A stretch of DNA of 64,000 nucleotides from Isoetes taiwanensis. Its lineage: Eukaryota > Streptophyta > Lycopodiopsida > Isoetales > Isoetaceae. The translations under genes were made by a program, and so were the position numbers. The stretch lies in the NCBI GenBank assembly GCA_021234155.1, contig JAJEKV010000058.1:8804992-8868991 (forward strand). Direction: 5' to 3'. The notes beneath the pieces are model-generated. The model did no database searches, was not told the origin of the DNA, and was given only the letters and a program-made list of their open reading frames with translations. Of this stretch, positions 1-64,000 are shown piece after piece. How positions within the stretch are numbered: position 1 is the stretch's first letter; each line of letters opens with the position of its first letter.

Positions 1-16
1 ACTATTTACAAAATGT

Positions 17-1313
17 TCAAGGTCGTTCTCCCTTGATGCGACTAGCAAGATGCATATCTTGCCTCATAAGTGTTACTCGCTTCGCATGAACAGTGCAAGC
101 CGTCGAGTCCTCAAAATGTTGCACTATTTTCTGCTCCGCTGCTTCCTGTAGTGCCAGCAGCATTTCATCCGTGACCCTCATGTCAGTCTTGAAGTCCTGC
201 ATCACTTCTCTGACTAGACGGGCAAAGGGGGCACGGGGGATTAGGAGGCCGTAGCTGCGCTGAAAGTGTCTGATCTCTCTCAGTGCTCTTCTTTCGGTCT
301 CCTTCCTGCTGGGTTTCTTCTTAGCTGGTCTCTTAGGGGCCTTGGGCTTTGGGGGTGGCGGTCTTAGTGTCTGGCTCTTCGTTGGATGTCCGCTCTCGAT
401 GGTCCGTACTCTGTTCTCCTGATAGTAGGAGTTGTAAGCCTCCCACTCCTTCATGTATGCCTCGTGCTCCTTCATCTTTCGCTCATAGATTTTGACGGGG
501 TCCGTGACATAGGACTCTCGGGCAGGCCGGGGTTGCTTTTTCCTGTCCCACTTCGGATAAGGAGGGGGCTTCTGCACTTGGTCCTGTGGCTCCTGTTCGG
601 CCGCTACCTGCTCGGTTGTCACCTGCTCAGCTACCGGGGGTTTGGAAGAGCTTCCACCCTCGGTGTTGGGGATGTAGTCCTCATCAGAGGAGTCACCGGA
701 GGAGTTCGGTGGCTGGTCAGGGGGCCGTTCAGTAATCACAATCTTGGGGTTGGGCTTCTTTTTTTGTGGAACTTCCTTGAGTTTCCTTGGGCTCCCCACA
801 AATTTGCCTTTCTTCTGCTTGAGTTCCTCGGCCGCTTTCGCCTCCGCCTCTTCCCTCTTCCTCTTCCTGTTTTCCCTGCGACGCTGTTTTGTTTCATGCT
901 TTGCGATCCAGGCCGCGAGGTCTTCCTGTTCACTTGGCTCGAGCCTTGGCTCGCCCCGCTCTTGCTGCTCCTCCGCTTCTTTCTCGCGAATCCAGGCTTC
1001 GACTTGTTCGTCTATGGTCGGCTCTGGTGTCGGCAGTCTCTTCGCGAGCCTTGGTCCTTTGCTCTCGCTGTGCTCCCTCCTCTTCTTCCTCAACTATCTC
1101 CGTTCCTGCTTCTGAGTGCGCATCTTCTTCCCGGTCGGTCTGCTGGCCGATCTCCTCGTTCTGCTCATCTGCGATGCTCTCTTCGCTCGAAGATAGTCGA
1201 CCTCCCCTCGCGACGAGCCTCTCCCGAAGCATCTGCTGAATGAGATTGGCGTCGCTGGCGCTGGGGGTTTCGCCTGGACGGGCCTTCCTGGCAGTCTGCT
1301 TGGTCCGTGCCAT
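17..1313 (-). CDS. Histone H3-like protein with a long insert, first ORF of an LTR retrotransposon; frameshifted
   Basis: Read on the minus strand from ATG at 1313. The first ten residues ([10 protein letters not shown]) equal the start of a canonical H3 tail. An acidic stretch rich in Glu follows. The frame then shifts somewhere between 1093 and 930, where both frames are open, and the second frame runs to a stop at 17-19. It carries two AWI-containing charged segments, Lys/Pro-rich linkers, and in the last ~91 residues an H3 fold: [31 protein letters not shown] and RIKGERP are all visible in H3 order. Canonical H3 is about 135 residues; this would be about 435. Loop 1 is not lengthened, so it does not look like CENH3. 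A retroelement primer site and LTR lie directly upstream, placing it where gag is expected. Capture of H3 by the element is inference. The frameshift may be real decay, programmed, or a sequencing error. Confidence 0.7.
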
Positions 1314-1414
1314 GTTTGACAGTTCGACAATCGGATATCGGGCGCCAAAGATCGCCTTAGGGAGCTGGAGCAGGTTTCTAAGGCGGGAACGTACAAATGA
1401 GGGGGGTCTACATC

Positions 1415-1422
1415 TATTTATA
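1415..1422 (-). promoter_or_regulatory. TATA-box-like site upstream of the H3-like ORF
   Basis: The minus strand reads TATAAATA about 100 bases upstream of the H3-like ATG, inside the retroelement leader and outside its LTR. It could be an internal promoter. Without transcript data the match alone is weak. Confidence 0.35.
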
Positions 1423-1523
1423 GCTTGGGCAATTTTAGGTCAAAATTTAAGTTGCTTTATTTAACATGCCAAGGCATCTATTTACTTAAAACTTACACTT
1501 ATTTCAGACTTTTTCTAATTATT

Positions 1524-1592
1524 GGTCTCACAGGTAGCGCCCTGCTCAAAAACTAAATATTAGTTTTTAGACCAGGCGCTACGTGTGAGATC
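1524..1592. repeat. Leader hairpin 1
   Basis: An imperfect palindrome of about 69 bases with arms of about 30. The outer stem pairs TCTCACA with TGTGAGA, the middle pairs GTAGCGCC with GGCGCTAC, and the inner pairs AAAAACTAA with TTAGTTTTT around a 3-base loop. It lies between the primer site and the first ORF. Confidence 0.75.
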
Positions 1593-1715
1593 TTACACAT
1601 TTTTAAGAAATTTAAGTGATTTAAACATACTATTCTAACTAATTCTTACCTTGGAACTGGCCTTACTATATTACTTTTCTCAAATTCATCAAGTTTACTG
1701 TGTTCTTGGCTCGAT

Positions 1716-1782
1716 GTCTCACAGGTAGCACCCTGTTCAAAAACTAAAGTTCAGTTCTTTGACCAGGCGCGACGTGTGAGAC
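1716..1782. repeat. Leader hairpin 2, diverged copy of hairpin 1
   Basis: A second copy of the same foldback about 190 bases away. The outer stem GTCTCACA/TGTGAGAC is perfect and the AGGTAGC...CAGGCGC middle is kept with changes. Duplication in a retroelement leader suggests a packaging or dimerisation signal, a small-RNA precursor, or a small foldback transposon. Confidence 0.7.
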
Positions 1783-1974
1783 CATCTTGCCTGAGGGGGT
1801 TTTGGTTAATTCTTTTTAGTCTTATTATGTTCGAATTCACTTAACTGTTACTAGCTTGGCATAAACTACAAAAATGAGAAAAAAAATTTCCCACTTTTTG
1901 AGGTTCGAGGATCCTATCAAGTTAGTACTACTGGGAGCATGGTCAGTGCTTTGCTCTTGGTCTCCAAGAACATA

Positions 1975-1986
1975 GCTCTGATACCA
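1975..1986 (-). other. Primer binding site for initiator tRNA-Met
   Basis: The minus strand reads TGGTATCAGAGC, the usual plant LTR-retrotransposon site complementary to the 3' end of initiator tRNA-Met. It follows the LTR end after one base. It fixes the orientation: LTR to the right, internal region running left towards position 1. Confidence 0.85.
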
Positions 1987-1987
1987 T

Positions 1988-3494
1988 TGTGACGTCCCCT
2001 GCTCGTATACGATGCCCGCACCGTATACAAACAGGAGTTCATCCCCCGTACCAGCTCCACACCGATACAGGGCCCTCCACATATCACTGTGACCGTCTAG
2101 AGTCCACAGTGGGAAGAGTGAAGGGGTTATTTTACCCCGTCTCCCTCAGGGCCTACCTAGCTGCGGAAGCGTAAACATACATGTCAGTAACATAATATCA
2201 TATATCCACCTCGAAGGGTGGCACCTCAACATCTGCATAGACAAAGATCAGCACAATACAAAGGAAGTTCCTACCCAAGGCTCAGACTCCAGGGGATGAC
2301 TGACAAGCTTGGGTCTCCAGAGTTCATTGCAGACAGAATCATGACAATGGATTGGGCTGGCATAAGAACATGGCTTAGGATTGTCCACTCCATCCGCCCC
2401 TCCTGTGCACACTTTGCAGAGTAGGTTGGAAAGTGTTGGGACTGGTTGTAGAGCCCGGGTGCATAGCCAAAGGGGCTATTCCTGGGTTACATCTCCCCAG
2501 TCCCGATGGGGCAGGTAGGGATCGCTCCCTCCAGAGATCTACATGCTGGCCAAGGTGATTAGAGGGCCACTGCCCTTATTCGACTTAACCCACTGGAAGG
2601 TGAACACCACCCCACGGGTGTCGAGCCCATGCCTTACCCACACTCAGTGGCAAGCCATTAGACCTAGTCACTCTGGATCCCCCGGTAGGCCTTACACACC
2701 GAGAGGGATCGGTCAAGGGTCGAACACCGAACCTCATTCTAAGCGGCCTCGGCCCCTTCACCCACAACAGGGTGGGCTCCGTACCTACAGGCCGAAATCT
2801 AGTAATGCACTAAGAGGGACTAGCTAGGAGCATCATCTACTAAGCTTTAAGTCTCTACCCCCCCTTCCCAATACAATGAGTACACAGAATACATCCGTCC
2901 ATCATATGAACATAAGTAATAAGAACTAATCTAATACATAGAGTTAGGTTCTTTAGTTAGAGTCAATCTCAGGATCTGCTTGGCTACTAAGGGCGATTTA
3001 ATAGGCTAAATCTACTGGTTCGAAGGCTGGAATAAGGTTTAGGCTATTCAATCGACCAAATACCTGATCCCTGGTTCACTTCTCTTGATCCGAAGGCGTC
3101 CATGTCTCTGTTCTGCTTCGGGATGCGGTCGGAGGGATGATCGACAAGCCGGGCGCACGGGCGGATCGTGGGAGTTGGAATTGACTCCTCAGTAGCCTTG
3201 CTAATCGGAGCTCGGAAGGTCTGTGGGCGAAAAAGGGAATGTTAGGGTTTGGTGCCTTATGTAGGCTATCAGTTCGGTTTAGGGTTTCCATGACCCTTGG
3301 TCTACCTTTAATGGGTTAAAGGTCTAAAGGTGCGCGCATTGCTAAGTGTGCGCACCATTGCAAGTTGCCCCCTAGGGCGCCCTTGCTTGGTATTACCGCC
3401 GCCGCGCATTACCGCCGACCGATGGGCGGCGGTACGCTGGATTGGCAAGTGTACGGTATCGCCTTGAGACCGTATATCGTACTGGAACGTCACA
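1988..3494 (-). mobile_element. 5' LTR of the minus-strand LTR retrotransposon
   Basis: A 1,507-base segment begins TGTGACGT and ends ACGTCACA, giving an 8-bp terminal inverted repeat with the TG...CA ends expected of an LTR. One end adjoins the tRNA-Met primer site. The five bases outside the other end (CTGCC, 3495-3499) are the candidate target duplication; the partner would lie left of the window. No gene is supported inside; the short ORFs there are incidental. Superfamily cannot be assigned because pol is outside the window. Confidence 0.75.
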
Positions 3495-3715
3495 CTGCCC
3501 TTTCTTGGTGTTCTCTTCTTCTTCTCGTCTTCATCATCTCCCTCATCATCTTCCTGGCCTTTCAGAAGAACATATCTGCAGAGTTTCTCGAAGGTCTTCC
3601 ACTTATCGGAGGGGGCCCTGTTTCCTTTAGGACGCTGAGGACAACCCAATGCTTTCCACTGTTGTCGAGCGTGTATGATCTGGTCAGGATACGAGCTGCA
3701 TTCAGTAAATGTCAC
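3495..3715 (-). pseudogene. Unrecognised ORF fragment interrupted by the LTR
   Basis: On the minus strand an ORF from 3715 reads MTFTECSSYPDQ and runs through an acidic stretch (EDDEGDDEDE) followed by KKKRTPRK, then continues into the LTR, where it loses sense. It looks like the 5' part of a coding exon cut by the retrotransposon. I do not recognise the family. It lies beside sequence shared with the palindrome-rich region near 21.8 kb, so it may belong to the same transposon-like unit. Confidence 0.3.
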
Positions 3716-3783
3716 AATGTCAGAGCATGAAAGTATCTCCTAATACCCGAAGGAAAAAATAAATAGAAGGATGCAGGGGGTTT

Positions 3784-3946
3784 CTCGACTCGCACATTCA
3801 CAAATCTTTGCTTTCACGCCTCTTCGAACGATGCAACTTAGGATATAAACTAAGCGACATTGCCTGAAGAGGCGGGGAAAGAAAGATTGGGAAGGCTCGA
3901 TGCTTTCACTCTTCAACCATTAATCTCTAATGTTCTCTCTATTACC
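3784..3946. repeat. Left flank of the hAT-like insertion, paralogous to 21,800-21,975
   Basis: About 160 bases match 21,800-21,975 closely, including GATGCAACTTAGGATATAAA and AACCATTAATCTCTAATG. A half copy of the TCTCGACTCG palindrome lies at its left end. The second copy is not interrupted and serves as a paralogous empty site for the insertion that starts at 3947. Confidence 0.8.
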
Positions 3947-4055
3947 CAGGGATAGGTTCAATACGCTGTACGTTTTATACGGAATACGTATGAATTGTAT
4001 GATACGGCACATATTTGCCGTATAAAACATAAAAAATACGGCAAAAAAAAATTCC

Positions 4056-4172
4056 GGCGTCGGAAGATTTTTGCGTACGCGAAAACAACGTGAAAGCGTA
4101 CGCGAAACAGTGAAAGCGTACGCGAAAACAACGTGAAAGCGTACGCGAAACAGTGAAAACCGCGTACGCGAA
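4056..4172. repeat. Subterminal GTACGCGAAA repeats
   Basis: Five to six copies of a GTACGCGAAA core, alternating with AACAACGTGAAAGC and CAGTGAAAGC spacers, lie just inside the left terminal repeat. Related TACGCGAAAA and CGCGTCTGCG motifs occur inside the right end (about 21,440-21,545). Clustered subterminal motifs are where hAT transposases usually bind. Confidence 0.6.
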
Positions 4173-4359
4173 TGCAAGAAAAAAAGAAAAAAAAAAGAAA
4201 AAAATCTTTATATTCAAGTATGAAATGTACACTTCTAATCCTTTAAAGTAGATAAAATTAAAGATACCAAAGTACAAATGACAAAAAAGTCCTCAAAACT
4301 TGTCATATTTCCTCATGAAGAATTTCCTGATCTTTGACAGACTTCCTTATTGTTGAAAA

Positions 4360-4491
4360 AACAAAGTAGGGAGTATAAGATCCTGTTACCTGCATGTCAA
4401 CCAATCAATAGTTAGCCTGAGAAGGGTAAAATCAAAAGGACATGCAGGTGTCATAAGATCTTATAGGTTTAATGCCCTTCACCCTACTTGT
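4360..4491 (-). ncRNA. Structured element in intron 1, old copy
   Basis: Nested stems: ACCTGCATGTC (4388-4398) pairs perfectly with GACATGCAGGT (4439-4449), TAAGATC (4376-4382) with GATCTTA (4457-4463), and ACAAAGTAGGG with CCCTACTTGT further out. The loop keeps TTAGCCT and AGGGTAAA, which are also present in the younger copies. Pairing is kept although the bases differ between copies. Confidence 0.5.
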
Positions 4492-5723
4492 TTAGTACAA
4501 ACTTATCATTGGGTAAGGTCACATTCGTATTAAGACAGTAGAAACAATTAAACATTAGATCCTGCTGTCCTACATAAATAGCTAGACATTAAAACTCAAA
4601 TGAGAGGCCTGTGGTATAACTGTGAACAACAGCTAATCTAACTGCCAGCAAGTACTCATTGCATAACACCAAATAATTTTAAGGCAGAATACCTATAAGC
4701 ATATTCAATAATGTTTCGGTCTAAATCTCTTACTATGCAAATCTCAAAAACATAGTGCAGAGAGCAATGCATGTAAGTCAAATGCAGAGAAAGCAGATAA
4801 ACTTTACAACTCAATCTGCAATCCTCTTTCCCATCTGCAAATTAATGAATGCATGAAGATGAACAAGCTACACCAGCTAGGCCAGACTTATTACTAGGTC
4901 ATTTAAAACTCAGATGAGATGCCTATGTTATAACTGTAATCTACATCTTATCAAGCGACCAGCAAGGTTAAAAGGTCAACCATTAAATTCCTAAGGGATC
5001 TGATTGCTACACTTAAAGTTATCCAAGCACCCAGTCCCAAGTATGATGAAGCCAGCAAACATGCTTTGTGCTCATGATCCTAACAGAATATTATGCATTG
5101 AGTGACCCAAGCAATATGCCTTTTAGGACCTCTGTTCATGCTAACCCCATGGCCATGTAAATCTATTCCAACCCGGACATCAGCCAATAAATCATGGCAG
5201 TCATATTAGATTCCTAAGGTTTCAGAAATAATATCATACTAACACAAATCATAGATATTAAAATTAATATGCTTCTACACAAGCTTATTCCTGTCATAAT
5301 ACTGCAGATCTGCTCATTATTATGTCATTATAACTATTAAAACACAGGGATCCTATTCCTAAGTATGTAGCATACTGGGCCTAACATATCCCTTGTAGAT
5401 CTTATGTCTTAATTAAAGGAATCTCTATATGTAACCATCAGATCATAAATTAATCATAGAAACCTAGTGTTCATTAGATCCTTTCCCTGTATCTTCATTA
5501 AACTATGCCAGTAAATATCAAACACAATAATTACTGCAATTATACTAACAGCATGACGCCCATTATTAGGTGGGCAGAAAGAAATATGCATTTATACCCT
5601 ACATGGCCGGATCTAAGCCTGCTCTAGTAACCATATTATGTCTGATTTCAGCAATACTTTCGTCAAGAACTTGTAAAACAGGAGTTAAACTGCTGAAATA
5701 TACAATAAAACACATGCTAAAAC

Positions 5724-6020
5724 CTGAGTTGAAGGTCCGCTGCAGGCATTAACTCTTCCTTCATCAATTTGCTTCATATATCCAAGGACTTCATGCACTG
5801 GAGTTGCAGAATCACTGATAATTATTGGGGCAGGTACAATTGTTGAATCCTCTTGGTCATTCTTCCTGCTCTCATTAGCCATTGTATCAGTAGCCCTTTC
5901 AGATCCAGAAGTGGTAAGCTTCTTGTGGAAATCAAATAATTTCCTCTTACTGCTAGCACTTTTCTTCTCCTCAGCTAATCTCTTCCTTGTAGCCATATTG
6001 AGGTCTCCTTTCTTCCTCAT
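5724..6020 (-). pseudogene. Leader exon of the old RT element
   Basis: The minus-strand exon begins MRKKGDLNMATRKR, nearly the same as the younger MTRKKGDLNMATRKR, and ends STQ just before a CAG|GTTTTA splice donor in the same phase as the younger copies. About 99 codons are open. The N-terminus is strongly basic, which suggests nucleic-acid binding or a nuclear localisation signal. No known domain is recognised. It belongs to the same transcription unit as the RT in complete copies. Confidence 0.5.
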
Positions 6021-6614
6021 CACTGAATTCAGGCAAAATAGTAAGAACAATAACCTACGCACGGGGTCGCCAGCCCCCTAATGTCGCTCATGAGGTTTTA
6101 GATCTGTTTATATGCAATGGATGAAGTACTACCGACTGTTCTTAAATTTAAGAACACCAAACTCACTACTGCTCCAGTAACCGGGCTAATATTGGTTTCA
6201 AGTACCTTTCCAGCTGTGCATGGATCTTGACTTGGCCTGAGCCATCCTCAGGCCGTGAGTTCGACAGGACTCCTCAGCGTGGTACTTCTTGTTAAGTATT
6301 TGTTCCAATCTTAACCCTAAAACGAGCCAATAAACGAAATATCAAAAATTATGGTTAAGGGTCAATAATAGTCCCCAAGGTAAATTATTTTTATGTGTTT
6401 ATATGTACACCACATCATGACCAAGCCATAACCTAAATCACTTGGGTTGTGTACACAAACATCTAGGCAACAATCATCATTAATAATAAAAAAACCTCCC
6501 TCCATCCGTAGGTCAGGTGGGCCATAACTGAGCAAACAACCAGTGGTAATTAATGCCCTGTAGAAAATATGTAGCAACAAGGTGAGCTGGACCTTGTTGC
6601 CAGGCCCAACCCAC

Positions 6615-7545
6615 CTATATTGCCTCTGTTTTCCATAATGTCATCAGCATTGTTGTCATATCATTAACATTATATAATGTTCCTGGGAAGTCATCATTCT
6701 TCAAAACCCCAAAAACATTCCTTTCAATGTCTCTTTTTGCAAATCCATTATAGCAAAACGCCATCATTAATTCCAGAATGTCCCTAGCAGCATTTTTAGC
6801 ACTTGAGTGTGCATAAACATATGGAAGAACTTGGGATATTATCACCTTTGAGGCTTGCCCATATGGTCTACAGCTCCAGGCTTTAATATATTTGCAAGGT
6901 TCAAAAGGTAGATTTGTTCTTTTATCATATCTGATGATCTCAAACAATCCCCTATCCTGATCTGTGACTTTGATGGTAATATTCAAAAAATTGCATTCAT
7001 ATCCAATGGGTAGACCTGTACCAGTATTTACCTTATATTTTGTCTCATCCTTAATCCCGAGATGTTCAAGATTGTAGATTGTAAGATGTGCCTGTTTATC
7101 CAGAAATTCCTGTACGTGGCCACCATTTATGATATTCAAGTCGTCTATATATCTGGCAGCATGTTGAAATCTCTGTATTTCTTTTATCTTTCCATTGTGA
7201 GCAAGCTGAAGGATAAATCTTAGCTCATACCATGCAAGGTACAAGTTGCACCAAGCAGGGCTGCACGCAAACCCCATTGGTATGCCTTTAATTTGCTTCC
7301 ACACACCTTTACCCATCTGTAAATAACAATGCGAGACAAGCCAGTTGTTCATATCCTTAACTTGCACTCTTGTAACAGGTTCCCAGCTTATATTTTCCTT
7401 ATCTAAATGTGATCTTACCCATTTGACCACATATTTCCCCTTTTTGTATTTAAACAGCAGCTCAAATAGATGTTTATCATCCCGCATAAAGTCCCATACT
7501 AAATCTGTAATATCATCCATAATTTCAAGGATACCATCCTGCCTA
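6615..7545 (-). pseudogene. Reverse transcriptase C-terminal half, old copy
   Basis: An open stretch of about 301 codons with RT motif B (GIPMGFACSPAWCNLYL) and motif C (ARYIDDLN, the catalytic Asp pair), then an NFLNITI motif resembling the FLD signature after motif C in Penelope-like RTs. Motif A and the N-terminal part are lost; similarity stops near 7,560 at the inverted junction fragment. No endonuclease domain follows the RT. Family placement is inference from motif layout. Confidence 0.65.
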
Positions 7546-7559
7546 CAAAGTGTGCATGT

Positions 7560-7618
7560 AGATCTGAATGACTAGATCTAAGAACTACATCTCTAGCTTT
7601 TTAAATTATGAGGGCTTT
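7560..7618 (-). repeat. Inverted fragment of the array junction
   Basis: These 59 bases are the reverse complement of the unit junction at about 14,093-14,151 (and 20,210-20,268), spanning both the end of a body and the start of a long repeat. They face the first array copy across a SINE. Penelope-like elements often carry inverted fragments at their edges. Confidence 0.75.
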
Positions 7619-7635
7619 AGACAGTAACCAGTAAA

Positions 7636-7915
7636 CCAGCCACAGTAATCTGTAAATCAACTTTTTACTTTTTTACTGGTCTAGACTAGTCTTTTTACAA
7701 ACTAGCTAGTTTTTGTCCCACTGCCAACGAGCAGCCAAAGTGGAGGACATGTATAGGCTTTTAAGTTCTACCACGTCGGGGATCATCATCGTATACCCCT
7801 AGTAACCAACTTCCAAATATAAGTGACATTGGCAAGGTTTGAACCCATGACCAAATGAACACTTATTTTTGGCATTACTAGGCCTATACCAACTCACCAC
7901 ACAATTCCAATGATA
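7636..7915 (-). mobile_element. tRNA-derived SINE, degraded
   Basis: On the minus strand a B-box-like GGGTTCAAACC (7836-7846) and an A-box-like region TGGTATAGGCC (7881-7893) have tRNA-gene spacing. The segment fills the gap between the inverted junction fragment and the first array unit. No clear poly(A) tail or target duplication was identified. Confidence 0.45.
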
Positions 7916-8069
7916 GAAAAAGCTAGAGATGTAGTTCTTAGATCTAGTCATTCAGATCTAATGAACCTTTAACCAGACTATTTTCCTCAATGCTTATTAA
8001 GGTCCAAGGGTAATAAGATCAGTTCAAGACATTAAATAGCAAAAGGTAATTTGTAATATGCAATCAAAC

Positions 8070-8411
8070 CTGATGAACTTGCAGTTGTTTTCCCTTGTCT
8101 TGAGCAGATGCCTTTGCTTTTTTGTTGGGAGGAAAATTCTTGATGCTCTTCTCTCCATCATCCTGCTCCTCTAAAGAAACAGAATTCTGAACTATTTCTT
8201 GTGCCACACTTTCCTGATCTGTGCATTGCACAAATTCTTGCACAGATTTAACCACTGAGCCAGTACCTCTTACCAAATCCTTTTTAGCCTCAGGAGCAAT
8301 CACAGTCTTGTGATATTGGAAGAACTTGCTCTTGATTTTTGTAGAGCTGGCTTTTTCTTCCTCGATCCTCTTCCTTGTTGCCATGTTCAGATCTCCCTTT
8401 TTACGGGTCAT
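8070..8411 (-). CDS. Leader exon of the RT element, array copy 1
   Basis: ATG at 8411 (MTRKKGDLNMATRKR) opens 114 codons ending ...LQVHQ at a CAG|GTTTGA splice donor (8070). Without splicing the frame stops one codon later, which supports the donor. The N-terminus is basic; the rest is Glu/Gln/Ser-rich with a Lys-rich end (NKKAKA). The family is unknown. In this copy no body follows downstream, since the array ends at 7,917, so the exon has nothing of its own element to splice to. The identical exon of copy 3 leads into a body. Confidence 0.6.
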
Positions 8412-8495
8412 TTTTCCAAACCTATCTACTGCCCGAAACAGCAATTCCGGCAGCCAAGCATGCAACTGCACTTAAAGCTTTAAGCTGTTCTTCCA

Positions 8496-8503
8496 TATTT
8501 ATA
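8496..8503 (-). promoter_or_regulatory. TATA box of pseudo-LTR copy 1
   Basis: The minus strand reads TATAAATA 85 bases upstream of the leader ATG. The site is conserved at the same place in the other two pseudo-LTRs (14687-14694 and 20806-20813). Confidence 0.55.
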
Positions 8504-9097
8504 AGGGGAGAAGGAGTACCTATTACCAACAGTTCACAAGGAAGCAGTTCGGCCAGTCCCGCCCTGTGCGAACCATCGTTCACTCCTGTTCGGTAAGCCC
8601 TAAAGTAATTTTTTCCATTATCCATGGTCTGTTAGACATTAAACAATTTTCTTCCCTTGTCCTTAAAAAATGTCATGTGCAAATATCCTGCTCATTATCA
8701 ACATGTTGCATTCCATTATAATTTGTCAAAGCCTTATTTCTAAGCAACAAGAGTGTATAGATTACAAACTATACGCCTATGCTTATTTACCACCGGTTGC
8801 CAGTATAACTCACAGTAGATCTCCATTCATCATAACATTGGTATTCCATCGATTGGTACTTTGGAAGTTCCAGAAAAAGAGCATCCCTATAACCTTATCA
8901 TCATAAACAACCCTTAGAACCATTAATGTCATAGGTCTTAGGTATTTAATCTGCTACACAAAATAGACAAACTTAAGGAGCTAGCAATTTACTCCCAATT
9001 GGAATGCCATCCTTTACGTAAGAAACAACTTGTTAATAAAAAAACCCTGCCTCCTTCCGTAGGACAGGGGGCCTTGCAGCAGGATACTTCTTAAATT

Positions 9098-11235
9098 TTA
9101 GTACAAACAAGGAGAGTAGGACCTTGTTGTACCACAAGGCCCTACCCATCCTATGCAACAATACTCTTGTTGAATAAAAGGTCTTTTAAGAATTTCAGCA
9201 TATCTTTTATCTTTGTAAAAGTATGGAAACATGTCGTTTTCTAGAGTGTATACAACTCCTCTAATGATATCATTCCATGCAAACCCATTATCACAGAAAG
9301 TGTTTATGAGATCATAAATATCTTTTGCCGCTTCCAGGGCATTGGAATGAGTATAAACAAAAGGTAGTATTTGAGAAATGATCACTTTTGAGGCTTGGGC
9401 ATAAGGTCTGCAGCTTTCTGCCATTATGTATTTGTGCACTTTGAAAGGCAGTTTGGTTCTCTTGTCAAATCTGGAAATGTTAAACATTCCCCTTTCCTGA
9501 TCCAATACTTGTATTGTAATGTTAAGGAAGTTGCATTCATACCCATAAGCATCATTTGAAGAACGATACTTAGTTTCATTTTTTACGCCAAGCAACTGCA
9601 AGTTATACACAGTAATCTCAGAATCTTTCGAGAAATACTGTAACAGATCTCCACCATTTGGGATGTTTAAGTCATCCATGTACCTAGCTGCATATTGGAA
9701 CTTGTAGATATCTGCAATCCTGCCAGCTTCAGAAAGTTTAAGCAGAAAAATGAGTTCATACCAAGCCAAGTACAAAGGTTGCACCAAAGGCTGGACCGCA
9801 GGAAAAAACCCATCGGAATCCCTTTAATCTGTTTCCAAATACTTTGTCCCATTTGTAAAAAACAATGAGACAAGAGCCAACTGTTCATGTCTTTGAAAGT
9901 ACACTTGTTCAAGTATTTCCAGCTAACATACTCCTTATCTTTAGAAGACCTGACCCATTTTGTCAAAACCTTATCATATTTGTGTTTAAATATAAGATCA
10001 AATTTGCCATTCTCCATCTGATGTTCCCATACTAGGTCAGCAATAATGTTTATTACTTCAATTATTCCATCATTACCGAACAATGGAATGGTCTCATAAC
10101 ATTTAGTTATGTCGGCTGAAAAGACATCATGGATCTTTAGAGGTAGGTTAAGAATTACATCATAGACTGAATTTACAATCCAGCAAGGATTTACCTTCTT
10201 CTGACCCCATATTTTCAACCTCGCTGTTTTTTTATGACAAATGGCAGGCCATATTTCCAGGCAACTATTTAGTACCGCTGTGATCATATCAGAAATTTCA
10301 GAAAATAGAGTCTTATTAGCATTAGTAATCCATCTGTACTCCTGTTTATGGGCTTTGTACATGGCCATGAGGTAAGGAAGCTTGAAGTTACATATCTGCC
10401 CAACCCCCATAAAGTTTGAAATCTGAGTCTCACATAGTTTATAAACTTCTTGAGGAAGCAAGCTTATTTTTTCAAAGTCATCTCCATTTAACCTTTCTAT
10501 AGCGGCCTCTGCTATGTGAAATGGGCATATAAAAGCAGCATTATTGGAGGCTTTGTCAACCTCAGCCACAAACAAATTGTGATTTAGCCATAACAAATTC
10601 TTTTTTACTTCTGGATCATCCCATAAGAATCTTTTTATCTTCAAGGAATTCTTAAAATGAGTAATCTCTCTGTGAGCCATTTGAGTTAACATGTTGAAGA
10701 TATTTCTCAAGTCTTCATCATTCAAATCTAATAAATCAAACCTGTGTACTGTTAAGAATTGATCACAGGCCCTGGAAAAGTCTTCCATAAATTCTTGAAT
10801 ACTTAAGCCCTGATCCGGGATGTGGTTGAGACCACACTTGAAGGCTTTTTTCAGCTTTGTACTGTGTATAATCTCCAAATCTGTTGTTCTAACATGCTTA
10901 ATCATGGGGTCAATGAACTTTGTCAAGTTTGGGTTTTTACACGGGCAGTGATTGGCAGCCCCCTCTGCAAAAACTTTGAAGGGTTTACATACTTTGTGTC
11001 TCACCTGATCAACATATTTCCAAGCAAACTTGGTATTATCAACAAGTTCTGTGCCTCTTTCCATTAATGTTTCAGACATAACAGTATAAAATATATTTTT
11101 TACTTTAAACTTGTCCAAAGCTTTAGAGAGAAATTTAAGGTGTACAATTCGGGTAACCTTTTGCTCTTTTTCTATGCTGAGATGTTTCTTCATGTTGATG
11201 TCTCTAACAATCAATCTGGTCTTGTCAGATTGGCC
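9098..11235 (-). pseudogene. Reverse transcriptase exon, array copy 1, frameshifted
   Basis: From the intron-2 acceptor (11235) the frame is open through the N-terminal part (CPCKNP and HVRTTDLEIIHS motifs), the AEVDKASNNAAF block, motif A (FSADITKCYETI) and most of motif B. Between about 9,775 and 9,815 three small insertions relative to copy 2 scramble the GFSCSPAWCNLYL region. The catalytic YMDDLN motif follows in another frame. The last residues also differ from copy 2 through a short local replacement. Non-functional as it stands. It retains the 44 bases missing from copy 2. Confidence 0.7.
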
Positions 11236-11566
11236 CTAAAAAACGGAACAAAGTCTGTTTTAATCAACCAAAATAAATGATGTACTTTATAAAAATTAGC
11301 AGGACACAAATACAAAAGGAAGTGTGCAACAAAAAATTGGGGAAAAGCATATATTTTGCAAAGCTTGGGATGCTTTTCAAATATTCCAAAACTGGTAGAG
11401 AGGAACCAGTACATATATATCTCTGTTTTTTGGTTCTAAGAACCAAGCCAAATGGCAAAAGTAAAGTTCTTATATTTGTTTTTATGACTCACTGCCTGCT
11501 TGGTAAAACATATACAAAAATCCAAGCAGGGTGGAATAACAAACTTTAGCACAAAGGTTTACTCAT

Positions 11567-13176
11567 CCAAATTAATATCAACCTTTTCTTGCTTTTTGAG
11601 GAAGTATTCATTTTCTGCAGTGCTTTTGTTTCCCCCTTTGGTAATGGAATACTCATCCAGATCTTTGTCACCATTGGCATTTATCACCATTGGCATTTAT
11701 CGTAGGAGTGATTGGCTGTACAGGATTGCTGCCATCATTATTTGGATCACATGTGATTCTAGGAGGAAATTTTGGAGTAATTTTCCTCATAGTACTAGCA
11801 GAGCTAGTCTTGGCAGAAACAGATTTAGAGCCAAAGGCAGGTTTAGATCCAGTACCTTGAAACTTCAAGAACTTGATTGGTTTGATCATTTTTTCCGAGA
11901 TGTCAGCCAACTTGTCATTTCCAAACAGTGGCTTTAAGCTTTTTTCAGGAGAATTGGCATAAGCAGGAGCCATTTCTAACATAATTTTCCTCACCTCCAA
12001 ATAGGACACAAAAGCCAAGACAACAGGTCGAAGAGTGCTGTTAATGCATTTAGTGAGAGCCACCATTTTGGCCAGAGGAGATAAACCTGGGTAAATAACA
12101 TCAAGATTGTTCAGGGCATACCAAATGGCATGATCGAACCAAACAATACCAGTCCTGCACTTTTCTTCTTTTTTCTTAATCAGCTTGAGATTCTTCTCAC
12201 ACCTGCAAGTAAAATATGGACAGTGTGTCCTCTATATCCTTTTAAGGTAATAGTCATTTCTTTCCATATTAGGGTAGGCCATATGTCCTTTTTGGCATAT
12301 TTGAATCCCATTATTCTTAGAACAAGGCATATCAAAGAAATCCATGTTAAAAGGAATGTCTCCAGTAATTTTGTCAAAATACTTCTCAAGCTTATGTGCC
12401 GCAGCTTTTGCTGCCTTGATTTCCTCCTTTGTAATACCAGCCAAAGCACACCAGGTGTCCTCATTAATAGGGGCCAGCGCACCGAAATTAAGACTCTTCC
12501 AAATAGCATGCTCATAAACAGGACTGTAACATTCAACAGACTGTTCTGTTATGACTGGGAAGCAAGTTGAGTTTGAAAGATTGAGGTTAGGAACACAGTC
12601 AAAATTTTCAAGGCTAGAATCCTCAACATTCTTCTCGGCAGGAATATCCATATCGAACCTTCTTTTTCCACATATTCCTCTTCTAAGAGGTCTTCTTCAA
12701 AAATAAACAATCGGGTGATCATCTTTGATTTTCATTTATAACAGTAATGTTGTCTTCTTGAAAGGAATTGACAATACCGTTTGCATCTTCCAAAGCAGTT
12801 AGAGTATCCATAAAAACTTTGGCCCAGGAATCTTCTAAGACCGTTCTTTGAAAAAATATTGAGCTAGCATCTTTATAAACTCTGTCAATAATTTCCTTGC
12901 TTTTTGTGAACTGGAAATTTACTTTCTTCATTTGTTGGAATAGCCTAAACATCCATTGAAACCAAGGAAAGTAACCAAAGACTTGCTTTTGTCAGTAAGA
13001 TTTACCTCTTTAAAAGTAATTAAAGAGTGAATTTCCTTGTTCTTGATGCACGCTAAGATGGTTTGGACTGCAAAGCTTGGGCAATCTATCTTGCAATCAT
13101 TATATTTGAGTGAAATCAGCTCTTTAATCCATTGAAGGCTTGGATCCAAGTCACCTGGTCCAGTGTTTGTCAAATC
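11567..13176 (-). pseudogene. Central ORF of the RT element, copy 1, broken
   Basis: Homologous to the intact 527-codon exon at 17,713-19,293. It carries frame breaks near 12,950 and 12,660 and a 16-base direct duplication (CACCATTGGCATTTAT) near 11,680. The splice acceptor TTTTAG|GATTTG is intact. No known domain is recognised. Confidence 0.65.
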
Positions 13177-13649
13177 CTAAAAGAATCAATAATCATTAGT
13201 ATGGGAATAGATAAAGTAATTCACACCTGAAAAAATATATCAGAACATATTTTAAGGTCTCAAGTATAACCTGAGAACTGAATATGTGAAAAAAACCTTT
13301 AAAATTTGGACAACCAAACTTTTCCATCCATGATCTTTAGACAAAGAACATTTCTGGTCAATTTGCAGCCCTAGACTAAAACATGTGTCATTTTAATCTA
13401 GGCCGTAAAATATGAACAAAAGCCAAGAAATCAGAAGAATCTTTTGAATTAATAAAATACTTAGAACTGAAATACAAAGGAATCAATGTATAATTTGCCA
13501 AATTGACAACCAAAAGAAAAAATGTTTCAATATAAATGTTAAAGAGTAAAGAACAACTCCTGTAAAAGTTTCTGGTATACATCCCAATCGAATCTGAATC
13601 CATTCAGCTTTTGAATAATGCTTTTCAATATTTGATGGAAAAACATAAC

Positions 13650-13775
13650 AAGGAGCAAGAAATCTTGTTACCTGCAGCAAACCATAGGAACATTAGCCTT
13701 AGTCAGGGTAAAGACCTAAGCACTAGCAGGTAAGCATTAGATTTCTTGGGCTCTTCGCCCTTCACCTTGCTTGTT
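13650..13775 (-). ncRNA. Structured element in intron 1, copy 1
   Basis: Nested stems CAAGAAATCT/AGATTTCTTG (13656-13665 with 13739-13748) and ACCTGC/GCAGGT (13670-13675 with 13726-13731), an inner CTTAG/CTAAG pair, and a following tight hairpin GGGCTCTTCGCCC. Same architecture as the old copy at 4,360-4,491 but with different paired bases. Confidence 0.5.
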
Positions 13776-14109
13776 TAAATAAGCAAAGTAGACAAAACAA
13801 ATACTGCTGTCCCTTAATTTACAGCATTAGGTACATTCAATCACATAAACAACATGGATGCTGGCCTTTAGTGAACCCCTTATAGATCTTATCTCAGCCA
13901 TCCTACCGTTACCATGGCATAGTATACCACTTAAATCTAAGGTTAGTTTCAATTATTTTTCCAGATCTGTCATAACAATATGTGAAGATAAGTCTTATTC
14001 AGCATTAGCTCTTAAAAAACGTGGCAAAAATACCAGCACGATTGATTCCATTTAGCTATTGCTAGACTCACAAAACTCATCACAAAAGAAATTAAAGCCC
14101 TCATAATTT

Positions 14110-15235
14110 AAAAAGCTAGAGATGTAGTTCTTAGATCTAGTCATTCAGATCTAATGAACCTTTAACCAGACTATTTTCCTCAATGCTTATTAAGGTCCAA
14201 GGGTAATAAGATCAGTTCAAGACATTAAATAGCAAAAGGTAATTTGTAATATGCAATCAAACCTGATGAACTTGCAGTTGTTTTCCCTTGTCTTGAGCAG
14301 ATGCCTTTGCTTTTTTGTTGGGAGGAAAATTCTTGATGCTCTTCTCTCCATCATCCTGCTCCTCTAAAGAAACAGAATTCTGAACTATTTCTTGTGCCAC
14401 ACTTTCCGATCATTGCATTGCACAAATTCTTACCTGATTTAACCATCGAGCAGTACCTCTTACCAAATCCTTTTTAGCCTCGGGGAGCAATCACAGTCTT
14501 GTGATATTGGAAGAACTTGCTCTTGATTTTTGTAGAGCTGGCTTTTTCTTCCTCGATCCTCTTCCTTGTTGCCATGTTCAGATCTCCCTTTTTACGGGTC
14601 ATTTTTCCAAACCTATCTACTGCCCGAAACAGCAATTCCGGCAGCCAAGCATGCAACTGCACTTAAAGCTTTAAGCTGTTCTTCCATATTTATAAGGGGA
14701 GAAGGAGTACCTATTACCGACAGTTCACAAGGAAGCAGTTCGGCCAGTCCCGCCCTGTGCGAACCATCGTTCACTCCTGTTCGGTAAGCCCTAAAGTAAT
14801 TTTTTCCATTATCCATGGTCTGTTAGACATTAAACAATTTTCTTCCCTTGTCCTTAAAAAATGTCATGTGCAAATATCCTGCTCGTTATCAACATGTTGC
14901 ATTCCATTATAATTTGTCAAAGCCTTATTTCTAAGCAACAAGAGTGTATAGATTACAAACTATACGCCTATGCTTATTTACCACCGGTTGCTAGTATAAC
15001 TCACAGTAGATCTCCATTCATCATAACATTGGTATTCCATCGATTGGTACTTTGGAAGTTCCAGAAAAAGAGCATCCCTATAACCTTATCATCATAAACA
15101 ACCCTTAGAACCATTAATGTCATAGGTCTTAGGTATTTAATCTGCTACACAAAATAGACAAACTTAAGGAGCTAGCAATTTACTCCCAATTGGAATGCCA
15201 TCCTTTACGTAAGAAACAACTTGTTAATAAAAAAA
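14110..15235 (-). repeat. Pseudo-LTR copy 2 (internal)
   Basis: Internal direct repeat between the two bodies, with TATA box at 14687-14694. It marks the junction of the two full units. Confidence 0.75.
14263..14602 (-). pseudogene. Leader exon, array copy 2, broken
   Basis: Same exon as copies 1 and 3 but with several small lesions between about 14,405 and 14,485, including an extra base in the CGGGGAGC stretch that shifts the frame after ~40 codons. The start and the splice donor are retained. Confidence 0.65.
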
Positions 15236-15341
15236 CCCTGCCTCCTTCCGTAGGACAGGGGGCCTTGCAGCAGGATACTTCTTAAATTTTAGTACAAACA
15301 AGGAGAGTAGGACCTTGTTGTACCACAAGGCCCTACCCATC

Positions 15342-17379
15342 CTATGCAACAATACTCTTGTTGAATAAAAGGTCTTTTAAGAATTTTAGCATATCTTTTA
15401 TACTGTAAAGTATGCCCGGAAACATGTCGTTTTCTAGAGTGTATACAACTCCTCTAATGATATCATTCCATGCAAACCCATTATCACAGAAAGTGTTTAT
15501 GAGATCATAAATATCTTTTGCCGCTTCCAGAGCATTGGAATGAGTATAAACAAAAGGTAGTATTTGAGAAATGATCACTTTTGAGGCTTGGGCATAAGGT
15601 CTGCAACTTTCTGCCATTATGTATTTGTGCACTTTGAAAGGCAGTTTGGTTCTCTTGTCAAATCTGGAAATGTTAAACATTCCCCTTTCCTGATCCAATA
15701 CTTGTATTGTAATGTTAAGGAAGTTGCATTCATACCCATAAGCATCATTTGAAGAACGATACTTAGTTTCATTTTTTATGCCAAGCAACTGCAAGTTATA
15801 CACAGTAATCTCAGAATCTTTCGAGAAATACTGTAACAGATCTCCACCATTTGGGATGTTTAAGTCATCCATGTACCTAGCTGCATATTGGAACTTGTAG
15901 ATATCTGCAATCCTGCCAGCTTCAGAAAGTTTAAGCAGAAAAATGAGTTCATACCAAGCCAAGTACAGGTTGCACCAAGCTGGACTGCAAGAAAAACCCA
16001 TCGGAATCCCTTTAATCTGTTTCCAAATACTTTGTCCCATTTGTAAAAAACAATGAGACAAGAGCCAACTGTTCATGTCTTTGAAAGTACACTTGTTCAA
16101 GTATTTCCAGCTAACATACTCCTTATCTTTAGAAGACCTGACCCATTTTGTCAAAACCTTATCATATTTGTGTTTAAATATAAGATCAAATTTGCCATTC
16201 TCCATCTGATGTTCCCATACTAGGTCAGCAATAATGTTTATTACTTCAATTATTCCATCATTACCGAACAATGGAATGGTCTCATAACATTTAGTTATGT
16301 CGGCTGAAAAGACATCATGGATCTTTAGAGGTAGGTTAAGAATTACATCATAGACTGAATTTACAATCCAGCAAGGATTTACCTTCTTCTGACCCCATAT
16401 TTTCAACCTCGCTGTTTTTTTATGACAACATATCAGAAATTTCAGAAAATAGAGTCTTATTAGCATTAGTAATCCATCTGTACTCCTGTTTATGGGCTTT
16501 GTACATGGCCATGAGGTAAGGAAGCTTGAAGTTACATATCTGCCCAACCCCCATAAAGTTTGAAATCTGAGTCTCACATAGTTTATAAACTTCTTGAGGA
16601 AGCAAGCTTATTTTTTCAAAGTCATCTCCATTTAACCTTTCTATAGCGGCCTCTGCTATGTGAAATGGGCATATAAAAGCAGCATTATTGGAGGCTTTGT
16701 CAACCTCAGCCACAAACAAATTGTGATTTAGCCATAACAAATTCTTTTTTACTTCTGGATCATCCCATAAGAATCTTTTTATCTTCAAGGAATTCTTAAA
16801 ATGAGTAATCTCTCTGTGAGCCATTTGAGTTAACATGTTGAAGATATTTCTCAAGTCTTCATCATTCAAATCTAATAAATCAAACCTGTGTACTGTTAAG
16901 AATTGATCACAGGCCCTGGAAAAGTCTTCCATAAATTCTTGAATACTTAAGCCCTGATCCGGGATGTGGTTGAGACCACACTTGAAGGCTTTTTTCAGCT
17001 TTGTACTGTGTATAATCTCCAAATCTGTTGTTCTAACATGCTTAATCATGGGGTCAATGAACTTTGTCATGTTTGGGTTTTTACACGGGCAGTGATTGGC
17101 AGCCCCCTCTGCAAAAACTTTGAAGGGTTTACATACTTTGTGTCTCACCTGATCAACATATTTCCAAGCAAACTTGGTATTATCAACAAGTTCTGTGCCT
17201 CTTTCCATTAATGTTTCAGACATAACAGTATAAAATATATTTTTTACTTTAAACTTGTCCAAAGCTTTAGAGAGAAATTTAAGGTGTACAATTCGGGTAA
17301 CCTTTTGCTCTTTTTCTATGCTGAGATGTTTCTTCATGTTGATGTCTCTAACAATCAATCTGGTCTTGTCAGATTGGCC
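15342..17379 (-). pseudogene. Reverse transcriptase exon, array copy 2, with a 44-base deletion
   Basis: Exon 3 starts after a TTTTTTAG acceptor at 17379 in phase with a proposed exon-2 donor. Motif A (FSADITKCYETI), motif B (GIPMGFSCSPAWCNLYL), motif C (ARYMDDLN) and NFLNITI are all present and the C-terminus ends ...LLFNKSIVA. A 44-base deletion at about 16,427, relative to copy 1, shifts the frame between the N-terminal part and motif A. Adding 44 to the exon length gives exactly 694 codons including stop. So the intact element would encode about 693 residues here, and this copy is dead by one event. Confidence 0.7.
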
Positions 17380-17712
17380 CTAAAAAACAGAACAAAGTCT
17401 GTTTTAATCAACCAAAATAAATGATGTACTTTATAAAAATTAGCAGGACACAAATACAAAAGGAAGTGTGCAACAAAAAATTGGGGAAAAGCATATATTT
17501 TGCAAAGCTTGGGATGCTTTTCAAATATTCCAAAACTGGTAGAGAGGAACCAGTACATATATATCTCTATTTTTTGGTTCTAAGAACCAAGTAAAGTTCA
17601 TATATTTGTTTTTATGACTCACTGCCTGCTTGGTAAAACATATACAAAAATCCAAGCAGGGTGGAATAACAAACTTTAGCACAAAGGTTTACTCATCCAA
17701 ATTAATATCAAC

Positions 17713-19293
17713 CTTTTCTTGCTTTTTGAGGAAGTATTCATTTTCTGCAGTGCTTTTGTTTCCCCCTTTGGTAATGGAATACTCATCCAGATCTTTGTCA
17801 CCATTGGCATTTATCGTAGGAGTGATTGGCTGTACAGGATTGCTGCCATCATTATTTGGATCACATGTGATTCTAGGAGGAAATTTTGGAGTAATTTTCC
17901 TCATAGTACTAGCAGAGCTAGTCTTGGCAGAAACAGATTTAGAGCCAAAGGCAGGTTTAGATCCAGTACCTTGAAACTTCAAGAACTTGATTGGTTTGAT
18001 CATTTTTTCCGAGATGTCAGCCAACTTGTCATTTCCAAACAGTGGCTTTAAGCTTTTTTCAGGAGAATTGGCATAAGCAGGAGCCATTTCTAACATAATT
18101 TTCCTCACCTCCAAATAGGACACAAAAGCCAAGACAGCAGGTCGAAGAGTGCTGTTAATGCATTTAGTGAGAGCCACCATTTTGGCCAGAGGAGATAAAC
18201 CTGGGTAAATAACATCAAGATTGTTCAGGGCATACCAAATGGCATGATCGAACCAAACAATACCAGTCCTGCACTTTTCTTCTTTTTTCTTAATCAGCTT
18301 GAGATTCTTCTCACACCTGCAAGTAAAATATGGACAGTGTGTCCTCCATATCCTTTTAAGGTAATAGTCATTTCTTTCCATATTAGGGTAGGCCATATGT
18401 CCTTTTTGGCATATTTGAATCCCATTATTCTTAGAACAAGGCATATCAAAGAAATCCATGTCAAAAGGAATGTCTCCAGTAATTTTGTCAAAATACTTCT
18501 CAAGCTTATGTGCCGCAGCTTTTGCTGCCTTGATTTCCTCCTTTGTAATACCAGCCAAAGCACACCAGGTGTCCTCATTAATAGGGGCCAGCGCACCGAA
18601 ATTAAGACTCTTCCAAATAGCATGCTCATAAACAGGACTGTAACATTCAACAGACTGTTCTGTTATGACTGGGAAGCAAGTTGAGTTTGAAAGATTGAGG
18701 TTAGGAACACAGTCAAAATTTTCAAGGCTAGAATCCTCAACATTCTTCTCGGCAGGAATATCCATATCTGAACCTTCTTTTTCCACATATTCCTCTTCTA
18801 AGAGGTCTTCTTCAGAAAATAAACAATCAGGCCGATCATGCTGATTTTCATTTATAACAGTAATGTTGTCTTCTTGAAAGGAATTGACAATACCGTTTGC
18901 ATCTTCCAAAGCAGTTAGAGTATCCATAAAAACTTTGGCCCAGGAATCTTCTAAGACCGTTCTTTGAAACAATATTGAGCTAGCATCTTTATAAACTCTG
19001 TCAATAATTTCCTTGCTTTTTGTGAACTGGAAATTTACTTTCTTCATTTGTTGGAATAGCCTAAACCATCCATTGAAACCAAGGAAAGTAACCAAAGACT
19101 TGCTTTTGTCAGTAAGATTTACCTCTTTAAAAGTAATTAAAGAGTGAATTTCCTTGTTCTTGATGCACGCTAAGATGGTTTGGACTGCAAAGCTTGGGCA
19201 ATCTATCTTGCAATCATTATATTTGAGTGAAATCAGCTCTTTAATCCATTGAAGGCTTGGATCCAAGTCACCTGGTCCAGTGTTTGTCAAATC
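17713..19293 (-). CDS. Central protein exon of the RT element, copy 2, intact
   Basis: An open exon of 527 codons between a TTTTAG|GATTTG acceptor and an AAG|GTTGAT donor; without splicing it stops seven codons later. Both junctions are in phase 0, joining ...LQVHQ to DLTNTGPGDLDP upstream and ...KKQEK to GQSDKTRL downstream. The protein has an acidic middle (LLEEEYVEKE), several paired Cys (CSKN, CQKGH, CRCEKN) that could bind zinc, and a Ser/Thr/Pro-rich C-terminus. I do not recognise the family. Its position before the RT suggests a nucleic-acid-binding, gag-like role; this is inference. Confidence 0.6.
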
Positions 19294-19766
19294 CTAAAAG
19301 AATCAATAATCATTAGTATGGGAATAGATAAAGTAATTCACACCTGAAAAAATATATCAGAACATATTTTAAGGTCTCAAGTATAACCTGAGAACTGAAT
19401 ATGTGAAAAAAACCTTTAAAATTTGGACAACCAAACTTTTCCATCCATGATCTTTATACAAAGAACATTTCTGGTCAATTTGCAGCCCTAGACTAAAACA
19501 GGTGTCATTTTAATCTAGGCCTTAAAATATGAACAAAAGCCAAGAAATCAGAAGAATCTTTTGAATTAATAAAATACTTAGAACTGAAATACAAAGGAAT
19601 CAATGTATAATTTGCCAAATTGACAACCAAAAGAAAAAATGTTTCAATATAAATGTTAAAGAGTAAAGAACAACTCATGTAAAAGTTTCTGGTATACATC
19701 CCAATCGAATCTGAATCCATTCAGCTTTTGAATAATGCTTTTCAATATTTGATGGAAAAACATAAC

Positions 19767-19892
19767 AAGGAGCAAGAAATCTTGTTACCTGCAGCAAACC
19801 ATAGGAACATTAGCCTTAGTCAGGGTAAAGACCTAAGCACTAGCAGGTAAGCATTAGATTTCTTGGGCTCTTCGCCCTTCACCTTGCTTGTT
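19767..19892 (-). ncRNA. Structured element in intron 1, copy 2
   Basis: Same nested stems as copy 1: 19773-19782 with 19856-19865, and 19787-19792 with 19843-19848. It sits in the intron between the leader exon at 20,380 and the central exon at 19,293. Confidence 0.5.
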
Positions 19893-20379
19893 TAAATAAG
19901 CAAAGTAGACAAAACAAATACTGCTGTCCCTTAATTTACAGCATTAGGTACATTCAATCACATAAACAACATGGATGCTGGCCTTTAGTGAACCCCTTAT
20001 AGATCTTATCTCAGCCATCCTACCGTTACCATGGCATAGTATACCACTTAAATCTAAGGTTAGTTTCAATTATTTTTCCAGATCTGTCATAACAATATGT
20101 GAAGATAAGTCTTATTCAGCATTAGCTCTTAAAAAACGTGGCAAAAATACCAGCACGATTGATTCCATTTAGCTATTGCTAGACTCACAAAACTCATCAC
20201 AAAAGAAATTAAAGCCCTCATAATTTAAAAAGCTAGAGATGTAGTTCTTAGATCTAGTCATTCAGATCTAATGAACCTTTAACCAGACTATTTTCCTCAA
20301 TGCTTATTAAGGTCCAAGGGTAATAAGATCAGTTCAAGACATTAAATAGCAAAAGGCAATTTGTAATATGCAATCAAAC

Positions 20380-20721
20380 CTGATGAACTTGCAGTTGTTT
20401 TCCCTTGTCTTGAGCAGATGCCTTTGCTTTTTTGTTGGGAGGAAAATTCTTGATGCTCTTCTCTCCATCATCCTGCTCCTCTAAAGAAACAGAATTCTGA
20501 ACTATTTCTTGTGCCACACTTTCCTGATCTGTGCATTGCACAAATTCTTGCACAGATTTAACCACTGAGCCAGTACCTCTTACCAAATCCTTTTTAGCCT
20601 CAGGAGCAATCACAGTCTTGTGATATTGGAAGAACTTGCTCTTGATTTTTGTAGAGCTGGCTTTTTCTTCCTCGATCCTCTTCCTTGTTGCCATGTTCAG
20701 ATCTCCCTTTTTACGGGTCAT
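20380..20721 (-). CDS. Leader exon of the RT element, copy 3
   Basis: Intact 114-codon exon, MTRKKGDLN...LQVHQ, identical in design to copy 1. Its CAG|GTTTGA donor faces the acceptor at 19,293 across a 1,086-base intron, giving a predicted gene with exons 20,721-20,380, 19,293-17,713 and 17,379-15,342. If the RT deletion were absent the product would be about 1,334 residues. Retained spliceable introns in a retroelement are known from Penelope-like elements, whose templates need not be fully spliced. Confidence 0.6.
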
Positions 20722-20805
20722 TTTTCCAAACCTATCTACTGCCCGAAACAGCAATTCCGGCAGCCAAGCATGCAACTGCACTTAAAGCTTTAAGCTGTTC
20801 TTCCA

Positions 20806-20813
20806 TATTTATA
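20806..20813 (-). promoter_or_regulatory. TATA box of pseudo-LTR copy 3
   Basis: TATAAATA on the minus strand 85 bases before the leader ATG; probable promoter of the whole array. Confidence 0.55.
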
Positions 20814-21350
20814 AGGGGAGAAGGAGTACCTATTAAACCGGTTCACAAGGAAGCAGTTCGGCCGGTCCATACTGTGAGAACCATCGTTCACTCCTGTTCG
20901 GTAAGCCCTAAAGTAATTTTTTCCATTATCCATGGTCTGTTAGACATTAAACAATTTTCTTCCCTTGTCCTTAAAAAATGTCATGTGCAAATATCCTGCT
21001 CGTTATCAACATGTTGCATTCCATTATAATTTGTCAAAGCCTTATTTCTAAGCAACAAGAGTGTATAGATTACAAACTATACGCCTATGCTTATTTACCA
21101 CCAGGTTGCGGTATAACTCACAGTAGATCTCCATTCATCATAACATTGGTATTCCATCGATTGGTACTTTGGAAGTTCCAGAAAAAGAGCATCCCTATAA
21201 CCTTATCATCATAAACAACCCTTAGAACCATTAATGTCATAGGTCTTAGGTATTTAATCTGCTACACAAAATAGACAAACTTAAGGAGCTAGCAATTTAC
21301 TCCCAATTGGAATGCCATCCTTTACGTAAGAAACAACTTGTTAATAAAAA

Positions 21351-21358
21351 AAATAAAA

Positions 21359-21389
<31 letters not shown>

Positions 21390-21651
21390 TAAATTGAATT
21401 TGGCGTCTGGGAATTCTTTATCAGCGTCTGTGAAAATACTTCACAGCGTCTGCGCAGACGCGATCTTTTTTTTTTTTTTTTTTTTTTTTACGTTCGCGTC
21501 TGCAGTTTTCTACAGACGGCGTCGCGAAAAATTTTCGCGTATTTAAATTTTTTTTTCCGGCCGGCGAGGTTTAAATACGTTAAATATGTATTTTATTAAA
21601 AAATATGTATTTTTGACTTTATACGTCAGGAATTTGAATTTTGTACGTACA
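21351..21651. repeat. A-rich, AAAT and poly(T) tracts, right subterminal region
   Basis: An (AAAT)n run at about 21,361-21,395, a T run at about 21,469-21,490, and repeated GCGTCTGCG-like words lie between the array end and the right hAT-like terminus. No gene is visible. Confidence 0.6.
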
Positions 21652-21680
21652 GAACCTATCCCTGCTATTACCCTGGAGTT

Positions 21681-22342
21681 TCTCGACTCGTGAGTCGGGA
21701 AAGTTAGAGGAGCACAGGAGAGAAGAAGATCGAAGGGACTTTCTCGACTCGCGAGTTGAGAATACCCATAGGAGAGGAGAGAACATAGGAGAGTGAAGGC
21801 CAGAGTGAAAGCACCGCTCATTCCCAAATCCTTGCCTGCCCCGCCTCTTTGAACGATGCAACTTAGGATATAAATTAAGCGACATTGCCCGAAGAGGCGA
21901 GGGAAGAAAGGATGGGAAGGCTCGATGCTTTCACTCGTCAACCATTAATCTCTAATGTTCTCTCTATTGCCCTGGGGTATCTCGACTCGCGAGTCGAGAA
22001 AGTCAGAGGAGCACAGGAAAGTCGAAGTATGAAGGGACTTTCTCGACCCGCGAGTCGAGAAAGCCCCTTCATACTGTTCTTCCCGTTTATTCTCTGGCTT
22101 TCTCAACTCGCGAGTCGAGAAAGTCCCTTCAATCTTTGCTTTTCTTTACTTCTCTGGGGTTTCTCGACTCGCGAGTCGAGAAAGCCCCCGCAACCTCTGA
22201 TTTCCCGTGTTTCTCTGGGGTATCTCGAAAGCCCCCGCAACCTCTGATTTCCCGTGTTTCTCTGGGGTATCTCGACTCACGAGTCGAGAAAGCCCCCCGC
22301 CAGAATCAGAAGATCGCGAGGGCTTTCGACTTCATGAGTCGA
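21681..22342. repeat. Left array of 18-bp CTCGACTCGCGAGTCGAG palindromes
   Basis: Eight full or near-full copies: 21681-21699, 21742-21761, 21980-21999, 22041-22060, 22101-22120, 22162-22181, 22270-22289 and the variant 22327-22342. A remnant at 22,222-22,231 has lost its centre. Copies are joined by GAAAGTCCCTTC and CTCTGGGGT-type spacers. Most changes leave one arm intact. Confidence 0.85.
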
Positions 22343-22609
22343 AACCTCCGAATCGAGAGATAGTAATTTACCTTATGTGGCACTAACGCTATTGTGTTCT
22401 CGCGATTGGCTAATCTTTGGCGAAGCTCGTTGGTGGCGTGTCCGTGAAGAACTCTGCACTCGTTTGGAATATTTGTCCTTGATCCTTTGCGGCACTTCCT
22501 TTTTTCCGTGCGCAATACTTGCCGCGCCCTCATCGAATGTTGGCCGTCCACAACCCAAAACCTCCGATGTCTTTTCCCTTCGTGTCTTCCTCGGACTTCA
22601 ATTTGAACA

Positions 22610-23639
22610 ACTCATCGGTCGATCCGCTGAATGGTATGACATCCGCGAGCATTGGATCCGCAAGGATGCTGCACCATCAAGTTCAGAATCTCCAGCATGT
22701 GTGCTAGATTAAATTCCCTGTGGTTGAACAAGACGGCATCTCCTGTGCAAATCTTCAGGCGTCGATGTCCAACGGTACAGGCTTGTGTGATATTCCCAAT
22801 GGATATCTTGAGTTAGCCGCTCCATCTTCCGGGCTCCTCTGCGTGATTTCCTAATCTGCTCATCCGGATCCAAGAATTGGGAGTCGACCAGTATCTTCCT
22901 CATCTTGAAGATCCGAATCCTCCGTGTACTCTCATCCGCTTCATCCTGCGGTCCCGCCCCGGAGTTTTTCTTTCTGAACTACAATAGCACTGGTAACTGC
23001 CGAGTGCTTTAGAGTCTTTAGCACGCTGGACGTAAAGCTCCCGGTGTTGAACAGCTTCTTCCTCACCCTGGAAATCTCCATTCCAAGCTCCCTGGATGTC
23101 AGGGTTCCGGCCTCCTTCATCCCTTCCAGATCCTTCCACCCAAGGTTCTGACAATTTAAAGGCGCCGGCCTTTTGTCGGTCCCCTTCGACTTGCTCATTT
23201 AGATACTGATAACTTCTTCGTGTGGTAGAACTTACCCTTCAGGCAGTCTTCCACATACAATGTAAGATGCTTCGAATCTGGCGCAGAGACGGAGAGCACA
23301 ACACCGACCTTCTTGTACTTGTCGCCGGAGCTCTTCTTATCCCTTTGCCACAGAAACAGATCTTTCTCCTTTCCACTTGTTGATACTTCGACATACCACC
23401 AAGAATCTGCTGGTGTATCAAGTAGCTCTGTCTCCAATCCCTCGATAACGAAGAACAGAGTTCGGCCAGTGATCACTAGCGTCTCCGCAGTGAATGCTGC
23501 AAGACAGAAGGATGGATCAGTAAAGGTATCCTGACCGAACACAAAACTGAGAGCTCACCTGGAGTCACTGTCTTTCTTTTCTTGGTGCCGCTTGAACCAG
23601 CTTCCGCTCCGGCGCCTCGCTTCTTCGATGGAGTCGCCA
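22610..23639 (-). CDS. Unrecognised multi-exon gene, left member of a divergent pair
   Basis: On the minus strand ATG at 23639 (MATPSKKRGAGAEAGSSGTK) opens a basic N-terminus with a GTKKRK nuclear-signal-like motif and reaches a CCAG|GTGAGC donor near 23,557. An acceptor CTTGCAG at about 23,499 leads to an exon with TLFFVIEGLETELLDTP and WWYVEVS, ending near a GG|GTAAGT donor at about 23,230. Further coding-like stretches follow (SRELGMEISRVRKKLF at about 23,090; GDAVLFNHREFNLAHMLEIL at about 22,720), with a stop near 22,612. Exon joins beyond the first are uncertain and I recognise no domain. Palindrome arrays lie on both sides of the pair, which suggests a transposon cargo or transposition gene. 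Confidence 0.4.
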
Positions 23640-24037
23640 TATCTGTATGCCCCCGCATCTTCTTGCTGCTCGAATTCCCTTGTAAATTGAGCCTCTTCCG
23701 CGCCTTGGAGGTTTTAGAACTGCACGTAAAAATGGTCGGGCGTGTTATTAAATTTGAAATTAAGGATACACAATCATTCAAGGAAAAAAAGCGGGCTAAG
23801 GGTACAGCATGGCCAGCTTTAGCCCGCCCAAACACCAATTCCAAATTCATTCATTTCTAGGGACTTACTGAGCGCAGTGGAGATTTCCGGGCGCTTAGTT
23901 CGGCAGCGGGGCGCACAGCGACCGGAGGCGGAGATCGATTGCTCGCGAGTTCACGACGGATGGCGCCACGACGCTGTAAGCTCCTAACGGCGCCTTACTC
24001 TCTGTCTATTTCTAACTGCGTGTCTTTTTGCAAATAG

Positions 24038-24261
24038 TTGATTTGATCGATGAGCATGGGGCTAAGGTTGCAAGCGGAGAGGAGCTGCAACACACGGGAA
24101 CTCTTCACTGCCGTGCCATGGAAGAGGGATACACGAGAATCGCTTTGATACAAGTATTTGATGCGGATGCATTGTTGATGAGGCCAACAGAAGATGCGAA
24201 GACTCTCGGCGAGGCTGCGGGATCTGTGATACAATGGCCCAAGGAATTCCTGCGTGAAGAG
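24038..24261 (+). CDS. Exon of the right divergent gene, resembling a DUF found in plant transposon ORFs
   Basis: Bounded by a TTTGCAAATAG acceptor and a GAG|GTGAGT donor. The reading frame contains GAKVASGEEL, a central FDADALLMRP, and GEAAGSVIQWPKEFL at the end. The last block resembles the GSFVQWP-type motif of a domain of unknown function often seen downstream of CACTA-family transposase genes in plants (from memory, not searched). The upstream exon and start are not resolved. It lies head to head with the gene ending at 23,639, sharing an intergenic region of about 350 bases. Confidence 0.4.
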
Positions 24262-24320
24262 GTGAGTTTTAGAGATGTCTGTTTCATTATGTGTGTAGAA
24301 TATGCCAGATGTGTTTAGAA

Positions 24321-24598
24321 CATGGAACTGCTCGAACGCTCGACGGATTTATTATTTCCTTGTCCAGCATATTTCAGCGTTACGAGATGAAATATAGTCT
24401 CTGGGTTAAGATATGCTCGACACGAAAACAATGGATCGGAGTAACACTCGAACAGCTCCCTGTTTTGATCATGGAACTGTTTGACAGCTTGCCCGATTTA
24501 TGGTTTCCTTGTTGAGCATATTTCAGCGTCGAGATACTCTCTAGGTTGAGAGATGCTCAGCAAGGGAACTATAAATCGGAGCAACTCGCAAACAGTTT
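24321..24598. repeat. Two tandem foldbacks of about 130-145 bases
   Basis: Each unit begins GGAACTG, passes ATTTAT and TTTCCTTG, turns near ATTTCAGCG, and returns as ATGCTC, GGAACTA or an equivalent, and AACAG. Unit 1 is about 24,321-24,461 and unit 2 about 24,473-24,598. The second has the better-matched arms (GAACTGTTTG...CAAACAGTTTC). Confidence 0.6.
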
Positions 24599-24699
24599 CA
24601 AGTGTCTGTATTTTTGCTTGGAATTAGGTCTAGGGCCTTAGAGATGCGGTTCAAATGCATCCCCCCGTGGTTAGTCGCAGAGGCCTCCACCTCCGTCCA

Positions 24700-25363
24700 G
24701 GCCACTCCCCTTCGCAATATTCGAGGAAGATGGTTTGAAGGAGAGTGGCTCAGACAGGCTAGAGGCACCTAGGACTAAAAACAGGAGAATGGAGGCACCT
24801 AGGACTAAAAACAGGAGAATGGACTCAACCTTGGACTGTTTGTGAGACTAGCGGGTCTTCTCGCCCCACGAGTCGAGAAAACAACCAGAGTGCCTTGAGG
24901 ATGCTGGCCTTAAGGGTTGCATTTCTCTATGCTTAAGGCATTCTCGACTCGCGAGTCGAGAATGCGCACGACAAGCTCGTGGTTTCGCGTGGTTGTTGCG
25001 TAGGGAGGCCTCCACCCAGTCCGAGCCCCTCCCCTTCGCAATATTCGAGGAAGATGGATCGAAGGAGAGTGGCTCGACTGGTCGAGCCCTAGCGACGCAT
25101 TCTGAGAATGGGCTGGCTAATGGATTCTCGACTGGCGAGTCGAGAATGCAAGTGTTGGCTTCCTGTCTGCATTCTCGACTCGCAAGTCGAGAATGCCTTA
25201 GCCAGCAAAAACTCCAGGTAGTACTCCTGGAGTGCTGGCTGGTTAAGGCACTCTCGACTCGCGAGTCGAGAATGCAGACAGTGAGCCAGACCCCAAGGCC
25301 TGCAGACAGTTAGGGCCACTTCCCTTCGCAATATTCGAGCAAGATAGTTCGAAGGACAGTGGC
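24700..25363. repeat. Three dispersed hairpins with GCCACT...AGTGGC arms
   Basis: Copies near 24,700-24,752, 25,022-25,075 and 25,315-25,363 share CCCTTCGCAATATTCGAG and return as CGAAGGA(G/C)AGTGGC. In the last copy the arms GCCACTTCCCTTCG and CGAAGGACAGTGGC pair almost fully. Confidence 0.7.
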
Positions 25364-25454
25364 TCAGACTGTCTGCAGGCTGATGTGAGAATGCACTCGA
25401 GCCAGCATCGTTGTGTGTGAGACTAGCAAGTTTTCTCGACTCACGAGTCGAGAA
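24858..25454. repeat. Right array of the 18-bp palindrome family
   Basis: Six recognisable copies at about 24858-24879, 24942-24962, 25125-25145, 25172-25193, 25252-25272 and 25433-25454, plus a variant at 25071-25090. Spacers differ from the left array (GAATGC and TTAAGGCA words here). Confidence 0.8.
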
Positions 25455-25740
25455 AGCAGCCAGCACATCTGTGGTTAGTCGCTGAGGCCTCCACCCAGTC
25501 TTCAATGTTTGCGGGCCATGGGATTCAACGTATATTTCAAATTTCGTTTTTTCATAGATTTTAGTTTAGATTATCAACGTGAAGAAGTGTTGATTGACAT
25601 ACTTATATATCCTGGTTCAAGCTCTAAGTTATGGGATTAGAATTTGTGGCATTGATGCATGCTGTAATTCTCATATGCCTAAGAAACGAATACTATATGC
25701 TGCTTGTCTATGTATTTGACGTTCCCCCCCTCCCGTTTTT

Positions 25741-25888
25741 TTTTTTTTTTTTTTTTTTTTTTTTGAAGGCATGGTTGGTGGGACTTGCATCTGCCCACGT
25801 CTCCCACCCAATGGTAGCCAGTGGATTTTGAACCCTGGTGGGGATCACCCCAACTCACCTTATCATTAGACCACCACCACGATGGGCA
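25741..25888 (-). mobile_element. tRNA-derived SINE with poly(A) tail
   Basis: On the minus strand an A-box-like TGGTCTAATGATAAGG (25858-25873), a B-box-like GGGTTCAAAATCC (25823-25835), a short body and a terminal run of about 24 A (the + strand T tract at 25,741). This is the layout of a tRNA-headed SINE. Target duplications were not resolved. Confidence 0.65.
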
Positions 25889-26974
25889 AGTTGAGAGTAA
25901 TGATGTCATTGGTTTCCTCCGCCAAATGCAAGGCAATCAAAAAATCCAATAAGAAGATATATAGAAGGGATCAATACAAAAGCAAGCCCAACCAAGTGTC
26001 CTGCTGAACTCCTGAGGCTTTTTCATTAATCTCTTGAGTAGCAAGGTCATTCCAAATCCTTCATAGCAATATACACACTTTCTGAGAACAAGAAGTAGGC
26101 CTTTTAAAATCCGAATTTGCTCTCCAATAGCTTCAAGTACCAGTTAAACAATAAAATAAATATATATTGCAATATAAAAAAACGATGCAGGATAGCACAA
26201 CGATGATCTAAGTTTCAACAGATTAACGATCCAAGTTCGATAATATAATGCATTTGCAAAAATCATAGATCTAAAGCAAGAGCATACCATTCCCAACTAC
26301 CCAACTAGGTTATGAATTCTGAATTTATGATAACAACGGGCTACTCAAACATTTGATTGTTATGAATTCAATGTCTCTAACCAAAGGGGGGTTCACACAT
26401 GTATTCCAGATAATACATGTGTGTGGGGGGAGAAGGGGCTTTTCCAAACTTCTTGAAGTGAAGTACGCATACTTAAGTTAACTCTTACGCTTTGGCACCC
26501 GAGCTGTATGTGTTTTCACGGTTTCGGCTGGGGTTTCTTTGCAAGGCACAGGAGTTAGGAATAGGTTAGAGAGCTAGAGTTTGATTCCTGGCTGCCTGAG
26601 ATACATTTAGGATCCTTGAAGTTTTGGAGGTAATTTTTTAATATTTTTTAGTCCTATTTCATTTGTGCCTCATAAAACCTGTTACAGAGTTTTTTATGAA
26701 TCAATTGGGAAGTACTCTTAGGTGAGCAACATAAAGCATTGTTGAGAATCGTTGGTGTAGTCCACCTCCATTTCCTACAACAACTTTTTTTTTGTAGCTC
26801 AAGCTTCGTCTTTCTCTATTTCGGCCTTCTGTGGTTTTAAGACTTGTTTAAGCACTCCTAGAGTACTAATCATCTGGCATAGAGACATGTCTAAGATGGA
26901 AGCACGAGTTTGGATCTTTCTGATCTCTCCAGATAGGTGAGAGCATAGTGATTTACTTATTTGCATATGGTCGG
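25889..26974. other. No gene recognised
   Basis: AT-rich sequence with no supportable ORF, ending at the outer edge of the gypsy LTR. Confidence 0.5.
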
Positions 26975-27212
26975 TGTTACACCTAACGGAGAAGCATACA
27001 CCTACCGCCCATGCCAATGATTCCTTGAATCCCCTACGGTGTAATCTACAATCCCGGATTGCCAGTAATCCCTGGTTGATTGTTTATCTCTAGCTCTTGT
27101 AGTTGCCTTAAATCAACTACTATGGTTGATTGATGGAAGAAAGGGAAAAGCTAATAGCCAAGTTTCCTACTTAGTGAGGATGCAGGAACAATTTCTCGAG
27201 CAAATAGCAAGC

Positions 27213-27238
27213 GGGTGAAAGCATGTTGTAGTGGAACA
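27213..27238 (+). repeat. Left 26-bp terminal inverted repeat
   Basis: Begins GGGTGAAAGCATGTTG; perfect inverse of 35212-35237. Preceded by AAGC. Confidence 0.85.
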
Positions 27239-27549
27239 AAAACGTGCATTTTAGCACCACATTTTTGGGTGCTAAGTGTGGTGGGAACTACCGAATTTGT
27301 AGTGGGAGAGGCAGTTATTTTTTTCAAATATACACATGATTACTTATTCAAAATTTTGTCCTTTCAGTCTTATTCAGTCTTATTCAGCAATGTACACGAT
27401 CATTTTCCCTCAAAAACTCTGATCACGCTCCCTTAATCCGGCAAGACCATTTCTGATTCTGAATTTTCATTTTCCCTCAAAAAATCTGATCACGCTCCCT
27501 TAATCCGCCAAGACCATTTCTGGTTTCTGGCAAGAAGATCGATCACAAA

Positions 27550-30192
27550 ATGGTTCTGATCATACCGGACTTGAATGCCACGGGATACACCTACAAGGAA
27601 ATGTACAGGCAAGAAAAGCATTACGCCACACAAGAAGAAATCGAGTCTGTTTGGGGACCGAAAGTATTAGGAAAATCCACTTACAGGTGGGTTGCATTCT
27701 AGATTCGGGGATGCCCATGATTCTCTGTTGTTTAGAATATTGTTTTGTTTCATCATGCAGGTTGAAGAATCTGAGCAAGGAGAGGTATAATGAATATATG
27801 TGCCTTTACAAAAAAATCACAGGCAGGAAGTGTGCCTGGGGAGGCATGGCCTCACAGACTATGGCTGTTGCGTATTACCTTCACACAAAAGGAAAAGAAA
27901 TAAACTGGTTGAGTTTCTGGCAACAGTTAAGAGAAAACGGGTCTGAAGACTCTCCGTCCCAACGTAAGAGGAAGCATGCAAGCATTTCAAATAGTGAGGA
28001 AGCAGAGCAACCTACCACAGATGATGCTTCCTCTCTTGAAATGACTAGGCCATAATTCAAGCCTCCTCAAGCTGTAAGAAGAATCTCGGGGAAAATCACT
28101 GAAAAAATAGGTACTTTTCAACCCTCTTCTTCTGGAACCACCATATGATGCAATTTAATATTAGAACTGTTATTTTCCAGCAAGGTCTAGCAAGCTTGAA
28201 CAATCAGGTACACCACTTACTTCTTCATTTGGGTGTGTTGTAAGTTATGTGTAGGAAATTTGTGCTGCTAGTTTCGAGTTGTGGTGGATAATTTCAGTTC
28301 ACAGTAGTATGTAGCTCCAAATGTGTTACATGACAGTCATATGGTGCCAATTATATGTTAATAATGTAGTTTGTAGCATATGTAGTGTCACATATAGTAC
28401 CAAACGTGGTACCTTATCTGAATAGTGAATTGGCTTCCATATGTTTCTATACTTAGTGTCATATATGATGTTAGATATGGTGATACTTGTGAATGGTGGA
28501 TTGTCTGCCATATGTGGTGCCAACTGCTGCGCTAAATATTGCACCACGCTATCTGCCACATATGGGGTGGTGGATGCCTTCCGGATGTGGTGCCTTCTTT
28601 GCATTGTGGTGCCACATGTGGTGTCTAATGTGGCACCACTATGGATCCACATTTTGCACCACATGTGGTGTCTTTTACGCCATTTGTGGTGCGAAGTAAT
28701 GGATTGCCATATGTGGTGCCTTGGGTGCATTGTGGTGCCATAGGTGGTGTGTCATGTGGCACCAGTTTGGTGCCACATGCCACACCACATGTGGTGAATA
28801 TGACGCCATTTGTGGTGCAAAGTTTGTCATGATGGAATTTGTGGTGTGTAAAGTGGTGCCTGTTGTGTCATGTGGTACTAACCTTGGATTACTTTCCAGT
28901 TGAATTCAACAGGACACTGGGAGAATGGATCAACTCTACAAGATCAGAAGTGATTCAGTGTAAGGCAAGATCAAAAGTGATTCAGTGTAAGTCTGCTCAG
29001 CCTCTTGAGGTACTTCATAACAAAATTCCTGAAGTGCTTAGTATAATTGTATTCTCATTGACAAATTTGCGTTCACTTTGCAGGATTTGTAATCACTGTT
29101 GCATTGAGAATTGCTGTCATGAATTTTCTACAGCATGGGTACAAGCCTTAGGTGTGAGTAGAGAGGATCAAAAGCAACTTCAAGCTACTGAGGCACTTAC
29201 AAGTGAGCACTTATAGGTAGCTTAGTTTACATGCTAAGGGCCTGATGTAAGGGACAGATGCCAATTAGGATTAATGGACTTCCTAATCTTTCACCCTGGC
29301 TTAGTCTCTTTCGTTTGTCCTGTTTGATGTGTCTAATTTGCCCCCTAGGATGAGGTCGCTCACTCATTTTAGGTGGCGAATTAGATACATCAAGCAGGAA
29401 ACTCGAAAAGAGAGTAAGCCTGGCTTAGTCTCCTTCGTTTTCTGTTTGATGTATCTAATTTGCCCCCTAGGATGACATCGCTCACTCAGGTGGCGAATTA
29501 GATACATCAAGCAGGAAACACGAAAAGGGATTAAGCCCGACATAAAACAAGATCCTGGCTGGCAAATCAGAAGATGCATCAGGTTACATGAAGTCGGACA
29601 AATCAGTAGATGTCAACAAATCAGTAGGTGCATCAAGTCAAGCTCCAGTAGGTGCTCCAACTGGACAACAATCTGCCAGATCAGCAGATGCATTAAGTCA
29701 TGCTCCACACCAATCGGCCAAATCAGCAGATGCATCAGGTTATGATCTGAACAAATCGTTTGGTGAATGTAAGTCACAAGGTAACTTCCAACCTTTTGTG
29801 CCTGTCTTCTTTTTAATTTAACCCATATAGTTACCGAATCTGTTAAATTTTTGCAGCTGGAAGTGTCTCAGAGAAAAAGTAAGAGCAGAATTCCAAGCAA
29901 AAGACACCTCCAAGACATTCTGAAGCATATATGTGTCTTGCTATATGTGTCTTTGTAAAGCATGTTGTGGCTACAGTAATGCGAGACTTGGACATACTAT
30001 CCCAATGCAAGGTGAGTTCGTAGATTTGAAGGTATTACTCATCCAATGTGAGGCCTGATATGTTTGTTGCAGGGTGTACCAATTTCTAGTTGCGAGCTGT
30101 TGGACACGCGCAGAATGATGATTGATGTTGTGAAGCACAATTGCTGTAGTAATGAAGCTGAGGTTGACAGATCAATAGATCTTTACTTGTAA
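27550..30192 (+). CDS. Unrecognised multi-exon gene inside the 8-kb TIR element
   Basis: ATG at about 27550 (MVLIIPDLNATGYTYKEMYR) runs to a donor after GKSTYR near 27,687. An acceptor CATGCAG near 27,761 opens LKNLSKERYNEYMCLYKKI, with ITGRKCAWGGMA and a Lys/Arg-rich RKRKH segment. Later coding-like exons include a repeat-rich KSDKSVDVNKSVGASS segment at about 29,590-29,780 with a CAAG|GTAACT donor, EAYMCLAICVFVKHVV at about 29,920, and a last exon GVPISSCELL...SIDLYL with stop near 30,192. Exon joins between 28,060 and 29,590 are not resolved, and the GTGGTG array lies in that gap. I recognise no domain. Confidence 0.4.
28430..28880 (+). repeat. GTGGTG motif array, left
   Basis: More than 20 copies of TGTGGTGCC, CATATGTGGTG and CACCACATGTGGTG-like words in about 450 bases. 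Many CACATGTGG words are self-complementary. Apparent ORFs across it are products of the repeat. Confidence 0.75.
29298..29537. repeat. Two tandem hairpins with ~45-base arms
   Basis: Copy 1 (29298-29420) and copy 2 (29422-29537). Each begins GGCTTAGTCTC, carries TTTGATGTATCTAATT then GCC, turns through CCCCCTAGGATGA...GCTCACTCA, and returns as GGCGAATTAGATACATCAAG and a GTTTCCTG-complementary stretch. Arms match along almost their whole length, as expected for a recent foldback or a small-RNA precursor. Confidence 0.8.
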
Positions 30193-30359
30193 TCACATGT
30201 TTGTATTATTGTAACCAAAGAGGTTATTCTTGTAACCTATTCTTTCATTGACACTCTAATGTACATTGTTGTATACTATTGTATACAATAGACTTTTCTG
30301 GCTGACCAGAGCAACACTCTGGTGGAGTTCAAATCTCCAGAAGAAATTGATATATTCAA

Positions 30360-30860
30360 AGATTCATGACAATGTGGTGTTACATGTCGTGATAGATGTG
30401 GTGATGCAAATGGTGCATATGGTGAATCATGTGGTGCATTTGGTGAACCATGTGGTGAATCATGTGGTGAATCATAGGTGGCATGCTGGAGCTTACGTGG
30501 CATGTTGGAGCCTAGGTGGCATGTTTGAGCCACCTTGGCATGTTTGAGCCTAGGTGGCATATTTGAGCCACCTTGGCATGCTTGAGCCTTTACATGACCT
30601 TTGTTACATGTTTGACTTCCATTGACCAACATGTTTGGTGATGCAAATGGTGCATGTGGTGGATCATGTGGTGCATTTGGTGAATCATGTGGTGAATCAT
30701 GTGGTGAATCATAGGTGGCATGTTGGGTCTTACGTGGCATGTTGGAGCCTAGGTGGCATACTTGAGCCACCTTGGCATGTTGGAGCCTAGGTGGCATGCT
30801 TTCGGTCTATGTGGCATGCTTGACCCTTTACTGTGGCATGTTGGAGCCTAGGTGGCATGC
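30360..30860 (+). repeat. GTGGTG and GGTGGCATG array
   Basis: Two blocks of GTGGTGAATCAT / GTGGTGCATTTG words (30,375-30,475 and 30,635-30,712), each followed by alternating GGAGCCTAGGTGGCAT and GAGCCACCTTGGCATG words. The two blocks are similar, so a segment of about 250 bases was duplicated. Confidence 0.7.
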
Positions 30861-30900
30861 ATGCAAACGTCCCTTTCCTCTTCTGCCTCATTCCCAAAAT

Positions 30901-31296
30901 CGTATGGATGCCTACGATTTGCATCCCTTTATTCCCAAAATTCTGCCTGCTGACTTCATTCCGTCCCCATCGTCTATTCCGCCATCTCCTTCACTCCTTC
31001 CCCATTCCGTCCATCTCCTTCACTTCCGCCATGGCCAAGTTCAAGACTACACTCCGCAGGAACACTATCCCGGCCAGCACGGTCAGAATCCGTGGCTTCC
31101 TGCGGAGGATCCATGTCTTCCTCCACCAGAGGAGGCCGCCCGGTTACAGTGGTGGCCAAGTTCACTCCACCAGAGGTGGAGAAGCTCATCATGGATCATC
31201 AAGTTGCCAAGCCGTTTGCGGGTGGTGCTCGAGTGGGTGCATGCAGGGTTATGATGACGAGGCGACTCCTCGAAATGAAGATGTATGCTGCATGAG
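30901..31296 (+). CDS. Weak ORF region, possibly a small gene
   Basis: Three frames stay open over about 300 GC-richer bases. Frame choices include a Pro-rich product from ATG at 30,901 (MDAYDLHPFIPK), a basic product from ATG at about 31,031 (MAKFKTTLRRNT), and a frame ending VEKLIMDHQVAKPFAGG...LEMKMYAA at 31,296. None is recognised. Base composition differs from the AT-rich surroundings, which hints at captured coding sequence. Confidence 0.25.
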
Positions 31297-31319
31297 GAGG
31301 ACGACCTCCATATAGAGCT

Positions 31320-32540
31320 CAAGATGGCCCCCTTTGATTAGTTTAGATTTGTATTGTGATCCCCGGTTTCAATTTTTTGGCAATAGTCCTTGTGACTATT
31401 CTTTGTAAAGGCTTTTCATTAATGACGAACTTGTTTTGCAATAGTCCTTGTTTTGCAATAGAACTTGTTTGCTTTAACTGTTCTCTCGAGTTTCCACTGT
31501 TTCTTTTCGTTAATTTGAACTTTTGTCATTAATTATAAAATGCAAACAAGGAATTTGAAGGTGCGAGAATCTATGATCCGCACACTTAACAAAATATGGT
31601 AACCATTTCGGCAAATAGGAAAATATGAGATGGGTGGCTCGGGTTCAAAAGAAATAGAGTTCAAAAGAAACGAAAAGAAAAAACGAAATTCCACTGAAGC
31701 AAAAGTTAGTGGCCTTGCAAGAATCTTTGCACAAAGCAGAGCTCAATGAATTTTGGCCTCATATCAATTCGGGGACCTAATTTGGGATCCATATATTCTT
31801 TGTCACCAAAATCGGTCAAGATACTATCAGAATCGAGAGCCATTCCATTTTCGGACCGGGTCAAAAAATGGTCAATGCCCCCGGTGATTATGGTAAAATC
31901 GTGGTGAAAGCCGTGGTGAAAAATGTGGTGAAAACTGTGGTGAAGCTGTGGTGATGCAAACGTTGTTTTTATATTTCAAAGGGAGAAAAATACATATGGA
32001 AATCTACCACACCCGGTAGAATAGTTCATACTTCTTATGAAATGAAGTATGCAGAAAAATCAGGGAAAACTATAACCCTGAGCTTCTAGTATTATCAAAA
32101 TGCATTAGAGATATAATAATAGCTGTTTTGAAGAGGTTAATGATGACATACAGTTTATGGGCCTCAATCAGATCCTGCATTGTGAGATCTGTAACTCTTC
32201 TTCTTCCAAGTATGTCCAAGATTTCATCAAGTTTTTCTCATTTGAATAGTTGGTGAAATCCAGCAACACTAAAACATGAGCTTCGTTTTTACGCTCCCAC
32301 TTATGATCTGATTCACAAAGTATTGTCTCAGTTTGTTGTGTCTCCATGCGGTGGCTTTGTTGAGCACTTTTTAATGGCTGAAGCATGGATCATTTCCTGC
32401 TTTAGTTCGATGAACATATCCTCTTCCTCAAGCATGGGGAGAGCTGCGAACTCATCCTCAGAATCATATGCCACCCCCAGAACCCCCGTTTACGCACCCA
32501 CTCTGCTAAGTCTTACGATCGCATCTGTGTAAAACAACAT
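31320..32540. other. Non-coding interior of the TIR element
   Basis: No convincing gene. A short GTGGTGAAA array lies at about 31,900-31,955. Minus-strand ORFs here are short and unrecognised. Confidence 0.4.
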
Positions 32541-32542
32541 CA

Positions 32543-32905
32543 TTAGTAATAAGAAAGGCAACCGCCTATCACTGCCTTGGCTTCTAATTCTTTAAGCCCA
32601 TCAGGAATTAACCTATGTTTTAAGCCTAGAATACCTCGGAATTCATGGGTCCTCCGCTCCTCTAATATCCGCCTCTGTTCTGGTTTATTTGCTCGAAGAT
32701 AGGTCTTACGGATCATTGCATTTGAAGTGGCGAAATTGTTTGTGCCCGTGTTCTCCTTACGTTTTTTCTTCCGCCATTTGGATCGGGATAAGCCAATGTG
32801 CGCATGCAAAACTAGATTTAGGGTTGCCCTCCAATCTTTCCCCTGACCCGACTTTTGAATGATTGAACTTGCATTTGATGTGATGATTTCCGGTGGTGGG
32901 TTTCA
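32543..32905 (-). CDS. Unrecognised coding exon, minus strand
   Basis: An open frame of about 120 codons contains SIIQKSGQGKDWRATLN, then HIGLSRSKWRKKKRKEN (a strongly basic patch), RKTYLRANKPEQRRILEERR and a C-terminus ending GGCLSYY. The basic patch could be a nuclear signal or DNA-binding segment. No family is recognised. With the exons near 33,577 and 34,973 it may form one minus-strand gene converging on the plus-strand gene; joins are not resolved. Confidence 0.35.
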
Positions 32906-33127
32906 TCATGTGTTTCTCTGTCCCATCCCGTTCATCCTTAATGTAATTTTTACGTGTGTCACTTTCACCTGTCAATTAAAACAAAGAAAGATTGAAGAGT
33001 GAAGATTTATATTAAACATATAAAATGATTACATAAGGTTACATTTCAGATTATATACACTTGTTTTCATTCACGTGGGTCTATCAAAAGAGATCCGGGT
33101 CCAGCTCCTCCTCGTCATCTTCTATGA

Positions 33128-33577
33128 TCACCGGATCGGTGGCCACGGTCGACTTCCCGGCCTATTTGCTCCCATTCGGAGGGAAAGCAAAAACCATAAT
33201 GGTGGAGTGTTACCAAACAGAATAGCAGCTTCTCCATGTCCATCCTGCAAGGCCTTGTGATGATAGTACATATCCCTGAAGTGAAGGAATTGGTCCTCTG
33301 TAAACAACCTATCATAACAAAAGAGGAACCTGTCTAGCATAAAGGCTTGGTAGCCATTAAGCAGAAAAGGTCTCAACCTTTGCAGATCCTGGTCAATAGT
33401 ATGAGGAACGGGCCAAAGATGCTGGTGTGTAAAAACTTCAGTGGAGGCAGAGTAAGTTGAGAGGTCTGGGAGCTGTGGTGTACAATTCAACCTCCTGGTG
33501 AGAGTTTTCAGCATTTTTGTGGTCATATTCTCATCCGTGAATAGAGTAATTTCTGTTGCCTGAGCATGTCCATCCAT
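33128..33577 (-). CDS. Unrecognised ORF, minus strand, 149 codons
   Basis: ATG at 33577 (MDGHAQATEITLFTDENM) opens 149 codons. Central part: HLWPVPHTIDQDLQRLRPF, then LDRFLFCYDRLFTEDQFLHF rich in aromatics, and an end with GANRPGSRPWPPIR. No known motif. The first residues look like a continuing exon rather than a signal peptide. It lies within the 8-kb TIR element. Confidence 0.35.
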   Translation of the reverse strand: MDGHAQATEITLFTDENMTTKMLKTLTRRLNCTPQLPDLSTYSASTEVFTHQHLWPVPHTIDQDLQRLRPFLLNGYQAFMLDRFLFCYDRLFTEDQFLHFRDMYYHHKALQDGHGEAAILFGNTPPLWFLLSLRMGANRPGSRPWPPIR

Positions 33578-33675
33578 TCTGCATGGCTGAAAATCGGGAC
33601 AGCACGCCTAGGTATTATGGGCTCTTCTTCTCTGGTCACATTGTCCCATTCTGGCACTCCATCGTTTTGCCTTCC

Positions 33676-34090
33676 TTATTCACCACACTAGGCACCACAA
33701 CGCATATATTACATAATTTATTGTACACCATATTTTTCACCACACTAGGCACCACATAGCATATATTACAGACATTCATCTTACACCTCGTTATTCACCA
33801 CACTAGGCACCACATAGAATATATTACAGCATTTATTTTACACCATATTTTTCACCACACTAGGCACCACACTAGGCACCACACTAGACACCACACTAGG
33901 CACCACACCATGTTATTCACCACACTAGGGACCACATAGCATATATTACAGCATTTATTTTACACCATGTTATTCACCACACTAGGCACCACATAGCATA
34001 TATTACAGCATGTACTTTACACTATGTTATTCACCACACTAGGCACCACAAAGCATATATTGACAGCATTTATTTCACACCACGTGCCTC
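33676..34090 (-). repeat. CACCAC tandem array, right side of the TIR element
   Basis: About seven units of 57-60 bases, each with TTCACCACACTAGGCACCAC and CATATATTACAG, and one unit expanded by extra CACCACACTAGG repeats. It is the reverse-strand counterpart of the GTGGTG arrays on the left. Confidence 0.8.
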
Positions 34091-34679
34091 ACCACAGCAA
34101 CCACATATCACAAGCAATCACTAACCACATACCACATTAACAATAAAAAATGTGGTGAAGATGAAGAAATGAAATAACCTGTGATTCTTCCAGATAGTGA
34201 GTGGCATGATCCTCTCTTACATTTCGTTCCAATCTTCTGAACTTAACATCCTTTGCATTTGGAGAGACCCCTTGTTTTTGGGTCCAAAATTGCTGCACAA
34301 GTTCTATGACGTAATTGGGAATTGCATCGCTCTTCTAACTCTTTTATACAAAACCCATTTCCCCCTTTGCAATCTATCTCTTCCCTCTTCAATTTTGCTT
34401 TAGTAAGATTCCTAGGATGAACACCCAGGTAGTTTACCAAAACCGAAAGCAGCGGCGGGATTAGCACTTTCGGTATTAATGCTTCCTCTTACGGCCATAG
34501 CAAGGCAACTACTCTTGGTCGCTAAACTGTCATTCTTTGTTAGACTTCTTCACAAGTTGAATGGAAGCCCCGAGGTTGCGACCACAATGCTCTTGGCTTG
34601 CAAATCTTTCAGCTCTTAGCCAAGTGTCTGTACATCCATTGTGTCATCCTGCAGATAATCTAGTAAAACCTCTTTCTTA

Positions 34680-34973
34680 TCATTTGTTAGACAAGCCTTT
34701 AGTGGTGCTATGAAATGAAGATAACAATTTTAATACCATCCGACGCCTAGTAGAGGCCGTTCTGGTGGATCCTCCCTCTGCTGATGCAATTTTTGCTAAT
34801 TCTTCTTTAGCTTCCCTTTGTCTTTTCATTTGGCATCTTTTATGATCCCGTTCTTGTTCTGGAGTTCTCTTTCTCTTACCTGTGCTCCGGTTTGAGATTT
34901 TAGGCAGATTTGCTTCCAAATTAAATGATTGAAGGTATGAACCGGATTGATCCACAACCGGATTAAGCACCAT
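34680..34973 (-). CDS. Basic N-terminal exon, minus strand
   Basis: ATG at 34973 (MVLNPVVDQSGSYLQSFNLE) leads to a strongly basic block, TGKRKRTPEQERDHKRCQMK followed by RQREAKEELAKI, reminiscent of the basic region of a leucine-zipper-like DNA-binding protein, though no heptad leucines follow. A CGTCGGATG|GTATTA donor is possible near 34,740. This is the best candidate for the start of a minus-strand gene transcribed inward from the right terminus of the TIR element. Confidence 0.35.
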   Translation of the reverse strand: MVLNPVVDQSGSYLQSFNLEANLPKISNRSTGKRKRTPEQERDHKRCQMKRQREAKEELAKIASAEGGSTRTASTRRRMVLKLLSSFHSTTKGLSNK

Positions 34974-35211
34974 AGCCGTGTGCTTCAGGAAAGGCGCGGG
35001 TGGGTCGTGGGTTTAGAAATCGGTTCAGTGGAGATTGGAATGGGACGGGTGTGGAATGGGACGGGTGGCGTAGGAATCGGGTTGTTGCAGTTCAAGAAAT
35101 GATTGAATCCGGGCAGTACATGCACTAGGCGCCAAACAAACATTTAAAATCGCACCACAAATTTGATATCTCCCACCACATTTTTAGGGGGGACAGGGGG
35201 GACACCCAGGG

Positions 35212-35237
35212 TGTTCCACTACAACATGCTTTCACCC
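35212..35237 (-). repeat. Right 26-bp terminal inverted repeat
   Basis: Ends CATGCTTTCACCC; followed by AAGC, the duplicated target. Confidence 0.85.
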
Positions 35238-35418
35238 AAGCCCCAGGCCTTGATTTTCAGATCTGAACTTAGAATTAGAGTTTCGGGATATGTATTCCAA
35301 GCTTGAGCATCTGATAACTTCTCCAGAATATGGGTCCTTCGAAAATGACCTGATTCTCTAATTTATAGGCTAGAACTCACTCTTAACTAACCGATTTGGC
35401 CTTCTAGTTAGTTAGGAG

Positions 35419-35616
35419 TGTTAGAAATATGAGACACACACAACTTTTCCCACAAGACAAGACCAAATTTTATTCATATGAGATACATATTTATACATCA
35501 ATATGAGCTACTATTAGACTAGTGCCACAATAGGCAAGAGTGCTATATGTGACACACGCGCCATACATGACAAAAGGTAAAGGTGCACGTCTCCTATAGA
35601 AAGGAGATTCCAAACA
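35419..35616 (-). repeat. Copia 3' LTR
   Basis: Starts TGTTAGAAATATGAG, ends CCAAACA; near-identical to 39936-40132. Confidence 0.95.
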
Positions 35617-35770
35617 CCCTCCCTGCAACTTTAGCCTTTTGAACAAAATAATTATATCTCATATTTAAAGATGCCTCCAACCATCCCTCCCTGCATCTTT
35701 AATCTAGTGCTTGGATCAAAAAAACCTTTTGTGGGTTAAAAGGAAAAAACCCAAGCACTTTCAGAACAAC

Positions 35771-38700
35771 TCAAGTAAAAACAAAAGATTCAACAATTCC
35801 AAGAGCTGCTTTGCACATCTCTTGTTTCTGAAGTCCTAATGCTTTGGTGAAGATGTCAGCAACCATTGCTGACGTTGGACAATATTTAAGCACAATAGTC
35901 TTCTTTCGTACTTCCAATTTGATATAATGATAATGTAGCTCAATATGTTTAGATTTAGAATGAAAAACCTCATCCTTTGTTAATGCAATTGTACTTTGAT
36001 TATCACACATGAGTAGAGTAGGCCCCACCTGAGTTCGATGGAGACAATCCATCAACCGTCGCAACCAAACCAATTCTCTACTGGCAATTGATGCAGCAAC
36101 ATACTCTGCTTCCGTAGTGGAAACAGAAACACATCGTTGCTTTTTGCTCATCCAAGAAACTAAGGATTTCCCAACAAAAAAACAACTCCCACTAGTAGAA
36201 CGAAAAGTATCAGGACAACCACCCCAATCAGCATCTGTATAGCCTAGCAAAGTCAATATATCAACATCATTCTGCTTTGTGTACAATAAACCACAAGTAG
36301 AAGTGCCTTTCAAGTATCTCAAAACCCTTTTAGCAGCAATCCAATGAACCTGTCCAGGATTAGTCATGAATTGACCAAGAGTATTAGCAGCATAACTAAT
36401 ATCAGGGCGAGTGGCATTGGCCAAATACATCAATGCACCAACCAAACTAGCATAAGGACATTTTTTCATTTGCAATCTTTCTTCATCAGTGCAAGGACTT
36501 TGTTTTTGAGAAAGTTTGGAGTATCTGGAACTAACAACAAGAGGAGTACTTTGTGATTTTGCTTCAAGGAGGCCAAACTTTTCAATGAGTGCAGAGATGT
36601 ATGTGGATTGTGAAAGATGTAACAAACCCTTTGATCTGTCACGTTGCACTTGAATACCCAAACATGAGTGAATTTCACCCAAGTCAACTGTCTCAAAGGC
36701 TGCAGATAATAGAGCTTTCACTTTATGTAAGTATGGCAAATCATTGCAAACAAATATCGTATCATCAACATATAGAGCAATGAAAACATAAGAGGACCCT
36801 TCTTGCTTGAAGTAAATGTTCAAATCAGCCACACTAGGAAGGAATCCAGCAGAAAGCAAGAAGGTGTTAATCTTTATGAACCATGCCCGGGAAGCTTGCT
36901 TCAAACCATAAAGAGCTTTTCTCAATCTACACACCAAGTGTTCTCAAACCCAGCAGGTTGTACCATGTAAATCTCTTCACTCAAATCCCCATTCAAGAAG
37001 GCTGTCTTTACATCCATTTGATGTATATGAAGATCATGTTGCACTGCAAAGGCTAACAACACTCGCAAACTTGTAAGACGTACAACTGGAGAAAAGGTTT
37101 CCTCATAATCTACACCTTCAACTTGTGAGAAACCTTTGACAACAAGGCGAGCTTTGAATTTATCAAAAGAACCATCAGCTTTAACCTTGGTCTTAAAAAT
37201 CCACTTACATTGAATGGGCTTTCGTGCTGCAGGTAATTCCACAAGTTCCCATGTATCTTTATTGATCAAGGATTCATATTCACCCTCCATAGCCATTTTC
37301 CACGATTCTGCTTGATCTGAACTGAGAGCATCAGCAACAGAAATTGGATCAGCAGTCATAGCCAAAGTAGAATGATAATCTAAGATCCGTTGCATCGGCT
37401 TCCAAGCTCGACGTGCAACAATAGCATCATCATGAGGAACCTCATGAACAACTTCATCATCATGAGCACCCTCATGAATAACTTCATCAAGACCACTATG
37501 ATCTTTCTCATCATAATCACCATCATTAGCAAAATCATAAGCAAGTTCAGGGATATCAAGAGCTTCAGCAGGATAAAAAATCGGATTATGTTCATCAAGG
37601 ATAGCAGGGGCAATGAGAGGAGTAGTAGAAGGCGGCATAGGAACATCAGTAAAAATATCATCATCTGAAAAAGGGAATTCAACAAGTATTTCACTTTTAT
37701 GTTGACTATTAGGTTGAAAGCGTAACATAGAAAGCTCATCAAAAGTAGCATCACGGCTAATGATAACTTTTTGAGAAACAGGATCCCAAAAACGATATGC
37801 TTTAGCATTAGAAGCATATCCAAGGAAAATAGCTTTCATAGCAACAGGATCAATCTTTTTTCTTTTTTCAGTTGGAATATGAACATAAGCAGTACAACTA
37901 AAAACACGCAAGTTAGCAACATTGGGTTTACGACCAAACCAGGCTTCAAACGGAGTTTTGCCTTTCAGAGCAGAAGTAATCAAGCGATTTTGCACATACA
38001 CAGCAGTGGCAACAGCTTCTGCCCAAAAACACTTATCCAAACCAGAATGAATAAGCATACAACGCACAGCATTCATGATTGTGCGATTCTTCCTTTCAGC
38101 AACACCATTCTGTTGTGGAGAATAAGGCGCCGTGTATTCATGAAAAATACCTAAATCTGCACAAACTTTGTCAAAAGCCAAAGATTTAAACTCACCACCA
38201 TTATCAGTTCGCAATCTTTGAATCATGGTTCCAGTTTGAACCTCAACCAATTTCTTAAAGGTACAAAAGATGGATAGGACATCAGATTTTTTGGAAAGAA
38301 AGTACACGAAGGTATAGCGAGTATAATCATCAATGAAGAGAAGAAAGTATAGGGCTTTACCAATGGAAACACAAAATGGGCCACAAAGATCAGAATGCAC
38401 AAGTTCTAAGAAACGCGAGGTAGGATGTCCATCTCCAGAGAATGGATGGCGATGCTGCTTGCCAAGAGCACAAGCCTCACAAACACCCAATACACCATGT
38501 GTTGACAAATTGAGTCCATCCACAAGTTCATCACAGCTCATGTCCAAAAGATAGCATGACCAAAGCGTCGATGCCACAAAGTACTGATATCATCACCACG
38601 AGATATCACAACATTAGCAAACTCATCATTCAGTTGAAGAGCATAAAGATTGCCTTGGCGAAAAGCAGTGGCAAAAACAAGACCATCTTTCACAAAATGG

Positions 38701-39936
38701 CAAGCACGGTTATCAAACTGAACAAGGAAGCCAATATCAGTAAGACGAGCAAGAGAAAGGAGATTGTGGTAAAGGTCCGGCACATGTAGAACCCCATGCA
38801 AAAGCCGCACACCAGAAGATGTGCCAATTTGAAGAGTACCAATGCCTTTGACAGCAAGGGGTCTATTGTCACCAAGATAGACAACTTTCTTAGCAAGAAG
38901 AGGGCGATATTGAGTCAACCAATGCTTGTGATGAGTCATGTGTTGAGTAGCAGCAGAATCTACAAGCATAGAATCATTAGCTTTAATCATTTCAAGCGCA
39001 TCATGGACACAATGTCCCTCATCTCGCATGCCAAGAAGAAGTTTATGCTCAGTAGCAAATTTTTTATAATAACATTCTTCTTCAGGATGGCCAGACTTTT
39101 TACAATATTCGCAAACAATAGAGCGATTTCTTTTGGGAGGAGGACCACGACCATAGCCACGGCCACGGCCGCGTCCACGCCCACGACCAGAACGACCAGC
39201 ATGCTCATCAGCATACTTATCCTGATCATCATCACGAGATCGCTTAGAACGAACCACAAGAGCTGTTTCTGTCTGATCTTTGGAATATTTTTGAAGTTTG
39301 GTAGCTTCATATTTCAATGAAATATGAACACGATCTAAAGTGAAGTTGGCTTTATTGAGTAAAACTGTACGAACAACCTTGAATTCTTCTGGCAAAGAGA
39401 AGCGCAACAATTTGTTGTTGAGGTGGCATGACCTCACCAGCAATAGACAAGCCATCTACAAGAGTTTTCAACTTATCAAAGTGAAGGTCAAAAGATTCTG
39501 TGAGGCTATAACGAAGATTTGCAATATCATTGCGAAGACTATAAATCTCATATACAGTCTTTTGCTCATAAACTTTGTCAAGGTAACTCCAAACCTCAGC
39601 AGAGGTTTTGAGATCCCTAACATCCATCAGTATAGATTCTTTGAGTGCATAAAGTATCAAAGAACGTGCCGCTTTATCTTTTTCTTCCCAGTCAGCTAAA
39701 AGCTTGAACCAAGTATCGTATTCAGTTCCACTGGTGGCAAGAACTCCAGCACTAGTCAATGGTTGTGTTGGAACACGGATTTTACCCGTGACGTAATAAA
39801 AAAGCTTATCGCTTTCCAATACCAACTCCATCTTAAGCTTCCAAACAGGGAAGCCAGATCCAGAAAAAACATAAAGTGTCTTTGTCCCAGAGAGCCCGCG
39901 AAAAGTAACAACAGAAGAACTTGGCTCTGATACCAT
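35771..39936 (-). pseudogene. Copia gag-pol polyprotein with at least three frameshifts
   Basis: The start ATG (39936) is formed by the last LTR base and the first bases of the primer site. Gag is followed by a zinc knuckle (CEYCKKSGHPEEECY), a protease site (LVDSAATQHM), the integrase with HRRFGH and CEACALGKQH, RTDNGGEF and a core with SPQQNGVAERKN, the RT with ALYVDDTIF, and RNase H with YTDADWGGC and a STTEAEYVA motif. Frame breaks occur near 39,400 (in gag), 38,545 (just after HRRFGHA) and 36,940 (in RT, before LRKALYGLKQ). Each is a one-base change. The stop is near 35,771. Dead as read, or affected by sequencing error. Confidence 0.9.
39922..39935 (-). other. Copia primer binding site
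   Basis: The minus strand reads TGGTATCAGAGCC directly after the LTR end, complementary to initiator tRNA-Met. Confidence 0.9.
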
Positions 39937-40132
39937 GTTAGAAATATGAGACACACACAACTTTTCCCACAAGACAAGACCAAATTTTATTCATATGAGA
40001 TACATATTTATACATCAATATGAGCCACTATTAGACTAGTGCCACAATAGGCAAGAGTGCTATATGTGACACACGTGCCATACATGACAAAAGGTAAAGG
40101 TGCACGTCTCCTATAAAAAGGAGATCCAAACA
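39936..40132 (-). repeat. Copia 5' LTR
   Basis: Near-identical to 35419-35616; adjoins the primer site. Confidence 0.95.
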
Positions 40133-40444
40133 AGGAGTGCAAGTCGTGGCTGATCCCTAGCTTCCGGACTGTCATCTCTTGCTGTTCGTGGCTTGTTACA
40201 GTCCTCAGCCTCCTCAAGAGGCATACCACGTTTCCCCTTCCTATTTTCTCATTGGTCCACTTTGTGCCAATCACATTCATAATAACATTTATATTTGATG
40301 TGCCCTTTTACTATAGCTAACTTTCCTTAACAATTAAATTGCTAACCACCCATGCCCCCATGGTTATAGGTGTTATTTCCGAGCCCCAACTAGTATGATG
40401 TCTGCATGACCGTCAGGCCTTAGTCTATAACAGTTTCCTCCCCC

Positions 40445-41040
40445 CTTAAAGACCTTGGTCTCCAAGGATTCTGCTTTAAATGAGGATGCGGCTGGACATA
40501 CTCTTCCGATTCCCAGGTGGCGTCTGAGATCGGTTGGTTTCGCCATAGAACCAAGTACTCCACAATGTCTCTATTATGTAGCCTCCGAATGCATTTATCT
40601 AGAATCTCTTCGGGTGTTACATTAGGAACTTAATGCTAAGGGGATAGTCTGCGGACTAACCGTGTTATCTGTAGATGACAGTGCCTTCTTGAGTTGACTA
40701 ACATAAAAGATTGAGTGCACCCCTACCTCCTCAGGTAGTTTCAACTCATAGGCCATGTTCCCAACCCTTTTAAATACTGTAAAGGGCCCAGCATAGGGGG
40801 TGTCAGCTTAGGTATTTTTCCTTTGACCAAGGGTCTCAGCGTTCCAACTTTAAGGGCAGAGGCATAAACAATACGTAGAAATATTTGATCCCCTTTCTTC
40901 AAAAGTTACATGCCTATGATGTTGATTGGCTCTAGTTCAAGCTCGATCCTGGGCCTTAGCTAAGCTAACCCTACATTGTTGCAATATGCTTTCCATATCT
41001 TCCAATATATGGATAGCTGCTTCAGTCCTTATCAACTGAT
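40445..41040 (-). pseudogene. Gypsy integrase C-terminus and chromodomain fragment
   Basis: On the minus strand the reading includes KAQDRA and HVTFEERDQIFL, GPFTVFKRVGNMAYELKLP, FYVSQLKKAL, then DKCIRRLHNRDIVEYLVLWR and DATWESEEYV, the typical GPF/Y module followed by a chromodomain of chromoviruses. Several frame breaks and a stop interrupt it. It ends at the purine tract before the LTR. Chromodomains of this group direct integration towards marked chromatin. No reverse transcriptase remains to the right. Confidence 0.8.
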
Positions 41041-42891
41041 AGGTCATCATATGAGTACGGGGATACGTGTGTTTGCCCTTGAGTGACAAGGCTTGTTATG
41101 TAGGATGATAACAGCCAAGTTGCGCTTGATGGCAAAATGGTTACTGTGAGCACTCTGAGGCGAAGTTGGTTTTGCCCAAGAAGACTGATAAGATCAAACT
41201 TATATTATTGTATTTGAAGATTTGAGAGGAATAATAGGCAGGCTTGTTAGTATCGACATTGCTTATGGAATAGCGAGACTAGACAAGACCCATATATACA
41301 GAAATGCAAGTGCAATCGTATATTAATTGTCAATTAAACTAGGAATAATTTCTTAAGCGAAATATATCATAATTTTTATGTGATATTTCATATTTTTTTG
41401 TGTGAGTTGTAGTGTATCTATTATTTGCCACTTTGGATAGTCAAAGATGACATCTAAATATGGCATTTGTAAAACATAAGAGACCATTTCTATGGTACCA
41501 TACTAAAAGATGAAAGGCATCCTCGTTGAATCCTGTCATCCTTCTTTGCATTTAAACCATTATTTAGAAGCCCTGGTCCATTAAAGTTTGAGGTCTGGAC
41601 CATGGATCGCAGTCTGGTTAATTATCCAATACAAGAATCTTGCTATGTGTAATGAAATTGGGGCCTGCCAGTTAAGGGGCTAGTGAGGTTGTCTGACCAG
41701 TAGGAGCATGTTTATCTTTACCGGTCGGTTGTCCGGCCATCTGACTAGTGCAAGCATGTTTATGTTTACTAGTCTTGCTAATTTATCATATAATCTTACT
41801 TTCTCATTCCCACATATATACATTAAATAACAACACGTGTTATTGGGGTGATCCATAGGTCCTTTTTTTTCTAAAGGACTTGAGTCATTTATTCATTACA
41901 TATATCTCTAATATAGTATATGTATCACAGGAAGCCAGTCTGATCCATTATAGGCCGCGATATCTAATGAAAAGAGCACCTCCATGTGATTGTAAATTAC
42001 ATATGGCCAATGTGACCCTAGGGCAATCGGTTTTGAAGTCCCCATTACTCGACTGATATTGGTCATACTTGACCTGTGACCTCGGGTATGGAACCCGTTG
42101 ACCTTAGGTATGGCAGGTTTATTATCTTAAAATTTAAATTTTAACATAACAAAATGCCAGGTAGTTTGATCGTACCCTGATCGACTGGCTTTTATGCGAT
42201 AGAAGGAAAGTGCCAAGAGTTAAGGTATCAAAGTTAAGAACTAAAGGAGTACCTTTTGGCAACATCCACATCATAGGTAGATAATTCACGAGCTTTTCAC
42301 AATAACATGCTCCAAGTTTCCTACAAAAAGTTGCTTTAACGTGCCTCAAAAGCAAAAAAAGAAGCATCAAAAGCGTCGAGAGAAGCATAAAAGCAGGTGT
42401 CATTTGTATTCACCATAAGGCAAAGATGCATTGGGGAATAAAAAAGGTGTGATCTAAAATGACCATAGATGGTAAAAACAAGTGTGGCCTAAAATGACCA
42501 TATATGGTGAAGATGGGGCCATCTATTTGGACTAAAAGGGCAATTATTTTACTTTTTTTATTCCTGATGTGTCCTGCTCTAACTGGTCAGCTTAAAACTT
42601 GAATCTGCCCTAAATAAAAGGCAGATTCTTCCTAGTACACGTCCCATGCAAATTTGCACCATATTTTTCCTTTCTACCAGATTCATTTGTGGCTTCCTGT
42701 GATTCCTTCCATTGGGATTTGTTCTGCTGATTGATCCCATTATTCTGGCTTTCTTGCTCTTTTCCTCCAGATTTGCGTTCCGAGTAGAGCAGAACAAATC
42801 AAACTTCGTATTACATTCATTCTTGAACGTTCGATCTCCTCTTGCTTGTGTCTCACTTTGATTCTGGGTCACTGATTTTTTGGAGTAACAA
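41041..42891. other. Region upstream of BOR copy A, no gene
   Basis: No supportable ORF. A perfect 9-bp inverted repeat GAATCTGCC/GGCAGATTC lies near 42,600-42,627, about 270 bases upstream of the BOR start, presumably in the promoter or 5' leader. Confidence 0.4.
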
Positions 42892-45800
42892 ATGTCTCCA
42901 TTCAAAGACATTTATCAAGAATTTAAAGCAAGACTGCAATGCTATAAGCACGACTGGTGGAATGGATGTAATTCTGGTTTTAGGTTCGTAAAGTATTAGC
43001 CTATCAAAAGAAACTCAACACTTCAGAGCATACCGCCGTTCAAGATTCAAGGGACTAATCCGTGTGTATATGGGATGGTGCAGGATACTAGCGCCAACAA
43101 CATATATTTTCTTTGCATCAGCCATTCCAGTAATAGCCTTTGGAGAGCAGCTTGAAAGGGACACAGGTCAGTCAGTCTTGAGCAGAAAATGCATAATTTA
43201 ATAGGTTCAATGTAAAATTGGTTTCTAATTTCATTTATATTCTATATACTTCCACAGGGCACACCTTAACGGCTGTCCAAACTTTGATATCCACTGCCAT
43301 GTGTGGAATAATACATTCTATCCTTGGTGGTCAGCCATTGCTCATCCTTGGGGTTGCAGAGCCCACTGTGATCATGTATACTCTTATGTACAAGTTCTCA
43401 AGGAAGAAGGCTGGACTAGGACCCAATTTATTTCTTGCTTGGACTGGATGGTGATTAGTTTATCGATTTTTAGTTTATTGTTTATCACCTAAGGCTTGCT
43501 TATAGCTAGCAAAATCTTCAGGGTCTGCATTTGGACAGCAATCCTTCTATTTATACTTGCAATATATGGAGCATGCGCACTTATCAACCGGTTTACAAGA
43601 GTTGCAGGGGAATTATTTGGAATGCTGATTGCAACGTTGTTTATGCAAGAAGCTATAAAGGTATGTTTCAGATTTTCCTCATCTCTGATGTAGCAAATTT
43701 GTTCAATGCCAGTCCATATTTTTCTAAATATCTATATAATTTACAGGGTGCAATAGATGAATTTCAAACAACTGACGCAGGTTCAGTCCAGTTCTCGTGG
43801 CAATTTGCAAATGGGGTGCTTGGGCTGCTTATCTCATTTGGATTTTTAATAACTTCATTGAAAAGTAGAAAAGCAAGATCTTCGATATATGGCACTGGTA
43901 GGTATGCTGTAATGCATGTGTGTAGTGTTCTCAGTAGGTGGCTAAGATGATTGTATTTTGAAAAATGCAGGATGGTTACGTGGATTCATAGCTGACTACG
44001 GAGTTCCTTTATTAGTAGTAGTCTGGACTGCAATTTCTTATGTTCCTTCTAATAATGTTTCAAGCAAAGTTCCTCGTCGTCTTCAAAGTCCAAATGCTTG
44101 GTCACCAGAAGCTTTGGGTAACTGGACAGTTATCAAGGTAGCTAGTTTAGTCTTTGCTGAACATTATGCCTGATAAATTCCACATGATCTGTCTTAAACA
44201 CGAGATGTGCTTGCTTCCTATGGTGTGTATTGTGGTCTGCCAAGGTTCTTTCCCTCATGTAGGGTGTTGATTGCATCGTTTGACAGGATCTGCCCAATGT
44301 TCCCATAATTTACATATTTGGTGCGCTTATACCAGCAACAATGATTGCAGTCCTGTATTATTTTGATCATAGCGTGGCATCTCAGATGGCCCAACAAAAG
44401 GAGTTCAATCTTCAAAAGCCTTCTGCTTATAATTATGACCTTTTCCTCTTGGGAACCATGGTAATCTGCCCGTGTTCCACCCAATGCGTCTCATTTTAGT
44501 AAAAGAAGCTGATTTCTGACGTAACAATGGGCAGGTCCTGATTTGTGGACTCACTGGACTTCCTCCTTCTAATGGTGTGCTGCCACAATCTCCTATGCAC
44601 ACCAAAAGTCTTGCAACTTTAAAGCATCAGGTACATATTCCCTTGACATAAGATCAGCAAAATTGTTAATCTTTGATTCTTGGCATCTGCATCTTCCCTT
44701 TTGTAGGTAGTAAGTAAGAAGCTGATGAAGGTAGCTAAGCAGAGTGTTCACGATAATGCAACTCTTCCTGAACTCTATGATAGAATGCAAGATGCATTCC
44801 AAGAAGCAGCAAGACCCCCCAATTTTCTGGCTTGTCAACCAGTGGTAAGTAGTTTGTTACTGGAAAAATAACGATCACATCAGCATGCGCAGAAAAAGTC
44901 ATTTGACCAAAGCAAGCATCAGCTACATTATTCATGGTTATAGACATTCTTAATTTGTAGGGTTTTAAAAAAGAAAAGGCCAGTTTCAATAACCAAAAGA
45001 TGCTTTAGCAAATGCCAATGGGACTACTTTCATTTTTAAACTTACAATACTCTTTGTCGTTTCAGGCTTTAAAGAAATTTAGGGAAATGGATGGTGTATC
45101 ATTACCAGACAACAATGTGTTCAACCCTGAGAAGGAAATTGACGCCCTGCTTCCAGTCATTGTGAATGAACAGCGTTTAAGTAACTTGATGCAATCTGTT
45201 TTAGTTGGAGGCTGTGTAGTTGGAATGCCAACTATCAGAATGATTCCAACATCTGTATTGTGGGGTTACTTTGCATACATGGCCATTGAGAGCCTGCCAG
45301 GAAATCAGTTCTGGGAAAGATTGGAGCTACTAGCAACAGCACCTAATCGGCGTTACAAGTATGTCTTCCCTTGCCAGTCTTCTCTTGCAATGTTTTCTTA
45401 CATAAAAAACATGTTCTTTACAGGATTCTTGAAGCTGCCCATGCATCATTTGTGGAAACCGTTTCATTCAATAAGATTGTACTCTTTACATTATTTCAAC
45501 TTGCTTACCTCATAACATGTTTTGGCATAACTTGGATACCAATAGCAGGTGTCCTGTTCCCTCTTCCATTTCTGTGCTTGATTCCTATCCGCCAATACAT
45601 CCTTCCAAGATTTTTTGATGCCCAGTGCTTGAAAGAACTAGATGCTGCAGAATATGAAGAAGCTTCTGCTTTGCCTCGTGATGTAGCACTTGTGGTAAGA
45701 CTAATCCACAAAAGAAGGTTTAGAAATACTAGAAATCATCGTTCTTACTAATCCATGAATGTGAACTTCAGGAAATAGAAATGCATGGGCTTGGCAAAGT

Positions 45801-45912
45801 TCCTAGTTTTGATGGCAAACAGTATGATGCGGAGATCCTTGATGAAATTACGACAAGGAGCCGTGGGGAAATTAAGGTCCCCTCCCTCAGATCTGCTGTT
45901 GATTTTGTATAA
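42892..45912 (+). CDS. Boron (borate) transporter, BOR family, copy A
   Basis: Twelve exons: 42892-42983, 43084-43166, 43258-43450, 43522-43660, 43747-43897, 43971-44137, 44287-44460, 44535-44630, 44707-44844, 45066-45358, 45424-45694, 45772-45912. All introns are GT-AG and 65-221 bases; the exons sum to 646 codons with no break. The protein is an SLC4-like anion transporter with multiple membrane spans. BOR hallmarks: [122 protein letters not shown] and [16 protein letters not shown] proteins export borate across the plasma membrane for xylem loading or for tolerance of excess boron. The C-terminal tail is shorter than in Arabidopsis BOR1 (704 residues). A YDRM motif in the cytoplasmic loop could serve in trafficking. 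Confidence 0.95.
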
Positions 45913-46197
45913 AAGAGCAGGTCAAACATTAAAATAAAATCCGAAGAATAGCTTGTAAAAAATAAAATAAAATAAAAACATGGCCAAATTGAAACAAATA
46001 GAATCTGGCTTAGTGGCTTGGATCTCTTGTTTTCGGCTGAGGAGGAGAAGGCCGACATGTTCAAAACGAATATTTTAAGGGAAGAATAGCTATGGCAGCG
46101 AAAGCAGAAATGAGACATGATTGGTAGACTGGAAGTACAGGAAGGGTTCCATTCCCTTCCAAGTTTTGTCCCCACACACCAAATTAATTTCATTTTA
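45913..46197. other. 3' region of BOR copy A
   Basis: AT-rich 3' sequence with AATAAAATAAAAT near 45,962, a possible polyadenylation region. No gene. Confidence 0.4.
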
Positions 46198-46784
46198 GGG
46201 AAAATTCCAAATATACCCCTCAAAATTGAAATTGGAGCGCAGTAAATATCGGACGCTGACATGTTATACCCACAGGCATATCCGTGGTATATCCGTGTGT
46301 TTGACATGTTATAGCCACGCACCAAAAAAATTACACGGCGTTTTTGTGGACTTAGCGAATTTTTTGCCATTTAGGCTGGGTATAACATGTCAGCATCCGA
46401 CATTTACCGCGATGGAAATTGCTCAAAATTTTGCAAAAAACTCAAAAAAATACCGTGCAAATGGAGAGTATTTTTGGAAAAATGGTATAGATTAGGATAA
46501 GATCTTCCAAAAAAAATCAGATTATCTAAATTATAGTTGAAATTCACAAGTTATGAGATTTATGTCGTTTTTTTATAGCACTAACTTAAAAAACTATAAC
46601 TTGAAGATTCCAACTCTATTTTAGACGATTCTATCGCTATTGGATAGCTTACTCTCATCTATAAGTTTTATGGAGAGCACTTATTTAGTTGGTTGAGAGT
46701 TATTGCCATTTGAGCCAAATACCCTGTTTATAGGGGTATTTTTGGAATATTTATAAGCTTGAGGGGTATATTTGGAATTTGCCC
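46198..46784. mobile_element. Tourist-like MITE with internal foldback
   Basis: Ends GGGAAAATTCCAAATATACC and its near-perfect inverse ...GGTATATTTGGAATTTGCCC, flanked by TTA on both sides (46195-46197 and 46785-46787). TTA duplications and GGG ends fit the PIF/Harbinger group. Inside, GTAAATATCGGACGCTGACA at about 46,241 is repeated inverted at about 46,385-46,410, giving a second foldback. Confidence 0.7.
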
Positions 46785-46845
46785 TTAATTTTACCTTTAT
46801 TGTTGTGAGATATATTGGGAGCATAATTTCCAGCGGACTCACAAA

Positions 46846-46925
46846 ATGCAATGGTTCTATGGCAACATAGAACCAACATTCTTGGAGAAGACGGGCCTTT
46901 TTTGGAACGTCTATTTTTCCATAAG
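46846..46925. repeat. Dispersed repeat shared with 58,160-58,250
   Basis: Contains GGTTCTATGGCAACATAGAA, a hairpin with a GCAA loop, then CATTCTTGGAGAAGACG and TTTGGAACGTCTATTTTT. The second copy follows BOR copy B in the same plus-strand orientation, so it is not simply part of the inverted gene duplication. Confidence 0.65.
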
Positions 46926-47138
46926 ATTTTTTTTATAGGTTATATATCTCATCAGTTCTAAGTTTTCATCATCGGCCTTCCTCTTAAGCGTTCCATCTTT
47001 TTGTGTTTTGTCTTCCTACTTTTAGTTATTCTAGTTGCTAGATGTAGGTCAACGATTTAGTTTGTTAGCAATTTTGTGGTGTTCTTGTAGATTCATTGGA
47101 ATTAGAGTTGTTCAATTGTTTTTCAATGTCTGGTTTTA

Positions 47139-47923
47139 TTGTGGAATTCCAAAAATGGCGCGGCCGTCCATTTTTTGCGACCTCTGTGTAGCGCTTGGGT
47201 GCTGCCATTCAATAGCAACAAAATCAGTTATGAGAGAGTTGAGGCAGCGTGGCGTCTTGCATGGGATCCAATGCATGCGTCCATCAAGGACATGAGGTGT
47301 GTTATTTATGGTCTGCCACCTGACGAAGATCCGGTTGAGAAAGTTGGGAAGAGGCGAAGACGATTTTGGGACGATGCAATAGCATCCAGGGAATTAGACA
47401 AACTGGATGCGATGCTGGACGAGGAGGAGGTGATGGAACATTAGCTATCTCTTAGTGAGCAACTCAATTGCATTCTTTCGGCAAACGAACACAGTGACTG
47501 ACCCATTCTTCATTCTCATGTTTTAGTAGGTGCAGTTGATGGCGAGTAGGAGCAAGAAACCCCTACAGCCCCACCGTTCACTCCATTCATAGCACTTGAT
47601 CCAGAGTCTGGTAGTGACGCTGAGGTGTCAGATAGAGTAGTTGTTCCTGCTGGTCCATTCCTTGATGTGGACTGGCTGAAGACGAACTTATGGAGGATTG
47701 TTCATAGGTTGAATGTGAGTCTGATTGATGCTATTGACATCTTAGAAGAGGCACATCTTAGAAGAGGCACTTACTGCAATGGATGATCCAGCAGTGAATG
47801 TCAGTGTGAGGGAGCGTCGAATTTTTAGAGGAGAAGTAAACCATGTCCGCGCAATGCTCCTTTTCAAGCTTCGGCAGCTTGAGCAGCTTGCTAGAGCTCA
47901 CCCAGGGACCATGCGCGCATGAG
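47139..47923 (+). pseudogene. Decayed unrecognised gene
   Basis: A frame ending GKRRRRFWDDAIASRELDKL... with an acidic tail stops at 47,444. Further on, coding-like sequence reads TAPPFTPFIALDPESGSDAE, LDVDWLKTNLWRIVHRLNV, and after a frameshift NHVRAMLLFKLRQLEQLARA to a stop near 47,921. The shift coincides with a 16-base tandem duplication of ACATCTTAGAAGAGGC at about 47,748-47,779. The family is unknown. The style (basic RRRRFW, acidic linker) resembles accessory ORFs of plant DNA transposons; this is inference. Confidence 0.35.
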
Positions 47924-50039
47924 GAGAGCTTCCTGCTGTTCTATGTTCTATTTTGTACTGCGTGTTTTTTACAGTAATAATGTTCAATGTAAAGTGTTTT
48001 ACAATGTAAAGTGGTGACAGCAAGAATGTTCTACTGTGTTGTGACGTATGTGACAGTAGTAATGTTGAATGTAAACTATTTTGCAATGTAAAGTTTTATT
48101 GTTTATAAGGAATGGAAGGTTGTTTTTGGATGGCGACAAGTGTAGGGCCCTGGTTTTTTGTATTTTTTTTTGTGTAGCCATTAGAGTTGTGTAGCCATTG
48201 GAAGTAAAGTCTTCATCACATATCTTTTAGCTTTTAGATAGAACTTAATTATGGGCTGGGAAACCATAATTATACTTTCTTTTTAGAAACATTAATTTAA
48301 ACATTTTTGGTTTGCAGCATGCTGCTTCTTTTCTGCTTCCACATGCTTGAGGTTTTTTCTGCTTGCTGTAGTTTGAAGTTTCTTAGATATCTTGTTGTTA
48401 TCTGGATCTTTTTGCTATTTCATTCTACCTTTTCCCTGAAAAATCTTCCGTTTAGAGTCCAGCAGTGCCTAGCCTTATTCTGCCTCCTTATATGAAATTC
48501 TTTCCATCTTCTCTTGCAGACTACGTCCTTGATGTGTTCCTCCTCTCAGGCTCAACCTGCTCCATGGCTACCTAGCCGGATTGTTTTTATTGTAACCACC
48601 TTGCAGAATAAGATACACAGACTGTTTTACTTCTGCTAAATACCTGACAATTTAATTCAGACGGATTTAGCCCTTGATATAGATGGAAACTCTCATCTCC
48701 CAAAAAAAAAAAAAAAAAACCTCTCAATAGATGATAGGCTTTCCCTAATAAGCTTCATCTTTCCAAACAATAGCCCTGCATTTTTGGATTTCAATGGCAA
48801 CCTAAGTTTAGGGATTCGAGTGGAAGATAATGGCCCCTTTTTTTTCTGTGGATCTTCTGTGGCTGCAAAATAGCTCTGCAAAAAGGCAAACGTGTATGAT
48901 TGGCTTGAATTCAACTAAGAATAGGGAGAATCGGCATGTACTAAGTTTAAATCGCCCATGTTTCTGCCAGATTGCTCCTTTTTTTGCCAGATCCGATGAA
49001 GATCTGCTATTTTTTTTTTTTAAACCCGTTATCAGCCGTTTTTTATAGTCTTAATGTTCATTTTTATTGAATCTGAGGATATTTGCCCCATGTGAAAACC
49101 TTATAAGTCTCCCTCGCTGTAGCAATTTGTTTTCATCCTGTTTTCTTTATCTAGATAGTTTCGGGATAACCCAATTATTTTTTAGATGTTTTAAATAAGG
49201 GAAAGGTTTTCTACAGATGGGACTTTGCATATATTTTTAGTTGATTTTTAGTTGATCTTTCTCTTTAGTAAGTTTGTTCGCTTTTATCCTTCTTTGGTAC
49301 TAGAGTCGAACACCCTTTTTTCCATTATTTAGACCTTTATTTTCTTTTGCCTTTTTTTTTCTGGTAAGTATGGTTGCTTCGTGAATTATTTCGTAATTGT
49401 TCTTATATTTCCAAGACGGGCGCGTTAATTTCCTTAAATTCTATTTTCCTTGCCTAGGCATTATTTTTTCCAATATTTTTTCCATGTTTTTCCCCTTGCT
49501 TCTTGTTTTTTATTTGCTGGGTTTGATCTTTAAACAATGGTGGATTTCTCTTTGAGCTTTGGAATACCATATTGAATATGCTGTATTGAAAATTTTTGTG
49601 CCTTTATAAATTTCCATATGTGTTATACAATGGCAAGGCATCTTAGACCCAAGGTTATGCCATGTATTCTCTTCCTTGTACAAAACTAACCGTCTTCCTC
49701 CTTTGATATGCCAATTCATGCCATCCAGATCCCACAAACCCCATCACTTTCCTTCTTCTCAGCAACATCACCGGTCGTACTAGTCTTTTTATTCATTAAG
49801 TGATTTTCAATTCGTCATAGACTCTTTTTTATTTGCTAGACCCCTTTTTACATGGTGTGGTTCTTACCATTGCTGTTTGAACTTTCTCTTTCAAGTCATG
49901 GACAATGCTGGAGAAATTCTTGGAGGTGAAATTGTAGAGCATACAGGAAAATCTTCTGATGCTTCTCCGCATAATTGTATTTTTCAAATAAACTTCGCCA
50001 CTACCCAATACACTTGATTAACCCTATCTTTCCCCCACC
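47924..50039. other. No gene recognised
   Basis: AT-rich sequence with an A tract (48,700-48,718) and a T tract (about 49,010-49,020), probably old retroposed ends. Short ORFs have no recognisable content. Confidence 0.4.
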
Positions 50040-50452
50040 AGTATTTGAAGGCACATATCTCTACCAAGAAACGGAGAGCTATAGCTGCAATAAGGACAGG
50101 GTCCCACCATCTCAGAATTGAGACAGGCCGCTGGGGTACGGATGGAGGGCAGGGAATCCCCCGACATGAGAGATTATGTCAGTGCTGTCACATGCAGATA
50201 GTAGAAGATGAACACCATGCTCTACAGGAATGCCCAACATATGCACACATCCGAGCAGCTCATGCCGATCTCAGATGCTCTGAGATAGCAATTCATCAAC
50301 TGCTGGCTTCGCCAATGGTTGCACATCTTGCATCCTACATTCTGCAAGTCTTGGAAACTTTCCGCTATATTGTATCACCGTCTCATAGGCCAGTTGGCCT
50401 CCGTGGACGTTAAAATATACTTTCTTCCTTCCTTCCTTCCTTATATTTCCCC
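50040..50452 (+). mobile_element. 3' fragment of an L1-type LINE
   Basis: A frame reads KAHISTKKRRAIAAIRTGSH, HLRIETGRWG, and LCQCCHMQIVEDEHHALQEC, the Cys/His-rich C-terminal segment of a LINE ORF2. It ends CCTCCGTGGACGTTAAAA followed by a (CTTC)n tail at about 50,424-50,444. 5'-truncated, as usual for LINE insertions. Confidence 0.75.
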
Positions 50453-50884
50453 TTTGGCTACAACATTGCTTGGGGCGCGTAGTGCTCAAATTTCATGGGT
50501 CTTGTTTTAAATTTTTTGCATCTAAAACCCTTTGAGCTTCTTTCTCTCTTATTCAATTTGACGTAGCTTGTTTTCTCAAAAGGATTTATTTTTCATTTTC
50601 TTTCTCTTTTTTCTTTCTTGATGTTTGTTGACTTCTTTTTCTCCTATTGTCTTGCCTTGCATCCCATCTTTTCTTTTCTCGCTAGATTTTCCTGCCATCT
50701 ACCATTGCAACTAGGGTTTATGAGGTGGAGCGTTCCTCTTCCTTTTTGGTGCCCGACGGCAAAACTTCTCGAGCTCATAACTTGAGCTAGAGACATCAGA
50801 TTCAGGTGATTTTGGGCTCTTTGGAAAGCTTATGCCTGGATCTTTCCAACGACATATGATTCGGACCATTTGCATCCTTATACG

Positions 50885-51435
50885 CAAGGAATAAATTACT
50901 AATCACATATTTCTTATTAGCCAGATGACTTTAGCTAAACTTGCTCTATATTAATCCCAAAACTTTCTGTGGTTTAGCTAAACTCTACATATTTTTCCTC
51001 TCATACTTTCTAGCATTTAGCTAAACTAACCCAAACATCATCCCAAAAATTTCTATGATGTGGCCAACAAAAAATATTAACCCAAATTACTATATTTTTT
51101 TCTATTGTTTCCACTTATTAGTCATTTCTTTGTAAAAACATTCTAAAATAATGCTAATTAGCAAAATCTATGACTCAAATTAATTTATAATGCTAGAAAC
51201 TAAACTACTAATCATATATTTCTTATAAACTAGAATGATATTAGCTAAACTAGCTCGAAATTCATTCTAAAAGTTTCTATGATTTAGCTAAACAATACAA
51301 AATTTCACTCTCTTACTTTCTAGCGTTTGACTAAAGAGCTCTAGGATTGGTGCTGTCTCGAAAAAAGTTAAGCTAAAATTATTATTTTTTTCCCAATTTT
51401 TTCCATTCACTTTAGCCAATTGTTTTCGAAAATGT
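50885..51435. repeat. Two diverged direct copies of a ~320-base AT-rich repeat
   Basis: CTAATCACATATTTCTTA, TTAGCTAAACT, and CTCTCATACTTTCTAGC-like words recur in the same order at about 50,885-51,180 and 51,205-51,435. Non-coding. Confidence 0.55.
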
Positions 51436-51566
51436 GCTAAAAAATCGCCAAATAGCTAAGTTTAGCCCTTAAATTATTCCATGCTTATACGTTTCAGCTT
51501 TTTGGACTTTTTTATTTCGGGACTGATTACTATTATAGATCAGCCCATTTTGGCCCTCTGGAAGTA

Positions 51567-53366
51567 ATGGCTTCTTCAATTCCTTTGCAGCAGCTAGGGG
51601 ACTTTTCTATGGTGGGTATTAATCCCTTTGATCGGCCAAATCCGTCAAGGCCTGCTCGTCACCCCTTGAAGTCTCCCAGATCCACGAACAAAGATAACGG
51701 TTACAAAGGTGATGTGACTCGATCTCTCAATAAAGATGCTCATCTTAAACAACAGACATTAAATAGGGCATTGCATCTTTCCTCTCAACGGGATAAGCGT
51801 TGTCCATCGCAAATTTCCACAGATGTTGGTGGAGCAAATGGATATGCGTTGGATGTTCAACACATGATGATGGAGAGCGGATTGCATCCGTTACAGCTGT
51901 TGGCAGTGCAACTGGTCTAGACAAACCTCCAACACGCGTTGGAGGTTCACCACATGGTGCTGATGGGGAGCAGATTGCATCTGCTATAGGTGTTGGAAGT
52001 GCATATCGCTCAGCCAGACCTCCAACATGTGTTCAACTCAGGATGATGAAAGGGAGCGGATTGTTGAGGCATTGACCCCAGATGATTTCTCCAAGGTCCC
52101 TCGTCCAGCACGTCTTCCTCTCTATGTCAATTTGCTTCAAAAAGACCTAGAGAACAAGTTTGACATTCTTACAGCTACTTTGCACATGCAGCAACAAGAG
52201 ATGACACAATTTCGATGTGCATTGAGGTCTGAATTGGCAAAGTGTCGTAACGACCTTGCAACGCTCACTGGCAAAATTCATGCTGAACATGCAAAGCTTT
52301 GGGAAGCAATTGAGGGCGCAAAGTTGGAGTTTGCTGCTTGTCATATGACTGTGGAGCACCTAATGGTTGATATTGGCAAGCAAAGACAAGATTTACTCCG
52401 CCATGTCTCTGAGGTGCCTACGAGTTGTAATACTCGCATGCGAGCATTGGAAGAAAGCATGACCTGCCAAGTGACTGAGCTTGCTAAGGACACATCTAGT
52501 CGAGTTGCTGCCTTGGAACGTTCCTATTCTCGTGCAACCAAGGCACCTCCAACTTCTTCTTCAACGCATCATGATCCTAATGTGAGATCCATGCTTAGTT
52601 CATCCTCCCCCCAATTTCAAAACTCTCATGTAACAGGTTTTGCATCTACAACTGCATCTACATCTGCTCAAAGGCGTAGAGAATACATTGATAGGCACAA
52701 CCGTCAGTGTAATATGGTAATTCGTGGCATGCCAGAAGAAGCATCAGAGGACTTGCAACAGAAGGTACAGACTTTGGTGTTAGCTAAATTGGACTTCACA
52801 ACACCAGTTGTTGTCACTGTTGCACATAGGGTTGGAGCATTGCAGCCCCACCACCCGCACATAGTGAAATTTACAGTGCGAAATTTGAGTACTAAAATGG
52901 ATATCCTCAAGCAGGCCAAGCAATTGAAAGGGACATCTCTCTATCTGGATTTTGATCTTACTAAGTCCCAACAGTTAGCCAGATGCCAGAATTTGCAAAA
53001 GGTCCAGGACATTCAAAAGAATGGTGGTAAGGCTGCACTGATTCGTGGAAAAAACTACGTATTTTTACACCATCACATGCCACCTTTGCTGATGCCTTTC
53101 ATCATGCTAAGGCCACTCATACTGCTGGTGTTAAAGTCCATTCTCCCATTTCTCATGCACACACCAACGCTGCAAATGCGCCTCGTGTTGTTCCATCTTC
53201 TGCACCCACCACATCTTCTTCTGCGCAAGGTCATTCCTCTCACGATGTTGCTAATGGTACCCTTGATGCTGCTGCTGCTGATGTTGCTGCTTCTGCTGCC
53301 GTTGCCGCCTCTATTGCTCCAGCCTCCTCAGTTCGCACTGCTCATACCTCAAATGTACCTTCCTAG
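51567..53366 (+). pseudogene. LINE ORF1, L1 ORF1p-like RNA-binding protein, frameshifted
   Basis: ATG at 51567 (MASSIPLQQLGDFSMVG). Frame changes occur in the 51,850-52,040 repeat-like stretch and near 53,060. The middle part (LLQKDLENKFDILTATLHMQ onwards) has long heptad-rich helices with Leu/Ala spacing, a probable coiled coil. Then NMVIRGMPEEASEDLQQKV, VVVTVAHRVGAL and MDILKQAKQLKGTSLYLDF match the RRM plus C-terminal domain layout of L1 ORF1p. This type trimerises and binds element RNA. The C-terminal tail in the restored phase is Ala/Ser/His-rich. No CCHC knuckle, unlike most seed-plant LINE ORF1s. Confidence 0.7.
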
Positions 53367-53369
53367 GAA

Positions 53370-56300
53370 ATGTGCCTTCAGTTGGTGTCTTGGAATTGTC
53401 GTGGTTTTCCCTGGCGTAAAGGTGATGGCTTGAATCCCATTGCAAAAGATATGGATATCCTTCTGCTCATGGAAACGTGGGAGCATTCAGCCAAACGGCT
53501 ACCTCATTTTATAGGCTATCAATTCTTTTCATTATTTAATGAATGTCATGGGCAATGAGGTTGCGGTGGAGTTGCTTGCTATTTCAAGGATGCCCTTGCT
53601 CCATATATCACGCTTCATAAAGCTGATAGATATAATCGCTACATGTGGATCAAACTTCATTTGCCACAATAGTAGTACCATTTTTGTTGCTGCCTGTTAC
53701 TTCCCACCTACATCATCACCTTTTTATGATGAATATGATGTCACTCGCAGTGATCCCTATGGTGATCTTTATGATGACATTGCTCAATTCAAGCAGTTGG
53801 GGCATGTTATTCTTCTTGGTGATTTCAATGCTCGCACTGGTGAAATGCAAGCTGCTCAACTCATACTTGAGGATGTTCGTGACCCTTTATGGATGTCTGC
53901 TAATGATACAGTCTTTCCACGTTCATCGCTTGATGCTAACAAACCCGTCTCAATATTTGGAAGGGAGCTCATCCAGTTGTGTGAAGTCATGGTACTTTGT
54001 AATGGCTTAGAGCAATGGCCACACTCTAAAGGTATTACATGCAGATAGGATAGGCAGGGTGGTGGTACTAGTGTTGTTGATTATGTCATTTCCCAAGTGC
54101 AAACCTTGGATCTCATTTCAGATTTTCGAATTGGCACAAGGCATAGAGATGAGGAGATAAAATCTGATCACTATTCACTTTATTTGTCATTAAAGTGGCA
54201 GCTTCTACCTCTTCAATCCATTGCTATCCAGGCTCCTGCCCCTCGCATTCGCTTGACTTATTCTAGATCTTTTGAATATGAACAGACATTAGCTCCTGCG
54301 CTTGCAGGTATTTTGGATTACCCAACTCTGATATTGCTTTGCTTACTTCTGCTGTCTCTTGCTTTGGTACACGCACTTCTGGTCTTGCTCATGCTGGTAG
54401 GAAATCCTTTCCTAGAAATGCCTGGTTTGATGAAGACTGCAAGCAGCTTAAAAAACAATTGCGAACGATAGTTGAGCCAGATACGCGACATAATGCCATT
54501 CAGAATTATAAGTCTGTTTTGAAACGCAAGAAGGCACGCTTTGTTGCTGAGCATCAGAAGCAAATGTTTGAATTACTGCTACGTGAGCCTCGGACCTTCT
54601 GGCACAAAATAATTATATCGACCACCTCCTACCCTTGGACATATTTCTATGAAGCAATGGGATGAGTGATTGGTCCACTTATATGATCATCCTGGGGTCC
54701 TTAATTCGGTGCCTCTTTTGGTAGGTGATATTCTTCAATTCACAGAGGAGGAAGTCAAAGAAGGACTGCGGCATCTATCTAATGGCAAGTCTCCTGATCT
54801 TCAAGGTTTGCAAGCAGAATTGCTTAAATGTGGGGGTCCGCTATTGGTTCCAATCATCACTACTCTTCTAAATCAAGCTTTGCAAGAAGGCTTGCCAGAA
54901 ACTTGGGCTGTCAGTAAGGTCGTACCAATTTACAAAGCAGGTGATAAGCATGACCCTTCTAATTATTGCATGATCATGGTAAGTTCCATATTTTCAAAGC
55001 TCTTAGCCAGTCTTACTGAGAAGCAGTTGACATCATGGGAAGGAAGGAAGGAAGGAAGTTTATTTTAACGTCCACGGAGGCCAGAGGCCTATGAGACGGT
55101 ACATGCAGAGAACAGGCAAAAAGCCAAAAACCCCAACACCAAAAACAAACAATGTAACTGTACAGTAGATCCCTACTACCGGGATGAAAAAACCCCCACT
55201 TGGGAGGAAAAACCCTAACAGTAGGCTCTCAAATACCATGCCCCCGAAGGGCAAGTCTGACGGCCAAAATCTGCAGGATGTAAGCTCCCAATCGCGCTAC
55301 CATAGGTGGTGCGAGTAACTGATGTAGCGGTGTGTCGAAAGCATCTAAAGATGTGCCTTTGCACCGCCGGACATGAGCATATCTTTGGGCAACCGCTGGA
55401 GGGCATGGTGCTCATCCTCTATCACGTGCATCTCACAACACTGACATATCCTCTCCTCCCTGGGGATCCCGTGCCCGCCATTCACCCCCCAGCGACCTGT
55501 TTCAATTCTGAGGTAATGGGAACCCGTCCTTATGGCAGCAATAGCTCTCCGTTTCTTCACCGAGATGTGTGCTTTTGGGTACCGATGGGGTCCATGCTCA
55601 AGGTAGGGATTAATCTCGAGCATGATAGTGCTCGCTTGGGCTTTGCAAGAGTAGAGGCATCCCACGAGTGGCAGATAGCCCGCATCCAATTGCCCATTCG
55701 CACATCGAACCGGTGCCACCATCACATTTGGTAATCCATAGACCACCTCATAAACCATCCCTTACAGTGCTCGTGCCATACCCTCTTCAGCCGCGGGGGG
55801 CCCTGCGTTAACAACACGCACCTGTGGAGGCAAGCGATGCTCATCCATCCCATCCACCTTATGGAAGCAAGTAAGATGCTGCGCAAGATAGCGAATCTTT
55901 GTAAAAGGCGAACCCCGTCTCATACAACAAAATCGGATATGGTACGGTGTCCTTCACTCCCAAGCTATATGTGGAGAAAGCTTTCTGCACCCTTTCCAAC
56001 CTATCCCACGTGTTTTTGCTAACTGCTGGGCCCCAAACCTCCACCCCATATAGCAGCACGGGCTCGATCAAAGCCCTAAACAGGTCTGCTCTCCTCGCCC
56101 AATCACAGAGATCGATCCGGCAACACGCGTTTTGCACTGCATATAGAGCCTTCCAGCCTGCACTGGCTCTCCTCTCCACACACTCATCCCACAGCATGTT
56201 AGTAGTGAAATCAATTCCCAGATACTTGAAGTTCCGCACCATCTCCACTTCCTGTCCCCTGTAATATAACTCCGGGATAGGGTGTTGCGAGGACAGGATC

Positions 56301-57690
56301 GCGGGATGGGCAGAACATACTGGTGTACGTGCTGTAGGACAGGCAGGCTTTCGTCCATGACATTCTACAATAGACCATATTTTCACATTGCGCATGCTTA
56401 TTGAACATAGTCGAAGTTTGAAACAAGACCTCTATATATGCTTTGTGGATTTTACTTCTGCTTTTGATACAATTACCACGCTGAAGCTTCTTTGGCAAAA
56501 TGGCTGTGCACTTGGGGTTCCACAAGATCTTCAAAATGCAGTTGGCTCTATGAAAGGGTTTTTGCTAAATTTCCAGCATCAGGTACTCAAATCACTAGCA
56601 ATATTGGAGTTCGTCAGGGTTGCCCTTTATCTCCTACACTCTTCATATTCTATTCTATTCTATTCTTTGGCTTGTACATTGATCAATTGGAAGAATGGCT
56701 TGGTCATCATGGCAGCGGAAGTCCACATTTGGCACACTATATCATTAGGCAACTTATGTATGCTGATGATGTTTCACTTCTGGCACATACCGCTGCTAGT
56801 ATGCAGCAACATTTACATGCTCTGCACAATTTTTGTGAGAACACAGGTCTGCGTGTTAATCTTCAAAAGACCAAGCTTTTGGTAGTTCAATCTTCTCGTC
56901 ACAATGTTCCCCCTATGCACTATGATAGCCGCGAAGTTGAAGTTATAGATAGCTACAAGTATCTTGGTGTAGAATTCTGTAAGAACACACTTTGGGAACA
57001 GTGTATTACCAAGCGGGTGGCTGCTGGATGGAGAGCACTCTATGCAATGCAAAACAATTGTTTTCGTGCAGAAATTCATGATTGGCCACCGGAAAGCCCA
57101 CTTGTTTCGGGCTTTGGTAGAGCTTTGTTTTCTTGTATGGTTCGAAGTGTGGGGGCACGCCATTAGTGCTAGTGCTTGGGAGAGCTTGGAGCGGGTGCAA
57201 AAGTCCTTTCTCACTTACAGCCTTGGAGTTAAAACAACGGGCCCTATGCTATTCTTTTACAAGAGATGTGTTTTGGCCTCTTCAACATTCCGCCATGAGC
57301 GCCATCTCCACTATATCCGCAAGGTGCACCACATGGATGATGTTAGGTATCATGTTCTTGCACTTGCCATTCCTCGGCGTTTGAAACGATGTTGGAAAGA
57401 GCATTGCACTACATGGTTTTGCACGTTATCGCGGTAAACCGCGAGCACTACCGATGCTTGCCGATTCGATCCCGAAGCTTTTGCAACAATATCTCAATGG
57501 TCGCGTTTTTCTCAAAAGATATGGGATGCGATCACTTTGGCCAAGTGAAAACCGGTCATTATCACGCACACATAAGTCCCACCTTCGCACCGGGGCCCCA
57601 AGCTTATTTGCTTGCTTCATTGTCCGGGAACAAGCTTGTAACTATTGCATCAATTCGCACGGGGTCCCACGCAGTTTGACGGATTGAGAC
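53370..57690 (+). pseudogene. LINE ORF2, endonuclease-reverse transcriptase, broken
   Basis: ATG at 53370, three bases after the ORF1 stop. Apurinic-type endonuclease: LVSWNCRGF, DILLLMETWE, VILLGDFNART and a late SDHYSLYLS. RT: EEVKEGLRHLSNGKSPDLQG, VSKVVPIYKAGDKHDPSNY before the nested insertion; FVDFTSAFDTI, VRQGCPLSPTLF and MYADDVSLL after it. The C-terminal part has SYKYLGVEF and WRALYAMQNN blocks. Several stops and shifts (near 53,555, 53,670, 54,045) make it inactive. The RT carries an in-frame pentanucleotide expansion next to PTLF. Confidence 0.75.
55037..56362 (-). mobile_element. 5'-truncated LINE inserted in reverse inside ORF2
   Basis: Minus-strand coding of the ORF2 C-terminus: LYYRGQEVEMVRNFKYLGID, GWKALYAVQNACCRIDL, LYGVEVWGPAVSKNTWDRLE, then AHISVKKRRAIAAIRTGSH and ICQCCEMHVIEDEHHALQ. 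The 3' end CCTCCGTGGACGTTAAAA is followed by a CTTCC repeat tail at 55,037-55,060. Closely related to the fragment at 50,040-50,452. Confidence 0.8.
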
Positions 57691-58159
57691 AGTAGATGGG
57701 AGCCGGTCCACAATTGCCGCGAGAAGCGAGACTATGTGCTGTTGCTGATTCTGTGTCATTAAAGATGAAAGCCATACTCTTCTGAGTTGCCCTGCTTTTG
57801 AGATAGTCCGGAATCATTTTTTGACCTTAGCATTCCATTCCACGCTTTCTCAACTTCTCAGAGCACCATCTGTGCATGACTTGGCATTATACATACTTGA
57901 GGTTCTAGATAAACGTCTGCAAAAACTGAGCCCTCAGTAGTCATTATCTCCGCTTGTCTAGTATCATCATTACTGCAAAGGTTTTTCCCTTAAAAACCTT
58001 TCAAGGCAGGGGTTTTTTAATCCTAGTAGTAATGATTGTACTAGCCCATTGTATGGGTCCCATGACCTATTGGTCTCCATGGACGTTTAAAAAACTATTC
58101 TATTATATTCTTCTTTCGGCCATATGTTGTTGTTTTTGCCAGAAGGGTCTTCCCAAGAA

Positions 58160-58250
58160 TGCAATGATCCTATGGCAACATAGAACCATCATTCTTGGAG
58201 AAGACGAGGCCTCATTCTTGGAGAAGACGGATTTTTTTGGAACGTCTATT
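58160..58250. repeat. Dispersed repeat, second copy
   Basis: ATCCTATGGCAACATAGAAC with CATTCTTGGAGAAGACG (present twice here) and TTTGGAACGTCTATTTTTT; matches 46,846-46,925. Sits between the LINE 3' end and the stop codon of BOR copy B. Confidence 0.65.
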
Positions 58251-58300
58251 TTTTCCCGGGTTATTTATCCCCAGGGATTTATAAACTCTTTGCCTTCTTC

Positions 58301-61284
58301 CTATACAGGAGATCTGACCGTGGGAATCTTAAGCTCCCCACGACTTCTTGTTGTAATCTCATCAAGGATCTCAGCATCATAGACTTTGTCATCAAAACTG
58401 GGAAGTTTGCCAAGGCCATGAACTTCTATTTCCTGAAATTCATATCCACGGGTTAGTGCTAGATCTGAATTAAGCAAAAGTAACAAGACTAGATTTATAA
58501 ACCTGGGATTTCTGGATTGGTCTTACCATAAGTGCTACATCACGAGACAAAGCAGATATTTCTTCATACTCCGCAGCATCAAGTTCTTTCAAACTCTGGG
58601 CATCAAAAAACCTTGGCAGGATATATTGCCGGATAGGAACCAAGCACATGAATGGAAGAGGAAACATAACGCCTGCTATTGGTATCCAGGTTATTGCAAA
58701 CGATGCTATAAGGTAAGCAAGCTGAAATAATGTGAAGGATGCAATTATGTTGAATGGAACTGTTTCCATGAAGGATGCATGGGCCTCTTCAAGAATCCTG
58801 TAAAGAATTGTAAGTTTGAGATTGCTTTTTGGTAAACGCCAAGATGGAGACGAGAAAATACATACTTGTACCGCCGGTTAGGTGCTGTTGCTAATAGCTC
58901 CAATCTTTCCCAAAATTGATTTCCTGGAAGGCTCTCAATGGCCATGTATGCAAAGTAACCCCACAATACAGATGTTGGAATCATTCTAATAAATGGCATT
59001 GCAACTACACACCCTCCAACTAGGAAAGATTGCATTAAATTGCTGAGGCGCTGCTCATTCACAATAATTGGAAGCAAATCATCAATTTCCTTTTCAGGGT
59101 TGAATACAGTATTGCATTTAGGGACGTCTGAAAGCTTCTCTATAGATGATAAGCCATCCATTTCCTTGAATTTCTTTAAGGCCTGAAAGGGAAAAGGAAA
59201 TTATGAGCTCACTTGAAGCTCAACATAATTATTGTCTGTCCAGTATTGAACAACTTACCAATGGTTGACAAACAAAAAAAGGTGGAGGTTTTGCTGCTTT
59301 CTGGAAAGCATCTTGCATTCTATCATGAAGTTCTGGCAATGTTGCATTATCTTCAATACTCTGTTTAGCTACCTTCATCAGCTTCTTTCGTACTACCTGG
59401 AAAGGAAATATAATGAATTAAGATAAAAGGATGCAAAACGGAATGTTGCATAGATAAATTAATGTCAGGGAATACATACTTGATGCTTCAACGTTGCAAG
59501 ACTTTTTGTGTGCATAGGGGATTGTGGTAGGACTCCATTGGATGGAGGAAGACCAGTGAGTCCGCAAATCAAAACCTACCCAGTGTTTATGTTAGCGTTG
59601 GGCTTCCTTTGCTAAATAGGTTTGTTTTGCAAGAAAGAGAAAAATACCATGACTCCCAGGAGAAAAAGGTCATAATGATAAGCAGAAGGCTTTTGCAGGT
59701 TAAACTCCTTCTGTTGAGCCATCTGAGATGCCACACTGTGATCAAAATAATATAGGACTGCAATCATCGTTGCTGGTATAAGTGCAGCAAATATGTAAAG
59801 TATTGGAACGTTGTGCAAATCCTGTCAAAGTTTGGAAACCATTTCCTATGAGCATAATAGTAAAGAACAAAATTTAAAGCAACAGAAACCTCCTGGAATG
59901 CAACAAATCTCAGCCAGGAGCTAAAATAGCTACCTTGATAACTGTCCAGTTATCCAATGCTTCAGATGACCAAACATTCGGACTACGAAGACGATGAGGA
60001 ATGCCAGTTGGGATATCTTTAGAAGGAATATAGGAGATAGCAGTCCAGATTAGTACTAACGAGGGAACTCCATAGTCAGCTATGTATCCGCGTAGCCATC
60101 CTGCATTAGGCATTAAGGGCAAATAAGCACCCTAACAGAAAAAAACTGCACAACGTACCTACAACTCCAAACACATACCAGTTCCATATCTCCAAGATCT
60201 GGCTTTTCTACTTTTCAATGCTGTTATTAAAAACCCAAATGCAATAAGCAGACTGAGTACTCCGTTTGCAAATCGCCATGGAAACTGGATTGAACCTGCA
60301 CCATATGATTCCATTCCTACTTTTCGAAATTCCCCCATTGCACCCTGTAAATTTTGCAGATATTTTGATAAGATAAAATAACATAGGAGTACTGCATGAA
60401 TGTAATACAGCAGAGATTTAAGTATGGGAAAACTATAGAAAATTTTAAAGATCTGACTCATCAACATCAGATGGTATACCTTTATAGCTTGTTGCATAAA
60501 CAACATTGCAATGAGCATTCCAAATAGTTCTCCTGCAATTCTTGTGAATCGCTTGATAAGCGAGCATGCTCCAAAAATTGCAAAGATAAATAGAAGGATT
60601 GCTGTCCAGATGCACACCCTGAACAAATTTAGGACACATTATCAAAAGAGATCGTAGATAATAAATGAACGTGACGAATCTCAATGAGCTCACCATCCAG
60701 TCCAAGCAAGAAACAAGCTGGGTCCTAGTTCGGCCCTGTTCCTTGCAAACTTGTACATAAAAGTATACATGATCACTGTGGGCTCTGCAACTCCAAGAAT
60801 GAGCAATGGCTGACCGCCAAGCACAGAATGTAAAATTCCACACATGGCAGTAGATATCAAAGCTTGAGCTGCTGTCAAAGTCCGATCTGTTCAATGATAT
60901 ATAAAATATTAAGTCAATAGTGATAAAAGCTTTGGTTACATATATTGCCAGTTATTTAAGGAATGCCGAACCCAACTAACCTGTTTCTCTTTCAAGCTGC
61001 TCGCCAAATGCTATAACCGGAATGGCTGAAGCAAAGAAAATATATGTTGTTGGTGCTAGTATCCTGCTTGAGAGGACATAAGAATTTATTGTCAGTTCCT
61101 TGAAATTTAAGGACGTACAGTTTCGAAGCTTAAAATTCTTTGATAAGTTAATTATATCAATAAAACCTTCTAGTCGAGTCGAGACAAACCTGAACCCAGA
61201 GCTAAAGCCATTCCTCCAATCATGCTTATAACATTGCAGCCTTCCTTTAAGATCGTGATATATGCCTTTGAAAGGAGGTGCCAT
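58301..61284 (-). CDS. Boron (borate) transporter, BOR family, copy B
   Basis: Twelve exons on the minus strand: 61284-61190, 61063-60981, 60886-60694, 60618-60480, 60344-60179, 60100-59934, 59821-59648, 59575-59480, 59396-59259, 59182-58866, 58797-58527, 58432-58301. All splice sites are GT-AG; the sum is 657 codons with no break. Intron positions and phases match copy A exactly; exon lengths differ only in exons 1, 5, 10 and 12. The same BOR hallmarks are present ([92 protein letters not shown]). Exon 5 has five and exon 10 eight extra residues. The loop motif YDRM of copy A is HDRM here, losing a possible Tyr-based sorting signal. It is tail to tail with copy A, so the two arose by an inverted duplication later spread apart by LINEs. 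Confidence 0.95.
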
Positions 61285-64000
61285 TTCGTTTGTCGCCCCT
61301 CTCCCAATGAGCGACTACTCGACGAACTGCTTTTGAGTTACATAAAAAGAATCGATCCAGAGCTGCGTTAATTATAGTATATTAAGCAAGTTTGAAGTGT
61401 TGAGAATGTGCTTTCTTTCACAAATGGATTCTTGCAGAAATATGGCAGATAAGACAGAAAAAACTGCAAAGATTCAATACAATGACGCCAAGAACGTTTC
61501 TTATTTGATGTTAGCAGGAAGGCATTGAATCTTCAGGAAGCTGTTCCAAAATGAATGTAGAAACTGGGTAACAATATTGGATCTGAAAAAGCAGAGTATC
61601 AAGAATGGAACAGAGCCCCTAAAAATGGGCTCAATCAGAAGAGCAAAATGAACTGGGAAGGATAGAATGAATTGAAACCACAGATCAATCCGGTAGATGC
61701 AAAAGCAAGGTGCTGAAATTTTGCATGCAAGCAGCGGCCATAAGTACCCGCGAACATGAAACACAAGCCCTTTCCGCTGGAAAAGGGCCGACGCATGATA
61801 AATCTGGGCCGTTGGAACGAAGCGGAAATCAACGGCTATGGATGGCTTTGTGGAATGACAGTTTTTTATGTGCCACGTATTCCGTATACAGATGGAAAAC
61901 AACTGGAAGACGCGGATTCTGCTGTCCATTATAATAATACATTTTAAAATGTTGTCCATTTATAATCATTGTATATTCGTCACTTTATTTAAAATGCCTT
62001 TATTTGTTTTTTTGCTTGTTTAATGTGGCCACCACACCCTTTACACCCATTTCCTAGTCATTTCCATTAACTTCAATAGTAGCTTCAACAGTAGTAACAT
62101 AATCTCATCCAGATCTTTCTAATATGGCATTTCTCACAATAACATAGTTTCATCAGATCTTTCTAATATGGCATTACTCACAACTGCAACTTCTTTACAA
62201 CATTGTACTCGGGCACATGTATTCCATTTGCACCATTGTACTCAAGCACCTGCATTCCTCGTGAGTTGTACATCTCTGTAACAACTAAAGTAGTACCCCC
62301 AAGCCAACACGTAATTGCAAGTTCTAATTTCTTCCTTTTCAAACCTGAACATCGTGCTTTCTCTGTTCTGCAATGGAAGCTCAACATTTGTTACTTCTCA
62401 GAAAAAAAGGGGTCAATTCAGTACTGTCTGTCATCCAATTAAAATATATCACCCACCATATTATAGTCTTAGTGGATCCTAATAGTTCAAGGCCAATACC
62501 ACAAGTTTGAAGATAGTGTTTTCTAATGGCAAGAAGGGAGAGATTCATGTTAATTTTAACATTGATTTTTGATATGTTTTTTGTTTGTCTCATTCACATT
62601 ATAATAACAAGTTAAATCTTATTTCCCTGACTTAGTTTGACATATCTTGACCAACCAACTCCTGTGTCTTTTCATGGTTGTGGAATGTTGTGTGAGCATG
62701 GCACGTGTTCTATACAAATTCGTGGCTAAAATGCAAGGAGATTTCTAAGAAGGCTCAGACATATACGTTGGCCATTCTTGGAACATTCAATGCAGCTCGT
62801 GTATGCAAAACGAATTGACCATTTGGGTATCATTTTTATGCAAAGCGAATTGACCGTTTGGGTATCATATTCATCCGTATGGCTCCATCCCACCTGTTAG
62901 TCCATTTTGAGAGGAGCCTTTCACGATAAGTTTAATGAAGAATACCTTTGTACTATGAGATAAAATACTATCTATCTATTATTCGATATCTATCTATTAT
63001 TCGATGTTTGATTATTAATTAAATCTTCTAAGACCATCTTATACAAATGGATGAAGTATCATGACCCAATACAAAGGTGTTGTAAAAAAGTGTCCCGCGA
63101 CCGGCAGCAACAGAGAGTGGGTCTCTCAAATGGTGGACTAAGCATTCCCCCACAAAATAAAAATATGAGAGCAATCTTGGAAAACTACCTGCAAATCTTG
63201 CAGATCCGGTAAAGAAAACTAGCTACAAACTCTTGTTATGAAGATTCGACATTGAATTGCCTGCATTCCAAAAAACCTCGAAGAAATAGGCTGAAGTGAA
63301 CTCAGAAAACTTAAGAACTCGGCTGAACTCAAAAACTAAGTTGAACTCAGTGTTTTCTATCTGAACTCGTCGCATTTGCTTGAAGAACTCGTCTGCTTGT
63401 GTTCTTTAAGCGACTCGTCTGTGGTTCCAGCTTGCAACCTCAGAAAAATATCTGGAAAATCGGTAATCTGGAATTGGGGGGCTCAATTTCCATTCCATGT
63501 TATTGAAGATGCCATGTGGCGCCATAGAAATGCATGTCAGGCAAAGTCACAACCATATTTCTATTTTGTTTCTTAAAAGGCGTTTGAAATTATGATCACC
63601 TAATGACTAATATCTTTGAGAATGCTTTATGGCTCCTACTTTATGTAGATCCTGACCATTGAGGAAAATAATCTAGCAGATACTGAGAGTTATGGAATTT
63701 GGTCCATTGGCTTGAAGCCCTAATATCAAAATATCAAACGTCTAATTGTACTATGAAAACCTAATTCTAATGTTATTGCAAACATACTTCGTGATTTAAG
63801 GATTCGTAACAAGTACAACGTATAAATCTGTTTAAGATTCTAAGTACATAAAAATGTCCAGTACATTGTTATGCAAGTTTTATATAACCCATTCGAAAAC
63901 TAAATAAGTAAATTTGCACCCTCCAATACACTGTTTATCCAAGTTCTGTGCATAAAAATTGATTTAGAATTCCAAAAACATAAAAGTGTGAAGTACATTA
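61285..64000. other. Upstream of BOR copy B, no gene recognised
   Basis: No supportable gene. AGATCTTTCTAATATGGCAT occurs twice at about 62,112 and 62,155. A 36-base unit with CGAATTGACC and GTTTGGGTATCAT is repeated in tandem near 62,800-62,872. ACTCG/ACTCA-rich words lie at about 63,290-63,420. The first few hundred bases should hold the BOR copy B promoter. Confidence 0.4.

Follow-up and report, generated by a model that had tools for sequence, protein, structure and literature searches.

A putative histone H3-like gene carried by an LTR retrotransposon of the lycophyte Isoetes taiwanensis

The window analyzed here is a stretch of 64,000 nucleotides from Isoetes taiwanensis (assembly GCA_021234155.1, contig JAJEKV010000058.1, positions 8,804,992 to 8,868,991 of the forward strand). 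Positions 1–3494, read on the minus strand, are the 5′ portion of an LTR retrotransposon that continues leftward beyond the window. Read on this strand, the element comprises a 5′ LTR, a primer binding site, an H3-like ORF, a second ORF (ORF2), Gag, reverse transcriptase (RT), RNase H, integrase and a 3′ LTR, in that order. The whole copy is 12,976 bp (12.98 kb) long, computed from the LTR coordinates. Its features are as follows.

3495..3499, target-site duplication (TSD) of 5 bp, CTGCC on the plus strand and GGCAG beside the other LTR
1988..3494, minus strand, 5′ LTR of 1507 bp, from self-comparison of the flanked locus, with 94.6% identity between the LTRs
1975..1986, minus strand, primer binding site TGGTATCAGAGC, one base past the LTR
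1716..1781, minus strand, leader hairpin 1, −29.9 kcal/mol folded as RNA
1525..1590, minus strand, leader hairpin 2, −36.9 kcal/mol folded as RNA
1414..1423, minus strand, TATA-box-like CTATAAATAG, 110 nt upstream of the ATG of the H3-like ORF
17..1313, minus strand, H3-like extra ORF, broken in this copy by one frame change near 1040
1284..1313, minus strand, initiator methionine and H3 residues 1–9
20..319, minus strand, H3 fold (H3 residues ~36–135), the last 100 codons, from Pfam and a solved-chain match
Left of the window, C1065, oriented 5208-6731, ORF2 of 529 aa, stop to stop
Left of the window, C1065:8795510-8796994, 3′ LTR, worked out from self-comparison of the locus

The LTRs of this copy end in TGTGACG...CGTCACA and are of the TG..CA type; the primer site is presumably of the tRNA-Met type. 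Matching LTR ends and primer site had both been described in an earlier note on this DNA, and both are present. That note had assigned the ORF to an LTR retrotransposon, and had advised extending the locus leftward. The extension bears the assignment out: pol and the 3′ LTR are found there, with a GGCAG duplication that matches CTGCC, and the ORF occurs in other copies as well. In placing the ORF in the position of gag, on the other hand, the note was mistaken. Gag of the window copy (Pfam Retrotrans_gag, E = 2.6e-14) lies ~2.5 kb beyond the H3-like ORF, past ORF2; Gag being a separate ORF, the candidacy of the H3-like ORF for that role was rejected.

The pol domains were scored in a second copy, c1056 (RVT_1, 1.6e-40; RT_RNaseH, 9.1e-35; rve, 6.4e-10; SH3_Tf2-1, 1.7e-21), in which a C-terminal chromodomain follows (Pfam Chromo, E = 5.7e-10). 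The pol of the window copy matches that of c1056 by reading and by nucleotide match; the chromodomain score belongs to c1056 only. The protease and a CCHC knuckle were recognized by motif only, zf-CCHC falling under the Pfam cut-off, and ORF2 resembles no Pfam family significantly. By these sequence features the element is a complete Ty3/gypsy retrotransposon of the chromovirus type, and the H3-like ORF is an extra 5′ ORF between the primer site and gag. Among ten long loci compared, the primer site is exact in eight and an LTR pair is present in eight (amid other repeats in c941); the pair is weak in c1032, and none was seen in c147. A 5-bp TSD is readable in four of the seven loci inspected (the window copy, c1056, c1029 and c1103). 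The LTRs of the window copy have diverged by a K2P distance of 0.048, within a range of 0.020–0.107 for six copies, of which two have incomplete LTRs. In eight of the nine other copies the gag and pol segments are matched to those of the window copy, partly with low gag coverage. The one without a match in this segment-wise comparison is c1032 (L023/L024), which has an intact H3-like ORF and a weak LTR-like repeat pair (68%), and is perhaps a non-autonomous or rearranged relative.

Other elements share the window. Reverse-transcriptase-like ORFs, in two similar copies, lie on the minus strand at 6615-7571, 9101-12696 and 15345-19293; the first of them scores only 7.5e-5 with RVT_1, and IPMGFxCSPAWCNLYLAWYE and RYxDDLN motifs can be picked out by eye in these regions. 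A Ty1/copia-like region with integrase, RT and RNase H motifs, again seen by eye and in several frames, occupies 35774-39990 (minus), and 51964-57434 looks LINE-like, with ORFs that resemble endonuclease and RT, likewise by eye.

The H3-like ORF is preceded by a distinctive arrangement, which we call a cassette: two 66-nt inverted repeats whose starts are 185–200 nt apart, then CTATAAATA(G). The cassette occurs upstream of the H3-like ORF, and again upstream of ORF2, in 10/10 loci (the ORF2 cassette of c1056 is without the G after CTATAAATA), and TATAAATAG is found upstream of the H3-like ORF in all ten. Where the ATG can be placed, the distance to it from the start of the TATA-like box is ~110–115 nt for the H3-like ORF and 122–123 nt for ORF2. 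Each element thus has four copies of a strong 66-nt hairpin, paired ahead of two ORFs, the second pair in the window copy lying left of the window. We infer that the cassettes may be internal promoters that yield separate mRNAs, a parallel case being the internal promoters of foamy viruses. In this copy TATA[AT]A is absent from both LTRs, the one at 1988-3494 included, although the internal cassettes have TATA-like boxes.

What the ORF appears to encode is a protein with an ARTKQTARK start, ~335 charged residues and a C-terminal H3 histone fold. The exact ten-residue H3 start that the earlier note reported is there, at 1284-1313 on the minus strand. The frame at 17-1093 gives a Pfam Histone match of E = 1.2e-28, and the closest solved chain is H3.3 (E = 2.8e-29), aligned without gaps over residues 1–99, in agreement with the note's C-terminal H3 fold. 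In the window copy, tail and fold are in different frames and the matched stretches switch frame near 1040, inside the interval (930-1093) for which a frameshift had been suspected. The charged insert, put at ~300 residues by the note, is ~335 residues long in the intact ORF of the copy L013. Of the canonical H3 tail (residues 1–35), residues 1–9 alone are retained; on our reading, basic stretches of the linker resemble nuclear signals. AlphaFold gives a low-confidence model (mean pLDDT 57), in which the fold too is weak.

Within the fold, the majority residue of eight intact copies is that of the H3.3 chain at 57 of 99 positions, and identity to the host H3 gene L052 is 54.7% over 106 residues. 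Four residues are missing from the fold of L021, and L023 has five extra at the fold end. Seven residues that we take to be of the H3–H3 four-helix contact type (C110, H113, A114, K115, R116, D123 and L126) are invariant in 8/8 intact copies compared. R42, T45 and R63, presumably DNA-contact residues of H3, are altered in all eight, so that a nucleosome containing the protein may be weak or fail to form. Compared with plant H3 and H3.3, then, the protein has the same ARTKQTARK start and a histone fold, and differs in having ~335 other residues in place of H3 10–35 and in these altered, presumed DNA contacts. CENH3 has a longer loop 1; the fold of the element protein aligns to canonical H3 without insertion.

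A search of 1,658,258,908 bases in 1110 contigs scored 114 genome places as matches to the H3-like ORF, and in other copies it is open from ATG to stop. We read 36 copies (33 in a survey of the tail, plus L049–L051), after excluding L001, L003–L005, L007 and L008 as duplicates of places read from other loci. Ten of the 36 have a naturally intact ORF, of 420–456 aa: eight (L013, L021, L023, L025, L031, L039, L043 and L045) of 420–451 aa, and two that are more divergent, L049 (456 aa) and L050 (450 aa). L051 has an open frame without the tail start. Because the copies were drawn from the best-scoring matches, some chosen for an open frame, 10/36 is no genome-wide estimate. The tail start could be located in 27 of the 33 surveyed copies, and the ten residues are exact in 19. 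Where located, it has K4 in 27/27 copies and K9 in 26/27. Among the ten intact ORFs the start is exact in six; L049 has lost K9 (ARV instead of ARK), and L023 has lost R2.

Selection was gauged by pooled Nei–Gojobori dN/dS; the values are averages only, since element lineages and decayed copies are pooled. For the ten intact ORFs, pS is 0.513 and dN/dS is 0.169 overall. By region, dN/dS is 0.087 (residues 1–15), 0.256 (16–110), 0.221 (111–260), 0.115 (261–344) and 0.084 (fold), residues 16–260 being the faster-evolving part. For the eight-copy set dN/dS is 0.159 overall, with residues 261–344 as low as the tail start and fold, and differences at the three codon positions number 1384, 1195 and 3670. 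These patterns indicate that the intact ORFs are under purifying selection despite strong silent-site divergence. With broken copies included, as single matching stretches, dN/dS is 0.106 for the fold and 0.084 for residues 261–344 (32/32 copies each), and 0.354 for residues 1–40 (25/32), so tight constraint is confined to the very start of the tail. The ten long loci allow comparison with the rest of the element. The H3-like ORF gives 0.076 for the fold (10 copies), 0.100 for residues 261–344 (10) and 0.283 for residues 1–40 (9). Pol gives 0.185 for RT (8 copies), 0.224 for RNase H (7) and 0.287 for the integrase core (7), and other regions give 0.104 for Gag (7), 0.063 for the chromodomain (9) and 0.17–0.34 for ORF2 (9–10). 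The H3 fold is constrained at least as much as RT and the integrase core. By nucleotide identity to the window copy, few parts of the element change faster than the H3-like ORF (79–89% in nine copies, versus 85–96% for PR–RT in eight). Across 36 pairs of copies, the H3 distance is only weakly correlated with the RT distance (r = 0.20), which may reflect recombination or poor RT stretches. The ORF thus lies outside gag–pol, is common to many copies and is apparently selected, as befits an extra ORF of an LTR retrotransposon. As far as sequence can establish it, the ORF encodes a protein that resembles H3, begins with a genuine H3 tail start and is selected within the element.

The genome contains a second group of H3-bearing ORFs. 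A Pfam Histone search scored 150 places of 8705 candidates. Fifteen, at 164–165 bits, match nearly the whole Histone model, and the one read, L052, is a 136-aa H3. The other 135 score 144.5–154.7 bits; in 36 of them the frame is open for 400 aa or more, and all lie over 5 kb away from the 114 window-family places. Five were read (L053–L057). All are open and combine a different N-terminal domain with a partial tail and a near-canonical H3 fold that is 72–88% identical to host H3 in the best match (97–131 residues), an architecture distinct from the tail–linker–fold order of the window family. The ARTKQTARK start was not seen in these five, so a free tail is not required in every H3-bearing element. 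L053, L054 and L057 are mutually 69–84% identical; L055 and L056 share 91% identity, and 41–44% with those three where a long alignment is given (L055 and L057 align over 157 residues only, at 67%). Fold dN/dS is 0.074 for L057/L053, 0.064 for L057/L054 and 0.159 for the close pair L053/L054; against L055, silent divergence has reached saturation (pS ~0.85), with a fold pN of 0.12–0.13. A genome search with the first 332 residues of L054, its N-terminal part, scored 121 matching places among 4628 candidates, dispersed in the genome. A Ty3 RT and integrase sequence (L060) lies 4.6 kb downstream of the L056 ORF on the same strand, its RT 75.6% identical in amino acids to that of the window element over 213 residues, and from this one copy the second group may belong to the same retrotransposon clade. 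Downstream of L054 one stretch weakly resembles ORF2 (26%, E = 0.064), and no pol was found at L059, downstream of the same ORF; this copy may be interrupted. The hairpin, TATAAATA and the primer site of the window family were not found in the 2-kb pieces of L053–L057. A fold tree with low support and differing rates does not join the window family with the second group; the two may stem from one capture or from more.

Relatives elsewhere are few. In a search covering 5.8 billion proteins, the matches listed for the H3-like ORF (120 of 1389) cover 27–53% of the query, as expected from the fold, and include no full-length relative; tail and linker (residues 1–330) match no protein at E ≤ 0.001 (7977 candidates scored). 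ORF2 has one protein relative among 7993 candidates scored, P0121 (46% identity over 95%, on a 2007-base contig), and a related element is therefore probably present in another sampled organism. A search of viral contigs led nowhere. In the open-licence literature, searched mostly by titles and the starts of abstracts, we found no histone-encoding retrotransposon. The word ‘histone’ is absent from the text of a paper on plant elements with extra domains (PMC7264820). In the main text of a plant survey (PMC6317226) it occurs once, concerning chromodomains, the most prominent extra-ORF domains there being the plant mobile domain, Transposase_28 and Athila ORF-1. According to that survey and PMC3350952, plant chromoviruses, including Selaginella chromodomain elements, share with the Isoetes element a tRNA-Met-type primer site, a 5-bp TSD, a Gag ahead of RT–RH–INT and a C-terminal chromodomain. 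Unlike those surveyed there, the Isoetes element is 12.98 kb long and carries both the H3-like ORF and ORF2 as additions at its 5′ side. In orchids, Ty3/gypsy elements have likewise gained a host-type domain as an extra ORF, here resembling an m6A demethylase, and kept it; they differ in being Tat/Ogre relatives and in carrying a 2-ODD domain instead of a histone (PMC9289625).

How the ORF came to be there, and what it does, can be read in several ways. As the alternative, the earlier note had named a host gene, or a pseudogene, that adjoins an incomplete element, and to a chance neighbor of this kind we give practically no credence. The H3-like ORF, the cassettes and ORF2 stand in the same order in 10/10 loci and the pol segments of the window copy are matched in eight of nine others; once the locus was extended nothing favored this reading, which was rejected because the element arrangement recurs across loci. 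A functionless captured passenger would have a precedent in Dothideomycete hAT elements, which have captured and amplified H3-like sequence (PMC6710886). Those, unlike the window element—an LTR element with a Ty3 pol, and so not of the hAT type—are DNA transposons, for which that paper is not known to report a new H3 architecture; their copies are described there as mostly truncated and RIP-inactivated in Pseudocercospora, and as many potentially active in Pyrenophora. That 26 of the 36 copies read are not intact would suit a passenger. Purifying selection at high silent divergence, an arrangement kept in 10/10 loci and constraint at least equal to that on pol do not, and this very improbable reading was rejected on the dN/dS values, barring gene conversion as their sole source.

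Two functional alternatives deserve more weight. The protein might work with Gag, cDNA or integrase, as a DNA chaperone in the particle or as a bridge between integration complex and nucleosome. In favor of this, the same element encodes an integrase with a chromodomain (scored in c1056 at 5.7e-10) of dN/dS 0.063 in nine copies. Against it, the separate promoter-like cassette does not suit a simple polyprotein role, and the chromodomain, aligned by eye, keeps the W45 equivalent but lacks an aromatic where Y48 would be (KWKHL), with none evident at the first site either; on balance we think this role improbable. Type II chromodomains are likewise without such aromatics, their partner not being known (PMC6317226; cage residues according to PMC3350952). 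That the element's chromodomain reads the element's own H3K9 is a weak idea, the aromatic cage looking incomplete by eye. Somewhat less doubtful, and still unlikely, is a decoy or histone mimic that never becomes nucleosomal, whose ARTK start and fold would absorb host readers, writers or chaperones (H3K4 and H3K9 enzymes, ASF1-type chaperones), and silencing would thereby be eased for the element. Residues 1–15 and the fold have the lowest dN/dS in the ten intact copies (with 261–344 as low in the eight-copy set), K4 never varies where the start was located, and the presumed DNA contacts are altered. As precedents, PMC12937675 describes an influenza NS1 mimic of the H3 tail and a secreted Leishmania H3 that enters host chromatin. 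The NS1 mimic has a similarly short H3-tail-like sequence, to which the element protein adds a full fold, with a transposon as carrier. Yet K9 and R2 are not universal, and a pure decoy would not require the whole fold with a conserved H3 surface.

It is because the fold is retained as a whole that we rank incorporation into host nucleosomes first and the decoy second. From the conserved tail start and fold together, this accessory protein of H3-variant type probably works on the chromatin of its host in the manner of H3; incorporation as the route is a serious candidate to which we would give slightly less than an even chance. The H3-like ORF would be expressed from its own TATA-like cassette as a separate mRNA, and the protein would enter the nucleus, pair with host H4 via the conserved H3 surface and be placed into chromatin, on element copies or at target sites. 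The resulting nucleosomes would display the ARTK tail start without H3 10–35 (S10, K14, K18, K23 and K27), and host silencing of the element would be blunted or redirected.

The silencing of retrotransposons by their hosts depends largely on marks placed on histone H3. More broadly, and as a speculation that we consider rather unlikely in its entirety, a lycophyte chromovirus clade might run its own chromatin. Its H3 variants, built as two or more kinds of fusion, would replace host H3 on element DNA or at target sites, evading or redirecting silencing, and in the resulting arms race with the chromatin of the host the H3 ORF would be swapped between elements or captured anew. Apart from that speculation, a genomic parasite with a conserved and apparently self-promoted H3-like gene of its own would be directly attacking or exploiting the H3-mark layer. 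Nature would thereby have provided an experiment on the H3 tail residues that silencing requires, and uncommon histone variants could be drawn from such elements. The case also suggests that chromatin proteins can be found among the extra ORFs of plant retrotransposons, most of which have no known use.
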